IMG/VR virus record: IMGVR_UViG_3300046713_000202
Span: 1-44,650 of that record
DNA from: a virus
Direction: 5' to 3' (one strand)
Length of the DNA stretch: 44,650 nt
How positions within the stretch are numbered: the stretch's first letter is position 1; each line of letters opens with the position of its first letter. A program made the translations under genes and the position numbers. This document shows positions 1-44,650 of this stretch, piece after piece. The notes under the pieces are model-generated. The model made no database searches. It saw only the letters and a list, made by a program, of their open reading frames with translations, and had not been told where the DNA came from.

Positions 1-7
1 TCTACTC

Positions 8-23
8 CATGAAAAATAGGTAT
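8..23. repeat. Terminal direct repeat, left copy
   Basis: The 16-bp sequence CATGAAAAATAGGTAT occurs here and again at 44623-44638. In both copies it is preceded by a similar 7-mer (TCTACTC versus TCTTCTG) and followed by four unmatched bases and then a run of 8-9 G (28-36 here). The most economical reading is an imperfect assembly overlap of a circular or circularly permuted genome broken at the G-run. A true short terminal repeat is the alternative. Confidence 0.75.
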
Positions 24-34
24 CCGCGGGGGGG

Positions 35-62
35 GGTGGCCAAATCTGATCATTTAGCCACC
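35..62 (+). terminator. Hairpin followed by T-run, possible terminator
   Basis: Positions 35-45 (GGTGGCCAAAT) pair with 52-62 (ATTTAGCCACC) with one mismatch across a 6-nt loop, and the stem is followed by TGTTTTT. On the plus strand this has the form of an intrinsic terminator. If the window ends join, it lies about 250 bp downstream of the RepA-like gene that ends at 44435. It could instead be a structural element of the origin, because iteron-like repeats start directly after it. Confidence 0.5.
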
Positions 63-67
63 TGTTT

Positions 68-118
68 TTGCAGATATTTATTGCAGGCTAGCGTTGCAGA
101 AGGTATTGCAGTGATTTA
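68..118 (+). repeat. TTGCAG iterons with 12-13 bp spacing
   Basis: TTGCAG occurs at 68-73, 81-86, 94-99 and 106-111, so the copies start 13, 13 and 12 bp apart. The first and last units are most alike (TTGCAG followed by seven AT-rich bases ending in ATTTA). Together with the TGCAG-type repeats at 44509-44626 this forms an iteron-like field across the window junction, next to a RepA-like ATPase gene. Replication origin function is inferred. Confidence 0.6.
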
Positions 119-376
119 CAGCGGATAAATCTCATTGGCTGCTTTGTTTCTACATTCATCGCAAAGATACTGACCGAACAACTCGCTAAAGTAATCGGTC
201 GGTATCCCGCACTTGCAGGACTCGCTTAATAGTAGACAGCTTCGGTCATACCAGAAAGCCAGCCTGGGGCATTCTCGCAAGCTACAGAGGCATTTCCCAT
301 CGGCTCCATACTCCAGAATATCGACTGGCTGACCATTGAGTTCAGGATCGGTAGAGATTAGGGTCAAGATGGTCAT
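116..376 (-). CDS. Hypothetical small Cys-rich protein (86 aa)
   Basis: An 86-residue protein of no family I recognise. It contains several cysteines, ending in CKC at about 54-56 and CDEC at about 72-75, an arrangement that could bind one zinc ion. It is the last gene of the leftward small-gene cluster. Its ATG overlaps the TGA of the upstream gene as ATGA at 373-376, so translation is probably coupled. Function unknown; small zinc-binding early phage proteins are often host-takeover factors, but nothing here shows that. Confidence 0.65.
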   Translation of the reverse strand: MTILTLISTDPELNGQPVDILEYGADGKCLCSLRECPRLAFWYDRSCLLLSESCKCGIPTDYFSELFGQYLCDECRNKAANEIYPL

Positions 377-549
377 TTGTCTCTGCCCTCCGCTTTAAAC
401 GGCCATACCTGAAAATGGTCCGTTCTCTGCTTGTCAAACCGAGTCAAGGCTACAAATACCCGACCGATTTCCTCGGGTTTTAGACTGGTTTCCTTCTTAG
501 CCTTGCCAGTCTTAAGTAAGCGGAGGGCGGTTCGTTTAGAGATAATCAT
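373..549 (-). CDS. Hypothetical small basic protein (58 aa)
   Basis: A 58-residue Lys/Arg-rich ORF (begins MIISKRTALRLLK). Support is contextual. Its start overlaps the stop of the upstream gene as ATGA (546-549), its stop overlaps the start of the downstream gene in the same way (373-376), and a GGAGGG ribosome-binding site lies upstream of the ATG. No domain recognised. Confidence 0.65.
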   Translation of the reverse strand: MIISKRTALRLLKTGKAKKETSLKPEEIGRVFVALTRFDKQRTDHFQVWPFKAEGRDK

Positions 550-863
550 GATTTTCCCTCCGCTTTGGCTATAGCTGCAACAACAACGTCTTCATATTGT
601 GAATAGTTAAATGTCCCGGGTGATTCAACAAATGCCTTTTCGATAGTCTTCAACGCTTCTAACAGCTCAGGAGCAGCCGCAATCAAGGCGGCATTGGACA
701 ATGTCTCTTCCGTTGGATTTCCATCCGATGTTGCATAGCAGGACCGTGCAATGATATATCCCTGCTGCTTTGCAAACTCTGTTGTGGCTTGGGGATGTGG
801 TTTCACAATGTCAGTACCGCTTTTATGCCACGGTCCCGGCGTATACTTCGTTTGGTTGGTCAT
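546..863 (-). CDS. Phage protein with TPGPW and LIAAAPELLEAL motifs (105 aa)
   Basis: A 105-residue protein with an N-terminal TPGPWH motif (about residues 8-13) and a NAALIAAAPELLEAL segment (about 57-71). This pairing is common in small uncharacterised early proteins of tailed phages and prophages. The molecular role of the family is not known to me. The start is fixed by the leader AGGAGATAACTAAG before the ATG, which is duplicated exactly before the next upstream gene. The stop overlaps the start of the following gene. Confidence 0.8.
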   Translation of the reverse strand: MTNQTKYTPGPWHKSGTDIVKPHPQATTEFAKQQGYIIARSCYATSDGNPTEETLSNAALIAAAPELLEALKTIEKAFVESPGTFNYSQYEDVVVAAIAKAEGKS

Positions 864-877
864 CTTAGTTATCTCCT
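859..877 (-). repeat. Duplicated ribosome-binding leader, copy 1
   Basis: A 19-bp stretch covering the ribosome-binding site and start codon (minus strand AGGAGATAACTAAGATGAC) is repeated exactly at 1068-1086, each time before a small ORF. The two downstream proteins are not alike beyond the start, so only the translation-initiation module has been copied. Confidence 0.85.
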
Positions 878-1072
878 CTCAATAGACTGCTTAACTAGTC
901 TCTCTTCGTAACTACCATAAAGTCTAATCTCCTCACCACTAGGCTTAATGATCCAGGCAATACAGCAATTTGGGCATTCCTCGATCATATCCACTCCATT
1001 GGGGCTATGTGCAATCCGCTTGTGACTCCATCTCTTACAGGCTGCTAGTGAATCACTTTTAAGTCTGGTCAT
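869..1072 (-). CDS. Hypothetical protein with CPNCC motif (67 aa)
   Basis: A 67-residue basic protein starting MTRLKSDSLAACKRW, with a CPNCC motif at about 33-37 that might bind zinc along with the earlier Cys and His residues. The start is supported by the duplicated leader AGGAGATAACTAAG. It ends just upstream of the leader of the next gene. Function unknown. Confidence 0.65.
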   Translation of the reverse strand: MTRLKSDSLAACKRWSHKRIAHSPNGVDMIEECPNCCIAWIIKPSGEEIRLYGSYEERLVKQSIERR

Positions 1073-1185
1073 CTTAGTTATCTCCTTGACATTGGGTTAT
1101 AAGCCCAGTTATAGTACTCAATAAGCCTGCGTGTGTTCATCTACCAAGCGATTAACCTGGGAGTTCCAGCCAGGTGTTCTGCCCG

Positions 1186-1332
1186 CTACAACACGATCCA
1201 CGCCCAATCATGAGCCAGACAATACTCGATTGCTGACGTTACATCCTCAAACCTGACCTCGAGACCCTCGATAAAGACCAATGGGTTACATTTGTTGCGA
1301 AACCATTGATGAATAACTTTGGTGGTTGTCAT
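1186..1332 (-). CDS. Hypothetical small protein (48 aa)
   Basis: A 48-residue protein starting MTTTKVIHQWF. The frame is open further upstream, but the ATG at 1332 is preferred because it carries the leader AGAGGAGACAAATCAG, near-identical to the leader of the next gene upstream. No domain recognised; an amphipathic segment near the C terminus ends in DWAWIVL. About 110 bp without a gene follow (1073-1185), holding a small hairpin (ACCTGG/CCAGGT at 1155-1175). Confidence 0.6.
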   Translation of the reverse strand: MTTTKVIHQWFRNKCNPLVFIEGLEVRFEDVTSAIEYCLAHDWAWIVL

Positions 1333-1355
1333 CTGATTTGTCTCCTCTATTGATA
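1328..1355 (-). repeat. Second duplicated leader (pair with 1549-1575)
   Basis: Minus-strand sequence TATCAATAGAGGAGACAA followed by a short variable stretch, CAG and ATGAC occurs here and at 1549-1575, differing by a few bases just before CAGATG. It covers the ribosome-binding site and start codon of two adjacent, dissimilar small genes. It is unlike the other duplicated leader at 859/1068 except for the GGAGA core. Confidence 0.8.
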
Positions 1356-1361
1356 GTTGGA

Positions 1362-1553
1362 TTAAAGTAAGCTGTTCAACGTAACGCTGGTCTCTTCCAC
1401 CCAAATCAGGCCTGAACCTCTCACTGGCGTGACCTGGAATCTCACTGTGCCATAAACGAATTTGGCATCGATTACGATCACTTCCACATGAAGACCATTC
1501 ACATGGTATAAACCTTTTTTGTCGATTGCGGCTGCTAGTGCTTTGGCTGTCAT
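1362..1553 (-). CDS. Hypothetical small protein (63 aa)
   Basis: A 63-residue protein starting MTAKALAAAIDKKGLY, with alternating hydrophobic strands after residue 18 (VNGLHVEVIVIDAKF) that suggest a small beta-rich fold. Start supported by AGAGGAGACAAG before CAGATG. Function unknown. Confidence 0.6.
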   Translation of the reverse strand: MTAKALAAAIDKKGLYHVNGLHVEVIVIDAKFVYGTVRFQVTPVRGSGLIWVEETSVTLNSLL

Positions 1554-1581
1554 CTGCTTGTCTCCTCTATTGATATGGGAA

Positions 1582-1719
1582 CTACTCCTGAATCGTAACG
1601 ATTGTGTTAGGCTGTCTTTCTAAAATCCAGGCAGCTGCCTTGATTGCTTCTTCCCTGGTGCGAAAACCTTCGTATGCTGTAGAACCATCCGTCATAACCA
1701 TCTTCAAGTAAACTTTCAT
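1582..1719 (-). CDS. Hypothetical small protein (45 aa)
   Basis: A 45-residue protein starting MKVYLKMVMTDGST, with the predicted layout strand-helix-strand and GFRTREEAIKAAAWILE in the middle. The layout resembles other tiny phage proteins in which an aromatic-R-T-x-E-E-A segment begins a helix. A good ribosome-binding site (AAAAGGAGACACAA) precedes the ATG. It is the first gene after the leftward promoter at 1763-1791. Confidence 0.65.
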   Translation of the reverse strand: MKVYLKMVMTDGSTAYEGFRTREEAIKAAAWILERQPNTIVTIQE

Positions 1720-1762
1720 TTGTGTCTCCTTTTAGATCAATTACTTATCACTTCATAACCTA

Positions 1763-1791
1763 ATACTAAATGATTATCAGTCAGTTGTCAA
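1763..1791 (-). promoter_or_regulatory. Leftward sigma70-type promoter
   Basis: On the minus strand a perfect -35 TTGACA (1786-1791) is followed after exactly 17 bp by TAGTAT (1763-1768) as the -10. The promoter points into the small-gene cluster 1719-116. Its -10 hexamer is identical to that of the proposed rightward promoter at 43430-43457. Confidence 0.7.
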
Positions 1792-1822
1792 GTAAATAAT
1801 GCAAGTAAAGTGCAGAATTCTC

Positions 1823-1850
1823 TTGACACTCTCTTATAATCGGATAAATG
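1823..1850 (+). promoter_or_regulatory. Possible rightward (late) promoter region
   Basis: The gene-free gap 1720-1900 between divergent operons contains TTGACA (1823-1828) and TATAAT (1835-1840) on the plus strand. They are only 6 bp apart, so they cannot serve as one pair; TTGACA with the weak TAAATG at 1845-1850 has a 16-bp spacer. Context says a promoter for the late operon should be here, but the exact elements are unclear. Confidence 0.35.
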
Positions 1851-1900
1851 CTTGTTTGTCATTGGTTAGCTATTAGAATAGCGTTGAAACGGAGGACCTT

Positions 1901-2245
1901 CTGAACATATCCAATCATTCCGGGCTGAAACGTTCAGGAAGACCTCCCGGTGCTAAAAACAGATTAGCTGGCGACTTCAAGGAGATGCTTCTTGGATCGC
2001 TACTTGAAGTAGGGGGAAGGCGTTACCTTGTCAAGCTCGCCCAAGATGAACCAGGCCATTATACTAAGCTCCTCTGTATGCTCATGCCAAAGGAGGTCTC
2101 TCACTCAGGCGTGATCACTGGGGTGTCAGTTTCAATCAATACCAACCTTGCGATGGGTGCAACGCAACAGAATGGTTTGATGATGAACGCATTAAAGGAT
2201 CAGGCTGAGAGTCTTTTGACAGAGGCGAGCTACGATGCCAGCTGA
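1901..2245 (+). CDS. Terminase small subunit-like protein, CTG start
   Basis: A 114-residue protein in the usual TerS position, about 1.9 kb before the large terminase. Its N terminus carries GRPPGAKNRLAGDFKE followed by a helix with GGRRYLVKLAQDEPGHYTKLL. This Gly-Arg-Pro-x-Gly-x-x-Asn plus helical arrangement is common in proteins found at terminase small subunit loci. The first ATG (1985) would cut off this conserved part. The only upstream start with a ribosome-binding site is CTG at 1901, preceded by GGAGG at 1891-1895 with a 5-nt spacer. The start is therefore probably non-canonical. The family call rests on motif and position only. Confidence 0.6.
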   Translation: MNISNHSGLKRSGRPPGAKNRLAGDFKEMLLGSLLEVGGRRYLVKLAQDEPGHYTKLLCMLMPKEVSHSGVITGVSVSINTNLAMGATQQNGLMMNALKDQAESLLTEASYDAS

Positions 2246-2429
2246 CCGCCAGCCCCCTACAGGAGCCTCTTCCCAGCCGGTAGTCGAGATGAACATCCCT
2301 CTTGCACATACGGTTGATGGCCTGATTGTCGACGCGACGACATTGCCTGTAGGTGATAAGCTGGTGGCGCACCCCTACCCAGCTAGTTTTGGCACAGATG
2401 GGTTCTTTCACGATCTGGAAATTTTATAG
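2235..2429 (+). CDS. Hypothetical protein (64 aa)
   Basis: A 64-residue protein overlapping the end of the small-terminase-like gene by 11 bp. It is Pro-rich at the N terminus and has a hydrophobic, probably beta-rich middle (LAHTVDGLIVDATTLP). No family recognised; its place in the head-gene cluster suggests a packaging or virion role. Confidence 0.5.
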   Translation: MPADRQPPTGASSQPVVEMNIPLAHTVDGLIVDATTLPVGDKLVAHPYPASFGTDGFFHDLEIL

Positions 2430-2432
2430 CCC

Positions 2433-2675
2433 ATGCAAGTTCAGAGTAAGCCCAGTGTAGCCGAAGAGCAGCCAGCAGTCAAGGTTTCCGAGCAACTGCC
2501 GAAGACCAGCACTGGCAGCAGGATTCAGACCGCAAAGCGTGAAGAGCTGGTCTGGAAGCGGCACTACTGGCAGCACCAGATGGATCTGACCGCTCAGATG
2601 ATCGGGCTGCTGGATGAGGCCATCTTGGCCTGTGAGATCCGGATCAACAGTGCGGCCTATGAAAGTCAACTGTGA
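2433..2675 (+). CDS. Hypothetical helical protein (80 aa)
   Basis: An 80-residue charged protein. The N-terminal third is disordered (Ser/Pro/Glu/Lys-rich) and residues 35-75 form a likely long helix or coiled coil (REELVWKRHYWQHQMDLTAQ and onward). No domain recognised. It starts 3 bp after the previous stop and overlaps the next gene. Confidence 0.55.
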   Translation: MQVQSKPSVAEEQPAVKVSEQLPKTSTGSRIQTAKREELVWKRHYWQHQMDLTAQMIGLLDEAILACEIRINSAAYESQL

Positions 2676-2811
2676 CACCTGCGACGACACGGGCTTCTTC
2701 ATCGACGACTATGGAGAAGAGGTGATGTGTCCTGACTGTAAGGCCCGCTACAAGCTGGACGATGAACAACCCTTAACAATCGACGACTACAACGAACAGG
2801 AGACCCGATGA
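2659..2811 (+). CDS. Small zinc-ribbon protein (50 aa)
   Basis: A 50-residue acidic protein with CDTCDDTG at residues 5-12 and CPDC at about 24-27. The CxxCxxxG...CxxC layout is that of a DnaJ-type or rubredoxin-like zinc ribbon. ATG 2659 is chosen over an upstream start at 2614 because the conserved part begins with MKVNC. It overlaps both neighbours by a few bases. One of three small zinc-ribbon genes before the large terminase. Confidence 0.6.
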   Translation: MKVNCDTCDDTGFFIDDYGEEVMCPDCKARYKLDDEQPLTIDDYNEQETR

Positions 2812-3086
2812 GCTTCGTAATCAGCGACCCCTATCCGAACACCGTGATTCAGCCGACCGAGTTTGAAGTCAAGGTCGATGGTGGCACCCCGCAACCCAGC
2901 GTCCCAGCCGTAGACTCCAGTGGACAGCCATTCTTCAAGTTCGATCTCAGCACGTTGGGAGACGGCAAGCACCAGATCGAAGTCTCGGCGAAAGGTGGTG
3001 GAGGTGAGTCTGCGTTCAGTGCCCCTTTTGTTTTCGAGTTAGGCGTACCACCCGTACCCGCAAATCTTCGTCTGTCCGATACATAA
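2808..3086 (+). CDS. Ig/FN3-like beta-sandwich protein (92 aa)
   Basis: A 92-residue protein. The pattern of alternating strands, GDGKHQIEVSAKGGGGESAF, and a proline-rich exit (GVPPVPANLRL) resemble a single immunoglobulin/FN3-type domain. Such domains occur in capsid decoration and appendage proteins. Its ATG overlaps the preceding stop as ATGA (2808-2811). Confidence 0.55.
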   Translation: MSFVISDPYPNTVIQPTEFEVKVDGGTPQPSVPAVDSSGQPFFKFDLSTLGDGKHQIEVSAKGGGGESAFSAPFVFELGVPPVPANLRLSDT

Positions 3087-3096
3087 GCGGAGAGTC

Positions 3097-3303
3097 ATGA
3101 TTACCGCTGCTGCTAAAAGAGCTTTCCCGGTTGGCTGTTCGGATGGAGAGATACTGCACGACCTCACCCGTTGGGTGGAAACCGTGGTGGCTCACTATGC
3201 GATAACCAAGAGTGACAAGCCTCGGCATCAGGAGATGACTGTAGAGATTAAAACTGCCAATGGCAGATACATTGTCGTTACCATCCAGGAGGAAGGAGAC
3301 TAG
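3097..3303 (+). CDS. Hypothetical protein (68 aa)
   Basis: A 68-residue protein with an N-terminal helical part and a C-terminal beta hairpin (VEIKTANGRYIVVTIQEEGD). No family recognised. Downstream coupling: the next gene starts TTG immediately after its TAG. Confidence 0.5.
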   Translation: MITAAAKRAFPVGCSDGEILHDLTRWVETVVAHYAITKSDKPRHQEMTVEIKTANGRYIVVTIQEEGD

Positions 3304-3558
3304 TTGCAGATCGATTTCGTCCGTGAACTGGATAACCGAAAGGAAGAGATTGGCTATCGGGCCTTGCTGGAAGCCGTGTTTGCACCAATCAACGATTCAG
3401 AAACCCATTACACGCATGGATACTGGAGCATCGGAATGGCCAGGACCAAGGGCCTGATCCCGCACTGGGTAGGCTTCTGCAAGCAGTGCCAGCATTTCTT
3501 CCTGATTTGCGGACCTAAGCAATCTCGCTGTTATTGCATTGATCATAAGGAGCATTAG
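3304..3558 (+). CDS. Small Cys/His-rich protein, TTG start (84 aa)
   Basis: An 84-residue protein read from TTG directly after the previous stop. AGGAGG and GGAG lie just upstream, making this start reasonable. The C-terminal half has CKQC, a later C, CYC and IDHKEH, a likely zinc-binding knuckle. Function unknown; second of the zinc-ribbon genes in this block. Confidence 0.55.
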   Translation: MQIDFVRELDNRKEEIGYRALLEAVFAPINDSETHYTHGYWSIGMARTKGLIPHWVGFCKQCQHFFLICGPKQSRCYCIDHKEH

Positions 3559-3735
3559 ATGAAGACTCCCAAGTGGACCACCATGACCCCGGCTCATGTA
3601 GGGCCTAACTTCAGACATACCACTCCTCCGGTGAAGTCGCCCTCAAAGGTGCAAGGCCAGACCTGGGAAGGCCCGATGCCAGCGGTTGGCAAGGCGATTC
3701 CCCCGGTGAAGCAGCGTGTTCCCAAGCGAGGTTAA
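3559..3735 (+). CDS. Small basic proline-rich protein (58 aa)
   Basis: A 58-residue basic, Pro/Lys-rich, probably unstructured protein (starts MKTPKWTTMTPAHVGPNF, ends QRVPKRG). It begins 3 nt after the previous gene's stop region, with AAGGAG upstream. No family recognised. Confidence 0.5.
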   Translation: MKTPKWTTMTPAHVGPNFRHTTPPVKSPSKVQGQTWEGPMPAVGKAIPPVKQRVPKRG

Positions 3736-3736
3736 C

Positions 3737-3937
3737 GTGCCACTCAACAAGACATCCAGTAAACAGGCCTTCAAGGACAACATCGAGGCGGAAGTATCCG
3801 CTGGAAAGCCGCAGAAACAGGCCGTCGCCATCGCTTATGCCGTCCAGCGCAAAGCCAAGAGGCAGTACTTGAGCGAGGGCGGTCCAGTTCACCGGGCCAT
3901 GGGTGTTAAGCCAGGTAAGCCAGGAGACAAGTGTTGA
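3737..3937 (+). CDS. Small phage protein, KxxSKQAFxxNI...KPQKQAVAIAY type (66 aa)
   Basis: A 66-residue basic protein. Residues 1-45 match a pattern common in small proteins near phage terminase genes: an N terminus like PLNKTSSKQAF, then AGKPQKQAVAIAYAVQRKA. Its role is not known to me. The GTG at 3737 is chosen because it gives the typical N terminus; it follows the previous TAA by one base, with GAGG upstream. Confidence 0.7.
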   Translation: MPLNKTSSKQAFKDNIEAEVSAGKPQKQAVAIAYAVQRKAKRQYLSEGGPVHRAMGVKPGKPGDKC

Positions 3938-4122
3938 GCCAAGTGACCTACAAGAAAGGCTGGCTCAGGTGTAAGCACGGGGTCCTGCTGAAAAGAGGGA
4001 AGAAGACAGTGGGACTCTGTGTCAAGTGCGAACAATTTTCGGTTAGGCTCTACGATGCCAGCGGAAAAGTAACTGACATACCGGTATCATTAGCTGGAAT
4101 CTACGACCAGGGAGTCACCTAA
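3931..4122 (+). CDS. Small zinc-ribbon protein (63 aa)
   Basis: A protein of 62-63 residues with CKHG (about 14-17) and CVKC (about 31-34), a probable zinc ribbon. The start is GTG 3931 or TTG 3934; the latter overlaps the previous TGA as TTGA, and GGAG is positioned for either. It ends one base before the large terminase, so it may be coupled to it. Third zinc-ribbon gene of this block; role unknown. Confidence 0.55.
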   Translation: MLSQVTYKKGWLRCKHGVLLKRGKKTVGLCVKCEQFSVRLYDASGKVTDIPVSLAGIYDQGVT

Positions 4123-4123
4123 G

Positions 4124-5548
4124 GTGCCCCGCCCCGCGGTCTCCAGAAACAAGAACCCGGAACCTAGAGTCTACGAGTTCAACTATAAGGTGGGTCCCGT
4201 GGCCCAGGCCTTTCATCAGGACATTACCAGCCGCGTGAAGCTCTTGATTGGACCGTTTGGAACCGGTAAAACGACGAATGCCGCTTGTGACCTCATACTC
4301 TGTGCCTCCAGCCGCGTACTCCCAACCCAAGGAAAGGTCCGCTCGCGCTTCGCCGTCGTCCGCAACACCTACCCTCAGCTGAAAGACACCGTGATCCGAA
4401 CCTACCTAGACTGGTTCCCAGAAGGCATCTTCGGGCGGTACAACGTCACTGACAAGATCTATCGCCTGGTTAGGAAACAAGACGATGAAACCATTGAAGT
4501 CGAGCTACTCTTCAAGGCACTTGATTCACCTGAAGATGTGCGTGACCTGCTTTCCCTCGAACTTACCGGTGCCCATATTGATGAAGCTAGAGAAATCCCT
4601 CATGACGTGTTTAAAGGAGTGCTCGGACGCGTGGGGCGCTTTCCCTCACTTAAAGATACGGCTGGTAAAGACCCTTTCCTCACGCCACCTCAAGTCATCC
4701 TCACCACCAACTACCCGAACACCGAGCACTGGATCTACGACGACTTTGTCGCGCACCCGGTCCAAGGCTACACCATCTACAGGCAGACCCAGGAAGAGAA
4801 CCGGCATAACTTGCGCCCCGGTTACTACGAGGACCTCGAACGAGACTTCGCAAACCGACCGGACTTGCTGAAGACCCTGGTGAGAGGCGAGTGGGGAGTC
4901 ACGGTCAGAGGCCGTATGGTCTACCCGGAGTTCTCGCGGGACCTACACGTCGCAACTGCTCCGATCCAACCGGTCGACTCCCCCGTGATTCGAGGCTGGG
5001 ATAACACCGGCCTGTCACCGGCCTGCGTGATTACCCAGATGTCAAGCACCGGCCAGTGGCTGGTTCTCCACGAGTTTACCGCCGACGACATGGGTATATT
5101 GGACATGGGCGAGATGGTCCAGATCTGGTGTGCGGATACCTTCGGGAAGTACAGCGCCAGGTACAGAGACATCGGAGACCCATCAGGCACAGTCCGAGAC
5201 ACTGGAAAGATGTCGCCCAGAGACTACCTAGCCAAACTCGGTATCTTTGTCGAACCCGGCCAGCAACACTTCAAAGTGCGCAGGGAAGCCGTAGCCAGCC
5301 GCTTGATCAAGATGGTGAATAAGCAGCCTGCCATCAAGATCAGTCCCACCTGCAAGCGTCTCGTGGATGGTTTCGAAGGTGGCTACGCTTACCCCGAGAT
5401 CGGCAATAGTGGCGTCTTCAGGCCAGACCCGATGAAGAACGATTACAGTCATATTCATGATGCGCTCCAATACCCTGCGACTCGACTCTTCATTCACGAG
5501 CAGCCGGACGACAAGCCCTTACGAACGATGGACCATGCGTGTGTATAG
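4124..5548 (+). CDS. terL: Terminase large subunit
   Basis: The DNA-packaging motor, which cuts concatemers and pumps DNA through the portal. The 474 residues contain a Walker A motif GPFGTGKTT (43-51), a Walker B ending HIDEA (151-155, D153/E154), and an RNase H-like nuclease half whose probable metal-binding acidic residues are D293 (IRGWDNTG), D349 or D352 (YRDIGDPSG) and D446 (HIHDALQ). The length is typical. It starts at GTG, one base after the preceding stop. The P22-like tail genes downstream would be compatible with headful packaging, but no pac site was identified. Confidence 0.93.
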   Translation: MPRPAVSRNKNPEPRVYEFNYKVGPVAQAFHQDITSRVKLLIGPFGTGKTTNAACDLILCASSRVLPTQGKVRSRFAVVRNTYPQLKDTVIRTYLDWFPEGIFGRYNVTDKIYRLVRKQDDETIEVELLFKALDSPEDVRDLLSLELTGAHIDEAREIPHDVFKGVLGRVGRFPSLKDTAGKDPFLTPPQVILTTNYPNTEHWIYDDFVAHPVQGYTIYRQTQEENRHNLRPGYYEDLERDFANRPDLLKTLVRGEWGVTVRGRMVYPEFSRDLHVATAPIQPVDSPVIRGWDNTGLSPACVITQMSSTGQWLVLHEFTADDMGILDMGEMVQIWCADTFGKYSARYRDIGDPSGTVRDTGKMSPRDYLAKLGIFVEPGQQHFKVRREAVASRLIKMVNKQPAIKISPTCKRLVDGFEGGYAYPEIGNSGVFRPDPMKNDYSHIHDALQYPATRLFIHEQPDDKPLRTMDHACV

Positions 5549-5657
5549 CAGATTAATCCAAGATGTAATGGAAACTATCGCGATTATCTTACTGGCCATC
5601 ATGGGTGCACTGGGACTGCTTCTGGCTCTCGTGCATTTCTTCCCCAAGGCAGGTTAA
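5535..5657 (+). CDS. Small single-pass membrane protein (40 aa)
   Basis: A 40-residue protein overlapping the 3' end of the terminase gene by 14 bp. Residues 13-34 (METIAIILLAIMGALGLLLA and onward) form one strongly hydrophobic transmembrane helix, followed by a short tail. An internal ATG at 5568 is another possible start. Its place between terminase and portal is odd for a lysis protein. Function unknown. Confidence 0.5.
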   Translation: MRVYSRLIQDVMETIAIILLAIMGALGLLLALVHFFPKAG

Positions 5658-5666
5658 TTATTCAAG

Positions 5667-7697
5667 ATGCTAACTGACGCCCAGAAGACCTACCAAGCCA
5701 AGCAGCCGAACGGACCAGACACCGGTCTAGACCCTGTGCCTGACGATCCGAACCCGCACGCTGAACTGGTGGGCAAGTGTCTCGACTACCTGGGGCGTTA
5801 CAAGCCCGACATGGACTACTTGAACACCCTGCGCGAACGCCTCCACCGGGCCTACATGCAGGAACCCTACGGCAACGAGATGGAAGGCCGATCCAAGATC
5901 GTGATGTCTGACGTCGCGGACACGATCGAGTGGATCATGCCCTCGCTGATGCGCATCTTCTACGGGGGCACTGACGTCGTAAAGATCAGTGGCCAGGGTC
6001 CAGAAGACGAGTCAGCCAAGGTGGCTGGACCTCCAGATCCCCAGACTGGCTTACCGACCACGATCATCGTGAATCCCGCAGCCCTATTGAACGAGAAGGT
6101 GAACCACGACTTCCAGCGGGGCTTCAATGGCTACCTCCTTCTGTACGACTGGTTCAAAGACGCGATGCTCGACAAGATGGGGGTGGTGAAATACTGGTGG
6201 AAAAACAGCGTCCAGGAAACTCCAGTGGCTTATAAAGGCCTACAGGACCATGAACTCCAGAATGTCTTGGGAGCAACGCGCTTTCAGTTGCAAGACCACC
6301 AGACCATGGTCGGTGTAGACGGCTCGATGACTCACGACATCACAGGCGCAACCGTGAAGCAGATCTCCCACCCGATGGCCGAGGTCCTCCCACCCGAAGA
6401 ATTCATCTGGGACATCAAGGCGAAGACCGTGAAGCAGGCCGAGTTTGCCTGCCACCGGAAGCGGGTGCACAAGACCGAGCTGATCCAGAAATACGACATC
6501 CAAGCTGACGACCTAGACGCCTTCCCCCAGTCGAACGAGAGCTTCACAACGGATGTCCTGTTCTACGAGCGATTCAAAGACCTGGGGGGAACCTCCTTCT
6601 ACCAGGACGACGTAGACCCTGACTGGAAGATAGTTCACGAGTGTTACCTGAACGACTATTCGAGCGGCAAGAAAGTCCCCATGCAGGTCGTCCTCTGCGG
6701 CCCCAAGGCTCTCCACGTCGAAGTCAACTCGTATGGTCACCCTCCGTTCTGCGAGATTACACCAATCAGGGTGCCGCATCGTGCAATCGGGCGCAGCATT
6801 GCAGAGCTAGTGGAGGATCTGCAAAGGCTGAAGACCGCCTTCGTCCGCTTCATCGCCGACAACGTCTACTACCAGAACAACGCGCAGAAGGTCGTGAACC
6901 CATTCCGCATCAATATGGAGGATGCGCTCAACAACAACTACCCTGGCGGGATCTGGCGTACCAAGCAAGACGTCGATGCCACGACAGCCGTGTGGCCCAT
7001 CCCCGTAAGCCCTCTCCCAGCCCACGCCTTCAACATGGTCGACAAGATTGACAGCTGGAAAGAGAACCGGACGGGTGTGACCAAGTACAATCAGGGGACT
7101 GACGCCGACACCTTGAACAAGACGGCCACTGGAATCTCAGCCATCATGTCTGCCAGCCAGCAACGCGTCGAACTCATAGCTAGAAACTTCGCAGAAGGTG
7201 GGGTCAAAGACCTATTCCACGCCTTTGGCAAGATGAACATCGACTTCTTGCAGAAGCCGGAGGCCGTGCGCTTCAACCAAGACTGGCAATACATCAATCA
7301 AGACACGATTAACATTGATTTTGACGTGCAGATTGACGTGGCGTTGGGTACAGGGACAAGGGATCAGACCGTCCAGCACCTTTTGGCGATGTTAGACAGG
7401 ATGATTCAGCCCGCATTCATCCAAAGTGGCGTGTTTCTCCCAGAAAACCTGTACAACTTGCTGAAAACCGTGTTCGAGAACATGGGAATCAAGCAAACCG
7501 ACCAGTATTTGTCTCGTCCGCCCAGCCCGCAGGAGCTAGCGGCCCAGCAACAGGCTCAACAACAAGCTCAGATGGCCCAGATGCAGCAACAACAGGCTCA
7601 ACAGCAAGGAGGCCCAGGTGCAAACCCCCAGATGGCTCAGATGGCAGCGCCAGCCGGTCCCGGCGGACCCCAAAATGGTAGTGGCCCGGTCGGATGA
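5667..7697 (+). CDS. Portal (head-tail connector) protein
   Basis: A 676-residue protein at the expected position after the large terminase. The region around residues 60-100 (YGNEMEGRSKIVMSDVADTI, then EWIMPSLMRIFYGG) is the characteristic early motif of large podovirus-type portals. A later segment with TGVTKYNQGTDADTLNKTAT marks the conserved C-terminal core. Residues from about 620 are Gln/Ala/Gly-rich and low complexity, as is usual for portal tails. The dodecameric ring would be the DNA channel and prohead nucleation site. The family assignment is from motif memory and gene order. Confidence 0.88.
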   Translation: MLTDAQKTYQAKQPNGPDTGLDPVPDDPNPHAELVGKCLDYLGRYKPDMDYLNTLRERLHRAYMQEPYGNEMEGRSKIVMSDVADTIEWIMPSLMRIFYGGTDVVKISGQGPEDESAKVAGPPDPQTGLPTTIIVNPAALLNEKVNHDFQRGFNGYLLLYDWFKDAMLDKMGVVKYWWKNSVQETPVAYKGLQDHELQNVLGATRFQLQDHQTMVGVDGSMTHDITGATVKQISHPMAEVLPPEEFIWDIKAKTVKQAEFACHRKRVHKTELIQKYDIQADDLDAFPQSNESFTTDVLFYERFKDLGGTSFYQDDVDPDWKIVHECYLNDYSSGKKVPMQVVLCGPKALHVEVNSYGHPPFCEITPIRVPHRAIGRSIAELVEDLQRLKTAFVRFIADNVYYQNNAQKVVNPFRINMEDALNNNYPGGIWRTKQDVDATTAVWPIPVSPLPAHAFNMVDKIDSWKENRTGVTKYNQGTDADTLNKTATGISAIMSASQQRVELIARNFAEGGVKDLFHAFGKMNIDFLQKPEAVRFNQDWQYINQDTINIDFDVQIDVALGTGTRDQTVQHLLAMLDRMIQPAFIQSGVFLPENLYNLLKTVFENMGIKQTDQYLSRPPSPQELAAQQQAQQQAQMAQMQQQQAQQQGGPGANPQMAQMAAPAGPGGPQNGSGPVG

Positions 7698-7938
7698 AGC
7701 CGCCCGGTTTCTGCAATCAGAGTTGCTTGTGAACTTTTTCTCTAATACTGAGGAAGCCCTGGTGAATCGCTGGCGACAGACTCTACCGAACGATAGTGAC
7801 CAGCGCGAGCGCATCTACATCCAGATGCAACTGTTGGACAACTTCAAACTCTACATGGAAGCCACCATCGACGATGGCCGGATGGCTGCAACCATGCTCG
7901 ATCAACTGCTTACTGGCCAGCGAGACCAGGCCTACTAG
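7675..7938 (+). CDS. Hypothetical protein between portal and scaffold (87 aa)
   Basis: An 87-residue, mostly helical acidic protein. Its start overlaps the end of the portal gene by about 20 bp; GTG 7681 is an alternative. Small helical proteins of this size sit between portal and scaffold in many short-tailed phages, with unclear roles. The stop is followed by AGGAG and the scaffold gene. Confidence 0.6.
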   Translation: MVVARSDEAARFLQSELLVNFFSNTEEALVNRWRQTLPNDSDQRERIYIQMQLLDNFKLYMEATIDDGRMAATMLDQLLTGQRDQAY

Positions 7939-7948
7939 GAGAACCACG

Positions 7949-8938
7949 ATGGGAACATTTGAAGAGCAAGTCGCACGTTTGGCAGCAGGCGAAGTAGAAC
8001 CCGGAGAACCTGTGGTTGAACCCGTACCACCTCCTGGCCCAAACGCCCAAGTCGAAGGCGCAGCCGTTATTCCTGATCCACCCACAGCTGAGCCACCACA
8101 GTCGGCTGAACCGGTACAACAAGCAGAAGAATCTGCTGCACCAGAAACACCTGCTGTTGAAGAACCAGACCCGCTGCTCCAGGGCATCCCTGGCAACGTC
8201 CCCCTATCACCCGCTGTCACCAAGCGCATCAATAAAGCCATCTTCCAGCGTGAGGAAGCCCGCAGAGAAGCAGAATACTGGCGCAGAGTTGCGTCAGGCG
8301 AGACTCAGGCACCTAAGCCTGCCCAGCAACCTATACAGTCAGCCCCAGTCATCCAGTTTCCAAAGCCTCAGCCTAAGATAGAGGACTTCCAGAACGAAGC
8401 CGACCCTTACGCTGCCCTCGCCTTTGCCGCTGGCCGATACGAAGCTGAAAAGATCCAGCATGAAAACCAGACCCGAGCTTTCCAAGCCCAACAGCAGGCT
8501 CAACTCAACCAGCAAGAACAGCTGGTGCAATCCAAGATGGCCGAAGGTGAAGCCAAGTACCCGGACTTTTACGAAGCGACCGACGAACTGGGGAAGCAAG
8601 TGACCCCTGCCATGCGTGAAGCCCTCTTCGATAGTCCCCGCTTTGCCGACCTTGCCTACCACTTGAGCCACGAGCCTGCCGAAGTACAGCGCATCGCGAG
8701 ACTAACGCCTCTCGCCCAGGTGCGCGAACTCGGAAAGCTGGAAGATAAATTGGCGGTACAAACTGCGAACCCATCTGCCAAGCAGGTGGCTCGCCAGCCG
8801 ACTCCGGTACAGACTGCCGGTCAAGGTCTCCCAACCACCAAGCCCAACACTGCAAAGCTGTTTGAAGCCGCCAAAGCAGGCGGTCAGACGCGGGACTGGA
8901 TCAAGTATCTGGAGCAGACCGAGACCTTTCAGCCCTAA
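7949..8938 (+). CDS. Scaffolding protein (putative)
   Basis: A 329-residue protein located directly before the major capsid gene. It is rich in Glu, Pro, Ala and Gln, disordered at the N terminus (about 1-75), and strongly helical/coiled-coil in the middle (about 85-210, including a Gln-rich stretch). A basic, proline-rich C-terminal part could contact the capsid. This profile and position fit a capsid assembly scaffold. Start at ATG 7949 with AGGAG upstream. No sequence motif proves the role. Confidence 0.75.
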   Translation: MGTFEEQVARLAAGEVEPGEPVVEPVPPPGPNAQVEGAAVIPDPPTAEPPQSAEPVQQAEESAAPETPAVEEPDPLLQGIPGNVPLSPAVTKRINKAIFQREEARREAEYWRRVASGETQAPKPAQQPIQSAPVIQFPKPQPKIEDFQNEADPYAALAFAAGRYEAEKIQHENQTRAFQAQQQAQLNQQEQLVQSKMAEGEAKYPDFYEATDELGKQVTPAMREALFDSPRFADLAYHLSHEPAEVQRIARLTPLAQVRELGKLEDKLAVQTANPSAKQVARQPTPVQTAGQGLPTTKPNTAKLFEAAKAGGQTRDWIKYLEQTETFQP

Positions 8939-8963
8939 CCGCTAGCCGGCAAGAGGAACCCCG

Positions 8964-9890
8964 ATGGCCATAATCTCAGGTGGTTTTTCAAGTTACCTGG
9001 CTATAGGCAATCGCGAGGACCTGTCCGACATCATTCACAACATAGCTCCGGTTGAAAACTGGCTCGTCAGCAACTCTGGCGAGACCAAAGCCACCCAACG
9101 CTATCACGAATGGCAGACCGACACCCTCGCGACTCCCGCAGCCAACGCCCAATTCGAGGGCAATGACTATTCAGCAACTATTATTGTCCCCACTACCAGG
9201 CTTGGAAACTACACCCAAATCCTGGCAAAAACGTTTGCCATTACGCGAACGCAAGAAGTGACCGACAAAGCCGGTCGCAAGTCTGAACTAGCCTATCAAA
9301 CCGGGCTCAAGCTGAAAGAACTAGCCAACGACATCGAGTATGCCCTGATTGTCAACTCAGCGTCAGCCAGCGGTGCTACCGGTACCGCCCGCCAACTCAA
9401 AGGCGCACTCGGCTGGATCTCGACCAACAACACCACGGCTTCTGCCACCACCGTGTTCTTAACAGAAGCTTTGGTGCAAACCAACCTTCAGTTGATCTGG
9501 GCAGCAGGCGGAAAACCCCAGCACATTGTGATGGGCGCTGTCCAGAAGACCAAGTTTGACGCCTTCACTGGTAACAACACGCGCTTTCTGAACATGATGC
9601 CTGCTCAAGTGCAGTCCGCCGTCGAGGTCTACAAGTCTTCCTTCGGCAACGTGACCGCGCACTTGCACTTCATTTTAAACCAATCGACAGGCGCATCCAC
9701 CGGACCCTCAGGCAACGTGATCATCTTTGGAGACATGAGCTTGTGGCGCAAGGCGTACCTCCGCAAGGCCGAGCGTATCCCGTTAGCCGTAACAGGCAGT
9801 TCGCTCCGGTTCCTGATTGAGACAGAACTCACTCTGGAATGCGGCAACGAACTTGGTGCAGGAAAGGTCTCAGCTCTAGCACCAGCCTAA
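8964..9890 (+). CDS. Major capsid protein (DUF5309-like, HK97 fold)
   Basis: A 308-residue protein. Its central region (TRLGNYTQILAKTFAITRTQ, then KAGRKSELAYQTGLKLKELA and NDIEYALI) matches the pattern I associate with the DUF5309 group of HK97-fold capsid proteins, and the length fits. It follows the scaffold gene and has a ribosome-binding site (AGAGGAA) before ATG 8964. It would form the icosahedral shell. The basic E-loop/spine-helix signature is read by eye, not by search. Confidence 0.85.
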   Translation: MAIISGGFSSYLAIGNREDLSDIIHNIAPVENWLVSNSGETKATQRYHEWQTDTLATPAANAQFEGNDYSATIIVPTTRLGNYTQILAKTFAITRTQEVTDKAGRKSELAYQTGLKLKELANDIEYALIVNSASASGATGTARQLKGALGWISTNNTTASATTVFLTEALVQTNLQLIWAAGGKPQHIVMGAVQKTKFDAFTGNNTRFLNMMPAQVQSAVEVYKSSFGNVTAHLHFILNQSTGASTGPSGNVIIFGDMSLWRKAYLRKAERIPLAVTGSSLRFLIETELTLECGNELGAGKVSALAPA

Positions 9891-9906
9891 TCGTAATCTG
9901 AAATCG

Positions 9907-9925
9907 GGGCGGCTAACTACCGCCC
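9907..9925 (+). terminator. GC hairpin after the capsid gene
   Basis: GGGCGG (9907-9912) and CCGCCC (9920-9925) form a perfect 6-bp stem with a 7-nt loop 16 nt after the capsid stop codon. Only a weak T-rich stretch (CATTTTAA) follows, so it is more likely a partial terminator or mRNA 3'-end stabiliser that raises capsid message than a full stop. Confidence 0.6.
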
Positions 9926-9955
9926 TGCCATTTTAATCAAGCGAGGAAATCCAAG

Positions 9956-10336
9956 ATGCCTCCAGACACGACACCGACCCAATTCACCTTTAACGACGTC
10001 TTCGGCTGCCATCCTAAATACGTCTACACTTCTAACGAGATTACCGTGGCTGGAACCGATACCCCAGCCGATATCTCAATCACTGGCGGCACTTACTCTG
10101 TGAATGGCGGAGCCTTTACTTCAGACCCCGGCACTGGCACGATCAACTCCGGCGACAAGATCCGGGTCCAGGGAACCGCCGACTATGCTTGGGGAACTGC
10201 CGTAAACATCGTCTTAACCATCGACATTATTTCTGACACCTTCACCATTACTACGGCCGGAGCACCCACCGTATCCACTGGCCCAGGAACGGGTGGATCT
10301 CCCTACGTGATCTCAGAAGACTCATGGATCTGGTAA
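9956..10336 (+). CDS. Ig-like decoration-type protein (126 aa)
   Basis: A 126-residue protein in the usual position of a capsid decoration protein. It carries a beta-sandwich repeat motif often seen in bacterial and phage surface proteins: TSNEITVAGTDTPADISITG, then YSVNGGAFTS, a GDKIRVQGTAD strand and a DTFTITTAG exit. One complete domain is visible (about 8-112). The decoration role is inferred from place and fold. Confidence 0.65.
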   Translation: MPPDTTPTQFTFNDVFGCHPKYVYTSNEITVAGTDTPADISITGGTYSVNGGAFTSDPGTGTINSGDKIRVQGTADYAWGTAVNIVLTIDIISDTFTITTAGAPTVSTGPGTGGSPYVISEDSWIW

Positions 10337-10337
10337 C

Positions 10338-10652
10338 ATGCTGATTAAAACTAAAACACCTGGACTATTGATCTCTAACATGGACTACAAGACTGGGTGG
10401 CATCGGGGCAGCAGCCACGACACTCACGAAACTACCTATCTCGAAGATGTCAAGCCCATCCAGCAGAAAGTAGACATGCTGAAGCGAACTGGAGACAACG
10501 GCTTTACGGCAGATCGAACCATGCAGCAAATCGGCCTGATCCCCATTACCATCTGGGTAGCTCATCCCGAGTTCGTCCAAGACCCACGCTCGATCGACAA
10601 GTGGCTGAAATCTGAAGAAGGCGCTCCCTACCGAGTCGCCAAAGGAATCTAG
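10338..10652 (+). CDS. Small virion-cluster protein (104 aa)
   Basis: A 104-residue protein downstream of capsid genes. The C-terminal half (IPITIWVAHPEFVQDPRSID then KWLKSEEG and YRVAKG) resembles small conserved proteins found after capsid genes in podoviruses, in which a hPEh...D...hhKhL segment leads to a final R-h-x-x-G. Its biochemical role is unknown. Its TAG shares a base with the next GTG start. Confidence 0.55.
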   Translation: MLIKTKTPGLLISNMDYKTGWHRGSSHDTHETTYLEDVKPIQQKVDMLKRTGDNGFTADRTMQQIGLIPITIWVAHPEFVQDPRSIDKWLKSEEGAPYRVAKGI

Positions 10653-12256
10653 TGGCAGGAATCTATAGCTCAGTCCTAACCGAAACTTCTGTCACCGACC
10701 TACCCTCGTGGGTCTACGATGACCTGGCCAATCCAGCCATTTCCCAGATCGATGTCCCTTGGGGCCGGTACAATCTTCCGACGCAAAACGACATCACGCG
10801 AGGCAACCTCACCATTGACTGGCACGGCTCAACCCTGGTGCTCGATGGAGCATTGGCAGGAGTCCACTTCTATTTCAGGTCTACCGTTATTAATTCAGCC
10901 GAAGCCAACCACTATTTCCATCTCACAGACCAGATCTATGAGGCGACTACCCAACTGACGATGCCGACAATCATAGACCTCTCTCCTGGAGAAATTGTAC
11001 AGATCCGGTGCGGGGTCAACACTAGCGATCCTAACGAACCCGTTCGCTATCTGGTTAAAACCGTAGATTCTGTCAGCGGAAGCACCGTTACCTTTACCGA
11101 ACCCTTTGGTCTGGACATTCCTGTCTATGCCGATGAAGCTGCCCTCAAAGCCGTAGTCATTGAAAGTCAGTGGAATAAGATCGGTCCCTGGGGAGAAATG
11201 ACAGCCAACGGCTCATACGGCAACGGTCTCGGCCTAGATCACGGCATGATCCGGTACACTGGCGGAATGCAGCACGACATCATTTTCAAGAACGCCCACT
11301 TTGAAACCCTGATGCCTGCCGACATCGACATCCCGCCAGCCGAAGGAACCGTGATCTTCGTTCAAGACATCCTGAACTTCAGCCTCTTGAACACCACTGC
11401 CTGCAACCTGATCAAGGTTCTGTTCCACAGTTTCCGGTCCGACAACATGCTAGTCGATGGCCACCGTTTCACTGGCGTAGGCCGTACCAACATAATCGCT
11501 CCACACAACACCTTTATTGGAACCCTGGTTGCCGCCTGGGGAGGTACTGGCTTGACCTACCAGAACATCGAAGTCAAAGGCCAGAACATGGTGCTGGCCA
11601 ACATGGAAATCTTTCCGGTAGACCTCCTGTTCAAGAACATCACTTTCACTACCGACTTCCGAAGAAACTGGGCTTATAACGCAGCTGCCGTGATGTTTGG
11701 ATTCTATAACTGTGCGGAGCGGATTGAAGACTCGACCTTCACCATTACCACCGACTCCATCTCCAGCTGGAATCTGGATGCAAACAACTCGCTACTCTTC
11801 AAAAACTGCGTGTTCGATGATCCATCCACCTTCTCCAACTACTTTTACTTTCCCAGGCATACCATCGAAGGCACCATTACTTTTGGCGGAGTCACCTACG
11901 GCCCACTAACCAGCCGCTCAGACACAGTCACGCGCACAGGAACCGTTACCGGCAAGCACATCATCCCTCCCAGGGGGCTGTACAAGTCACTGACCTACCG
12001 GATTCCAACCACTGGCAACTCCTGGGCGCTTGGCGTAGGCTATGGAGGCACGATCTTTGCCGCTGCTTACGACCCAGTGAACTACACGTCGGTCAGCAAC
12101 AACTGGCTTCAGATCGCACCGAACACCAGCGATGCAACCCGATACGCAGCCAACGTCTTTACCTGTTACTTCACAGGCGGAACAGCCTCAATGGTGATGG
12201 ACTTTCAACTAGAATACTACCCGGCACCCGACGATGTGGGCTGGACAACGGATTAA
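10652..12256 (+). CDS. Beta-helix tail appendage protein (534 aa)
   Basis: A 534-residue protein, probably a virion appendage. Residues about 45-400 show repeating short strands and turns (LTIDWHGSTLVLDG, then NHYFHL, IIFKNAHFE, LTYQNIEVKGQNMVLANMEI, LLFKNCVF) typical of right-handed parallel beta-helix proteins such as tailspikes. The C-terminal 110 residues are a separate beta-rich domain. The start is GTG, sharing a base with the preceding TAG. No catalytic residues can be assigned, so lyase or hydrolase activity is only a possibility. Confidence 0.7.
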   Translation: MAGIYSSVLTETSVTDLPSWVYDDLANPAISQIDVPWGRYNLPTQNDITRGNLTIDWHGSTLVLDGALAGVHFYFRSTVINSAEANHYFHLTDQIYEATTQLTMPTIIDLSPGEIVQIRCGVNTSDPNEPVRYLVKTVDSVSGSTVTFTEPFGLDIPVYADEAALKAVVIESQWNKIGPWGEMTANGSYGNGLGLDHGMIRYTGGMQHDIIFKNAHFETLMPADIDIPPAEGTVIFVQDILNFSLLNTTACNLIKVLFHSFRSDNMLVDGHRFTGVGRTNIIAPHNTFIGTLVAAWGGTGLTYQNIEVKGQNMVLANMEIFPVDLLFKNITFTTDFRRNWAYNAAAVMFGFYNCAERIEDSTFTITTDSISSWNLDANNSLLFKNCVFDDPSTFSNYFYFPRHTIEGTITFGGVTYGPLTSRSDTVTRTGTVTGKHIIPPRGLYKSLTYRIPTTGNSWALGVGYGGTIFAAAYDPVNYTSVSNNWLQIAPNTSDATRYAANVFTCYFTGGTASMVMDFQLEYYPAPDDVGWTTD

Positions 12257-12258
12257 TC

Positions 12259-12507
12259 ATGAGCTTAAAGATCACTGCATTGACTAGACAAAGCCCTGCT
12301 CCCTGTCAACACCTTACCTTGACTTCAAATGACAACGGAACCATCAATGTCACCCATGTTTCCATTCCAGCAATCAAGGCACTGTTTGACCAGTTTCCAG
12401 GGGGAAGCCGTGGAGCTTTACTCTTTGCCTGGGCGCAAGATCGGATGGATCGAGGATCGACCTTGAATCAACTTGTCAATGTCGAGATCGAATCGGTGAT
12501 TGTCTAA
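12259..12507 (+). CDS. Hypothetical protein in appendage block (82 aa)
   Basis: An 82-residue protein with a beta-rich first half and helical second half (PGGSRGALLFAWAQDRMDRG). It sits between two appendage genes, starts 2 bp after the previous stop and shares one base (A) with the next start. No family recognised; a virion accessory or chaperone role would fit the context. Confidence 0.5.
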   Translation: MSLKITALTRQSPAPCQHLTLTSNDNGTINVTHVSIPAIKALFDQFPGGSRGALLFAWAQDRMDRGSTLNQLVNVEIESVIV

Positions 12508-13667
12508 TGGCACTACAAAACCTTGTGGGAGATGGAATCTGGTTGCCGACTCTTGAAGCAGGATTCTCTGGCACCGGCTCTTTGGCGGGTGGAGACACGG
12601 CTCTCATTGATGCTGATCAGGAAGAAGTTCAGTTCATCGGGCAGGTAACTATTGACGGCGGTGGCTCGAAGACCTTTGGCACCTCTGGCTCAAAGATTGG
12701 CTGGCTGCCTGGTCCTTCCATCACCCTTGCGGCCAACTCAACCTGCACGGTTGGCGTGAAGACAGCCGTAGACACCTCCAACGGTCCTCCAGCCAGAGCC
12801 ACTATTGGCAAGGCCGCTTTCAGCGTCTACAAAGACCTAGTGGGTGGAACAGACACAATTACCTCTACCACTTGGCGGGAAGATGCTATGGCCTCTGGAA
12901 CTCCGTTCACCGTAGCGGATGGAGACTTGATTGCCATCTGCTTTCTTCTGACCACCACTTCCGGCAGTCCTTCGATAAAAGTTCGCACTTTAACGCCTTC
13001 GACTCAATTTGGATTTCCAGCCTGTACTCTAGTTACTTCCGGCCCAACCTATACCTTACTTGGTGCTTTAGCCAATGCGATTATCATTTTCGATGATGGG
13101 GCAATAGGCTGGTTTGCAGGTACCATACCCTGTTCTGCTGTTGACACTACCAGCGCCACGATTGGCAACACCAACATCTTTGGCAACATCTTCCGGGTTC
13201 CGTTTACCTGCAAAGTAGATGCCCTCTCGGTTACTGTAACCCCTACTGCTGGAGCTGACTTCGCGATGGAACTCTACAGCACCCCACTCGGCACTCCAGC
13301 CACAGTGGAATCCATCTCTGTCGATCAGAATCTGACTACCGCTACCGCCATCAAGCAATTTATGCGCCGCTTAATCACTCCGAGAACACTGACCATCAAC
13401 ACCGACTACCTGGTCGGAGTGCGGCAGACCACTGGAACCGCTTTAACCATCAGTCAGCGGGATCAATCGAACGCCTCTTACTTTAAGCCTCTTGGCATGG
13501 GAGCTGAATGCTATGCGGCCACTTCTACCGCTGGAGCCACCTTTGCGGCCATCAACTCAGGAAAGCGCCGTTACATGGCTCATGTCCGTATCTGCGCTTT
13601 AGATGATGGAGCCGGAACAGCTGGCGGTCTCTTGGTTAATCGAGGAATGCGGGGAGGAATGGTATGA
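12507..13667 (+). CDS. Virion appendage protein, beta-rich (386 aa)
   Basis: A 386-residue Thr/Gly/Ala-rich protein made of what appear to be two beta-sandwich halves. The first covers about 1-190. The second, from about 210, contains FRVPFTCKVDALSVTVTP and TLTINTDYLVGVRQTTGTAL, the pattern of small carbohydrate-binding or jelly-roll domains in surface proteins. Codon use matches its neighbours. Probable tail-fibre component, assigned by context and composition. Confidence 0.6.
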   Translation: MALQNLVGDGIWLPTLEAGFSGTGSLAGGDTALIDADQEEVQFIGQVTIDGGGSKTFGTSGSKIGWLPGPSITLAANSTCTVGVKTAVDTSNGPPARATIGKAAFSVYKDLVGGTDTITSTTWREDAMASGTPFTVADGDLIAICFLLTTTSGSPSIKVRTLTPSTQFGFPACTLVTSGPTYTLLGALANAIIIFDDGAIGWFAGTIPCSAVDTTSATIGNTNIFGNIFRVPFTCKVDALSVTVTPTAGADFAMELYSTPLGTPATVESISVDQNLTTATAIKQFMRRLITPRTLTINTDYLVGVRQTTGTALTISQRDQSNASYFKPLGMGAECYAATSTAGATFAAINSGKRRYMAHVRICALDDGAGTAGGLLVNRGMRGGMV

Positions 13668-14728
13668 GACCAATCGTTCGAGGCGCAGCAGCCAATGCAG
13701 GTCTGATCTTCCATGTCTTCGCACAAGACAGTGCATCGACCGTTGGGGCTGGAAAAGCCTCGGTAGCCTACAGTAGCTGGACCTGCTACTACATTCGCAA
13801 CGGTGAAGCGATCTCAGGCGCAATCACCACCCAGGACATCACCACCATTGGCACCTATGCTGCCCCGACCGCTAACACCAACATAAGGATCAAGGCGGTA
13901 GACAACACCAACATGATCGGGGTCTACGAGGTTCAGATCCACCTTGACTGGGTGAACACGACTAACAGTTGCCAGTCCCTGACGATCTACCTAAGCGCCA
14001 CCGGTGTCGCCGTCTTGCCAATCCAGATCCCCTTGACTGGCTGGGACCCCCAGCTACTTCAGGCAACACCAACCAACATCACAGGCGGAACCATTACCAC
14101 GACAACCAACTTGACCAACCTGCCAGCCGTCACCACCGACTGGCTGACAGCGGCAGGCGTGAAGGCAGATGCAGTCACAAAGATCCAGGCGGGTCTAGCC
14201 ACACCAACGAATATCACAGCAGGCACAATAACCACGGTAACCACTGTCACCGGTGTCACTGGCTTAACTGCTTCAGATGTAGGCGCGATCAAAGCTAAGA
14301 CAGACAACTTGCCAGCTTCTCCCGCAGCCGTTGGCTCGAACATGGGAACCGTTTCATCGGTCACCGGTGCAGTCGGCAGCGTCACTGGCCTGACAGCCTC
14401 AGATGTGGGTGCCATCAAGACACAGACTGACAAGCTGGCCTTTACTGTCACCAACCAAGTCGATTCCAACGTGATCGATTGGAAAGGAGCCACAGCACCC
14501 GCAATGACCGGAGATGCCTATGCCAGAATTGGAGCCACCGGGTCTGGTCTCACAACCCTGGCTCTTGAAGCCACTGCTCAAGCGATCAAAGCGAAGACTG
14601 ATGCCCTGGCAACAACCGGCGACATCGTCGCAGGCATCCAGGCCGTTACCTTGGACGTGAACGTGAGCAAGGTCAACAGCGTGACCGTAAACGGAACCGG
14701 AGCACCGGGAAGCGAATGGGGTCCATGA
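13664..14728 (+). CDS. Repeat-containing tail-fibre protein (354 aa)
   Basis: A 354-residue protein. Residues 1-125 form a beta-rich head domain. After a short linker come degenerate repeats: TPTNITGGTITTTTNLTNLP and TPTNITAGTITTVTTVTG, then LTASDVGAIKAKTDNLP and LTASDVGAIKTQTDKL, and finally AIKAKTDAL. Such GTITT/IKAKTD repeats are widespread in trimeric phage fibre shafts. The ATG overlaps the previous stop (ATGA at 13664-13667). It is immediately followed by another appendage gene and the glycosyltransferase cassette, so it is a candidate substrate for that cassette. Confidence 0.7.
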   Translation: MRPIVRGAAANAGLIFHVFAQDSASTVGAGKASVAYSSWTCYYIRNGEAISGAITTQDITTIGTYAAPTANTNIRIKAVDNTNMIGVYEVQIHLDWVNTTNSCQSLTIYLSATGVAVLPIQIPLTGWDPQLLQATPTNITGGTITTTTNLTNLPAVTTDWLTAAGVKADAVTKIQAGLATPTNITAGTITTVTTVTGVTGLTASDVGAIKAKTDNLPASPAAVGSNMGTVSSVTGAVGSVTGLTASDVGAIKTQTDKLAFTVTNQVDSNVIDWKGATAPAMTGDAYARIGATGSGLTTLALEATAQAIKAKTDALATTGDIVAGIQAVTLDVNVSKVNSVTVNGTGAPGSEWGP

Positions 14729-14729
14729 G

Positions 14730-15182
14730 ATGGCATCTAGCTGGGGAACAAGTTGGGGAACAAGTTGGGCATCGAGTTGGGGAACGACAGCAACCGGTCC
14801 CTCTGCTCATTTGGCTGGAACAGGCGCTTTATCCGCAACTGCCGAAGTCCCCAATATCCAGAGCGTCTTGGCCTTACTTCCAGGAACAGGCAGTTTATCC
14901 GCTCATGGCTCTATTACTTCCACTTCCATGCTGGCCAGTCTCTATGGCATTGCTGGGTTGGATGTTTACAATGCTCAAGACCTTACTCGAACGAGCTTCG
15001 CGAACCTGGCTGGAACCTCCCGCTTTACCTCGCGCATTCTGGACCTTACTCCACCTATTGTTATTCCCAAGCCAGGCGCCGGCCAACCCTCGATTCATGC
15101 AGGCAGCCATCCAGTTCGTGGCCAATCGGTTCCAGTCAAAGGAAGTTCCAGGAGTATTCCAGGGAGGTCTGACCGCATATGA
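14730..15182 (+). CDS. Ser/Trp/Gly-rich virion protein (150 aa)
   Basis: A 150-residue low-complexity protein. The N terminus has a WGTSWGTSWASSWGTT repeat (residues 5-20), followed by GTGALSA/GTGSLSA units that also occur in the appendage protein at 23112-24695. The C terminus is basic and Ser/Pro-rich. All three plus-strand frames are open here. This frame is chosen because of those recognisable motifs, its start one base after the preceding stop, and its TGA overlapping the glycosyltransferase ATG as ATGA (15179-15182). Its Ser/Thr-rich makeup and tight coupling make it the best candidate target of the downstream modifying enzymes. Confidence 0.65.
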   Translation: MASSWGTSWGTSWASSWGTTATGPSAHLAGTGALSATAEVPNIQSVLALLPGTGSLSAHGSITSTSMLASLYGIAGLDVYNAQDLTRTSFANLAGTSRFTSRILDLTPPIVIPKPGAGQPSIHAGSHPVRGQSVPVKGSSRSIPGRSDRI

Positions 15183-15859
15183 TTGACCTGATCATGCCCA
15201 CACTGGGAAAGCCGCACCTCCTGAAAGCACTGGCCTCTCTGCGCTATCTGCCCTTCCCGGTGAAGCCGCACATTATCAGCCGGGGAGCCAGTTGGCCAGA
15301 AGCCATTAACCTGGGCTTAGACGAGAGTATTGGAGACGTTCTTCTGATGGACGATGACGTGGAACTACTGCCGGACACCTTCAAGGGCTTCGACCCGGAA
15401 GCGGCCGACGTAGTGGGCTTCAAGCTTTTATTTCCCGACGAGACCATCCAGCACGCCGGAGTCTTCGTCCATCTTCACGGAGTCGGCCACATCGGCTTCA
15501 AGCAACCAGCCAGTGAGTTCAACTACTCTCAGCGTGTCTGTGCCGTGACAGCCTCTCTCATGTACATCCATCGGGAAGTCATCGACGAGATAGGCCAAAT
15601 AACCCAGTGGGATGGCTACCAGTTTGAAGACACGGACTTCTGCTTCAGAGCCTTCAAGGCAGGCTTCACCCTGGTCACGACACCAGCTACCGCGATTCAC
15701 CACGAGAGCCAGACCAAGAAGCTGTTGCCAGACTTTGAGGCCAAGCTACAAACGAACATGAAGAAATTGGCCGATACCCACTTCAAGAACGAGTTGTTCT
15801 TACACAACCTGATGAGCTATCCGCGTCCCATCAAGGAGCCCCGTGCCGCCTCGAACTGA
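15179..15859 (+). CDS. Glycosyltransferase family 2 (GT-A)
   Basis: A 226-residue GT-A fold glycosyltransferase. It starts with the nucleotide-binding strand IDLIMPTLGK (2-11). It has a metal/nucleotide-sugar DDD at 58-60 (GDVLLMDDDVELL), a probable catalytic ED at 150-151 (YQFEDTDFCFRA), and HHES at 174-177 near the end, all typical for GT2. No transmembrane segment is visible, so it should act in the cytoplasm. Its start overlaps the upstream virion gene as ATGA and its end overlaps the radical SAM gene by 17 bp. The nearest logical role is modification of phage tail proteins. The donor sugar cannot be inferred. Confidence 0.88.
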   Translation: MIDLIMPTLGKPHLLKALASLRYLPFPVKPHIISRGASWPEAINLGLDESIGDVLLMDDDVELLPDTFKGFDPEAADVVGFKLLFPDETIQHAGVFVHLHGVGHIGFKQPASEFNYSQRVCAVTASLMYIHREVIDEIGQITQWDGYQFEDTDFCFRAFKAGFTLVTTPATAIHHESQTKKLLPDFEAKLQTNMKKLADTHFKNELFLHNLMSYPRPIKEPRAASN

Positions 15860-16904
15860 TTACCACCGATTCCAGAAGTTCAAGGTGCTCGCTCACGCCG
15901 AGAAGATTGAGGACATTGTGACCAACCGGATGCCTGCTCCTGTCGAGTGGATCATCTATCCCTCGAACATCTGCGGCTACCGCTGCCCGCACTGCATCAT
16001 GGCTGAAGAGCAGGCACTACACCACAAGCTATTGTCACCTGGAGCAATGCTCAAGATCCCGGTAGATGCCAAGCGCCTGGGAATACAGACGGTGGTCTTC
16101 TCCGGTGGCGGCGACCCATTGATCAATAAGCTCACGGTTCCTACGGCTTATCAACTGAAGCTGTCCGGAATAAGAACCGGAATCAACAACCAGGGCTATT
16201 TGCTCAACGACCCTACCGCCTTCGACTTCATCCGGTATTCCATTGACGCAGCAAACAAGCAGACTTACGAAGCAATTCACCGCTTTGACGGCTGGGACCG
16301 AGTCGTCCACAACATCCAGCGCCACCAACTGCTGCGAGAAGCAGGCGAGCAGATCGAGATGGGTTTAGCCTTCCTCATTACTCCTTCCAACTATACAGAG
16401 ACCAGCGACTTCTGCGAATGGGGACAGCAATTCAATCCCGACTTCATCCACATTCGCCCCGCCTTCCTAGACAGCCCCTACCTGGATAGCCAATACCCAG
16501 GTGGGGGTCAAGCCTTGAAGGAGGAGATCATTCCCTCTTTAGGCGAGGTAGGCAAGCGAATGGAATCTTTATTTCCCAATGTCTACTACCGGGTGGACAA
16601 GTTTGAAGGCTACTGGACCCCCAAGCTCTACGACAAGTGCCGAGCAACTCCCCTGATGGCCGTGACCTCTGGAGATGGCGCCTTCTTGATCTGTCAGGAC
16701 CGGGGGATCAAGGCTGGCGAGGAAAGCTACCGCTGGGGAGACTATAATGCTCAGACCTTTGACCAGATCTGGTGGTCACAGGAGCATCGAGACGCAATCA
16801 ACCAGATTGACTTATCCAGCTGCCCTCGCTGCGTAGAGAACGGCTACAACGAAATAATTCAAATGGGATTTATCGACGATCAGATGAAGATGGCACTGTT
16901 ATGA
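15843..16904 (+). CDS. Radical SAM protein with SPASM/Twitch-type C terminus
   Basis: A 353-residue radical SAM enzyme. The [4Fe-4S]/SAM motif is C44-x3-C48-x2-C51 (SNICGYRCPHC), followed by the SAM-binding glycine-rich strand VVFSGGGDPL and a later YSIDAANKQTYEAIH typical of the TIM barrel. C266, C284, C327 and C330 form a C-terminal set like that of SPASM/Twitch domains, which bind an auxiliary Fe-S cluster in peptide- and sugar-modifying members. The GTG start lies inside the GT2 gene, and its TGA overlaps the GT4 start. Substrate unknown: a tail peptide or an activated sugar are both possible. Confidence 0.87.
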   Translation: MPPRTDYHRFQKFKVLAHAEKIEDIVTNRMPAPVEWIIYPSNICGYRCPHCIMAEEQALHHKLLSPGAMLKIPVDAKRLGIQTVVFSGGGDPLINKLTVPTAYQLKLSGIRTGINNQGYLLNDPTAFDFIRYSIDAANKQTYEAIHRFDGWDRVVHNIQRHQLLREAGEQIEMGLAFLITPSNYTETSDFCEWGQQFNPDFIHIRPAFLDSPYLDSQYPGGGQALKEEIIPSLGEVGKRMESLFPNVYYRVDKFEGYWTPKLYDKCRATPLMAVTSGDGAFLICQDRGIKAGEESYRWGDYNAQTFDQIWWSQEHRDAINQIDLSSCPRCVENGYNEIIQMGFIDDQMKMALL

Positions 16905-18064
16905 TGGAACTAGCCTATATACACCCTGACGATGGCGGCTGTACCTACTACCGGGTGAACCTCCCTCTTGACACGATGAACGCCAAGGAAGACGCCCGTG
17001 TTCACCGCATCGTTCCCCAGGACAACCCTGAGCGCATCCAGAAGTTGCTGGAACCCTGCGACATGTTGGTCTTTCCACGCCCCTCAGACCCAACCATGGT
17101 GTCCAATATCGCCAAGCTCCACGAGAAGGGCAAGAAGGCCGTCGTAGACTTTGACGACAACCTCTGGGAAGTCTCTCCGTTAAGCCCACACTACGCCGAC
17201 TATGGCCTCCGCAACGTCCAGTACAAGCTGCCTGATGAGCCTATGTTAGACCTTTGGACAGACGGCAAGGGTTTTGACATTGAGATGAACAAGCTGCGAC
17301 TCCAGGCCGTTCGAGACACGATTGAAGCGGCTGACCTGGTGACCACCACGACAGAATACCTAGCCCAGATCTTTCGCCAGTGGAACTCGAAGGTAGCGGT
17401 TCTGCCTAACTGCCTGGACCTCAGCCTGTGGCAGAAGTTGCCTCTCCAGAAGCGCACTGACAGCATCCGACTCTACTGGTCAGGCGGTTCCAGCCACTAT
17501 GAAGACATTACCCTGCTCTCCGACGTCTTCCCCGTGATCTGTAAGAAGTATCCCGAAGTGAAGATCGTCATTGTCGGTCACCTGTTCAAAGGGCCATTCA
17601 AGGGGGTTCCAGAAGACCGGATCGAGTTTCACCAATGGAGCCATACTCTGGCCTACCCTTACAAGTCCGCTATCCTGGATGCCGATATCAGCCTGATCCC
17701 CTTGCAAGATACCGAGTTTAACCGTAGCAAGTCCGCCATCAAGTGGATCGAGCAGTCCGCCCTGTCCGTCCCTAGCGTGGTCTCCCACGTCACTCCTTAC
17801 AAAGAGATGGACAATAACGCCCACAATAATGCACTATTCGTCGAGAACCATCCTGACGCCTGGATCGAGGCTATTTCCCTCCTCATTGAAGATCCATTAC
17901 TTAGAATTCGGATTGGGTTGGAAGCCCGCCGCACTGTTGAACAGCATTACGACATCAACAAAGAGTACGTTCAATGGCTGCACGCTTACCAAGGGCTTCT
18001 CAACCGGAGACGCCCGATTTCTAAAGTAAAGGAGCTTCATCATGTCCAAAAACAACACCACTGA
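16901..18064 (+). CDS. Glycosyltransferase family 4 (GT-B)
   Basis: A 387-residue GT-B glycosyltransferase. The N-terminal half carries the acceptor-side DFDDNLWEVSPL motif (about 87-98) found in a GT4 subgroup. A mid-protein ADLVTTTTEYLA and VAVLPNCLDL mark the interdomain region. The donor-side half includes LYWSGGSSHYEDI, VKIVIVGHL and the nucleotide-sugar-contact region FNRSKSAIKWIEQSA. It overlaps the radical SAM gene by 4 bp and the next tail gene by 23 bp, so the GT2-rSAM-GT4 trio is one translational unit with structural genes on both sides. No membrane anchor is evident. Role: transfer of a second sugar, or elongation of a glycan, on a phage component (inference). Confidence 0.88.
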   Translation: MMELAYIHPDDGGCTYYRVNLPLDTMNAKEDARVHRIVPQDNPERIQKLLEPCDMLVFPRPSDPTMVSNIAKLHEKGKKAVVDFDDNLWEVSPLSPHYADYGLRNVQYKLPDEPMLDLWTDGKGFDIEMNKLRLQAVRDTIEAADLVTTTTEYLAQIFRQWNSKVAVLPNCLDLSLWQKLPLQKRTDSIRLYWSGGSSHYEDITLLSDVFPVICKKYPEVKIVIVGHLFKGPFKGVPEDRIEFHQWSHTLAYPYKSAILDADISLIPLQDTEFNRSKSAIKWIEQSALSVPSVVSHVTPYKEMDNNAHNNALFVENHPDAWIEAISLLIEDPLLRIRIGLEARRTVEQHYDINKEYVQWLHAYQGLLNRRRPISKVKELHHVQKQHH

Positions 18065-18509
18065 AACAGATTTCCTATCTGCTGCATTTAACGCCATCTG
18101 TCCCACCTGGATGGGAACCGGGATCACCGGTACTGCGTTTACCGGAGGGATCACCAATGTCTATGTAGCCCTCCATACAGCCTCAACTGCATCAATGGGA
18201 GAGAGTTCTTCTCAAACCACTTCTGAGACTGTCTATGCAGGTTATGCCCGAGTGGGAGTAGTCCGTACTAGCGCAGGCTGGACGGTCAGTTCACCAGGTG
18301 GAATCGGCACCGTAGTCAACCTCTCTGCCATTAACTTTCCACAATGCACTGGCACCTCAGCCCAGATTATATCTGCTTCAGTGGGCACATTAACTTCAGG
18401 AGCAGGCCAGATCCTATATCTAGGAGATCTATCCGGTGGCGGTCTAGCCGTAACCAACGGCGTGACCCCCTCGTTTGCAGCTGGAAACCTGTCGATCACT
18501 GAGGACTAA
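18042..18509 (+). CDS. Tail-fibre-associated structural protein (155 aa)
   Basis: A 155-residue protein matching a familiar phage structural pattern: ITNVYVALHTASTAS near 40-54, YAGYARVGVVRTSAGWTVS (65-83), INFPQCTGTSAQI, GAGQILYLGDLSGG, and a SFAAGNLSITED end. Proteins of this type are tail-fibre or receptor-binding adapter subunits in many phages. AAAGGAG precedes the start at 18042, which lies inside the GT4 gene, so the modifying cassette is physically embedded in tail genes. Confidence 0.75.
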   Translation: MSKNNTTETDFLSAAFNAICPTWMGTGITGTAFTGGITNVYVALHTASTASMGESSSQTTSETVYAGYARVGVVRTSAGWTVSSPGGIGTVVNLSAINFPQCTGTSAQIISASVGTLTSGAGQILYLGDLSGGGLAVTNGVTPSFAAGNLSITED

Positions 18510-18513
18510 GCCG

Positions 18514-18672
18514 ATGGCTGAACCACAGGAACAACCCAAGGTGGTAGAAGCTATGCGCGATTCTCCCACCTTCCATCCTCAAGGCACGGTTATGGAGATC
18601 CAGAATGCGGAAGGCCAGAAGATACGGTACGTTCTTACTCCTCTTGGTTGGGTTATGGTGCGGGAGTCTTAA
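18514..18672 (+). CDS. Small hypothetical protein (52 aa)
   Basis: A 52-residue protein (starts MAEPQEQPKVVEAMRD, ends LGWVMVRES), starting 4 bp after the previous stop. Its last 68 bp are shared, in another frame, with the signal-peptide-coding start of the 1501-residue tailspike gene. Function unknown. Confidence 0.55.
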   Translation: MAEPQEQPKVVEAMRDSPTFHPQGTVMEIQNAEGQKIRYVLTPLGWVMVRES

Positions 18673-21600
18673 GGCTGCGACCCATTATGTCTCGAAGGCC
18701 GGGGCTGACGCTCATGCCTGCTCAACCGTAGACAGTGCTGCGACCAACAAATTGACCGTAGCGGGTGGTCTTTCCTGCACAACTGCCGGAGATACCCTCG
18801 TGATCCACACCGGCACCTATGCTGAAACCATCGGCTTCTTTGGCACCAACATCCCGGCTGGCATCTCAGACCTACAGCGCACCATCGTTCAAGCAGCCAC
18901 AGGTGAAACCGTCACCTTAAACGAAGTGGACATCTACAGCCGCTCGTTCATTACCATTCAGGGAATCACCTTCAATGGCAACGTGTGTCGAATTGGCCGC
19001 AATGCAACCACTGACGCAGCGGCCACCTTTGTTACCTTCGACACCGTCACGGTTCAGAACTGGGTCGGTGGTGGGAGTGGAGCTGGAGCCATCATGCCCG
19101 GATTCCGTCAGGAAGGCATCTCGTCCAACCTCCTGATCAAGAATTGCAGTTCCCACAACAACGGGTCAACCAGCCTGGATCATGGCCTCTACATCTCCAC
19201 CCAGGACGTGACTGTCGATGGTGGCACGTTCTACAGTAACTCTGGCCACGGCATCCAGGTTTATACTTCAGGCCAGGCCACAGCTACCAATAACACCGTG
19301 ATCAAGAACACGATCACTCACGACAACGGCTCCTACGGAATCGGCCTCTACTCTGGCGACAATCTGAGAGCCTACAATAACATTGTCTACCATAACGGTC
19401 TCATTGTTGGCAGCACAGGTGGCCTCAGAGTCAGTGCCAGTTCCGGTTCACCAGCTACCAACCCCCTGATCTTCAACAACACCGTCTACAACAACACGGG
19501 CTATGGAATCCGTCTGGAAGTCGGCGCTTCCAACGTCAACATTCGCAACAACATCTCGTATAACAACTCTGGTGTAGAGATCTCGGATGCCACAGGAGGC
19601 AGTTTAGCCGCTTCCAACGTAGCCAATCGGAACAACCTGTGCGACACCTTGATCGCAACCCTGTGCGATGGCGGAAACCCACTGTTCGTCAATGCAGCTG
19701 CGAACAACTTTCAGCTTCAGACCACCTCGCCAGCAATCAATGCAGGAACCAGCTTGTCCACCGTCACGACCGACTTTGCCGGAGTTTCGAGACCCCAAGG
19801 TTCCGCTTATGACGAGGGAGCCTATGAATACGTGCCCGCGATTCCTCCAGCCACTGGCTGGACCCAGTTGACAAATACTTCTATCAGGCCTCTCTGCCCA
19901 GCCGGAATTCCCGGCAACTGCGACAAGGTGACACAAGCCTGGGCCAGCGGAGCCTTTGACACCCTCCGCAACCGGTTATTGATCATGGGCGGTGGTCACA
20001 GTGACTACGAAGGCAACGAGATCTATGCGCTAAATGTGACCCAACTGACCATGACCCGGATCACCAATCCAGGCACACCGACTGCCTCTGATGCCAGCTT
20101 TGCAGGTACGGACCCAGACACTAACTCAACTCATTGCCCAACCGCTCTCGTGGGGGGCACGCAGCCAAATAGCAACCACACCTATGACAGCATGGTCTAC
20201 ATGGCGAACGTCGATAAGATGTGGTACAAGCAGCAATCCAATGCTATCTGCGGCAATGGCTCCAGTAAAGGCTGGCAGTTCAACATGGCCACAAACGCCT
20301 GGGAGAACCATGCCAACTTGCTGATTCCTGGAGGAACCGGACCAGGCCTGATGGCCTCTTACGACCCCACCAGTGGCAAGGTTTTCTACCATAATAACTT
20401 CGATCTTCTGAGCTATACTCCAGGAACAGATGCCTACGTCAAGCTGACCAGCAATGGCACAGGCTTTGGCCGCCCAGACTGGATGACCTCAGTAATAGAC
20501 CCTACCAGAAACCGGTTCTACCTGATGGGTGGCGGCCAGGGAGCACTCTACTACGACCTAACCGCTCCTTATGCCCGACACAACATTAACCAGACGGGCG
20601 GAACAACCATCATTAACAGTAATGGTCCTGGATTGGCCTATGACTCAGCCATCGACCGTATTGTGGGCTGGACGGGCGGAGATGATGTTTTTCTTTATGA
20701 TGCCAATAGTAATAGTTGGACTAAGCAGACCTTTCCCAATGGTCCAGGAGCAGCCATTGTTCAGGGAACCTTTAAGCGCTGGGCCTATTCACCCGCAAGC
20801 GATGTCTTTGTGGTAGTCAACACCATCGATGCCAATGCCTATAGCCTGAGACTCAGCCCTCCGGTAGCGGATACGGTGGCCCCTTCGGTTCCAACCAATC
20901 TCGGAGCATCCACGATCTCAAGCGTTCAGATTAACCTGGCCTGGACCGCTTCGACTGACAATGTGGGTGTCGTCGGTTACCAGATCTATCGCAATGGCTC
21001 TCAGGTCGCCTTGTCTCCAACCAACAGCTATCAGGATACTGGCCTGACAGCAAGCACAACCTACACCTATACCGTGGCCGCCTACGACGCCTCCAGCAAC
21101 GTGTCTGCCCAGTCCACCAGCGCCTCAGCCACCACCGGAACCGTTGTCAACCCATCCAGTTCCAACTTCCAGATCAGTTCCACCGCTTCAGGCACGTTGC
21201 CCTTCACCGTCGGCCTGATCTTCAAGAAAGGCGATATCCCGAACTTCCCCGTGCTAGACATCGCAGAGTATCAAGTCGTGGTGAAGCGCCGCTGGAATGA
21301 CGGGTCTGTCAAGCACGCCATCGCTTCTGGTCAGACTGCCTTAACAGCCAATGTGCTGAAGACAATTACGGTGTCGAACTCAACCGCTGCTCCCACAGGA
21401 ACCGCTCTAACCTCAGCCGACATCACGGCAGCGAACCCGGTAGCCACTGTTCAACTAGGCGCTATCGGAACAGCCAACCTGGCAAGTCTATTTGCCACCC
21501 CGTTTAGAACCTGGCTAGCCGGTCCTGAGATGGTGGAATGCCATTACCGAACAACCATAGGAGGCAGTCCAGGTCTCAACGTCTGGTTCTACGTGAGGCT

Positions 21601-23110
21601 CTACAAGGCAGGTCGCATCTGGATCAGGGTCATCGTGGAGAACGGCTATCTCAACGTCTCCACTGACAACGGCAACACGATTCCCAACATTACCCAGACC
21701 TATCTTCCCAGCGTAGTCATCGGAGCAAACGGGGTCTTCAACAATGGCGGAGCCGCTCTCACTCATTACGGCTTCACCCGTTGGACGGTAGAAGGCTGGA
21801 CGAGTGGCAGCTTCCCAGACGTAATCCCCAAGCACAACAGCCAGTACCTGATGGACACGAAGCTGGTGCCCAACTACTGGAAGCGCAGTCCCAGTGATGC
21901 CAAACTAAACAGCCTCCACCAGACCTATGTTCAGATGTCGAATGCCGACCTGGATCAGAACATGCCTGGGCCAGGATTCCAGAATGACATCGGTCTATTG
22001 CCTCTTTGGGACGCTCTCTACGTGACCTCTACAGACCCCAGGGCCTACTACTCGATGGAAGCCAACAGTTCCTCGATGAACAGTTACCCCATTGTGTGGC
22101 GTGACTCTGGCACCCAACTACCCGCCTCTCCAGCCAACTGGCCAAACTATGCCATTGGAGGAGGGGCGTATGCCTGGGGAGCAGGCCCACTAACCTGGTC
22201 GATGACCCATGAACCCTCGGAAGGCTACACCGCCTACCTACTTACAGGAGACTACTGGCATTACGAAACGATGCTGTTTAACGCCTCGATGAATTACCTG
22301 GCTAGAAACAACGCGATTGGTTCAGGTTTGACCAGGATATTGACGAGTGAAACCCGAGGCAACGCCTGGATCATGCGGACTAACTCTCAACTGGCTGCCG
22401 TTTGTCCTACAGGGGATGCTGTCTGTACCGACTACCAGACCCTCTTACAGAACAACGTCACCTATTGGAAGAACATCTCGACCACACTCACTGCTCCAGG
22501 AATCGGCAGTGTCTACGAATACGGATTCGGTTATGCGGGCGGTGCAGGCGTGATTGCTCCCTGGCAGCAGGAGTTCTGGGACATGTCGATGGGAATGGGT
22601 TCTGACATCGAGCCATTGACCGACATGACGGTTTACAACCAGCTGCGCGACTATCTCTACAAGTTTCCTGTCGGCATCCTGGGCGATCAGACCGGGTTCT
22701 ACTTCACTTACGGATCGATCTATAACCTGCAGATCGGGGCTACCAACTCTACTGACCCGCACAACTTCTACACCACCTGGAAACAGTGCTGGGATGGCAG
22801 CGTGGCTCTCAGCCTGATTGTTTCCCCAGTATTCGATAACACGTTGAAAGGCGACTCAGGCGGATTACCAGCCAATGCCTCAACCGGCTACTGGGGAAAC
22901 CTGATGCCTGCGATTGCTTACGCCGTAGACCATGGAGCCACCGGAGCCTCAGCCGCGTGGCTCAGATTAACCGGAGCTTCTAACTGGTCCGTAGTCGGCT
23001 CTAGCGGCTTTGACGACATCCCCATCTGGGGAATCGTGCCGAGAACCGTGATTCAAGTACCTCCGCCGACACCGCCTGCACCACCCACAGGCTTGATCAA
23101 GATCAACTGA
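18605..23110 (+). CDS. Giant multidomain tailspike / depolymerase-like protein with signal peptide
   Basis: 1501 residues. Residues 1-25 look like a Sec signal peptide: basic RKARR, hydrophobic FLLLLVGLW, then a GSLKAA cleavage region. ATG 18605 is backed by GGAG at 18595-18598. About 26-410 is a right-handed beta-helix with NxxxNN ladders (pectate-lyase-like). About 415-755 has six propeller-like repeats around LLIMGGGHSDY, FYLMGGGQGA and IVGWTGGDD (Kelch-like). About 757-850 is an FN3 domain. About 855-1490 resembles PcRGLX/YetA-type polysaccharide lyases: a beta RIFT-like part (YQVVVKRRWNDGSVKHAIAS) then a helical toroid (MTHEPSEGYTAYLLTGDYWH). It probably binds or degrades host surface polysaccharide. 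The signal peptide is unusual for a virion protein and suggests capture of a secreted bacterial protein. Confidence 0.8.
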   Translation: MRKARRYGTFLLLLVGLWCGSLKAATHYVSKAGADAHACSTVDSAATNKLTVAGGLSCTTAGDTLVIHTGTYAETIGFFGTNIPAGISDLQRTIVQAATGETVTLNEVDIYSRSFITIQGITFNGNVCRIGRNATTDAAATFVTFDTVTVQNWVGGGSGAGAIMPGFRQEGISSNLLIKNCSSHNNGSTSLDHGLYISTQDVTVDGGTFYSNSGHGIQVYTSGQATATNNTVIKNTITHDNGSYGIGLYSGDNLRAYNNIVYHNGLIVGSTGGLRVSASSGSPATNPLIFNNTVYNNTGYGIRLEVGASNVNIRNNISYNNSGVEISDATGGSLAASNVANRNNLCDTLIATLCDGGNPLFVNAAANNFQLQTTSPAINAGTSLSTVTTDFAGVSRPQGSAYDEGAYEYVPAIPPATGWTQLTNTSIRPLCPAGIPGNCDKVTQAWASGAFDTLRNRLLIMGGGHSDYEGNEIYALNVTQLTMTRITNPGTPTASDASFAGTDPDTNSTHCPTALVGGTQPNSNHTYDSMVYMANVDKMWYKQQSNAICGNGSSKGWQFNMATNAWENHANLLIPGGTGPGLMASYDPTSGKVFYHNNFDLLSYTPGTDAYVKLTSNGTGFGRPDWMTSVIDPTRNRFYLMGGGQGALYYDLTAPYARHNINQTGGTTIINSNGPGLAYDSAIDRIVGWTGGDDVFLYDANSNSWTKQTFPNGPGAAIVQGTFKRWAYSPASDVFVVVNTIDANAYSLRLSPPVADTVAPSVPTNLGASTISSVQINLAWTASTDNVGVVGYQIYRNGSQVALSPTNSYQDTGLTASTTYTYTVAAYDASSNVSAQSTSASATTGTVVNPSSSNFQISSTASGTLPFTVGLIFKKGDIPNFPVLDIAEYQVVVKRRWNDGSVKHAIASGQTALTANVLKTITVSNSTAAPTGTALTSADITAANPVATVQLGAIGTANLASLFATPFRTWLAGPEMVECHYRTTIGGSPGLNVWFYVRLYKAGRIWIRVIVENGYLNVSTDNGNTIPNITQTYLPSVVIGANGVFNNGGAALTHYGFTRWTVEGWTSGSFPDVIPKHNSQYLMDTKLVPNYWKRSPSDAKLNSLHQTYVQMSNADLDQNMPGPGFQNDIGLLPLWDALYVTSTDPRAYYSMEANSSSMNSYPIVWRDSGTQLPASPANWPNYAIGGGAYAWGAGPLTWSMTHEPSEGYTAYLLTGDYWHYETMLFNASMNYLARNNAIGSGLTRILTSETRGNAWIMRTNSQLAAVCPTGDAVCTDYQTLLQNNVTYWKNISTTLTAPGIGSVYEYGFGYAGGAGVIAPWQQEFWDMSMGMGSDIEPLTDMTVYNQLRDYLYKFPVGILGDQTGFYFTYGSIYNLQIGATNSTDPHNFYTTWKQCWDGSVALSLIVSPVFDNTLKGDSGGLPANASTGYWGNLMPAIAYAVDHGATGASAAWLRLTGASNWSVVGSSGFDDIPIWGIVPRTVIQVPPPTPPAPPTGLIKIN

Positions 23111-23111
23111 T

Positions 23112-24695
23112 ATGGGCACAACCAGGATCTTCCAGAACTCAGATAACTTTGTCAGAGGCGATCTCTCGACTTTAGGCGCCAACTGGGACCAGACCCTAAA
23201 CGCCTTGAACGGTTCTCGAACCGGAATCAAGTCCAATGGCACCTTTGGCGGTGCGGGTGGAATGAGTGAGGGAGCCTGTGCCCGCTGGGTTGGAACCGGA
23301 ACCTTTACCAATGACCAGTATGCTCAGGCGGAAATCGTTGCTGTGGGAGGTTCGATTGTCGGCTTAGGCGTCATCGTGAGAGCCGCTTCAACGACTGACC
23401 TGAATCGAAAGTTCTACGCTTACCAGACCACTAGCGGGGACTTGTACGGAGCCGTGACAACTCGATTGGTCAAAGTCATCGGCAATGGAACGACAGTTAC
23501 AACCACCGTTCTAGCCAGCAGCATCATTGCCTGGGCTACCAATGATATGCTGGAAATCGAGGTCATTGGAACCACGATTCGGGGAATGAAGAACGGCATC
23601 GTTCAGGTCAGTGTTACCGATACAGACCTGTCAACCGGAACGCCTGGCCTGTGGACCTACCAAAATGACATCACCTCGGTAGGTGCCTTTGACTACTGGC
23701 AGGGCGGAAAGCTGATTGCCACTTCAGACCTGCCGATGACTCCGGGTCCAGCAGGAGTCGGAACGATAAGCGGAACTCTGCTAGGGTCAACCTCCCTATC
23801 AGTCACCATGGCCGGAACTGGAAACCTGGCACAAACTTCCAATATTCAGATCACCTCAAGCCACATGGTTGGAACTGGAGCCTTGAGCGGTCCACTCCAA
23901 TACTTTACCAACTCCACCTGCCACATGTACGGTGGCTGGTCGATGGGGACCGTTAAGCTGGCCTGGAATCCCAATACCGAGATAGACCTGGCAGGCTACA
24001 AGATCTACATCGGCACCTCGTCAGGGATCTACAACTATGCCACCTCGCCTTACGTGTCTCCGGTCAACGTGGGCATGGTGCAGACCTTTACCTTCATCCT
24101 GCTTCCAGGCGGGGTGACCTACTACTTCGCGATCACAGCCTTTAACTCAACTGGCCAGGAATCGGCCTTCTCGTCAGAATTGGCAGTTCCCATCGAGACC
24201 TATCATGCCTACTCGATGACCTTGACTGGAACCAACGTGATCTCGGGTTCATCAGCAGGTACGGCTCAACTGGTAGGCAACCTGGTCAATACTGGCCAAC
24301 TGATATTGATTGCTACGGCAACTGGGATGGGTACGTTGTCAGCCTTTGGCCTAGCCAATAAAGCTGGCGCCATGTCTGCCTTCCCCAACCTGGGAGCCAT
24401 GGCTTCAAGTTCAATGACCTTGACGGGTACAGGGGCTTTGATTCGTAACTCTCAAGGCCAGTCTGCTGGAGCCTTAACTGGCACTTTGACAGGAACTCAA
24501 GGCCTGATCATCCCAGGTTCAGCGGCAGGTACTGGAGACATGCAGGGAACCCTGACGGCGACAGGCTACATGTCCATTGTGATTACCGGGCGAGGTGTGA
24601 TGTCCATCCACTCCTTTACCCAGGTAGGAACCGCAGCCAAGCAGTATCGTACCAAGTTACAAGCTGGAGAAGTCCACAGTTCACCGAAGAGGTAG
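23112..24695 (+). CDS. LamG-like / FN3 / GTG-repeat appendage protein (527 aa)
   Basis: A 527-residue appendage protein. Residues about 1-200 resemble a concanavalin/LamG-like sugar-binding sandwich (DNFVRGDLSTLGANWDQTL to a closing FDYWQGGKL). Residues about 280-365 are one FN3 domain (VKLAWNPNTEIDLAGYKIYI, then TYYFAITAFNSTGQESAFSS). Before and after are repeats built on GTGxLS or GTGALx, shared with the protein at 14730-15182. It starts one base after the giant tailspike. Likely a tail fibre or adapter. Confidence 0.7.
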   Translation: MGTTRIFQNSDNFVRGDLSTLGANWDQTLNALNGSRTGIKSNGTFGGAGGMSEGACARWVGTGTFTNDQYAQAEIVAVGGSIVGLGVIVRAASTTDLNRKFYAYQTTSGDLYGAVTTRLVKVIGNGTTVTTTVLASSIIAWATNDMLEIEVIGTTIRGMKNGIVQVSVTDTDLSTGTPGLWTYQNDITSVGAFDYWQGGKLIATSDLPMTPGPAGVGTISGTLLGSTSLSVTMAGTGNLAQTSNIQITSSHMVGTGALSGPLQYFTNSTCHMYGGWSMGTVKLAWNPNTEIDLAGYKIYIGTSSGIYNYATSPYVSPVNVGMVQTFTFILLPGGVTYYFAITAFNSTGQESAFSSELAVPIETYHAYSMTLTGTNVISGSSAGTAQLVGNLVNTGQLILIATATGMGTLSAFGLANKAGAMSAFPNLGAMASSSMTLTGTGALIRNSQGQSAGALTGTLTGTQGLIIPGSAAGTGDMQGTLTATGYMSIVITGRGVMSIHSFTQVGTAAKQYRTKLQAGEVHSSPKR

Positions 24696-24697
24696 CT

Positions 24698-25669
24698 ATG
24701 ATTACCGTGATTAGCGTCTTTGATTTAGAGCCTGGAGAAGTCAGAACCTTTCAGCATGACTGGTCGGACAACGTGGTTTCTCCGTCCACTGTCGATGGCG
24801 TTACCGTAACCGCTACAGACTTGCTGACTGGATTGGATGGCACATCTGACGTAATTGTTGCGACTGACCAGACTGGCAGCATCACTACCGTCACCCTTCA
24901 GAAACTAGTTGGCAAGGGTTCCACCAGCTATGACCTCAAGCTCCAGATGGTCAGGACCGATGGAGAAACCTACATCGACCATTATCTAGTGACTGCTGAC
25001 ATTGACAAGACCATCTATGGATTGGTTGATAGGGCCTTGAGGCTCTTAGGCGTTCGCAACATTGGCACCCGCCTGAGTCCAGAGGAGCAGGAACAGGGCC
25101 TGGAAGGACTAAACACGATGCTGCTGTCCTGGTCAAGTGAGCGGATGCTAGTTCAGTCCACAGTGGTTGATGTGTTCCCTACTGTGGCAGGAACCTCAGC
25201 CTACACGATTGGCCCAGGCGGAAACATCGACACTGTACGGCCTGAACAGATCCTGTCGGGTTACATCGTGTCCAACTCGGTGAGCTTCCCGTTAGCACCC
25301 CTTGGTCCAGAAGGCTTTGACGCCATCCAGTACAAGGACACTACGATGGTTCCGAACAGCTTCTTCTACGACAATGCTGCGCCAATGGCCACGGTGACGT
25401 TAAGCCCGATTCCAGACGCCATTTACACCGTCAGCTTGCGGTCAATCAAAGAGATGACGAACTACTCGACGGTAGCGATTAACCATGGGCTTGAAGGCGA
25501 CTACGAGAATGCCGTGAGCTATAACCTGGCCATCCACCTTGCCCCAAAGTACGGAATGAATGCGGCTCCAGAAGTGGTAGCGATTGCAGCCCAGTCTGCC
25601 AGCCGCCTGATTAACGAGCGGTTCGGAAAGCTCGATGCCACCCTGGATGCTGGGTTACTGGTGTCTTGA
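24698..25669 (+). CDS. P22 gp4-like head-tail adaptor with extra N-terminal domain
   Basis: A 323-residue protein. Residues about 108-320 match the P22 gp4 / tail-accessory pattern: YGLVDRALRLLGVRNIGTRL, then EEQEQGLEGLNTMLLSWSSE, DVFPTVAGTSAYTIGPGGN, and a C-terminal NLAIHLAPKYGMNAAPEVV helix. gp4 closes the portal exit and starts tail assembly. The first ~105 residues are an added beta-sandwich (LEPGEVRTFQHDWSD onward) that looks like a head-tail-type Ig domain, so this is a fusion compared with compact P22 gp4. Confidence 0.82.
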   Translation: MITVISVFDLEPGEVRTFQHDWSDNVVSPSTVDGVTVTATDLLTGLDGTSDVIVATDQTGSITTVTLQKLVGKGSTSYDLKLQMVRTDGETYIDHYLVTADIDKTIYGLVDRALRLLGVRNIGTRLSPEEQEQGLEGLNTMLLSWSSERMLVQSTVVDVFPTVAGTSAYTIGPGGNIDTVRPEQILSGYIVSNSVSFPLAPLGPEGFDAIQYKDTTMVPNSFFYDNAAPMATVTLSPIPDAIYTVSLRSIKEMTNYSTVAINHGLEGDYENAVSYNLAIHLAPKYGMNAAPEVVAIAAQSASRLINERFGKLDATLDAGLLVS

Positions 25670-25670
25670 C

Positions 25671-27092
25671 ATGACGATGGAAACCAAGAAGATCAACTTT
25701 GGAAAGCCTGCGGTAGTGGACTCGGTGGAGTTAGGCCAGACCGATGCCCAGTCACTGTACGAAGGCTATCAGGATGAGTTTGGGTGTTACGTGAAGCGGC
25801 CTGGACTCACGCTGTTTGCCACATTGCCTAAAGCAGCCAAGGTGGATGGCATCTACGAGTCCATCGCAGGCACAGTGATAGCAGTCTGTTCAGGTCAACC
25901 CTACACCCTAGCTGTCAACGGCAGTTCAACCGCCTGGACAGGAACCAAGCTCACGGCTGGCAACCCCGTGATCTTTACCGAAGACCTATCCAACATCTTC
26001 GCAGCGCATGGCGGGAAGATCACGAAGCTAGTCCAGACAACTAAGGTGGCCTCTGACCTGGCAGGTAACTCGCCTCAAGCGGGCGTCACCCACATCATCT
26101 TCAAGGATCGATATCTCCTGTGTAACGGAACCGACAGCCTGGTAGGCGACCAGTTCTTCAGCGACGATCAGGTCAACGCCTACAGTGCTTCTAACAGTTG
26201 GGAAGTGTTCAACAATGAGGAGAACGCAGATCCCTTGACAGCTGTGGCCGAGAAGTGGGGAGAGACTCTGTCAATGGGGCCAGAATCAATCGAATTCGTG
26301 GAAGATGACGGGATCACGCCATGGGCCAAGATGGCTGTACCACCTCCTGGTGTTGGACTGCTAGCACCCTACAGCATCGTAGATTTAGGAAGCACGTTCT
26401 ACTTTCTATCCGTCTATGACCGGGCCCCCAGGATTGTGCGCCTCGAGAACAGGTCAATCCGAGCCATCAGTTATCCGATAGACCCCTTGATCTCAACTAC
26501 CACAGCGCCATTCTCCCAGGGGTTTGGCTTAACTATCAATCGCATCCCGTTCTATGTGGTGACTAACCAGATAGATGGATTCACCCTGGTCTACAACGCG
26601 CTTCAAAACACCTGGAGCCAGTTTGCCAGCTGGAATGGAAGCGCCTACGACTTCTATCCTTGCAACACCACGCGCTACATCAAGGGCTGGAACACTACGC
26701 TGATCGGAGACACAGCCGCCACAGGCAAGATCTGGACTCTAGACGGACTGACTGACGATGGAGACCCCATCCGGTTTGAACTGACGAGCGGCAACACCTC
26801 ATGGGGAACTGACCGACGCAAGCGGTCTGCCAAGCTCCTGTTCAAGTGCAAGCGTGGCCAGTCAGCCGATATCTCTGAACCCTACTTCAAGGTCCAGTTC
26901 AATGACGATGGCAAGGGCTGGTCGGAACCCAGGCGGGTCAGCCTGGGCTTTGCGGATGACTTGAGTTTCTATGGGGTGCTCTACCAGTGTGGAACCTATC
27001 GCCAGCGGCAGTATCGGGTGGTGCATGACGACGTGAAATCTGACTTCATCTTGGTCTCGGCAGAAGAGACCTTCGAGGTGCTAACCAACTAG
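25671..27092 (+). CDS. P22 gp10-like tail hub / DNA-stabilisation protein
   Basis: A 473-residue beta-rich protein following the gp4-like gene, as in P22-type tails. The N terminus has FGKPAVVDSVELGQTDAQSL, then YEGYQDEFGCYVKRPGLTLF, the start typical of gp10-like packaged-DNA stabilisation proteins. The rest shows propeller-like strands. It should form the tail hub beneath the adaptor. Start ATG 25671 (ATG 25677 also possible), one base after the previous TGA. The assignment rests on order and motif. Confidence 0.78.
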   Translation: MTMETKKINFGKPAVVDSVELGQTDAQSLYEGYQDEFGCYVKRPGLTLFATLPKAAKVDGIYESIAGTVIAVCSGQPYTLAVNGSSTAWTGTKLTAGNPVIFTEDLSNIFAAHGGKITKLVQTTKVASDLAGNSPQAGVTHIIFKDRYLLCNGTDSLVGDQFFSDDQVNAYSASNSWEVFNNEENADPLTAVAEKWGETLSMGPESIEFVEDDGITPWAKMAVPPPGVGLLAPYSIVDLGSTFYFLSVYDRAPRIVRLENRSIRAISYPIDPLISTTTAPFSQGFGLTINRIPFYVVTNQIDGFTLVYNALQNTWSQFASWNGSAYDFYPCNTTRYIKGWNTTLIGDTAATGKIWTLDGLTDDGDPIRFELTSGNTSWGTDRRKRSAKLLFKCKRGQSADISEPYFKVQFNDDGKGWSEPRRVSLGFADDLSFYGVLYQCGTYRQRQYRVVHDDVKSDFILVSAEETFEVLTN

Positions 27093-27440
27093 ATGTCCTT
27101 CATCACCGTTAAACACACGCTCGCCAACACGGCCGAATACTGGATCGGCAAGGTCTACTACAACCTGGAGATCTTCTATGGCGGGATGACCGGAGGCGGC
27201 TTTGTCGAGCGCAAACAGGTCATCTCAAGCCAGGTGATTACGCCACCGCGAACCACTGACTTCCGCGAGATAGAGACCTTTAACCGCCTCGTCAGTAAGC
27301 GGGTCTACAACTTGATCCAGTTCAGTCAAGGCATCGGAATTGCGCCCATACAGAACCCAACCACTAGTGCAGGATATTGGATTGAAAGGAAAATACCATG
27401 GCAACTGGGGTTATCACTAAGGTCACGGCGGTCGGCTTAA
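27093..27440 (+). CDS. Hypothetical tail-cluster protein (115 aa)
   Basis: A 115-residue protein that starts directly after the preceding TAG, with GAGGTG upstream. It contains KVYYNLEIFYGGMTGGGFVE and VSKRVYNLIQFSQGIG. The last ~14 codons (basic: LSLRSRRSA) overlap the next gene in a different frame. Function unknown; probably a tail component by position. Confidence 0.6.
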   Translation: MSFITVKHTLANTAEYWIGKVYYNLEIFYGGMTGGGFVERKQVISSQVITPPRTTDFREIETFNRLVSKRVYNLIQFSQGIGIAPIQNPTTSAGYWIERKIPWQLGLSLRSRRSA

Positions 27441-27751
27441 TCTTAGACTCTGAGACGACGCTTTACACGGTTCCAACCGGATTGCAGCTCATCCATGTGG
27501 ATGCCACTTTCTGCAACACACACGCCTCGACAGACGATGCGTTTGACCTGCATTATGTTCCATCAGGCGGAAGCCGAGGGGCCAGCAACCAGATCGTTAA
27601 GGGTCTGACCGGAGTATCCAGTCTACGTGCAGGAGACACTGGCTTCCTGTCAAATGACCCGATGCTTGCGGCTGGAGACACCATTCGAGCTATAGCGGCT
27701 ACAACCAACCTAATTGCTTACCGATTAGGCCTTGTGCTGGAGGAACTATGA
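27398..27751 (+). CDS. Small virion protein, tail-associated type (117 aa)
   Basis: A 117-residue beta-rich protein with the layout TLYTVPTGLQLIHVDATFCN, FDLHYVPSGGSRGASNQIV, and MLAAGDTIRAIAATTNLIAY at the end. Together these resemble a common class of small phage structural proteins predicted to be jelly-roll-like. AAAGGA precedes the ATG. Its end overlaps the next start as ATGA (27748-27751). Confidence 0.7.
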   Translation: MATGVITKVTAVGLILDSETTLYTVPTGLQLIHVDATFCNTHASTDDAFDLHYVPSGGSRGASNQIVKGLTGVSSLRAGDTGFLSNDPMLAAGDTIRAIAATTNLIAYRLGLVLEEL

Positions 27752-28032
27752 GCGGATTTCAAACCATTGGCCGGTCAACCCATATTAAGAACATTCAGAG
27801 AGGCAGTGTCGTGGTGACTTCTGCTGCGGTAACCGCCACAGCTTCTATAACCAGCGTCAACAGGGCATTATCTGAGATATTCAACTTGGGCGCCAGGTTC
27901 AGCTCTGCCGGTACGGCTTGGAGCGGTGGAACGATAGACTTTGTTAATGATACCACCGTAGTAGGTGCTGGCATCGCCGCCGGAGCAGCCACGATCACCA
28001 TTCAATTTCAAGTAACGGAATACTACAGCTAG
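27748..28032 (+). CDS. Small tail-cluster protein (94 aa)
   Basis: A 94-residue Ala/Thr/Ser-rich protein of alternating strands (GSVVVTSAAVTATASITSVN, ending ATITIQFQVTEYYS). Probably a single beta-sandwich, coupled by ATGA to the preceding gene. The pair likely forms part of the tail or its fibres. No direct match recognised. Confidence 0.6.
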   Translation: MSGFQTIGRSTHIKNIQRGSVVVTSAAVTATASITSVNRALSEIFNLGARFSSAGTAWSGGTIDFVNDTTVVGAGIAAGAATITIQFQVTEYYS

Positions 28033-28044
28033 GGGGAGGCTACC

Positions 28045-31000
28045 ATGCCAGATTGGAATGCACTTATTAACGCAGCCGTACCGGTTGCTTCAACAGTAAT
28101 CGGTGGCATTGGTGCCCAGCAAGCCCAAGGCAAGGGAATCCAGCTCTCGCAGGATGCGCTGAATCAGGCTAAAGCTGAAGCTGCGGCGGCTTACGGGCAG
28201 GGTGGTTCTGACGCGGCGAATGCTTTGGGAACGGCTAACCAGAACAGCCAGAATGCATTGAACTGGGGCTATGGTCAGGCGGGCAATGCGCTGGCCACCG
28301 GGTTTAACCAAGCCAACCAGTATGGACAGTGGGGATATCAGCAAGGACGGGCAGACCGGGCAACTGGGTTGTCCAACTCTCTGGGTGCACTAGGCACTGG
28401 TTACGGTAACGCGTTTAACATCCTCAACCCCTATGCACAGTCTGGGGTCCAGGCGTTAAACCAGGCAAACAACCTGATCTTTGGCAAGGGAACTCCAGGT
28501 GGTGGTGGAATGCCGCAGGTAAACCCCATGCCACAGGGCCAGACAGCGCCACAGATTCCGATGCCCTCTATGCCTAACTTCCAGGCTCCAGGCGGGATGC
28601 CCCAGGGAATGATCAAGCAGAACTCTCTGGCTACAGGGGCAGGAGGTGCCACAGGTTCAGCCTTGGGTAATCAGAATGTAGCGGCTGGATTGGCCAGCAT
28701 TCCAGACCAGAGTGGAACCGCTCTGGCCAACCAAGGAATGCAGCAATCTGGCATCAGAACCGGAGTGGGAGCCTTGGCAGGCTTAGGCGGTATCAGCGTA
28801 GCGATGGCAGCCATCCCGGCTCTTGCAGCGGTGCCCTTCATTGGTCCAATCATGGCTGGTGTTGGAGCCTTAGTTGCCAAGCTGTGGAACAACCACAACC
28901 CAGACAAGACCTGGGCTTCTAACGCGATCAACGATGTTGGCCTAGCAGTCTGGGGTCCGCAGCGGGACGGTAACGGGGGAATCTTGGGAGAGGTCAAGTC
29001 AGGAAAGCTAACGGCTGACCAGGGAATCGCGGCTTATCAAGCTCTCTACCAAGGCTGGATTAACGCCATGCACACGGCTGGAGTGGATCAATCCATCATC
29101 GACAGGTCAGTCCAGTCTCAGGGGCAGTATTGGGCGACTACACCAGACATCATCAGGCAGGCCGCTGCTCAGGCACCACAAGGTCAACAGGGTGGTTCTA
29201 CTCCACCAGCAGGTGGAAACGCCCTAGCCAGTGGACCTACCCGTGGAGCAGGCGGCTATGCCATGGGAGGTCAGGTTCCAGGCCAGGATCAGGGCACTGA
29301 CACGGTGCCTGCGATGTTGCGTGGTGGCGAGTTTGTGATGACCCCAGAGGCTGTGCGCCACTTCGGAGTGGCCAAACTCCAGCAGATGAATGACGCAGGC
29401 AAGCAGAATTCCCTGTCCAACCCTCAGCACTTTGCTACTGGTGGAACCGTTGCGCCATATGACCCGACTAATCCAAACAAGGTCCAGGACTGGACACAGC
29501 AGTTAGACCCGACAGGCCAGTTACCTGCAGGTTACTCCAGCTACACGCAAGGCTATGACCCAGTTAAGCAACAGTGGCAGTACAACCCGAATACTGGAGC
29601 GGCTTATACAGGGGGTGATACGCGAGGGGTTGCAGCGCCCTATGTGGCTCCTCCAGCGACAACTGCTCCAGCAGGAGCGCCCAAGGCTGGTGACCCGAAC
29701 TATTACAAGTATACATCCACAGGTGGTGCAGCTTATCAGATGCCAGCGGCTACGGTGCCGACGAATACCACAACCCCAACAGCAGGAACAGCTGGTCAGG
29801 GTGGTACCTCTGGCGGAAGGAATACCAATCTGCCAACGACCAATTCACTGACTCAGACCACTGGCACGGTTCCAGCCAGCCGAAGCACAACGGGTAACTC
29901 TAGTGGCGTACCTCCTGCTCCATCTACACCAACAGCCGGAGGAAGTCGCAACGCTGGTCTGTCTGCTAGTCAAGGCAATGTCTGGCATCAGGCTCCCCAG
30001 GTTCAAGCAGCGGCACCTCCACCGATTGGCCCAGGAGTAGCTCCAGCAGGTCCAGGCTTGTCAGCCGGTGGTGCTAGGAATGCCCTGCTGCCTACGGCTC
30101 CTACAGTAGGTGGAACGGTGGCACCTCCAGTGACGCCACCAGGTGGTGCCGGAGACTTTTCTCCTCCCACTGGACCAGGAACCGGACCTCAGCAAAACAT
30201 CTACACGCGAGACATTAACGGACAAAACTATTACTGGGATTCAGTGGCTGGAAAGTGGTTGCCAAATACAGCTATGGGAATTACTGACCCTTCATTTCAG
30301 GGTGCTGGCAATGGCTATACCACTCCCGGCGGTGCAGGCAACTCAACTACCGGAACAACCCAGTTTCCCTCCAACTGGAACGCCAACAACGCCCCGATGC
30401 CCGATGTTCTAAACATGCAGGGAGCCAACGGTGCGAGCTACGAGACCTCACCACTCTACCAATGGCAGTTGCAGCAAGGCGAGAAAAATATCAACAGGGC
30501 TCTGGAGGCTCGCGGTAGACAGAACAGTAGCTACGGACTCAATACCCTGGCCAACTTCTACAACTCGCTGGGAGCCAATGAAGCTCAGAACAACTATAAC
30601 CGGACGTTCCAGATGGCTCAGTTGGGCTTACAGGCATCCAGTCAGCAGGCCAACCAGCAGGCAGCCTACGGTGGAGCAGCCAGCCAGCTCTACCAGTCAG
30701 CCTCTCAAGGTGATGCAGCCAGTGCCCAGCAACTAGCCACCCAGATGGGAGTCAACTCGACCCAGTATGCTCAACTCCTGTCAGCCCTAACCAGCAAGTA
30801 CGCAGGTGACACCTCTCAGGCGCAGCAGGCTCTTGGTACAGCACTAGCCCAACTCTCCATGTGGCAAGCCAGTGGCAATGCACAGAACACCTGGAACTGG
30901 GCGAACCCGTACTCAGGAAATGCCATTGCGGGTGGAGCAAACAATGCCATGCTGCCTTATGCACTCGGCAATCAAGGGGCTGCTTACCAGCAACTGTTAC

Positions 31001-31074
31001 AGGCGCTTGGAATAGGGGGTAGTGGACAATTCACAGAACAGGGGACCGGTTCACTGTTCCCGCCACAGCGATAG
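28045..31074 (+). CDS. Large internal / ejection-type virion protein (1009 aa)
   Basis: A 1009-residue Gln/Gly/Ala/Pro-rich protein. An N-terminal hydrophobic helix (about 8-25) leads into Gln/Asn/Ala-rich helical repeats. About 245-275 is a hydrophobic membrane-insertion-like stretch. About 400-440 contains GGQVPGQDQGTDTVPAMLRG then GEFVMTPEAVRHFG, a motif seen in phage tail/injection proteins. The middle is Pro/Thr/Gly-rich linker, and the C-terminal 250 residues are helical and Gln-rich. By position after gp4/gp10 it corresponds to the DNA-ejection proteins of P22-like phages. No muramidase motif was found. Confidence 0.7.
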   Translation: MPDWNALINAAVPVASTVIGGIGAQQAQGKGIQLSQDALNQAKAEAAAAYGQGGSDAANALGTANQNSQNALNWGYGQAGNALATGFNQANQYGQWGYQQGRADRATGLSNSLGALGTGYGNAFNILNPYAQSGVQALNQANNLIFGKGTPGGGGMPQVNPMPQGQTAPQIPMPSMPNFQAPGGMPQGMIKQNSLATGAGGATGSALGNQNVAAGLASIPDQSGTALANQGMQQSGIRTGVGALAGLGGISVAMAAIPALAAVPFIGPIMAGVGALVAKLWNNHNPDKTWASNAINDVGLAVWGPQRDGNGGILGEVKSGKLTADQGIAAYQALYQGWINAMHTAGVDQSIIDRSVQSQGQYWATTPDIIRQAAAQAPQGQQGGSTPPAGGNALASGPTRGAGGYAMGGQVPGQDQGTDTVPAMLRGGEFVMTPEAVRHFGVAKLQQMNDAGKQNSLSNPQHFATGGTVAPYDPTNPNKVQDWTQQLDPTGQLPAGYSSYTQGYDPVKQQWQYNPNTGAAYTGGDTRGVAAPYVAPPATTAPAGAPKAGDPNYYKYTSTGGAAYQMPAATVPTNTTTPTAGTAGQGGTSGGRNTNLPTTNSLTQTTGTVPASRSTTGNSSGVPPAPSTPTAGGSRNAGLSASQGNVWHQAPQVQAAAPPPIGPGVAPAGPGLSAGGARNALLPTAPTVGGTVAPPVTPPGGAGDFSPPTGPGTGPQQNIYTRDINGQNYYWDSVAGKWLPNTAMGITDPSFQGAGNGYTTPGGAGNSTTGTTQFPSNWNANNAPMPDVLNMQGANGASYETSPLYQWQLQQGEKNINRALEARGRQNSSYGLNTLANFYNSLGANEAQNNYNRTFQMAQLGLQASSQQANQQAAYGGAASQLYQSASQGDAASAQQLATQMGVNSTQYAQLLSALTSKYAGDTSQAQQALGTALAQLSMWQASGNAQNTWNWANPYSGNAIAGGANNAMLPYALGNQGAAYQQLLQALGIGGSGQFTEQGTGSLFPPQR

Positions 31075-31084
31075 GAGACTTTAG

Positions 31085-32596
31085 ATGCCACAACTATTCG
31101 ACTATTCAGGAATCGGCCAGAACTATCTGCGAGATCAGGCACTTCAGCAGGAGATCGAGCAGCGGAAGAAGTCGTTTCCGATCAGTAATGCTCTCGCTAG
31201 TGCCCAGCTTCAGGACTATCTGAGAAACCAGCAGGACACAGCTGCTATCCGGCAGACTGCCCAGCAGAACAATCAGATGACCGTAAATCCTGAACCTCCA
31301 AAGCCAGATGCCTTTGGCAATATGCAGCTTAACCAGTCAGGTGCTCCCAACCAGACCGAGAACACCATCGTGGCTGTCTTCAAGAAGTACATCTCCCAAG
31401 GCAAGATTAAGGAAGCCACCGATACTCTAGATACTTACACTAAGCCCATGTTGCTCTCAGGCAATGTAGACGAAGCAGCACGGGTCAGCAGCAGGGCGCT
31501 CGGTGTTCCACTGATTCCAACTCCAGACCGAAAAGATATCATGATTGCTCCGGCTGGTTCGATGGGTTACAACCTGAAGACCGGAAAGACAGAGTTTACG
31601 GTTCCCAACAAGCCGGAAAACCTGACCGGTGCCGACTATGAAGAACAACGGCGCAAGGCCTGGCTAGTTGCTCATCCTGGCAAGACCGATATGGACTACA
31701 ACAAGGAAGTTGCCAAGTCCAAGGATACTCATCCAGCCGGTGTTCCCATCAAGTCTGAAAATCTAGGGAATGTGGTTCGCAACTATTATGCAGATGGAAC
31801 AACCAAAGATGAGAAGGTCGGAGTCTCGCCAAATACTCAAGTCAGGGTTAATGTCCAGCAGCCAGAATTAGGCGGTGACACAATTCAGATTCTAGCTTCA
31901 GACTGGTACACTTCTGGCCAAGCTCCTTTTGTTGCGAGAACTCCAGCAGCTATCCATGCCCTTGACCAAGTGGCCAAAGAGGTTAAGCGCCAGCATCCTG
32001 ATTGGAACCCAGCCATAACTAGAGCCAATTACGGAGCCGACAAGAGTTCTCTTGCGTCAATTCAGAAGTCCACTGATGCCATCAACTCGTTTGAAACAAC
32101 CGCTCTTAAGAATGCCGACCTGATGATGGGGTTTGCCCAGAAGTTGACCGATACCAAGTCTCCCATTGTGAATCGCTACATTCGTGACTGGCAATCCGTT
32201 GCAGCCGGTGATCCCAATGTCAGGTCATTTGAGGCAGCCAGAAGGGTGTTTGCTAACGAAGTAGCGAAGATTACGAGCAACCCCAATATGTCTGGTGTGT
32301 TGACCAATGAGGCCCGCCAGGAGATTGATAAGATTGTGTCTGGGGATGTGACTCTTCCACAGCTACAGTCGATTGTGTCTACATTGAAGAAGGATATGGA
32401 GAACAGGCGCACCTCTCTAAACTCTCAGATTGGTGAGATCAAAGGACGGATTAGCGGGACTACTCCGACCCATCCAGCCGATGCATCCGGTGGAGGTGGT
32501 GGCACATTCACTGTCAACGATCCTAACGGCAAGCCTCACTACTTTACCACCCAGCAGGATGCCGACAACTTCAAGAAGGCTATCGGAGCGCAATAA
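31085..32596 (+). CDS. Internal virion protein, helical (503 aa)
   Basis: A 503-residue protein, second of three large late proteins. The N terminus is helical and Gln/Arg-rich. A conserved-looking region at about 320-460 (SPIVNRYIRDWQSVAAGDPN, then SFEAARRVFANEVAKITS, ending in a KDMENRRTSLNSQIGEIKGR coiled coil) resembles internal virion proteins of diverse podoviruses. AGGAG lies upstream of ATG 31085. It shares a base with the next start (TAATG). Ejection role inferred. Confidence 0.65.
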   Translation: MPQLFDYSGIGQNYLRDQALQQEIEQRKKSFPISNALASAQLQDYLRNQQDTAAIRQTAQQNNQMTVNPEPPKPDAFGNMQLNQSGAPNQTENTIVAVFKKYISQGKIKEATDTLDTYTKPMLLSGNVDEAARVSSRALGVPLIPTPDRKDIMIAPAGSMGYNLKTGKTEFTVPNKPENLTGADYEEQRRKAWLVAHPGKTDMDYNKEVAKSKDTHPAGVPIKSENLGNVVRNYYADGTTKDEKVGVSPNTQVRVNVQQPELGGDTIQILASDWYTSGQAPFVARTPAAIHALDQVAKEVKRQHPDWNPAITRANYGADKSSLASIQKSTDAINSFETTALKNADLMMGFAQKLTDTKSPIVNRYIRDWQSVAAGDPNVRSFEAARRVFANEVAKITSNPNMSGVLTNEARQEIDKIVSGDVTLPQLQSIVSTLKKDMENRRTSLNSQIGEIKGRISGTTPTHPADASGGGGGTFTVNDPNGKPHYFTTQQDADNFKKAIGAQ

Positions 32597-34137
32597 TGCC
32601 TATCGACTATGATGCACTGGCTAAACAGCATGGAGCGGTAGACTCAGGTACGGTGGACTATGACAAGCTGGCTGCTGAGCATGGGGCTATAGGTGGTCCA
32701 GAAGATCAGCAACCTAAGCCTGACACCCGCACCGGCTTACAGAAAGCCTTTCAGCCGATTACCTCTGCCGCTCAAGGCGCTGTTTCAATCGGCAAGGAAC
32801 TCTACAACCAGGCCATGGAAGTTGGACCACAGACCATGGGAGCCATGACTGGGGGAGCGATTGGTGGAGCATTGGGCGGACCTCCTGGAATGGCTATCGG
32901 AGCTGGTCTTGGGGCTGGAGCTGTAGGTACGATTGAGCGTATGGCTGGAACTAAGCCAACGGCTCCAACCGTTGCTGGGCAGTTAGGTCAAGCAGGCTTA
33001 GACATCGCAGGCGGAGTCGCCCAGGAAGCAGGTCCAGCAATCAAGGGAATGACGCCTGGACCGGTTGGTCCACAAGTTACCAGCGGAGTTCAGAAGCAGA
33101 TCATGCAAGCTGTAAAGCCCCGAGGCAATCGGCCCTTCTTTAACCAGACAATTCAACGCGCTGTGCCTGAAATCTCGGATGCTGCTGGTGGTAAACCCAT
33201 TCAGACCATGCGAGACGTTTACAACATCATTCCTGATGCGAAGAAATCGGTCTGGGATGAGTACAAGGCTATCTTGCAGGCCAATGATGCACGAGCCCAG
33301 GTTGAGATAAGGAAGGCCAAGGGGATTGCCTGGGATAAGTATCCGATTGAGCAGAAACTAAAGCTTCAGGATGAGCCTTCTGTGATCAGGCCTATGCAAC
33401 AGGAGTTGGTGGACCGAACTGTTACTGCCCAGCAGGCTCTCAACAAGGGGGTTGACGCACTGACCATCGATGGCAATGAAGTGGCTGACTCCATGATGAA
33501 CTCGGTACACCCCCGGACTGCTCGACAAGACCCTGCACTGGCTGAACGAGTGGCTAAGTTAGCTGACACCTACCGCCACAGGATGGACTTACAGGAAGCC
33601 GAGCAGTTTCTTCAAGGGGTAAACCATGAGCTAGGACCGATCTATGCTCAAGGTCCAGAAGCCGTTTCTGCTGCCAAGAACGCTCCTAATACGGCTCATC
33701 TGTTTGCTGAGGCAGAATCCATCAGGAAACAACTCTATTCCAAGCTGGATCAGTTGCCTGGAACCAATGCAGCCGAGTTGAAACGCCGCTATGGGGCCTT
33801 GGATGAACTTCAGACCCAGATAGCCAAGCGGTTGCCGAAGATCGAGGGGGAGTCGCCCATGAGCGGGTTAGAGACACTGGGCTGGATGGCTACAGCTGGA
33901 AAGGGTGGTGCTGAGTTGGCAACTGGTCATCCGATTAGAGCTGCGATGACCGTCGGCTATCCGATGGCAGCGAAGTTCTCCAAATACCAAAACCATCCAG
34001 ACACCCTGATTCAGAAGGCTTTTGCTGACTATAATGCGGCTCCACAGAAGGGTTTGCCGCCTAACTGGTTTACCCGGCTATTGCCTATCCTGGCTAGGAC
34101 CCAGGGCACGAATGAGCCAGACCAAAAGCAACCTTAA
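32596..34137 (+). CDS. Internal virion protein with glycine-zipper segment (513 aa)
   Basis: A 513-residue protein. The N terminus holds two tandem short units, IDYDALAKQHGAV (3-15) and VDYDKLAAEHGAI (20-32), seen at the start of other phage ejection-type proteins. Residues about 80-110 are a Gly/Ala-rich hydrophobic zipper (TGGAIGGALGGPPGMAIGAG and onward) that could insert into a membrane. The rest is helical. The likely role is to form part of the DNA translocation channel during infection. It overlaps the next gene by 26 bp. Confidence 0.65.
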   Translation: MPIDYDALAKQHGAVDSGTVDYDKLAAEHGAIGGPEDQQPKPDTRTGLQKAFQPITSAAQGAVSIGKELYNQAMEVGPQTMGAMTGGAIGGALGGPPGMAIGAGLGAGAVGTIERMAGTKPTAPTVAGQLGQAGLDIAGGVAQEAGPAIKGMTPGPVGPQVTSGVQKQIMQAVKPRGNRPFFNQTIQRAVPEISDAAGGKPIQTMRDVYNIIPDAKKSVWDEYKAILQANDARAQVEIRKAKGIAWDKYPIEQKLKLQDEPSVIRPMQQELVDRTVTAQQALNKGVDALTIDGNEVADSMMNSVHPRTARQDPALAERVAKLADTYRHRMDLQEAEQFLQGVNHELGPIYAQGPEAVSAAKNAPNTAHLFAEAESIRKQLYSKLDQLPGTNAAELKRRYGALDELQTQIAKRLPKIEGESPMSGLETLGWMATAGKGGAELATGHPIRAAMTVGYPMAAKFSKYQNHPDTLIQKAFADYNAAPQKGLPPNWFTRLLPILARTQGTNEPDQKQP

Positions 34138-34654
34138 GCCCAGTTTCTGGCTAGACATCGAGAAAAAGGTCTTTCTCGCCTTCTTCGACTTCTACTTCTG
34201 GTGGTTTTTTCCTAAGCGATTGCACAAGGCGATACGGACAACAGGTAACTTGCTCTTGGGGATTCATATGCTCTCGGTTGGCGTATTGGGTGGGGTGCTA
34301 GTCAGGCATATTCTGTTGCAGTCTACGACTCCCATTTTTAGCAATGGGGTTATTACGGATCAGATTATCAGGAACACGGGACGGCTGGACCGGCTCGAAG
34401 AGCAGGAACGTTCTGACATTCAACTTGCTGCCGAGATTCTAAGACAGACTAATGAACTAAAACTTCAGGTTGGATTATTACAGCAGGAGTTGACGTTGTA
34501 TCGCTGGGCGTTTGGCCTGATCTTTGTTGTGCTAGTCGGGCAGTTGGGAGTGGCTGTATTTAGCGTGTTGATGCGTAGGGAAGTCGAGCGGAGAGAACTG
34601 CCGCTGGATCGCTATGGTTATCAACACGATCACGAGAATCATGAGGACAAATAA
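34112..34654 (+). CDS. Membrane protein with coiled coil (180 aa), possible lysis factor
   Basis: A 180-residue protein. After a basic N terminus there is a hydrophobic segment (about 40-75, ending GVLGGVLVRHILL), a charged coiled-coil region of about 45 residues (RLDRLEEQERSDIQLAAEIL and onward), and a second transmembrane helix (about 137-160, WAFGLIFVVLVGQLGVAVFS), then a charged tail. Two TM helices joined by a helical linker would fit an unusual holin or spanin-like protein, or a signalling-like membrane protein. Start ATG 34112 lies within the previous gene. Function unproven. Confidence 0.6.
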   Translation: MSQTKSNLKPSFWLDIEKKVFLAFFDFYFWWFFPKRLHKAIRTTGNLLLGIHMLSVGVLGGVLVRHILLQSTTPIFSNGVITDQIIRNTGRLDRLEEQERSDIQLAAEILRQTNELKLQVGLLQQELTLYRWAFGLIFVVLVGQLGVAVFSVLMRREVERRELPLDRYGYQHDHENHEDK

Positions 34655-34666
34655 AAAGGAGGCGTT

Positions 34667-34864
34667 ATGCCATTGATTAACCTGGTAATTGTGCTGATCG
34701 TAGTCGGGGTATTGATGTGGCTGGTAAACACCTACATTCCTATGGATGGCAAGATCAAGCAGATCCTAAATGTGGTGGTCATTATTGCAATCGTGATCTG
34801 GCTGCTAGGGGTGTTCCTTGGTGGCTTAGGCGGTCTCAGTTCTATTAGAGTAGGCAGGCCATAG
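34667..34864 (+). CDS. Small two-TM membrane protein, Thivi_2564-like (65 aa)
   Basis: A 65-residue protein with two transmembrane helices (about 4-20 and 33-53) joined by NTYIPMDGKIKQILN. The pattern WLVNTYIPMDGKIKxILNVVV is typical of a widespread small family (Thivi_2564-type) found in bacteria and phages with no assigned function. AAAGGAGG precedes the start. Together with the neighbouring small membrane proteins it is a holin candidate by size and place only. Confidence 0.7.
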   Translation: MPLINLVIVLIVVGVLMWLVNTYIPMDGKIKQILNVVVIIAIVIWLLGVFLGGLGGLSSIRVGRP

Positions 34865-34872
34865 GAGGCCCT

Positions 34873-35100
34873 ATGTTTAAAACAAATTGGAAGACCACGC
34901 TGTTTGGCTTAGGAGCTGCCGGGTTAAACTTGCTGGCTAACGGAACCAACTGGAGAGAAGTCCTGTTTGCAGTGGGGATCGCTGCCTTGGGAATCTTTGC
35001 CAAGGATGCCAACGTCAGTGGAGGAGGATCTACGGTACTGCCGAATGCCGTGCCCGATCCTCCCCCGGTCAGCCCTTTGCCTGCTCCAGTGAAGCCCTAG
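34873..35100 (+). CDS. Small membrane protein, holin-like (75 aa)
   Basis: A 75-residue protein beginning MFKTNWKTTLFGLGAAGLNL, with one or two hydrophobic segments (about 8-25, 28-43), a FAKDANVSGG turn, and a proline-rich tail. The WKTTLxGxGAAxLxLxANG...AKDxNVxGG pattern is common in small late phage proteins of the holin-like kind. AGGAGG precedes the ATG. Last gene of the late operon. Confidence 0.65.
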   Translation: MFKTNWKTTLFGLGAAGLNLLANGTNWREVLFAVGIAALGIFAKDANVSGGGSTVLPNAVPDPPPVSPLPAPVKP

Positions 35101-35133
35101 CTGCCGGTAAAGCAGGACCCCTCCCCTACGCTC

Positions 35134-35157
35134 GCAGGCATAAAGAATCATGCCTGC
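35134..35157. terminator. Bidirectional hairpin between convergent operons
   Basis: GCAGGCAT (35134-35141) and ATGCCTGC (35150-35157) form a perfect 8-bp stem with an 8-nt loop. It lies in the 60-bp gap between the end of the plus-strand late operon (35100) and the end of the minus-strand early operon (35161). Position strongly suggests termination in both directions, although neither strand has a clear U-tract. Confidence 0.6.
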
Positions 35158-35160
35158 TCG

Positions 35161-35268
35161 CTACCCCCTCCCCTGGTCATCTTTATGGTAGTACAGCTTG
35201 CCAAATAGCCAGTCACCGAGATCAACCAGGAGGAGGAAGAGTACGGTCACGATTAATGCTCCAACCAT
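35161..35268 (-). CDS. Tiny membrane protein (35 aa)
   Basis: A 35-residue ORF starting MVGALIVTVLFLLLVDLGDW, with one transmembrane helix and a charged tail (KLYYHKDDQGRG). A GTG at 35292, overlapping the end of the upstream gene, would give 43 residues and keep the coupling seen elsewhere in this operon. It is the last gene of the leftward operon. A lysis or membrane role is possible but not shown. Confidence 0.45.
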   Translation of the reverse strand: MVGALIVTVLFLLLVDLGDWLFGKLYYHKDDQGRG

Positions 35269-35284
35269 TGCTGGCAGTATCAAC

Positions 35285-35722
35285 CTAATCACACGTCACG
35301 CTAAAGTGATCCACAAACGCCTTCGGAGTAAAGTAGTTGTCTCCGAATAGCAGGTGATAGGTGTAATGCACGGTAAACAGGCCCACCACCTTGAACTGGT
35401 CATGATAGCTGTAGTTCTCCAGGTTATTCTGGCCGAACTGCAATCGTGTAAAGGTCTGTCCGGTCATGTTGTATTGGGTTCCGGTATCAAGGCCGGTAGC
35501 GGTCATGTCTCCCCGGGGGCCAACGTGTAGGTCGATGGAGACCGAGTTGTTCTGCTGGGTCAGATGAACCACCGAGTGAACCGTCCCAGAGACTGCAACG
35601 GATTCAGAACAGCTGGAGTCGATGACCCCGACCATGGGGCTATCGATGTGATCAGTATAGTTGATGGCCTGAGCTGACAGCGTAACAGGCGCTAGTAACA
35701 ATGCCAATAATGCAAGTTTCAT
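35285..35722 (-). CDS. Exported beta-rich protein with signal peptide (145 aa)
   Basis: A 145-residue protein with a clear signal peptide (KLALLALLLAPVTLSAQA, cleavage about residue 19) and a mature part rich in strands, with one Cys near the start (about 38) and one at the end (about 144) that may form a disulphide. AAGGAG precedes the ATG. It is probably secreted to the periplasm or cell surface. Such exported phage proteins can alter the infected cell, for example in superinfection exclusion; no specific function is visible. Confidence 0.7.
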   Translation of the reverse strand: MKLALLALLLAPVTLSAQAINYTDHIDSPMVGVIDSSCSESVAVSGTVHSVVHLTQQNNSVSIDLHVGPRGDMTATGLDTGTQYNMTGQTFTRLQFGQNNLENYSYHDQFKVVGLFTVHYTYHLLFGDNYFTPKAFVDHFSVTCD

Positions 35723-35770
35723 AGTGCTCCTTATGCAAGGCGAGTGGCCTTGAAATCTGGGTTAAACAAT

Positions 35771-35923
35771 CTAACGGTCTTCATCATCTGTGCCGGGGTT
35801 GCCGCCCTGGCCCCGCACGGAGGTCTGAACCACTGTTCGCTGGGCCGATAATGTAGCTGTTATTAAGCAGACTGCCATTAGGGCCAAGAGTCGGGTACAG
35901 AGGTTCAATCGTCCTGGTGTCAT
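35771..35923 (-). CDS. Small exported protein (50 aa)
   Basis: A 50-residue protein with a signal-peptide-like N terminus (RLLALMAVCLITATLSAQ, cleavage near 27) and a short hydrophilic remainder ending GTDDEDR. A very strong ribosome-binding site (AAGGAGGTGAGG) supports it. It lies next to another exported protein, forming a small secretory pair at the late end of the early operon. No lipobox is evident. Confidence 0.6.
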   Translation of the reverse strand: MTPGRLNLCTRLLALMAVCLITATLSAQRTVVQTSVRGQGGNPGTDDEDR

Positions 35924-35953
35924 CGTCCTCACCTCCTTTCGTTTACAGATTGG

Positions 35954-36112
35954 TTAAGCTGGTTTATGAAATCGTTCGCACTCGTCTTTCTGCTGGCGGA
36001 GTTGGGTCTTTAAATCCTCGATCTCCGCATCCTTCTGGACCAGCAACGGGTCAACGTCAACCACCCTGTAGAATCTACCACCAAGATACTTTGTCAACTC
36101 ACTCGGTTTCAT
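35954..36112 (-). CDS. Small coiled-coil protein (52 aa)
   Basis: A 52-residue protein (MKPSELTKYLGGRFYRVVDV start) whose second half is a charged helix (AEIEDLKTQLRQQKDECERF). GAGGAGGAAG precedes the ATG, which directly follows the stop of the upstream gene. Function unknown. Confidence 0.6.
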   Translation of the reverse strand: MKPSELTKYLGGRFYRVVDVDPLLVQKDAEIEDLKTQLRQQKDECERFHKPA

Positions 36113-36331
36113 CTAGGGCTTCCTCCTCTTGGCGCGGGTGATGAGCCAGTCTAAAACGCAATCCCTACTTGATTCATTCAGCATACAAACCGATGTTCCG
36201 CAGTTTAACCACCTCCGCAACGCCCTCGCCAACCGCTTCTCACCAGCGGCTAGACCGGCAACATAGCGGTCAACTCCAAGGCTTAATTCTCGCCCACAAG
36301 TTGAGCATTTAGGATTCTTCGGCTGGGTCAT
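36113..36331 (-). CDS. Hypothetical protein with CSTC motif (72 aa)
   Basis: A 72-residue basic protein. CSTC (about 9-12) near the N terminus with later cysteines at about 44, 49 and 58 suggests possible zinc binding. Its ATG overlaps the stop of the upstream gene as ATGA (36328-36331). Function unknown. Confidence 0.6.
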   Translation of the reverse strand: MTQPKNPKCSTCGRELSLGVDRYVAGLAAGEKRLARALRRWLNCGTSVCMLNESSRDCVLDWLITRAKRRKP

Positions 36332-36570
36332 TTCTCACCGTCCTGCTTGTCCAGTCCAAAGTCTTGGACAACGCTGTGATAAGCCTCAAACAATTCTTGA
36401 GATGTAAACCTTCCTGCACCCATAACATTTTGCCGCCTCCGCTCCACTTCCTTGACGAAGGCGGTGAGCCCACGGTAGATAAGCAAGTCGGCGGAAATCT
36501 GATGCTCAACCTCTTTATTCAAGTCAACTACCTTTTCCTGACACCACTTCTCAAACTGTTCGGTCATCAC
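36328..36570 (-). CDS. Hypothetical helical protein (80 aa)
   Basis: An 80-residue, mostly helical charged protein (MTEQFEKWCQEKVVDLNKEV and onward). Start at the first or second ATG, with CAGGAG upstream. Coupled to the downstream gene by ATGA. No family recognised, though the size and WCQEK-type start resemble small early phage proteins. Confidence 0.6.
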   Translation of the reverse strand: MMTEQFEKWCQEKVVDLNKEVEHQISADLLIYRGLTAFVKEVERRRQNVMGAGRFTSQELFEAYHSVVQDFGLDKQDGEK

Positions 36571-36710
36571 GCTCCTGTCACACTCGTTTTTGCGCTCCGT
36601 GTGCTCCGCTAGTGCCCATTAGGTAGATTGGTTGGAAGCACAGGGCATCACCTCGCTCTCTTTGGTCACACTCCAAGATGAATCCAGCGGCAGACGTAGC
36701 AAGAGCTGCT

Positions 36711-36857
36711 CTACCGACCGGTCACTTCTGCCCACCGCTGGAACCTGTTCTCCTCCGCCGTCTGAGTCCTCTCATACTTTTGAGCGGAACTAAACGCTTG
36801 TGCTCTCAGACGCTTCGCTTTGGCCGTCAACGCCGCCACTCCGCCAAGCACAGGCAC
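36711..36857 (-). CDS. Doubtful small ORF (48 aa) in gene-poor gap
   Basis: The 300-bp stretch 36571-36870 has no convincing gene. The best minus-strand candidate is this GTG-started frame of 48 residues, rich in Ala, Lys, Arg and Gln (GGVAALTAKAKRLRAQAFSS and onward). Its composition is protein-like, but there is no ribosome-binding site before the GTG. Plus-strand frames here look like shadows. Confidence 0.25.
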   Translation of the reverse strand: MPVLGGVAALTAKAKRLRAQAFSSAQKYERTQTAEENRFQRWAEVTGR

Positions 36858-36870
36858 GGAGGAGAAACCA

Positions 36871-37200
36871 TTATTTCTTCTTCAAGTCAGCCTTCAGTCC
36901 GGTAGCCTTTGCCAACTCAGCCTTCAAGACCAGGTTCTCCTTTTCCAGCTCAACGATGTAGGTCTTATCGGCTGCCCAGGCAGGAGCGGGGGCATATTGC
37001 AGGCTTTCGTCTACCCAGTCTGCCTTCGGTGTCAGCCTCGGGTCCCAGCCGAGCAAGAATTGATAGCCTGGTTGACCTGGTTGGGTCAGCACATACGACC
37101 AATCCACTTCCACCACATCTCTCGGATCACTGGCCGGTCCTGGCTTGGTGGTTACTGGGCACAATCTAATGGTTCGTTTATACTCTTCTGTAACTGGCAT
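36871..37200 (-). CDS. Hypothetical protein with C-terminal coiled coil (109 aa)
   Basis: A 109-residue protein: a basic start, a proline-rich and aromatic middle (VDWSYVLTQPGQPGYQFLLG), and a final coiled coil (YIVELEKENLVLKAELAKAT) with a Lys-rich end. AGGAGGCAAG precedes the ATG. Unknown function. Confidence 0.6.
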   Translation of the reverse strand: MPVTEEYKRTIRLCPVTTKPGPASDPRDVVEVDWSYVLTQPGQPGYQFLLGWDPRLTPKADWVDESLQYAPAPAWAADKTYIVELEKENLVLKAELAKATGLKADLKKK

Positions 37201-37208
37201 CTTGCCTC

Positions 37209-37460
37209 CTAACGATAACGTCCAAAGGGTCCTCGCTTAATGTAGAGTCCACAGTTGCCACGCGAGTGATGGCGTTTAGACATGTTGTATTCATCGTGCG
37301 CATTGGCCCACTCGGTCGCTTCTTCCCAGGTGGGTTCCACTCTGGCTAGTTTCTGATCCGGGTCTCTGATCCAGACTTCACCGGCCCGTTGGTCGAGGAG
37401 CCAGCCATTGACGCGCTTGAACGGGTTGGACACAGTGGGTGTTCCAGATGGCTCTAACAT
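37209..37460 (-). CDS. Hypothetical protein (83 aa)
   Basis: An 83-residue protein (MLEPSGTPTVSNPFKRVNGW and onward), His/Arg-rich at the C terminus. It contains EPTWEEATEWANAH, a segment typical of small soluble phage proteins. The frame is open to a TTG at 37487, but the ATG at 37460 has AGG upstream. It overlaps a second possible ORF (37378-37539) in another frame. Function unknown. Confidence 0.55.
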   Translation of the reverse strand: MLEPSGTPTVSNPFKRVNGWLLDQRAGEVWIRDPDQKLARVEPTWEEATEWANAHDEYNMSKRHHSRGNCGLYIKRGPFGRYR

Positions 37461-37539
37461 CCTGTGTGGTTGCTGCTTTCGCGTCAACGTGCTTGACGAA
37501 ATGGACGACCTTGATGCTTTGTATCCAGTAGGCTTTCAC
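37378..37539 (-). CDS. Possible small ORF overlapping its neighbour (53 aa)
   Basis: A 53-residue frame starting GTG at 37539. The GTG overlaps the stop of the upstream gene (GTGA), and GGAAGGAG lies in place. This start context is better than that of the overlapping 83-residue gene. The two share about 80 bp in different frames. Either both are translated or a small sequence error splits one gene. Confidence 0.4.
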   Translation of the reverse strand: MKAYWIQSIKVVHFVKHVDAKAATTQDVRAIWNTHCVQPVQARQWLAPRPTGR

Positions 37540-37727
37540 TTCTTCTCCTTCCAATCATCAGATTTATATTCGGCATCGAGAATGATTCTGTCTTCGTCGT
37601 TAAACCTGTCCAATTCTACAGAACTCAATCTACCAGGTGGCAAATAGGTTTCTTGCCAATCCGTTAAGTAGACAACTGCTTCAGGCGGTAATTCTGATAG
37701 CTTGGCAATAAGGTCTTTAACAGTCAT
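37536..37727 (-). CDS. Small phage protein, MTVKDLIxKLSxLPP type (63 aa)
   Basis: A 63-residue acidic protein with the start MTVKDLIAKLSELPPEAVVY. This pattern is frequent in tiny phage and bacterial proteins of unknown function and may form a small alpha/beta fold. Coupled to the gene upstream by ATGA (37724-37727). Confidence 0.7.
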   Translation of the reverse strand: MTVKDLIAKLSELPPEAVVYLTDWQETYLPPGRLSSVELDRFNDEDRIILDAEYKSDDWKEKK

Positions 37728-37903
37728 TCGTAGGCTCCCATCTCGGTAAACTTGCCATCTTGGTCAAACGAGAACTGGGTAAAGAACATCTGATACCCTT
37801 TTACCTTGACCATTCCCTGTTCGCATACAACCGCCTTTTGGTCAGATTTGAACTCAATACCTAACTCAGTCAGCAATGCTTCCAGCTTCTGTTTGTCAGT
37901 CAT
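37724..37903 (-). CDS. Small phage protein (59 aa)
   Basis: A 59-residue protein starting MTDKQKLEALLTELGIEFKS: an N-terminal helix followed by strands (VKGYQMFFTQFSFDQDGKFT). The plan is common among uncharacterised early phage proteins. GGGGGCCGAG precedes the ATG. Coupled on both sides by ATGA overlaps. Confidence 0.65.
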   Translation of the reverse strand: MTDKQKLEALLTELGIEFKSDQKAVVCEQGMVKVKGYQMFFTQFSFDQDGKFTEMGAYE

Positions 37904-38010
37904 CTCGGCCCCCTTGGCTTATGCTTCTCTAGCCAGATGGTTAATGCTACCAGAAAGATCCCGATCCACAACAGGTAGAACATGAAGACCCAGATGGGTT
38001 CCTTGAACAC
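37900..38010 (-). CDS. Tiny membrane protein, GTG start (36 aa)
   Basis: A 36-residue protein with one transmembrane helix (WVFMFYLLWIGIFLVALTIW) and a basic C-terminal tail. The GTG is preceded by a strong site (CGGAGGTGACAA), and the TGA overlaps the next ATG. It is the first gene after the gene-free structured stretch 38011-38222. Confidence 0.55.
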   Translation of the reverse strand: MFKEPIWVFMFYLLWIGIFLVALTIWLEKHKPRGPR

Positions 38011-38149
38011 TTGTCACCTCCGTTAGGTTCCCCAGCTGGCTCAGAGGCCAAGTCGTCTAACCGGTCAGTGGATGGGATCTCAGTTATGACCAGCTATTTC
38101 TGAGCATCCACCGTTAGTACGGAGCTTGACATGTCCAGCTGGAGGTTAC

Positions 38150-38214
38150 ACCGGGTCTCTGCCAGGGACGGCCCAGGCTGGAGACTGGTCAAATGACAAA
38201 CCAGGAGACCCGGT
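38150..38214 (-). ncRNA. Possible structured RNA element
   Basis: In the 212-bp gap 38011-38222 of an otherwise tightly packed operon, ACCGGGTCTC (38150-38159) pairs perfectly with GAGACCCGGT (38205-38214). The 45-nt interval can form further helices: CTGGT (38185-38189) with ACCAG (38200-38204), and CCAG (38162-38165) with CTGG (38178-38181). This gives a three-way-junction-like fold on either strand. The minus strand is the transcribed one. It could be a leader, processing or regulatory element. No known family recognised. Confidence 0.45.
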
Positions 38215-38222
38215 AGCTTGGA

Positions 38223-38384
38223 CTACACAACCTCTTTGATATCAGGCTTAACCTTTCGCTTCGGCTTAGGATTCTCAATCTCGTTGGAATACTGAAGCAA
38301 CTTCACCAGCTTGGCGGTTTCATCCAAGCCGTACTCTTTGACTACTTCCACCAGCTTCTGTTCTGCTGTTTTCTTGCGACTCAT
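38223..38384 (-). CDS. Small basic protein (53 aa)
   Basis: A 53-residue Lys-rich protein (MSRKKTAEQKLVEVVKEYGL start, KPKPKRKVKPDIKEVV end). An N-terminal helix and a basic tail suggest nucleic acid contact. It shares the MSRKK start with the next upstream gene. CAGGAG precedes the ATG, and its ATG overlaps the upstream TGA. Confidence 0.6.
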   Translation of the reverse strand: MSRKKTAEQKLVEVVKEYGLDETAKLVKLLQYSNEIENPKPKRKVKPDIKEVV

Positions 38385-38560
38385 GGCTTTCTCCTGTCAA
38401 CGGATCGAATAGCTAGATCCCAAAGGTACTCTAACTGCCTGGGGACCGGGACAATAGCGGAGGAGCTGGCATGGGCTCCCACCACCTTATAGACCACATC
38501 TCCGAAGTCGATTACCTTCTTCATCGACTGAGGCTTCTTAACTGGCTTCTTACGGCTCAT
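38381..38560 (-). CDS. Small basic protein (59 aa)
   Basis: A 59-residue protein with an N-terminal basic stretch (MSRKKPVKKPQSMKKVIDFG) and a probable small beta fold (DVVYKVVGAHASSSAIVPVP). AAGGAG precedes the ATG, which overlaps the TGA of the upstream transcription-factor-like gene. The shared MSRKK start with the following gene may reflect local duplication. Function unknown. Confidence 0.6.
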   Translation of the reverse strand: MSRKKPVKKPQSMKKVIDFGDVVYKVVGAHASSSAIVPVPRQLEYLWDLAIRSVDRRKP

Positions 38561-38919
38561 CTTGACTCCTTATACCACTCGGTTAAATCCCTACCATGGA
38601 CTTCTTTCAAATGGTTCAGAAACCAGTTCAACGTCATGCGTCCGAAGTTATAGGTGCGAAGTAGATTCCTGGCATCCTGGGTGGTCTGAACCGTTTCACA
38701 AGTTTGACCCGCGTTCTTTAATCCAATCCATACTCTGGCTGGGGCAAATGCCAGACAACTTGTATCTCGATGTTGTCTCTCGTAGCGTGCAAGCATCTGT
38801 CTGATTCGTTCAATGGATACCCCCATCTGGCTCGAAATCTCTCTCAAGGTCAGCCCATTCTGTCTCAACTGGTAGACCTTCTTGTGCCGTTCTATGGAAA
38901 CCAGATTGTTCATCGGCAT
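38557..38919 (-). CDS. Sigma-region-4 HTH fused to RNAP alpha-CTD-like domain (120 aa)
   Basis: A 120-residue putative transcription regulator. Residues 13-48 (KKVYQLRQNGLTLREISSQM, then GVSIERIRQMLARYERQ) form a sigma70 region-4-type helix-turn-helix. Residues 61-112 (ARVWIGLKNAGQTCETVQTT, then LLRTYNFGRMTLNWFLNHLK) follow the RNA polymerase alpha C-terminal domain plan: a helix with LKNAG, a loop, LL, NFG-x-x-(S/T)-L and a terminal helix. Both parts are DNA/polymerase-interacting in their parent proteins. GGAGAGG precedes the ATG. It likely redirects or modulates host polymerase for phage promoters. The alpha-CTD reading is by eye. Confidence 0.7.
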   Translation of the reverse strand: MPMNNLVSIERHKKVYQLRQNGLTLREISSQMGVSIERIRQMLARYERQHRDTSCLAFAPARVWIGLKNAGQTCETVQTTQDARNLLRTYNFGRMTLNWFLNHLKEVHGRDLTEWYKESR

Positions 38920-39320
38920 ATCCTCTCCAGTGTAAACAGCTTGACCATCACGTATTCCTTGTCATCGTCTTGCACTTTGGTTACCAGCGATTCCCACACG
39001 AGCTTATCATCTAGGCCATACCGTCGACAGACTGTATCACACACCAGCTTCTCGTAGTTCCTGACATCCCGCCGCCTGATCTCTCCTGACCTAGTGAACC
39101 AGTTGCTGTGGTAGCTCAACTCCATCCGATAGCGTAGCGTATCATCCAGTCGCATCGGCGGAAGAAAGAGTGTCGCGTGCTCAATCCAGACCCTCGCCTC
39201 CTTGGTCATGGTGATCGTGTTAAACCCGCGCCTGCTGATGGTCGGCCCCACGCTGACTGGCGCATAGATGCTGTTTGCACTGGGGGGCAACGTGGGGATC
39301 TTGACTTCGAGGACTTTCAT
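38910..39320 (-). CDS. rusA: RusA-like Holliday junction resolvase
   Basis: A 136-residue protein with the RusA family plan: an N-terminal LPPSANSIYAP (11-21) and central acidic residues D85, D95 and D104/D105 in the segment IRRRDVRNYEKLVCDTVCRR followed by YGLDDKLVW. RusA dimers cut four-way junctions, resolving recombination intermediates before packaging. One feature is unusual: the canonical DxDN motif reads DVRN, so the second Asp is Arg87, with N88 and K91 kept. The start at ATG 39320 is preferred over 39347 because the conserved N terminus begins MKVLEVKIPTLPPS. Confidence 0.8.
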   Translation of the reverse strand: MKVLEVKIPTLPPSANSIYAPVSVGPTISRRGFNTITMTKEARVWIEHATLFLPPMRLDDTLRYRMELSYHSNWFTRSGEIRRRDVRNYEKLVCDTVCRRYGLDDKLVWESLVTKVQDDDKEYVMVKLFTLERICR

Positions 39321-39321
39321 G

Positions 39322-39519
39322 CTAGATAAACCCCTCCCTGGTCTCATCTATCGTGTCCTTACAGCTACGACACCGCCAAGTGATCTTCCACAACCCCACA
39401 TTGGCACTCTGGTTAGAAAGCATCTTGATCAACTCACTCGACTCGTAATTCCAGTCATGCACATGCGCCTTTACCCTGGGATCAATGTCGTAGAGCAGCC
39501 ACTTTAGCCATCTGTTCAC
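39322..39519 (-). CDS. Hypothetical protein with CRSC motif (65 aa)
   Basis: A 65-residue protein rich in aromatic residues (MNRWLKWLLYDIDPRVKAHV start), with a CRSC motif (about 50-53) that may pair with upstream His residues to bind zinc. It ends just before the start of the RusA-like gene. Unknown role in the recombination cluster. Confidence 0.6.
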   Translation of the reverse strand: MNRWLKWLLYDIDPRVKAHVHDWNYESSELIKMLSNQSANVGLWKITWRCRSCKDTIDETREGFI

Positions 39520-39581
39520 CTGGGTTTCTCCGGTCCTTAAGCTCGGACTGACAAGACTGTCATTCCTCGCCAGTTAGCAAT

Positions 39582-40157
39582 TTAGTCTTCAACCGCCTTC
39601 TTCCACCCATACACCCGCTCCCTGAAAGTTCCATCGGGTTTCCTAACCATCAAATGAGTCTCAGGGTCTTCTACCTGATCGGTATTAGCCTCATGCTTAA
39701 TGGAGAAGAGAATGCGCCGACCCTTCAGTGCGATTAAGAATTCATCAGGAGTTTCCTCAATCTGCTTCTCCACGTCTTTTAAATCTAAAGCTGCACAGAA
39801 CTGCTTGAAGGGAACTAGGTGCTGCTTATCCTTGAACCACTGCGAGGTCTTCTTCGCTTTATCGGCCCAGAAGACGGTCTCCAGCATACCTGGGAAGACG
39901 GTCTTGTTACGGTAGCGGTATTCCACGTCTCCATTGTCATTGGGGGTGGGTATTCCCTCTGGTAAGCTGAGTTCCAGCTTGATGAATGCCATGGCTCCAT
40001 CTTTGGTCTCGGCTATGGAAGCCTTCTTGATTTCTCCAACAATGTTTTGGCAGACCGGCAAGATGGCGGACTGAACGGTGGATAGGTCGTCCATCTTGTA
40101 AGACTTGGTGGTCTGAAACGGTACAGCATCTGTGACTTCGATATAGTCTTCTGGCAT
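39582..40157 (-). CDS. Putative ssDNA-binding protein in recombination cluster (191 aa)
   Basis: A 191-residue protein directly downstream of the Sak4-like ATPase gene. It is strand-rich in the centre (GAMAFIKLELSLPEG, VEYRYRNKTVFPGM, EFLIALKGRRILFSIKHEAN) with acidic ends, a layout fitting an OB-fold. In many phages an SSB-like protein of about this size (DUF669-type) is encoded beside such an ATPase, and the pair acts in recombination-dependent replication. The call is from context and secondary-structure reading; no signature motif was found. AAAAGGAG precedes the ATG. Confidence 0.5.
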   Translation of the reverse strand: MPEDYIEVTDAVPFQTTKSYKMDDLSTVQSAILPVCQNIVGEIKKASIAETKDGAMAFIKLELSLPEGIPTPNDNGDVEYRYRNKTVFPGMLETVFWADKAKKTSQWFKDKQHLVPFKQFCAALDLKDVEKQIEETPDEFLIALKGRRILFSIKHEANTDQVEDPETHLMVRKPDGTFRERVYGWKKAVED

Positions 40158-40169
40158 AGCGTTCTCCTT

Positions 40170-41030
40170 TTAGTTGGTAAGGACTGGGACTGGTTCAACT
40201 GCGGATTTAGAACTCTTGATGTGATCCATGATGGACTGATAGCTGGCATTCTCCAGGATGGGGGGCAGGCCATACCTGTTCTTCGCCAAGATTTTACTGC
40301 CGAGAGCCATCTGTTGCTGAGTGTAACAGACATAGCGGGTGGTGGTCACTGGCTTACCTGCAGCATCTGGCTTGGTTGCTGACTTACGTTCTAGATACAA
40401 GCTGGCTGCAAATAGCCCCTCGCATTCATCTCGGAAGCCACCCAGGATATTGGGCACCAAGTCAACCGAGGCGTCCTTTTTCTTCTTCAGCTTCTCTTCG
40501 GACTCAGACTTCAAGTGGCAGGTAACCACCACATTGCCCTTGAACGGAATGACTTCTGCGATGATGAAGCGAAACAGCCAGGATTTGAGACCCCCATACA
40601 TCTGTAGCTTGTTCACGAGCCCCTTATCCGTGAGGTAATCATTGGCCTTGTAGCGTGTCATGTACTCCCAGAACAAGAGGCTGATATAAGTCAGGTTGTC
40701 GATGACCAAGGTGTTCACCAAACCTTTCTTGGCCATTTCCCTGGCTCTACCCACTGCTTTATAGAGCAGACCATTACGCTCCTCGACAAACTCTTTGATC
40801 GAGTCTTTGGGTAAATCCGGGTCTACATAGAGCTGTTCATACTCCACCAGGTTATTGAGCAGGTGCCTGCCATCTGGAGCGCGCAGGATCTCCAACCCTT
40901 CCGGCTCTGTTCCGATGTAATAGATTCGGGGGAACGTCAGTGCAAACGTGGTCTTGCCTGAGCCGAATTGCCCGTTGACCTCGATCTTGACGTTAGGAAC
41001 AGCCGCTTCAAAGTCAGCTCTGGTTGGCAT
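40170..41030 (-). CDS. Sak4/RecA-like AAA ATPase
   Basis: A 286-residue ATPase. Walker A is GQFGSGKTT (20-28), and Walker B is VNTLVIDN with D111. A later NVVVTCHL strand matches the RecA-fold sensor position. The layout corresponds to the phage Sak4/AAA_24 group, which are single-domain RecA-like recombinases or annealing helpers. Its SSB-like, nuclease and resolvase neighbours support a role in homologous recombination and replication. The start ATG 41030 lies inside the upstream gene, with GGAGG in place. Confidence 0.85.
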   Translation of the reverse strand: MPTRADFEAAVPNVKIEVNGQFGSGKTTFALTFPRIYYIGTEPEGLEILRAPDGRHLLNNLVEYEQLYVDPDLPKDSIKEFVEERNGLLYKAVGRAREMAKKGLVNTLVIDNLTYISLLFWEYMTRYKANDYLTDKGLVNKLQMYGGLKSWLFRFIIAEVIPFKGNVVVTCHLKSESEEKLKKKKDASVDLVPNILGGFRDECEGLFAASLYLERKSATKPDAAGKPVTTTRYVCYTQQQMALGSKILAKNRYGLPPILENASYQSIMDHIKSSKSAVEPVPVLTN

Positions 41031-41229
41031 GAAGCACCTCCGCAGATTTCAAGTAACGAGCTGCGAATTCATTACCTTGCTCGGCAATCCGAATTAAATC
41101 TTTCTGCATGTCCCGGATCAAACCAAGCACATAAGCATCCTGGTTACTTTCCAAGGCGTTGCTTTCAAGATGCATGATGGCAATGTTGGCATCCAGAAAC
41201 AAAGTTGTTTTCATTTCATTGGTTGGCAT
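41014..41229 (-). CDS. Small helical protein (71 aa)
   Basis: A 71-residue helical protein (MPTNEMKTTLFLDANIAIMH start) between the ATPase and nuclease genes. GAGGAGG precedes ATG 41229. Its C terminus AEVLHANQS encodes, in another frame, the start MPTR of the ATPase gene. The upstream gene ends EALHANQ and overlaps this start in the same manner. Confidence 0.6.
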   Translation of the reverse strand: MPTNEMKTTLFLDANIAIMHLESNALESNQDAYVLGLIRDMQKDLIRIAEQGNEFAARYLKSAEVLHANQS

Positions 41230-41440
41230 GGAGGGCCTCCTCGATCTCGACTTCTTCATCTGGAGGGTTATGGACTGGAGCCGTATTGGCAAACCTAATT
41301 AGCTCCTTGATCAGCTTACCCTTGGCTTCCTCGAACGAGGTACTGCTACACTCGCTGAAATAGGTGCTATCAATCCAAGCCTTAGCGAAGTAGCAATGCT
41401 CATATTCAGGGTGAAACTCATACTTGATAGTGACTTTCAT
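41216..41440 (-). CDS. Small soluble protein (74 aa)
   Basis: A 74-residue protein: a beta-rich first half (MKVTIKYEFHPEYEHCYFAK), a helical middle (SFEEAKGKLIKELIRFANTA) and an acidic end EEALHANQ. It overlaps the next gene's start by 14 bp. The plan (strand, strand, EEAkxkL helix) recalls HicB-like or other tiny alpha/beta proteins, but no assignment is made. GAGGAGG precedes the ATG. Confidence 0.6.
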   Translation of the reverse strand: MKVTIKYEFHPEYEHCYFAKAWIDSTYFSECSSTSFEEAKGKLIKELIRFANTAPVHNPPDEEVEIEEALHANQ

Positions 41441-41450
41441 ATTGGCCTCC

Positions 41451-42293
41451 TCAGGCTAATTCGTCTTCAACGACCACTTCAAACTGCTGACCTACTGGCT
41501 CTAACGTGTAGAGCGACTCCCTTACTTCTGGATCATCCCCACTACAACACAACTCAAAGTATTCACAGCTACTACACTGCCAGCCAAGGTGCTTAGGATA
41601 CAGACTGGACTTCTCACAGTGCCTGATTAACCCTTCCCATTCGGCCTGACTCCGTTCCCAGAAGTCTATCTGCTGGGGTGTTCGCTGTACAACCAACCTT
41701 TCAAACTTGCAGTGCCAGCCAGCCGGTTCCCCCTTATAGGCGCGCTGTCTGAACCCTGGAACGATGGTATTGACCACAGCGCCTGCACAATCCCCCCACT
41801 TCTGCCTAACAAAGCTGATATAGCGCGTCAGTTGAGCATCCAACTCATAGCGCCGTTCCGCTCCCCAGGGCATCTTGGCTTTAAACTTGTGATCAAACAG
41901 ATACACTGAGCCTGTCTGTCGATGTCGTGCTACCAGGTCAATTACTAGAGTCGGTCTTTCTGGAGCTGGGGGATCTGCCAGTTCAACCTCTAGGACTTCC
42001 CACTGCCTGTCTATTTCTCGATAATAGGTTGAATAAGAATCCAGGGTTCTGACGCCACCTTCCCTAGTCCAGACCTGGTTCTGAGGGTCCAAATCTTCTG
42101 GATAGGCATCCAGAAAGTATTCACTGGCTGAGGCTCCCAGACGGTAATGCGCTTCTAACCCACTGTGCATCGCCTTTCCCCAGACAGCAAAGTTACTCTC
42201 TGCGCCAGTGGTAATCTTAGTCAGTCCTTCCTTGTGGAGGGAGTAGGCAAATGGACAAGTGTTAAATCGCTGGGTAGAACTATGCGAGGTCAT
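41451..42293 (-). CDS. Cas4/RecB-like PD-(D/E)XK nuclease with Fe-S cluster
   Basis: A 280-residue exonuclease-type protein. N-terminal STQRFNTCPFAYSL (6-19) includes C13 and H43 lies in KAMHSGLEAHY. D119 (VIDL) and D134-H-K136 (YLFDHKFKAK) form the catalytic D...DxK core. Q154-x3-Y158 (QLTRY) is the RecB-family QxxxY motif. The C-terminal CSSCEYFELC (C240, C243, C249) with C13 would hold a 4Fe-4S cluster as in Cas4 and AddB. It probably makes single strands for the Sak4-like ATPase. ATG 42293 is chosen, with AGGAG upstream, over a longer frame lacking conserved sequence. Confidence 0.87.
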   Translation of the reverse strand: MTSHSSTQRFNTCPFAYSLHKEGLTKITTGAESNFAVWGKAMHSGLEAHYRLGASASEYFLDAYPEDLDPQNQVWTREGGVRTLDSYSTYYREIDRQWEVLEVELADPPAPERPTLVIDLVARHRQTGSVYLFDHKFKAKMPWGAERRYELDAQLTRYISFVRQKWGDCAGAVVNTIVPGFRQRAYKGEPAGWHCKFERLVVQRTPQQIDFWERSQAEWEGLIRHCEKSSLYPKHLGWQCSSCEYFELCCSGDDPEVRESLYTLEPVGQQFEVVVEDELA

Positions 42294-42367
42294 ACGGCTC
42301 CTTGTGGACAGACCCAGATCAGTACCAGCATCAAGGCCAGGATTAAAGCAGCAAATAGAGTTCTCAT
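42290..42367 (-). CDS. Very small membrane peptide (25 aa)
   Basis: A 25-residue ORF (MRTLFAALILALMLVLIWVC then PQGAV) that is almost wholly one transmembrane helix. GGAG lies upstream of its ATG. The ATG overlaps the previous TGA, and its TGA overlaps the nuclease ATG. The double coupling and hydrophobic content argue that it is real despite its size. Confidence 0.45.
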   Translation of the reverse strand: MRTLFAALILALMLVLIWVCPQGAV

Positions 42368-42510
42368 CTCTGTTGACTCCAATCATTAAGCAGGATAACA
42401 ATGGCCATCATAAAGATTCCTGCCGTAGAACTATGTTGCCATTTCCCGAAGGCCACCGTAGCGACTATCATTGCCAGCACTCGAATGACGCTATCTACTA
42501 AAGTCATCAT
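42364..42510 (-). CDS. Small two-TM membrane protein (48 aa)
   Basis: A 48-residue protein with two hydrophobic segments (SVIRVLAMIVATVAFG and GIFMMAIVILLN) separated by KWQHSSTA. It overlaps both neighbours by stop/start sharing. Together with the 25-residue peptide it forms a membrane pair between the DNA-binding protein and the nuclease. A toxin- or holin-like character is possible but not shown. Confidence 0.5.
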   Translation of the reverse strand: MMTLVDSVIRVLAMIVATVAFGKWQHSSTAGIFMMAIVILLNDWSQQR

Positions 42511-42731
42511 CTCGGCTCTCCGATCTCAGCCTCTGGATTAGGACTGACATAGATCAAGCGCCGGATAGCTTCCCGCCCCAGGTTAGCCAGGTGCAGCCCC
42601 ATCTGAGCCGCCACGATCTTTGCATCCCTGGCCTCTTGAGCAGTCAAATAGATGGTCACCCTGGTCTTCATCCCAGGGTCCACTATCTTGACAATAGACT
42701 TCGGGGTTTTCAACTCCATCAGCTTAGTCAT
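42507..42731 (-). CDS. Ribbon-helix-helix DNA-binding protein (74 aa)
   Basis: A 74-residue protein. After a basic lead, TRVTIYLTAQEARDAKIVAA (strand plus first helix) and LANLGREAIRRLIYV (second helix) fit a ribbon-helix-helix fold of the Arc/MetJ/CopG kind. Such proteins repress promoters as dimers. ATG 42731 is preferred over 42758 because GAGGAAC lies just upstream. It may control the divergent promoters at 43370-43457; the palindrome ACACT-TCAT-AGTGT there is a candidate site (inference). Confidence 0.65.
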   Translation of the reverse strand: MTKLMELKTPKSIVKIVDPGMKTRVTIYLTAQEARDAKIVAAQMGLHLANLGREAIRRLIYVSPNPEAEIGEPR

Positions 42732-42936
42732 ACCGTTCCTCTTTGCACTCGTATTCATGGACCTTGGCTGCCAGCTCCATCTCTTCCCCTGTGGCCACCT
42801 GATACAACTCCCACAACGTCTTGATATGTTCCACCGTGGGGGTAATAAGCAGGTTCCCTTCCGCGATCATCTTGCACTCCACAATGGTCTGATACAACTT
42901 CGACTCGGCTTCCTTATGTCTACGTGTTGCTGTCAT
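42724..42936 (-). CDS. Small helical protein (70 aa)
   Basis: A 70-residue charged helical protein (MTATRRHKEAESKLYQTIVE start). ATG 42936 is chosen over 42942 because AAAAGGAG is correctly spaced for it. It overlaps the start of the RHH gene by 8 bp. Function unknown. Confidence 0.6.
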   Translation of the reverse strand: MTATRRHKEAESKLYQTIVECKMIAEGNLLITPTVEHIKTLWELYQVATGEEMELAAKVHEYECKEERYD

Positions 42937-42949
42937 AAGCATTCTCCTT

Positions 42950-43168
42950 TTATCTTGTCCTGTCTCTAAGCAGCAACCAGCTTCTTAATTCAACAATGGT
43001 TCCAACAGTGCTAAATTTATTCTGCTTTACCCACTTCAGCACCGCCTTACGCTCTTTCCTAGCCCCATTCTGAAGTCCTCTTCTGTAAGCCTCAGCTTCA
43101 TGAGGATGAGCCCAATGAATAGTGAACCATCCTTTAGGTGGTAAAATTCCGCAAGGGTCTTTAGTCAA
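42950..43168 (-). CDS. Small basic protein (72 aa)
   Basis: A basic protein of about 72 residues with PKGWFTIHWAHPHEAEAYRR in the middle and a helix ending LRSWLLLRDRTR. A TTG start at 43168 has GGAGA upstream and overlaps the previous stop. A GTG at 43198 would add 10 residues without a clear site. Function unknown. Confidence 0.55.
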   Translation of the reverse strand: MTKDPCGILPPKGWFTIHWAHPHEAEAYRRGLQNGARKERKAVLKWVKQNKFSTVGTIVELRSWLLLRDRTR

Positions 43169-43343
43169 GATCTTCTCTCCAAGCCATAAGACAGGCACGT
43201 TTATGAGCCAACAAAACCTGCATACAGGTTTGTCCCATAATATTTCTGGCCTCTACCGCAATCGGATCAATTCCAGTCAAGAACTCAATCTCAGCATGGG
43301 TTTCTTCAATCCATCTTTCAAATTGCTGTCTCCAGCTTTCCAT
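43161..43343 (-). CDS. First gene of the leftward early operon (60 aa)
   Basis: A 60-residue helical protein (MESWRQQFERWIEETHAEIE start; EARNIMGQTCMQVLLAHKRA). GGAGGG precedes the ATG, and a good promoter lies 27-56 bp upstream. As the first gene after the early promoter it should be made immediately after infection. No family recognised; host-takeover proteins are often found here. Confidence 0.6.
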   Translation of the reverse strand: MESWRQQFERWIEETHAEIEFLTGIDPIAVEARNIMGQTCMQVLLAHKRACLMAWREDLD

Positions 43344-43369
43344 GTTACCCTCCGTTTCAAGCTGACCAC

Positions 43370-43399
43370 ATGATAGAATTACTGTATGAACCTTGTCAA
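43370..43399 (-). promoter_or_regulatory. Leftward early promoter
   Basis: On the minus strand TTGACA (43394-43399) and TATCAT (43370-43375) are separated by 18 bp. This is a perfect -35 and a 5-of-6 match for the -10. It points into the early operon 43343-35161. Confidence 0.75.
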
Positions 43400-43429
43400 T
43401 AGGCTATTTCACCCAGTGGGATTTATATG

Positions 43430-43450
43430 TTGACACTTCATAGTGTTTAA
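43430..43450. promoter_or_regulatory. Candidate operator palindrome
   Basis: ACACT (43433-43437) and AGTGT (43442-43446) form an inverted repeat with TCAT between them, extending weakly outward. It overlaps the -35 and spacer of the rightward promoter. A repressor such as the ribbon-helix-helix protein at 42507-42731 could bind here (inference). Confidence 0.35.
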
Positions 43451-43457
43451 GTAGTAT
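43430..43457 (+). promoter_or_regulatory. Rightward promoter for the RepA-like gene
   Basis: TTGACA (43430-43435), a 16-bp spacer, and TAGTAT (43452-43457); the overlapping TATCAT at 43455-43460 is an alternative -10 with 19 bp. It faces the RepA-like gene at 43542. The TAGTAT -10 equals that of the promoter at 1763-1791. Confidence 0.6.
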
Positions 43458-43512
43458 CATCCTGTATTCCACGATGTACCTTTCCTAGTTGGGGGCGGCA
43501 GCCGACACTGTC

Positions 43513-43537
43513 GCTCCTTATTCCTTGTCGGAGGAGC
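43513..43537 (+). promoter_or_regulatory. Possible RBS-masking hairpin before the RepA-like gene
   Basis: GCTCC (43513-43517) can pair with GGAGC (43533-43537), the latter part of the GGAGGAGC ribosome-binding site of the gene starting at 43542. A CGACA-C-TGTCG palindrome lies just before it. Translation control of the initiator is plausible, but the stem is only 5 bp. Confidence 0.3.
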
Positions 43538-43541
43538 TAAA

Positions 43542-44435
43542 ATGCCCTATCTGATTGAACCCATCTTGAGTCTAAATGAAATCAATACGATTGCCGGAGT
43601 GCAAGGAGCTGGAAAGACCAGACTGTTATTCCAGATGATTAGGTGTATCTTGGATAAGCAGCCATTCTTTGGCTATCGTTGTATTTCACTCAAGGGGAAA
43701 TTTCCAATAGCTTATTGCGCCTATGACCGAAGTGCGGCCAAGACAGGCGAATTGTTAGACAAGTTTGGTTTACGCAATCGCATTGAATGGAAATCATTTC
43801 GTAATTTGAAATCTATGGAATCCCCGGAACCCTATCCACTTGAGGACCTGCCCACCAAGCATTTTCCAGATAGCCATTTGATTATAGTGGATGGTTCAGG
43901 ACTATTGATCCCAAGAGGAAAAGGAAACGATTACGGTCACACTGGCGCATTCTACCGCTATGCTGGCGGCATTGCAGAAGACAATGGCAGAACCTTTATG
44001 TTTTCTCAACACGCTCCCAAATGCATGGCCGATGCAAAGATTGTGAATGCCCGTCAAGTCAATCTTGGTTCCACAGTAACAGGCGCGATGGCTGAGGGCA
44101 TGATTAAAATTGATTTCGTTGACCATGCCAACCTGGAAGACCCAAGGCGCACGATTGATTTCATGCCCCACGATGACCGACCTCGAAAGATCCTGGTTCA
44201 ATTCAACAAAGATGGCTGGTTTGAAGAACTCGATATGGAAAGCATTACGAAGGTTAAAACTGCCTGGTTTGTGGCATTGCCAGATATGGATTTCACACGC
44301 CAAATTGCACTCGAAATCGGAGACAAATATCAGCTTGCCGAGCGAACAGTAGACAAGTACCTTAAAGAGTGTATTGATGATGCTATGCTATCTCATGTAG
44401 ATAGAGGGCCTTACAAGAAAATTAGGCCTGCTTAG
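43542..44435 (+). CDS. RepA-like AAA ATPase (putative replication initiator/helicase)
   Basis: A 297-residue ATPase. Walker A is GVQGAGKT (19-26), and Walker B is LIIVDG with D117. FMFSQHAP then supplies a sensor-like His after a polar strand, as in RepA/AAA_25-type RecA-fold helicases of plasmids and phages. The C-terminal ~50 residues (DFTRQIALEIGDKYQLAERT, then VDKYLKECIDD) look like a small winged helix for DNA binding. It is alone on this strand, has its own promoter, is visibly more AT-rich than its neighbours, and lies directly beside iteron-like repeats. Together these support replication initiation. Confidence 0.78.
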   Translation: MPYLIEPILSLNEINTIAGVQGAGKTRLLFQMIRCILDKQPFFGYRCISLKGKFPIAYCAYDRSAAKTGELLDKFGLRNRIEWKSFRNLKSMESPEPYPLEDLPTKHFPDSHLIIVDGSGLLIPRGKGNDYGHTGAFYRYAGGIAEDNGRTFMFSQHAPKCMADAKIVNARQVNLGSTVTGAMAEGMIKIDFVDHANLEDPRRTIDFMPHDDRPRKILVQFNKDGWFEELDMESITKVKTAWFVALPDMDFTRQIALEIGDKYQLAERTVDKYLKECIDDAMLSHVDRGPYKKIRPA

Positions 44436-44508
44436 ACACCTACCCCCTACTCTCAACTATTAAAACGTGCAACTAAATCAATAAGTATATATATATCATT
44501 ACGATAAC

Positions 44509-44626
44509 TTCTGCATGGCCTTCTGCATGGTTCTGCATGGTTGTAAATTGAGCGTGCAGAAGCGTGCAGGAGTGCGTGCAGAAAGTATCTATAAGATTAC
44601 ACTTGACTTAATGCCTCTTCTGCATG
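44509..44626. repeat. Iteron-like repeats, probable replication origin
   Basis: Three direct copies of TTCTGCATGG (44509-44518, 44521-44530, 44531-44540) are followed by three copies of GCGTGCAGAA or GCGTGCAGGA (44552-44561, 44562-44571, 44574-44583), whose TGCAGAA core is the reverse complement of TTCTGCA. A further TTCTGCATG lies at 44618-44626. An AT-rich run (44481-44500) precedes them. The gene-free stretch 44436-44650, together with 1-115 if circular, thus has the features of an iteron origin next to a RepA-like gene. Confidence 0.7.
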
Positions 44627-44638
44627 AAAAATAGGTAT
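44623..44638. repeat. Terminal direct repeat, right copy
   Basis: Exact copy of the 16-bp sequence at 8-23, again followed after four bases by a G-run (44643-44650). See the left copy for interpretation. Confidence 0.75.
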
Positions 44639-44650
44639 AAGAGGGGGGGG

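Follow-up and report, generated by a model that had tools for sequence, protein, structure and literature searches.

A conserved glycosyltransferase and radical SAM gene cassette in the virion-gene operon of uncultured phages and its possible role in virion glycosylation

A set of three genes, coding for a family 2 glycosyltransferase (GT2), a radical SAM enzyme (rSAM) and a family 4 glycosyltransferase (GT4), is a conserved and translationally coupled unit within the virion-gene operon of phages. It was analyzed in a virus record from IMG/VR, 44,650 bases long, which was taken at its whole length and is here called the window, and a search for the same gene order elsewhere found it in five further uncultured phages (six with the window). 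The cassette is tied to the virion genes in general, most of all to the neighbourhood of the capsid gene, and not to the tail fibres. We give an even chance to the reading that it is a virion-glycosylation module placed among the structural genes, in which the radical enzyme would edit a sugar and not a peptide.

Arrangement of the cassette in the window

The three genes follow each other in the order GT2, rSAM and GT4 on the + strand (Table 1). The open reading frames lie exactly where the preliminary description had placed them, and the overlaps are those it had given: 4 bp (ATGA) between the Ser/Thr-rich gene and GT2, 17 bp between GT2 and rSAM, 4 bp between rSAM and GT4, and 23 bp between GT4 and the gene downstream. 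The downstream gene had been called fibre-associated, and its product indeed matches PF23140 (Podophage GP4 fiber I protein gp80) with 40.8 bits against a cut-off of 27. The upstream gene had been called a Ser/Trp/Gly-rich virion gene; it is a real gene, as its dN/dS indicates, and the virion role found no support, the product having no match in the family searches. The terminase, portal, scaffold and capsid genes occupy 4124-9890. Codon usage was checked for recent insertion; rSAM and GT4 are like the structural genes and GT2 deviates somewhat (0.43 against 0.25-0.30). The three enzymes are predicted to be soluble, with no membrane segment and a maximum 19-residue hydrophobic mean of 0.92-1.11.

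Table 1. Position of the cassette and of the related features in the window
Feature	Position	Strand	Remarks
Major capsid protein (MCP)	8964..9890	+	phrog_1328, E 6.8e-79
Small gene 3' of the capsid gene	10338..10652	+	Alignment with relatives and overlap table
Ser/Thr-rich gene, SWGTSWGTS start	14730..15182	+	ORF; dN/dS 0.17 against contig L002; Ser+Thr 27%
GT2 glycosyltransferase	15179..15859	+	226 aa; PF13632 above cut-off
Radical SAM enzyme, twitch-type auxiliary cysteines	15843..16904	+	353 aa, GTG start; PF04055 above cut-off
GT4-type glycosyltransferase	16901..18064	+	387 aa; PF00534, PF13692, phrog_7162
Gp80-type fibre gene	18042..18509	+	PF23140, E 3.4e-10

Two other features of the window were recorded. 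A spike-like protein of 1501 aa, with stretches of right-handed beta-helix, kelch-like and fibronectin III type, is encoded at 18605-23110; it has a signal-peptide-like start (MRKARRYGTFLLLLVGLWCGSLKA), which is odd for a phage virion protein, and a start of this kind is also seen at 11094-13505 of contig L091. The two ends of the window (1-35 and 44616-44650) share the 15-mer ATGAAAAATAGGTAT with 8-9 G directly after it. This sequence is seen nowhere else in the window and is missing from the terminal 1.5 kb on either side of the near-twin contig L002; it could be a true repeat or an end of the assembly.

Recurrence and genomic position in related phages

The whole arrangement is retained in L002, whose rSAM is 95% identical to that of the window. 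The dN/dS between the two is 0.085 for GT2, 0.050 for rSAM and 0.053 for GT4, as compared with 0.095 for the capsid gene and 0.150 for the large spike-like gene of the same pair, and all three cassette genes are under strong purifying selection. Because the near-twin keeps the three genes at such low values and the order is repeated in four other contigs, L164, L165, L091 and L007 (rSAM 64%, 61%, 62% and 45% identical to the window's), the arrangement is far from a chance one. In L091 a methyltransferase lies between GT2 and rSAM, and in L007 GT4 is cut off at the contig end. The overlap of rSAM and GT4 is 4 bp (ATGA) in 6/6 phages.

The cassette of these four contigs comes directly after the major capsid gene (43-55% identical to the window MCP) and one small gene (about 105-127 aa) with an overlap of 1-4 bp with GT2; this gene is a relative of the small gene standing 3' of the capsid gene in the window. 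A GT2-methyltransferase-rSAM order is found upstream of terminase and portal in L156, and in the sister clade (L169, L170, L010) GT2 and rSAM lie downstream of the portal and upstream of the head-protease region, PHROG bearing out the portal assignment in L170 and L010 and the protease assignment in L169 and L170. Placement among fibre genes is seen only in the window and L002, and the ATGA coupling of the SWGTSWGTS gene to GT2 is limited to the same pair. Where relatives of the capsid gene stand without the cassette, the post-capsid slot is filled by tail, fibre or unnamed genes only.

A strict association with tail fibres was thus rejected, the relatives having the trio by the MCP, or GT2-methyltransferase-rSAM before terminase and portal. 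The preliminary description had proposed a trio for modifying tail proteins; its coupled unit in a virion-gene operon was recovered in six phages, and its link to fibres or other appendages gave way to capsid, portal and protease contexts, so that nothing singles out tail proteins as the target. The MCP of the window is a candidate acceptor.

Some further loci were noted during the survey. The gene of about 300 aa after GT4 in L164, L165 and L091 was considered as a gp4-like adaptor and got no support from hhalign, PHROG or PDB. The capsid ORF of 548 aa in L165 was probably called too long, and its length was not taken as a sign of decoration. Contig L088 (3909-9748) holds a probable capsid gene, a 123-aa gene, GT2, methyltransferase, NodB-like gene and window-type GT4 without rSAM, which is a related cassette minus the radical step. 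The 103-kb phage contig L171 encodes (2-8984) a collagen-like (GVQGPQGDIGID) repeat protein of at least 958 aa about 5 kb upstream of its clade rSAM, and this protein is possibly a glycosylated fibre.

Radical SAM enzyme and its predicted fold

The window enzyme is assigned by sequence to the radical SAM superfamily. It matches PF04055 with 33.4 bits against a cut-off of 29.5, and both its CX3CX2C cluster (C44-C48-C51) and its GGGDP form of the GGE/GGD-P motif are invariant or nearly so across 64 homologues. The auxiliary cysteines C266, C284, C327 and C330, already listed in the preliminary description, are present and widely kept; C327 and C330, like C44, C48 and C51, are invariant, and C266 and C284 are retained in 61 and 62 of the 64 homologues respectively. 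The SPASM label given to them was replaced. SPASM is a seven-cysteine motif with two auxiliary clusters and twitch is its truncated form with one (PMC6231123); since the window enzyme has four auxiliary cysteines and PF13186 stays under its cut-off (15.5 against 21.5 bits), the set has the twitch pattern, with one predicted cluster.

The structure model of rSAM (pLDDT 92.7) is matched best by DesII (Z 24.1, rmsd 4.7, 332 residues), followed by BlsE (Z 22.8), SkfB (22.6) and SuiB (22.1), and Foldseek likewise ranks DesII and BlsE at the top. DesII has a role in TDP-desosamine biosynthesis (PMC11434129) and the substrate of BlsE is cytosylglucuronic acid (PMC3715490); both are about 15% identical to the window enzyme and belong to bacterial antibiotic pathways. 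Full-length fold matches extend to the twitch enzymes SkfB and BtrN. In the radical SAM dehydrogenase BtrN the twitch domain has four cysteines that hold a single auxiliary cluster (PMC6231123), as predicted here, but BtrN is more distant in fold (Z 16.0, 12% identity) and its substrate is an aminocyclitol. In the model the core begins at residue ~33, a single helix preceding the barrel, and no RRE-type N-terminal peptide-binding domain is present; a RiPP radical SAM maturase with RRE was therefore rejected. The predicted fold leans to a sugar substrate, without proving it because the peptide-modifying SkfB and SuiB score close, and on the model radical editing of a sugar appears likelier than radical modification of the protein itself.

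Glycosyltransferases

Each of the three genes had been given its family name in the preliminary description, and each Pfam family was found above its cut-off. The GT2 product is classed as a glycosyltransferase family 2 member by its match to PF13632 (30.9 bits, cut-off 27), by the motifs DDD (58-60) and ED (150-151), conserved in an alignment of 17 homologues, and by a model (pLDDT 91.8) with GT-A fold. The top matches of this model are polypeptide GalNAc-transferases (Z 18.1, rmsd 3.3, 210 residues), with WrtF and GlfT2 ranking below; the match is suggestive only, because GT-A folds resemble each other. The GT4 product falls in family 4 by the Pfam criterion (PF00534, 38.9 bits, cut-off 26.4; PF13692, 36.5 bits, cut-off 27) and matches the glycosyltransferase family phrog_7162 (E 6e-44). 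In its classical E-x7-E region E284 is conserved without a Glu eight residues before, and the pattern FN..KS..K..E is conserved instead.

Phylogeny and cellular relatives

A phylogenetic tree of 63 rSAM proteins places the window enzyme in a clade of 15 made up of viral members only (support 100/100), within which the subclade of the trio phages has five members (support 100/99); virus and cell labels are interleaved over the whole tree. A profile of the window GT2 was found in 14/17 records tested, including 13/15 clade members. Among 83 broader viral rSAM loci, counts that are not independent because the set includes near-copies, the GT2 family occurs in 6, all of the window's clade, and is lacking in 77. 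The GT2 family is specifically paired with this rSAM clade.

It had been held that finding the trio mainly in bacterial polysaccharide loci, with no tail genes nearby, would speak against the proposed modification of tail proteins. No cellular trio was found in scans of cellular genome contigs, although one may exist since these scans are pattern-based; the close-clade rSAM patterns gave no relative there, and broad patterns gave only distant ones, about 20-28% identical. The genes beside the cellular rSAM relatives are GT2, GT4, GT9 and epimerase genes, that is, glycan loci. Plasmids gave no nucleotide match, and no description of the trio was found in the open-access literature.

Other viral rSAM relatives have glycosyltransferases, sugar dehydratases or epimerases, and TPP enzymes nearby, each in a minority. 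A distant relative is flanked by split halves of a thiamine-diphosphate enzyme (E1/transketolase families) in L072 (6375-9892), L076 (6791-9896) and L005 (5445-7663), from freshwater and huge phages, and L072 and L076 also have a possible Anp1-like glycosyltransferase there. TAGT-family glycosyltransferases (TAGT being the TET-associated GT family) stand beside distant relatives in L006 (MT835491) and L070, where TET/JBP was not found in a search without positive control.

Proposed function and alternatives

The proposed mechanism would run in three steps. In the first, GT2 would put a first sugar, taken from a host nucleotide sugar, on a newly made virion protein, putatively a capsid or fibre-region protein. 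In the second, rSAM would make a 5'-deoxyadenosyl radical and take hydrogen from this sugar or from its nucleotide-linked precursor, so that the sugar would be oxidised, epimerised or deoxygenated; the twitch cluster may serve in electron transfer, as proposed for BtrN. In the third, GT4 would extend the edited sugar. The acceptor, the sugar, the radical reaction, the order of steps and the benefit to the phage are all putative. Virion glycosylation fits the soluble enzymes, the structural-gene context, the glycan-tailoring neighbours and the sugar-type folds: the trio is coupled in six phages, has no membrane segments, and takes up sugar-tailoring neighbours in its variants (a methyltransferase in L091 and L156; PhyH, methyltransferase and NodB-like deacetylase in MW202801), and its rSAM is specifically paired with this GT2 and has cellular relatives in glycosyltransferase loci, sugar enzymes as nearest solved folds and no RRE-like domain. 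Against it stand SkfB and SuiB, which lie within 2 Z units of DesII, and the want of a constant neighbour to name the acceptor.

The main rival, which we consider unlikely, is that the trio makes or edits an O-antigen, LPS or capsule sugar of the host during infection and so changes receptors or excludes competing phages. The glycosyltransferase-rich regions with rSAM cassettes of pelagimyophages have been interpreted as modifying the host O-chain (PMC7029224), which also weighs against a virion target, and the cellular relatives of rSAM lie in glycan loci. Yet neither a membrane protein nor a flippase or GtrB-like gene is part of the trio, and its coupling to late virion genes, seen in many phages, is late for a surface change. 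Serotype-converting gtr cassettes have a membrane flippase and membrane-bound glycosyltransferases, and the trio, with no hydrophobic segment, does not resemble them.

It is less probable again that rSAM alters an amino-acid residue in a virion protein in the manner of a RiPP maturase, while the two transferases glycosylate the same protein independently. The nearness of SkfB and SuiB to DesII in fold, the twitch domain that SkfB also has (PMC6231123) and the Ser/Thr/Trp-rich proteins nearby would agree with this, against which the enzyme has a single helix in place of an RRE-type domain, no constant peptide gene goes with the cassette, and rSAM has a specific GT2 as its partner and its relatives in sugar loci. 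An imported sugar cassette, carried in a hypervariable slot without specific virion role, is quite improbable: the slot after the MCP is variable and holds only tail or fibre genes in cassette-less relatives, but the strong purifying selection, the recurrence across divergent phages with conserved overlaps and the coupling to the small gene after the MCP all argue otherwise.

The usual DNA hypermodification employs a thymidylate synthase-family base hydroxymethylase or a C5 methylase. That modified bases in the phage DNA are the target of the enzymes is very improbable, for although GT2 has a weak match to TAGT (19.8 bits, under the cut-off of 27.5) and TAGT neighbours occur beside some distant viral rSAM relatives, the cassette lies in the structural and not the replication module and the trio phages, of which some records may be incomplete, gave neither the thymidylate synthase/hydroxymethylase family nor a C5 methylase in searches whose controls worked (TET/JBP dioxygenase gave no match either, its positive control being also silent).

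Relation to known systems

Glycans are documented on capsid and tail-tube proteins of mycobacteriophages (PMC12619734, PMC11256854). As in the window, the glycosyltransferases of Che8 and Rita are phage-encoded (Freeman et al. 2023, cited in PMC12619734 and PMC11256854), and glycans on capsid and tail tube are the function proposed here; no radical SAM enzyme is reported there. In the cluster F1 phage Maravista the glycosyltransferase genes are near the 3' end of the genome and not by the capsid gene as in the trio relatives. The Manatee Spring podovirus ctQWt234 (MW202801) has a similar set between its capsid and stabilisation genes, with rSAM, GT2 and a homologous GT4; its rSAM, however, is 23% identical to the window's, lies outside its clade and has SPASM above the cut-off, and PhyH, methyltransferase and NodB-like deacetylase genes are added, in a post-capsid slot. 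The hypervariable region of pelagimyophages (PMC7029224) carries phage rSAM and glycosyltransferase genes near tail-fibre genes, like the window, but it is large and variable and has no fixed trio. To phage virion (or surface) glycosylation as known so far, the cassette would add a radical SAM partner.

Value of the findings

Few documented systems of virion glycosylation in phages were found in the literature. It is possible, at a little less than even chance, that this phage lineage has its own radical SAM sugar editor, placed between two glycosyltransferases and coupled to the capsid gene, which would give particles with a radical-modified, non-host glycan, and that the post-capsid slot is a recurrent site for the chemistry of the virion coat, where one tailoring enzyme (rSAM, methyltransferase, deacetylase or dioxygenase) can take the place of another. 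The slot is a place to look for such modules. If the reading is true, radical chemistry on a sugar would widen the known chemistry of virus coats, the cassette would be a candidate route for phages to alter their own surface, and these phages would be a source of sugar-editing radical enzymes with defined partner glycosyltransferases.

Follow-up and report, generated by a model that had tools for sequence, protein, structure and literature searches.

A candidate replication origin of mirror-arranged short boxes directly downstream of a RepA-like ATPase gene in a short-tailed phage

Clustered short repeats follow a RepA-like ATPase gene at the end of a phage contig, which raises the question of whether this locus is a replication origin and which protein reads its repeats. 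The window analyzed here is the whole 44,650-bp virus record IMGVR_UViG_3300046713_000202, from a phage of the short-tailed type. Terminase, portal, scaffold, capsid, and connector proteins are encoded on its + strand (PHROG matches). The - strand carries an early block with a PD-(D/E)XK exonuclease, a Sak4-like protein, a RusA-like resolvase, and a small HTH protein. Rfam and tRNA scans of the window gave no matches. Distant relatives of the portal (up to 40%) were found in MAG contigs of mixed taxa.

A preliminary description had reported TGCAGAA/TTCTGCA repeats at 44509-44626 and TTGCAG repeats at 68-111, on the two sides of the window ends. All of these coordinates were confirmed, and the two ends were compared as follows.

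44616-44650, no strand: right contig end and circle junction, 86% identical over 35 bp to positions 1-35
1-36, no strand: left contig end, which repeats the right end and runs into a G-run; opening point of the circle, as indicated by the overlap and by the syntenic place in a relative, G001, which is contiguous there

In both end copies, ATGAAAAATAGGTAT is followed by four bases that differ and by a run of at least eight G. The G-run common to both copies probably broke the assembly of the circle. G001 (IMGVR_UViG_3300046721_000135, 44,851 bp) has an exact 127-nt terminal direct repeat and is therefore circular, and its sequence continues across the place syntenic to the window junction. Given this continuity and the imperfect 35-bp overlap, the two window ends are one locus, as had been proposed. 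The repeats of this locus are arranged as follows.

44471-44510, no strand: most AT-rich 40-mer of the window (82.5%), a putative unwinding element at the left edge of the array
44508-44583, no strand: core array of three inverted and then three direct TGCAGAA boxes, mirror-symmetric, with spacing 12-10-22-10-12
44617-44626, - strand: seventh box, CTTCTGCATG
68-111, + strand: four direct TTGCAG boxes at 68, 81, 94, and 106, with spacing 13, 13, and 12

Exact copies of TGCAGAA start at 44509, 44521, 44531, and 44618 on the - strand and at 44555 and 44577 on the + strand, and a one-mismatch box, TGCAGGA, is located at 44565 on the + strand. Counted on both strands, TGCAGAA clusters more densely at 44509-44626 than any other 7-mer does anywhere in the 44.65-kb window, and six copies occur in no other 250-bp stretch. 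No 7-mer with six copies appeared in 1000 dinucleotide shuffles of 44436-44640 (0/1000), and no 6-mer with four copies appeared in shuffles of 40-130 (0/1000). The six inner boxes mirror one point. As the starts of their TGCAG cores are 12, 10, 22, 10, and 12 apart, all boxes are about one or two helical turns from each other. The array sits between convergent genes, with the repA-like gene (43542-44435) pointing in and the next gene (116-376) opposed. The mirror symmetry, the AT-rich 40-mer, and this convergent setting were absent from the preliminary description. DnaA boxes matching TTWTNCACA exactly were found nowhere in the window, and one-mismatch boxes near the junction were found only at 66 and 598.

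As single-stranded DNA, the core array showed a strong fold (z -6.6), which is expected from its inverted boxes. This fold, which recalls the stem-loop origin of pRN1, and the fact that the contig happens to end at the array would both suit a 3' structural element of the repA mRNA, such as a hairpin or terminator, or a packaging site at the physical genome end. However, no T-run terminator was found at the array. The boxes outside the hairpin (44618 and 68-111) would also be left unexplained, the TTGCAG boxes being direct, and the place is internal in G001, whose ends are the 127-nt assembly overlap. We regard an RNA element or packaging site as very improbable.

The ATPase gene upstream of the array and its promoter region contain the following features.

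43542-44435, + strand: repA-like gene, 297 aa, RecA-fold (AAA_25) ATPase and putative helicase-initiator, PF13481 match
43370-43399, - strand: promoter-like site TTGACA-18-TATCAT for the leftward early genes, from a consensus scan; same site and spacing in G001
43430-43457, + strand: divergent promoter-like site TTGACA-16-TAGTAT for the repA-like gene, from a consensus scan; conserved in G001
43491-43518, + strand: terminator-like hairpin in the untranslated leader of repA, G+C-rich and then T-rich; G001 has a hairpin in the same place with partly different sequence

The repA-like gene runs opposite to the early block that flanks it on both sides. The divergent promoter pair is conserved in G001, with which the window shares 86% identity over 43370-43487; the number of matches in the consensus scan was not above that in shuffles. 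The leader hairpin may limit repA expression by attenuation.

We examined to which family the ATPase belongs. Against PF13481, the window protein gave an E value of 7.4e-6 at 26.1 bits (cut-off 27), and in a six-frame search with neighbouring matches it scored 28.4 bits, above the cut-off. The syntenic ATPase of G001 matched PF13481 with an E value of 1.3e-11 (44.9 bits) and the primase/helicase family PHROG 239 with 1.3e-9. RepA of a third phage, ctKR88, matched PF13481 with 7.8e-26 (91.3 bits). These profile matches place the window ATPase in the RepA/AAA_25 family (PF13481) as a predicted member. It has an ordinary P-loop (GAGKT), and K25, D117, H157, and R203 are invariant across the three phages; R203 is, as a guess, the arginine finger. 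The position of the catalytic Glu is occupied by Asp62 in the window, by Asp in G001, and by Glu in ctKR88. A PDB sequence search returned only a non-significant match of ctKR88 RepA to RSF1010 RepA (E 0.62). No further relatives of the ATPase beyond G001 were found in phages, plasmids, or viral or genome contigs, and a search of about 770 bacterial genomes gave one weak match. These negatives are weak because the alignment available for the ATPase had only two rows.

The comparison with G001 shows how the gene and the array change. The two phages share terminase (99% identity), portal (96%), Sak4 (86%), and one 83-aa early protein (100%), and their structural genes are mostly more than 90% identical. 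RepA is only 25% identical, the lowest value among all matched genes, and the two genomes are not alignable over the stretch that starts near 43,490, passes the junction, and ends near 245. Directly 3' of its ATPase gene, G001 carries an array of its own with seven copies of ATGACA in perfect inverted pairs. This array is tied with one other place as the densest 6-mer cluster of that genome, and the most AT-rich 40-mer of G001 (85%) lies inside it. For a 123-aa frame directly after the G001 array (12813-13184), the window has no counterpart, and no family was matched.

ctKR88 (MW202524.1), a distant podovirus with a circular genome of 42,585 bp, was found by tblastn with the Sak4-like protein. 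Its selection rested on this protein and not on repeats, so it tests the prediction independently. Its early genes, including RusA, a Sak4-like protein, and an exonuclease, are on the - strand, and a + strand gene is annotated 'regulatory protein repA', the product of which is 21% identical to the window protein. Directly 3' of repA lie six copies of AGTACCA, the densest cluster of any 7-mer in ctKR88. This array lies between convergent genes, like that of the window, and does not coincide with the most AT-rich site of ctKR88. Three syntenic phages thus have three different box words, TGCAGAA, ATGACA, and AGTACCA, in one place. These three genomes are the only ones in which we found the standalone form, a RepA-type ATPase gene with a 3' array. 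Two further AAA_25 genes, of the relative G002 and of G003, were rejected as members; they are DnaB-like with no array 3' of the gene. In the best explanation, gene and array belong together as a replicon module that can be replaced as a unit. The proposal of the preliminary description, an origin beside the RepA-like ATPase, is well supported by the synteny and by the finding that each of the three diverged repA genes is followed directly by a different array.

Boxes that are clustered, inverted, and one helical turn apart would also suit a regulatory operator or a parS-like partition or incompatibility site. However, the array lies between convergent genes in both the window and ctKR88, where there is no promoter to control, which argues that it is not a promoter operator, and the boxes are absent from the conserved repA promoter. 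For partition, an ATPase with a GAGKT P-loop and an AAA_25 match is not of the ParA type, no parB gene was seen, and the early proteins scanned gave no ParA or ParB matches. Partition is also not expected in a lytic-looking phage. A regulatory or partition site is therefore improbable, and the junction is very probably a replication origin, by whatever mechanism.

We next considered how such an origin might fire. Profiles of DNA_pol_A and DnaB_C had no match in the window or in G001, and both matched in G002, whose portal is 41% identical. In ctKR88, the DNA_pol_A profile had no match and no polymerase or primase is annotated. No other polymerase family was found among the early proteins scanned. 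These results support the host polymerase dependence suggested in the preliminary description. In the mechanism that we propose, the ATPase encoded at 43542-44435 would recognize its own short boxes directly 3' of its gene, namely the six mirror-arranged TGCAGAA boxes and the outlying boxes beside the AT-rich stretch. The ATPase would open this stretch, be loaded onto it as a single ring or a pair of rings, and then pass the fork to host primase and polymerase, as the phage has no family-A polymerase or DnaB-type helicase. We infer that the RepA-type ATPase unwinds DNA and loads itself, and initiation at the junction would be of the theta type. The mirror arrangement might, as a speculation, suit two opposed rings and bidirectional initiation. 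We consider this full statement, a RepA-type helicase-initiator with a cognate 3' box-array origin that fires with the host polymerase, to be reasonably probable.

The correlated change of repA and boxes suggests that RepA itself, and not another protein, reads the boxes. In the main alternative, the junction would still be an origin, but some other protein of the phage or the host would recognize the boxes, and the RepA-like ATPase would be only the helicase that is loaded afterwards. A precedent is RSF1010, in which the iterons are recognized by RepC and not by RepA (PMC4234260). In addition, no Pfam match for a DNA-binding domain was found at the RepA C-terminus; the structure models had pLDDT values of 32 and 46, and the predictions for the whole ATPase and for the C-terminus were too low in confidence for a fold search. 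The window also encodes a small HTH protein (38557-38919). However, the HTH gene is without a match in G001, and the neighbourhood of repA yielded no RepC-like gene. In all three phages, the gene that shares synteny with the array and varies along with it is repA, and in SaPI Rep and Cch2 one helicase performs both tasks (PMC7581432). A separate binding protein therefore appears unlikely.

Several known systems resemble the proposed RepA-type module in part. SaPI Rep and SCCmec Cch2 are helicases that recognize short repeats directly downstream of their own genes, one protein recognizing the origin via its C-terminal domain and unwinding it (PMC7581432). The window, G001, and ctKR88 likewise have a short-repeat origin candidate directly downstream of a helicase gene. 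Unlike these proteins, which have DUF927 or D5/Primase_Cterm domains, the protein here is a RecA-fold RepA/AAA_25 ATPase in a complete phage with no phage primase. As Pfam gives only AAA_25-type matches, the phage module may work like SaPI Rep-ori but is not a member of it. In PLE satellites, RepA and ori vary together, and each functions only with its cognate partner (PMC8263062). The phages here are alike in that the putative initiator and its boxes change together and are exchanged as a unit among near relatives, whereas PLE RepA is a RepA_N (DnaD-like) protein with no helicase function and with semi-palindromic iterons of about 30 bp (PMC8263062, PMC7145576).

RSF1010 RepA and GP46 of Lactococcus phage F13 are AAA_25/RepA-type RecA-fold ATPases, and their Walker A Lys, Asp, and His are conserved here (PMC8965321). 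GP46 is the helicase of a virulent phage without a known initiator or known origin (PMC8965321). In contrast to both, the catalytic Glu is Asp in the window and G001, and RSF1010 needs a separate RepC for iteron binding and RepB' as primase (PMC8965321). The origins of plasmid pRN1 and phage BIP-1 are also directly downstream of the replication gene and have a strong stem-loop, but theirs is a single stem-loop without iterons beside a Prim-pol and SF3 helicase (PMC4234260).

ctKR88 RepA also matched the helicase part of primase-helicases, and we surveyed the 3' gaps of such genes in a small sample picked by eye from match lists. The primase-helicases of EFC-1, Rhizobium phage 16-3, and Streptococcus phages (PHROG 239) have an AAA_25 helicase domain related to ctKR88 RepA, and several have a 3' array; they differ in that the helicase is fused to a primase domain and not all have the array. 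In Rhizobium phage 16-3 (DQ500118.1), 13 non-overlapping copies of CGTGACA were found in 357 bp (2206-2562), directly 3' of the primase-helicase gene p101 and ahead of a convergent gene. Judged from its sequence, this array makes a very clear origin candidate, in a phage with a long history of study. Enterococcus phage EFC-1 has six copies of AATAGCT (3641-3883) and Streptococcus phage Javan406 eight copies of GGGACA (3160-3658), in both cases immediately 3' of a RepA-type primase-helicase gene. Arrays 3' of the AAA_25 primase-helicase genes of Vegas and FP_Lugh were weaker, and that of Javan235 was borderline. No significant array was found in Javan253 and Javan59, Streptococcus phages whose primase-helicase genes have a 3' gap, or at AAA_25 genes inside operons (two WO phages, PA-SR01, Tlacuache, and ObLaDi). 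Castelnaud was not counted; its repeated 6-mer is inside coding sequence, and the next gene overlaps the primase-helicase gene. A literature search found no paper describing such arrays. Since most subscription journals were outside this search, the result is weak evidence of novelty.

Some expectations of the preliminary description did not hold. It had suggested plasmid-style iteron control, but the boxes are 7-9 bp long, spaced 9-13 bp apart, and largely inverted, and copy control is not indicated. Plasmid iterons are tandem direct repeats of about 17-22 bp, which the array with three boxes in each orientation does not form; an AT-rich region beside the repeats, as in plasmids, is present at 44471-44510. 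It had also considered such an origin unusual for a short-tailed phage. Iteron-type origins are found in lambdoid phages, the short-tailed P22 among them, which leaves the helicase-linked 3' layout as the one notable feature. GC skew had been proposed as a check for the origin, but the extremes of the detrended cumulative skew were at 22.5 kb and 36.0 kb and not at the junction. The minimum (22497) was almost exactly opposite the junction and the maximum (36007) was near the coding-strand switch, with the same shape in G001. The skew was dominated by the coding strand, and at fourfold sites it gave no support at the usual polarity.

If the proposed mechanism is true, origin recognition and helicase would be combined in one protein of the RepA lineage, where RSF1010 needs a separate RepC. 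This would provide a search rule that can be tested on any phage genome: a short word clustered immediately 3' of a RepA/AAA_25 helicase gene would mark the origin and indicate what the helicase is specific for. A pair of phages with more than 90% identity in most structural proteins and different initiator/box pairs would represent a natural specificity swap. Such a swap would be useful for studying the evolution of origin recognition, with decoy-origin defences or origin-directed nucleases, such as Odn against PLE, as possible drivers. More tentatively, and with the balance somewhat against it, a RecA-fold (SF4/RepA) ring helicase may be its own origin-recognition protein that loads itself on mirror boxes as two opposed rings, much as SV40 T antigen or SaPI Rep does, although its ATPase lineage is unrelated to theirs. 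This could define a widespread class of phage replicons, with or without a fused primase, in which the box word is rewritten fast and its 3' position stays fixed.
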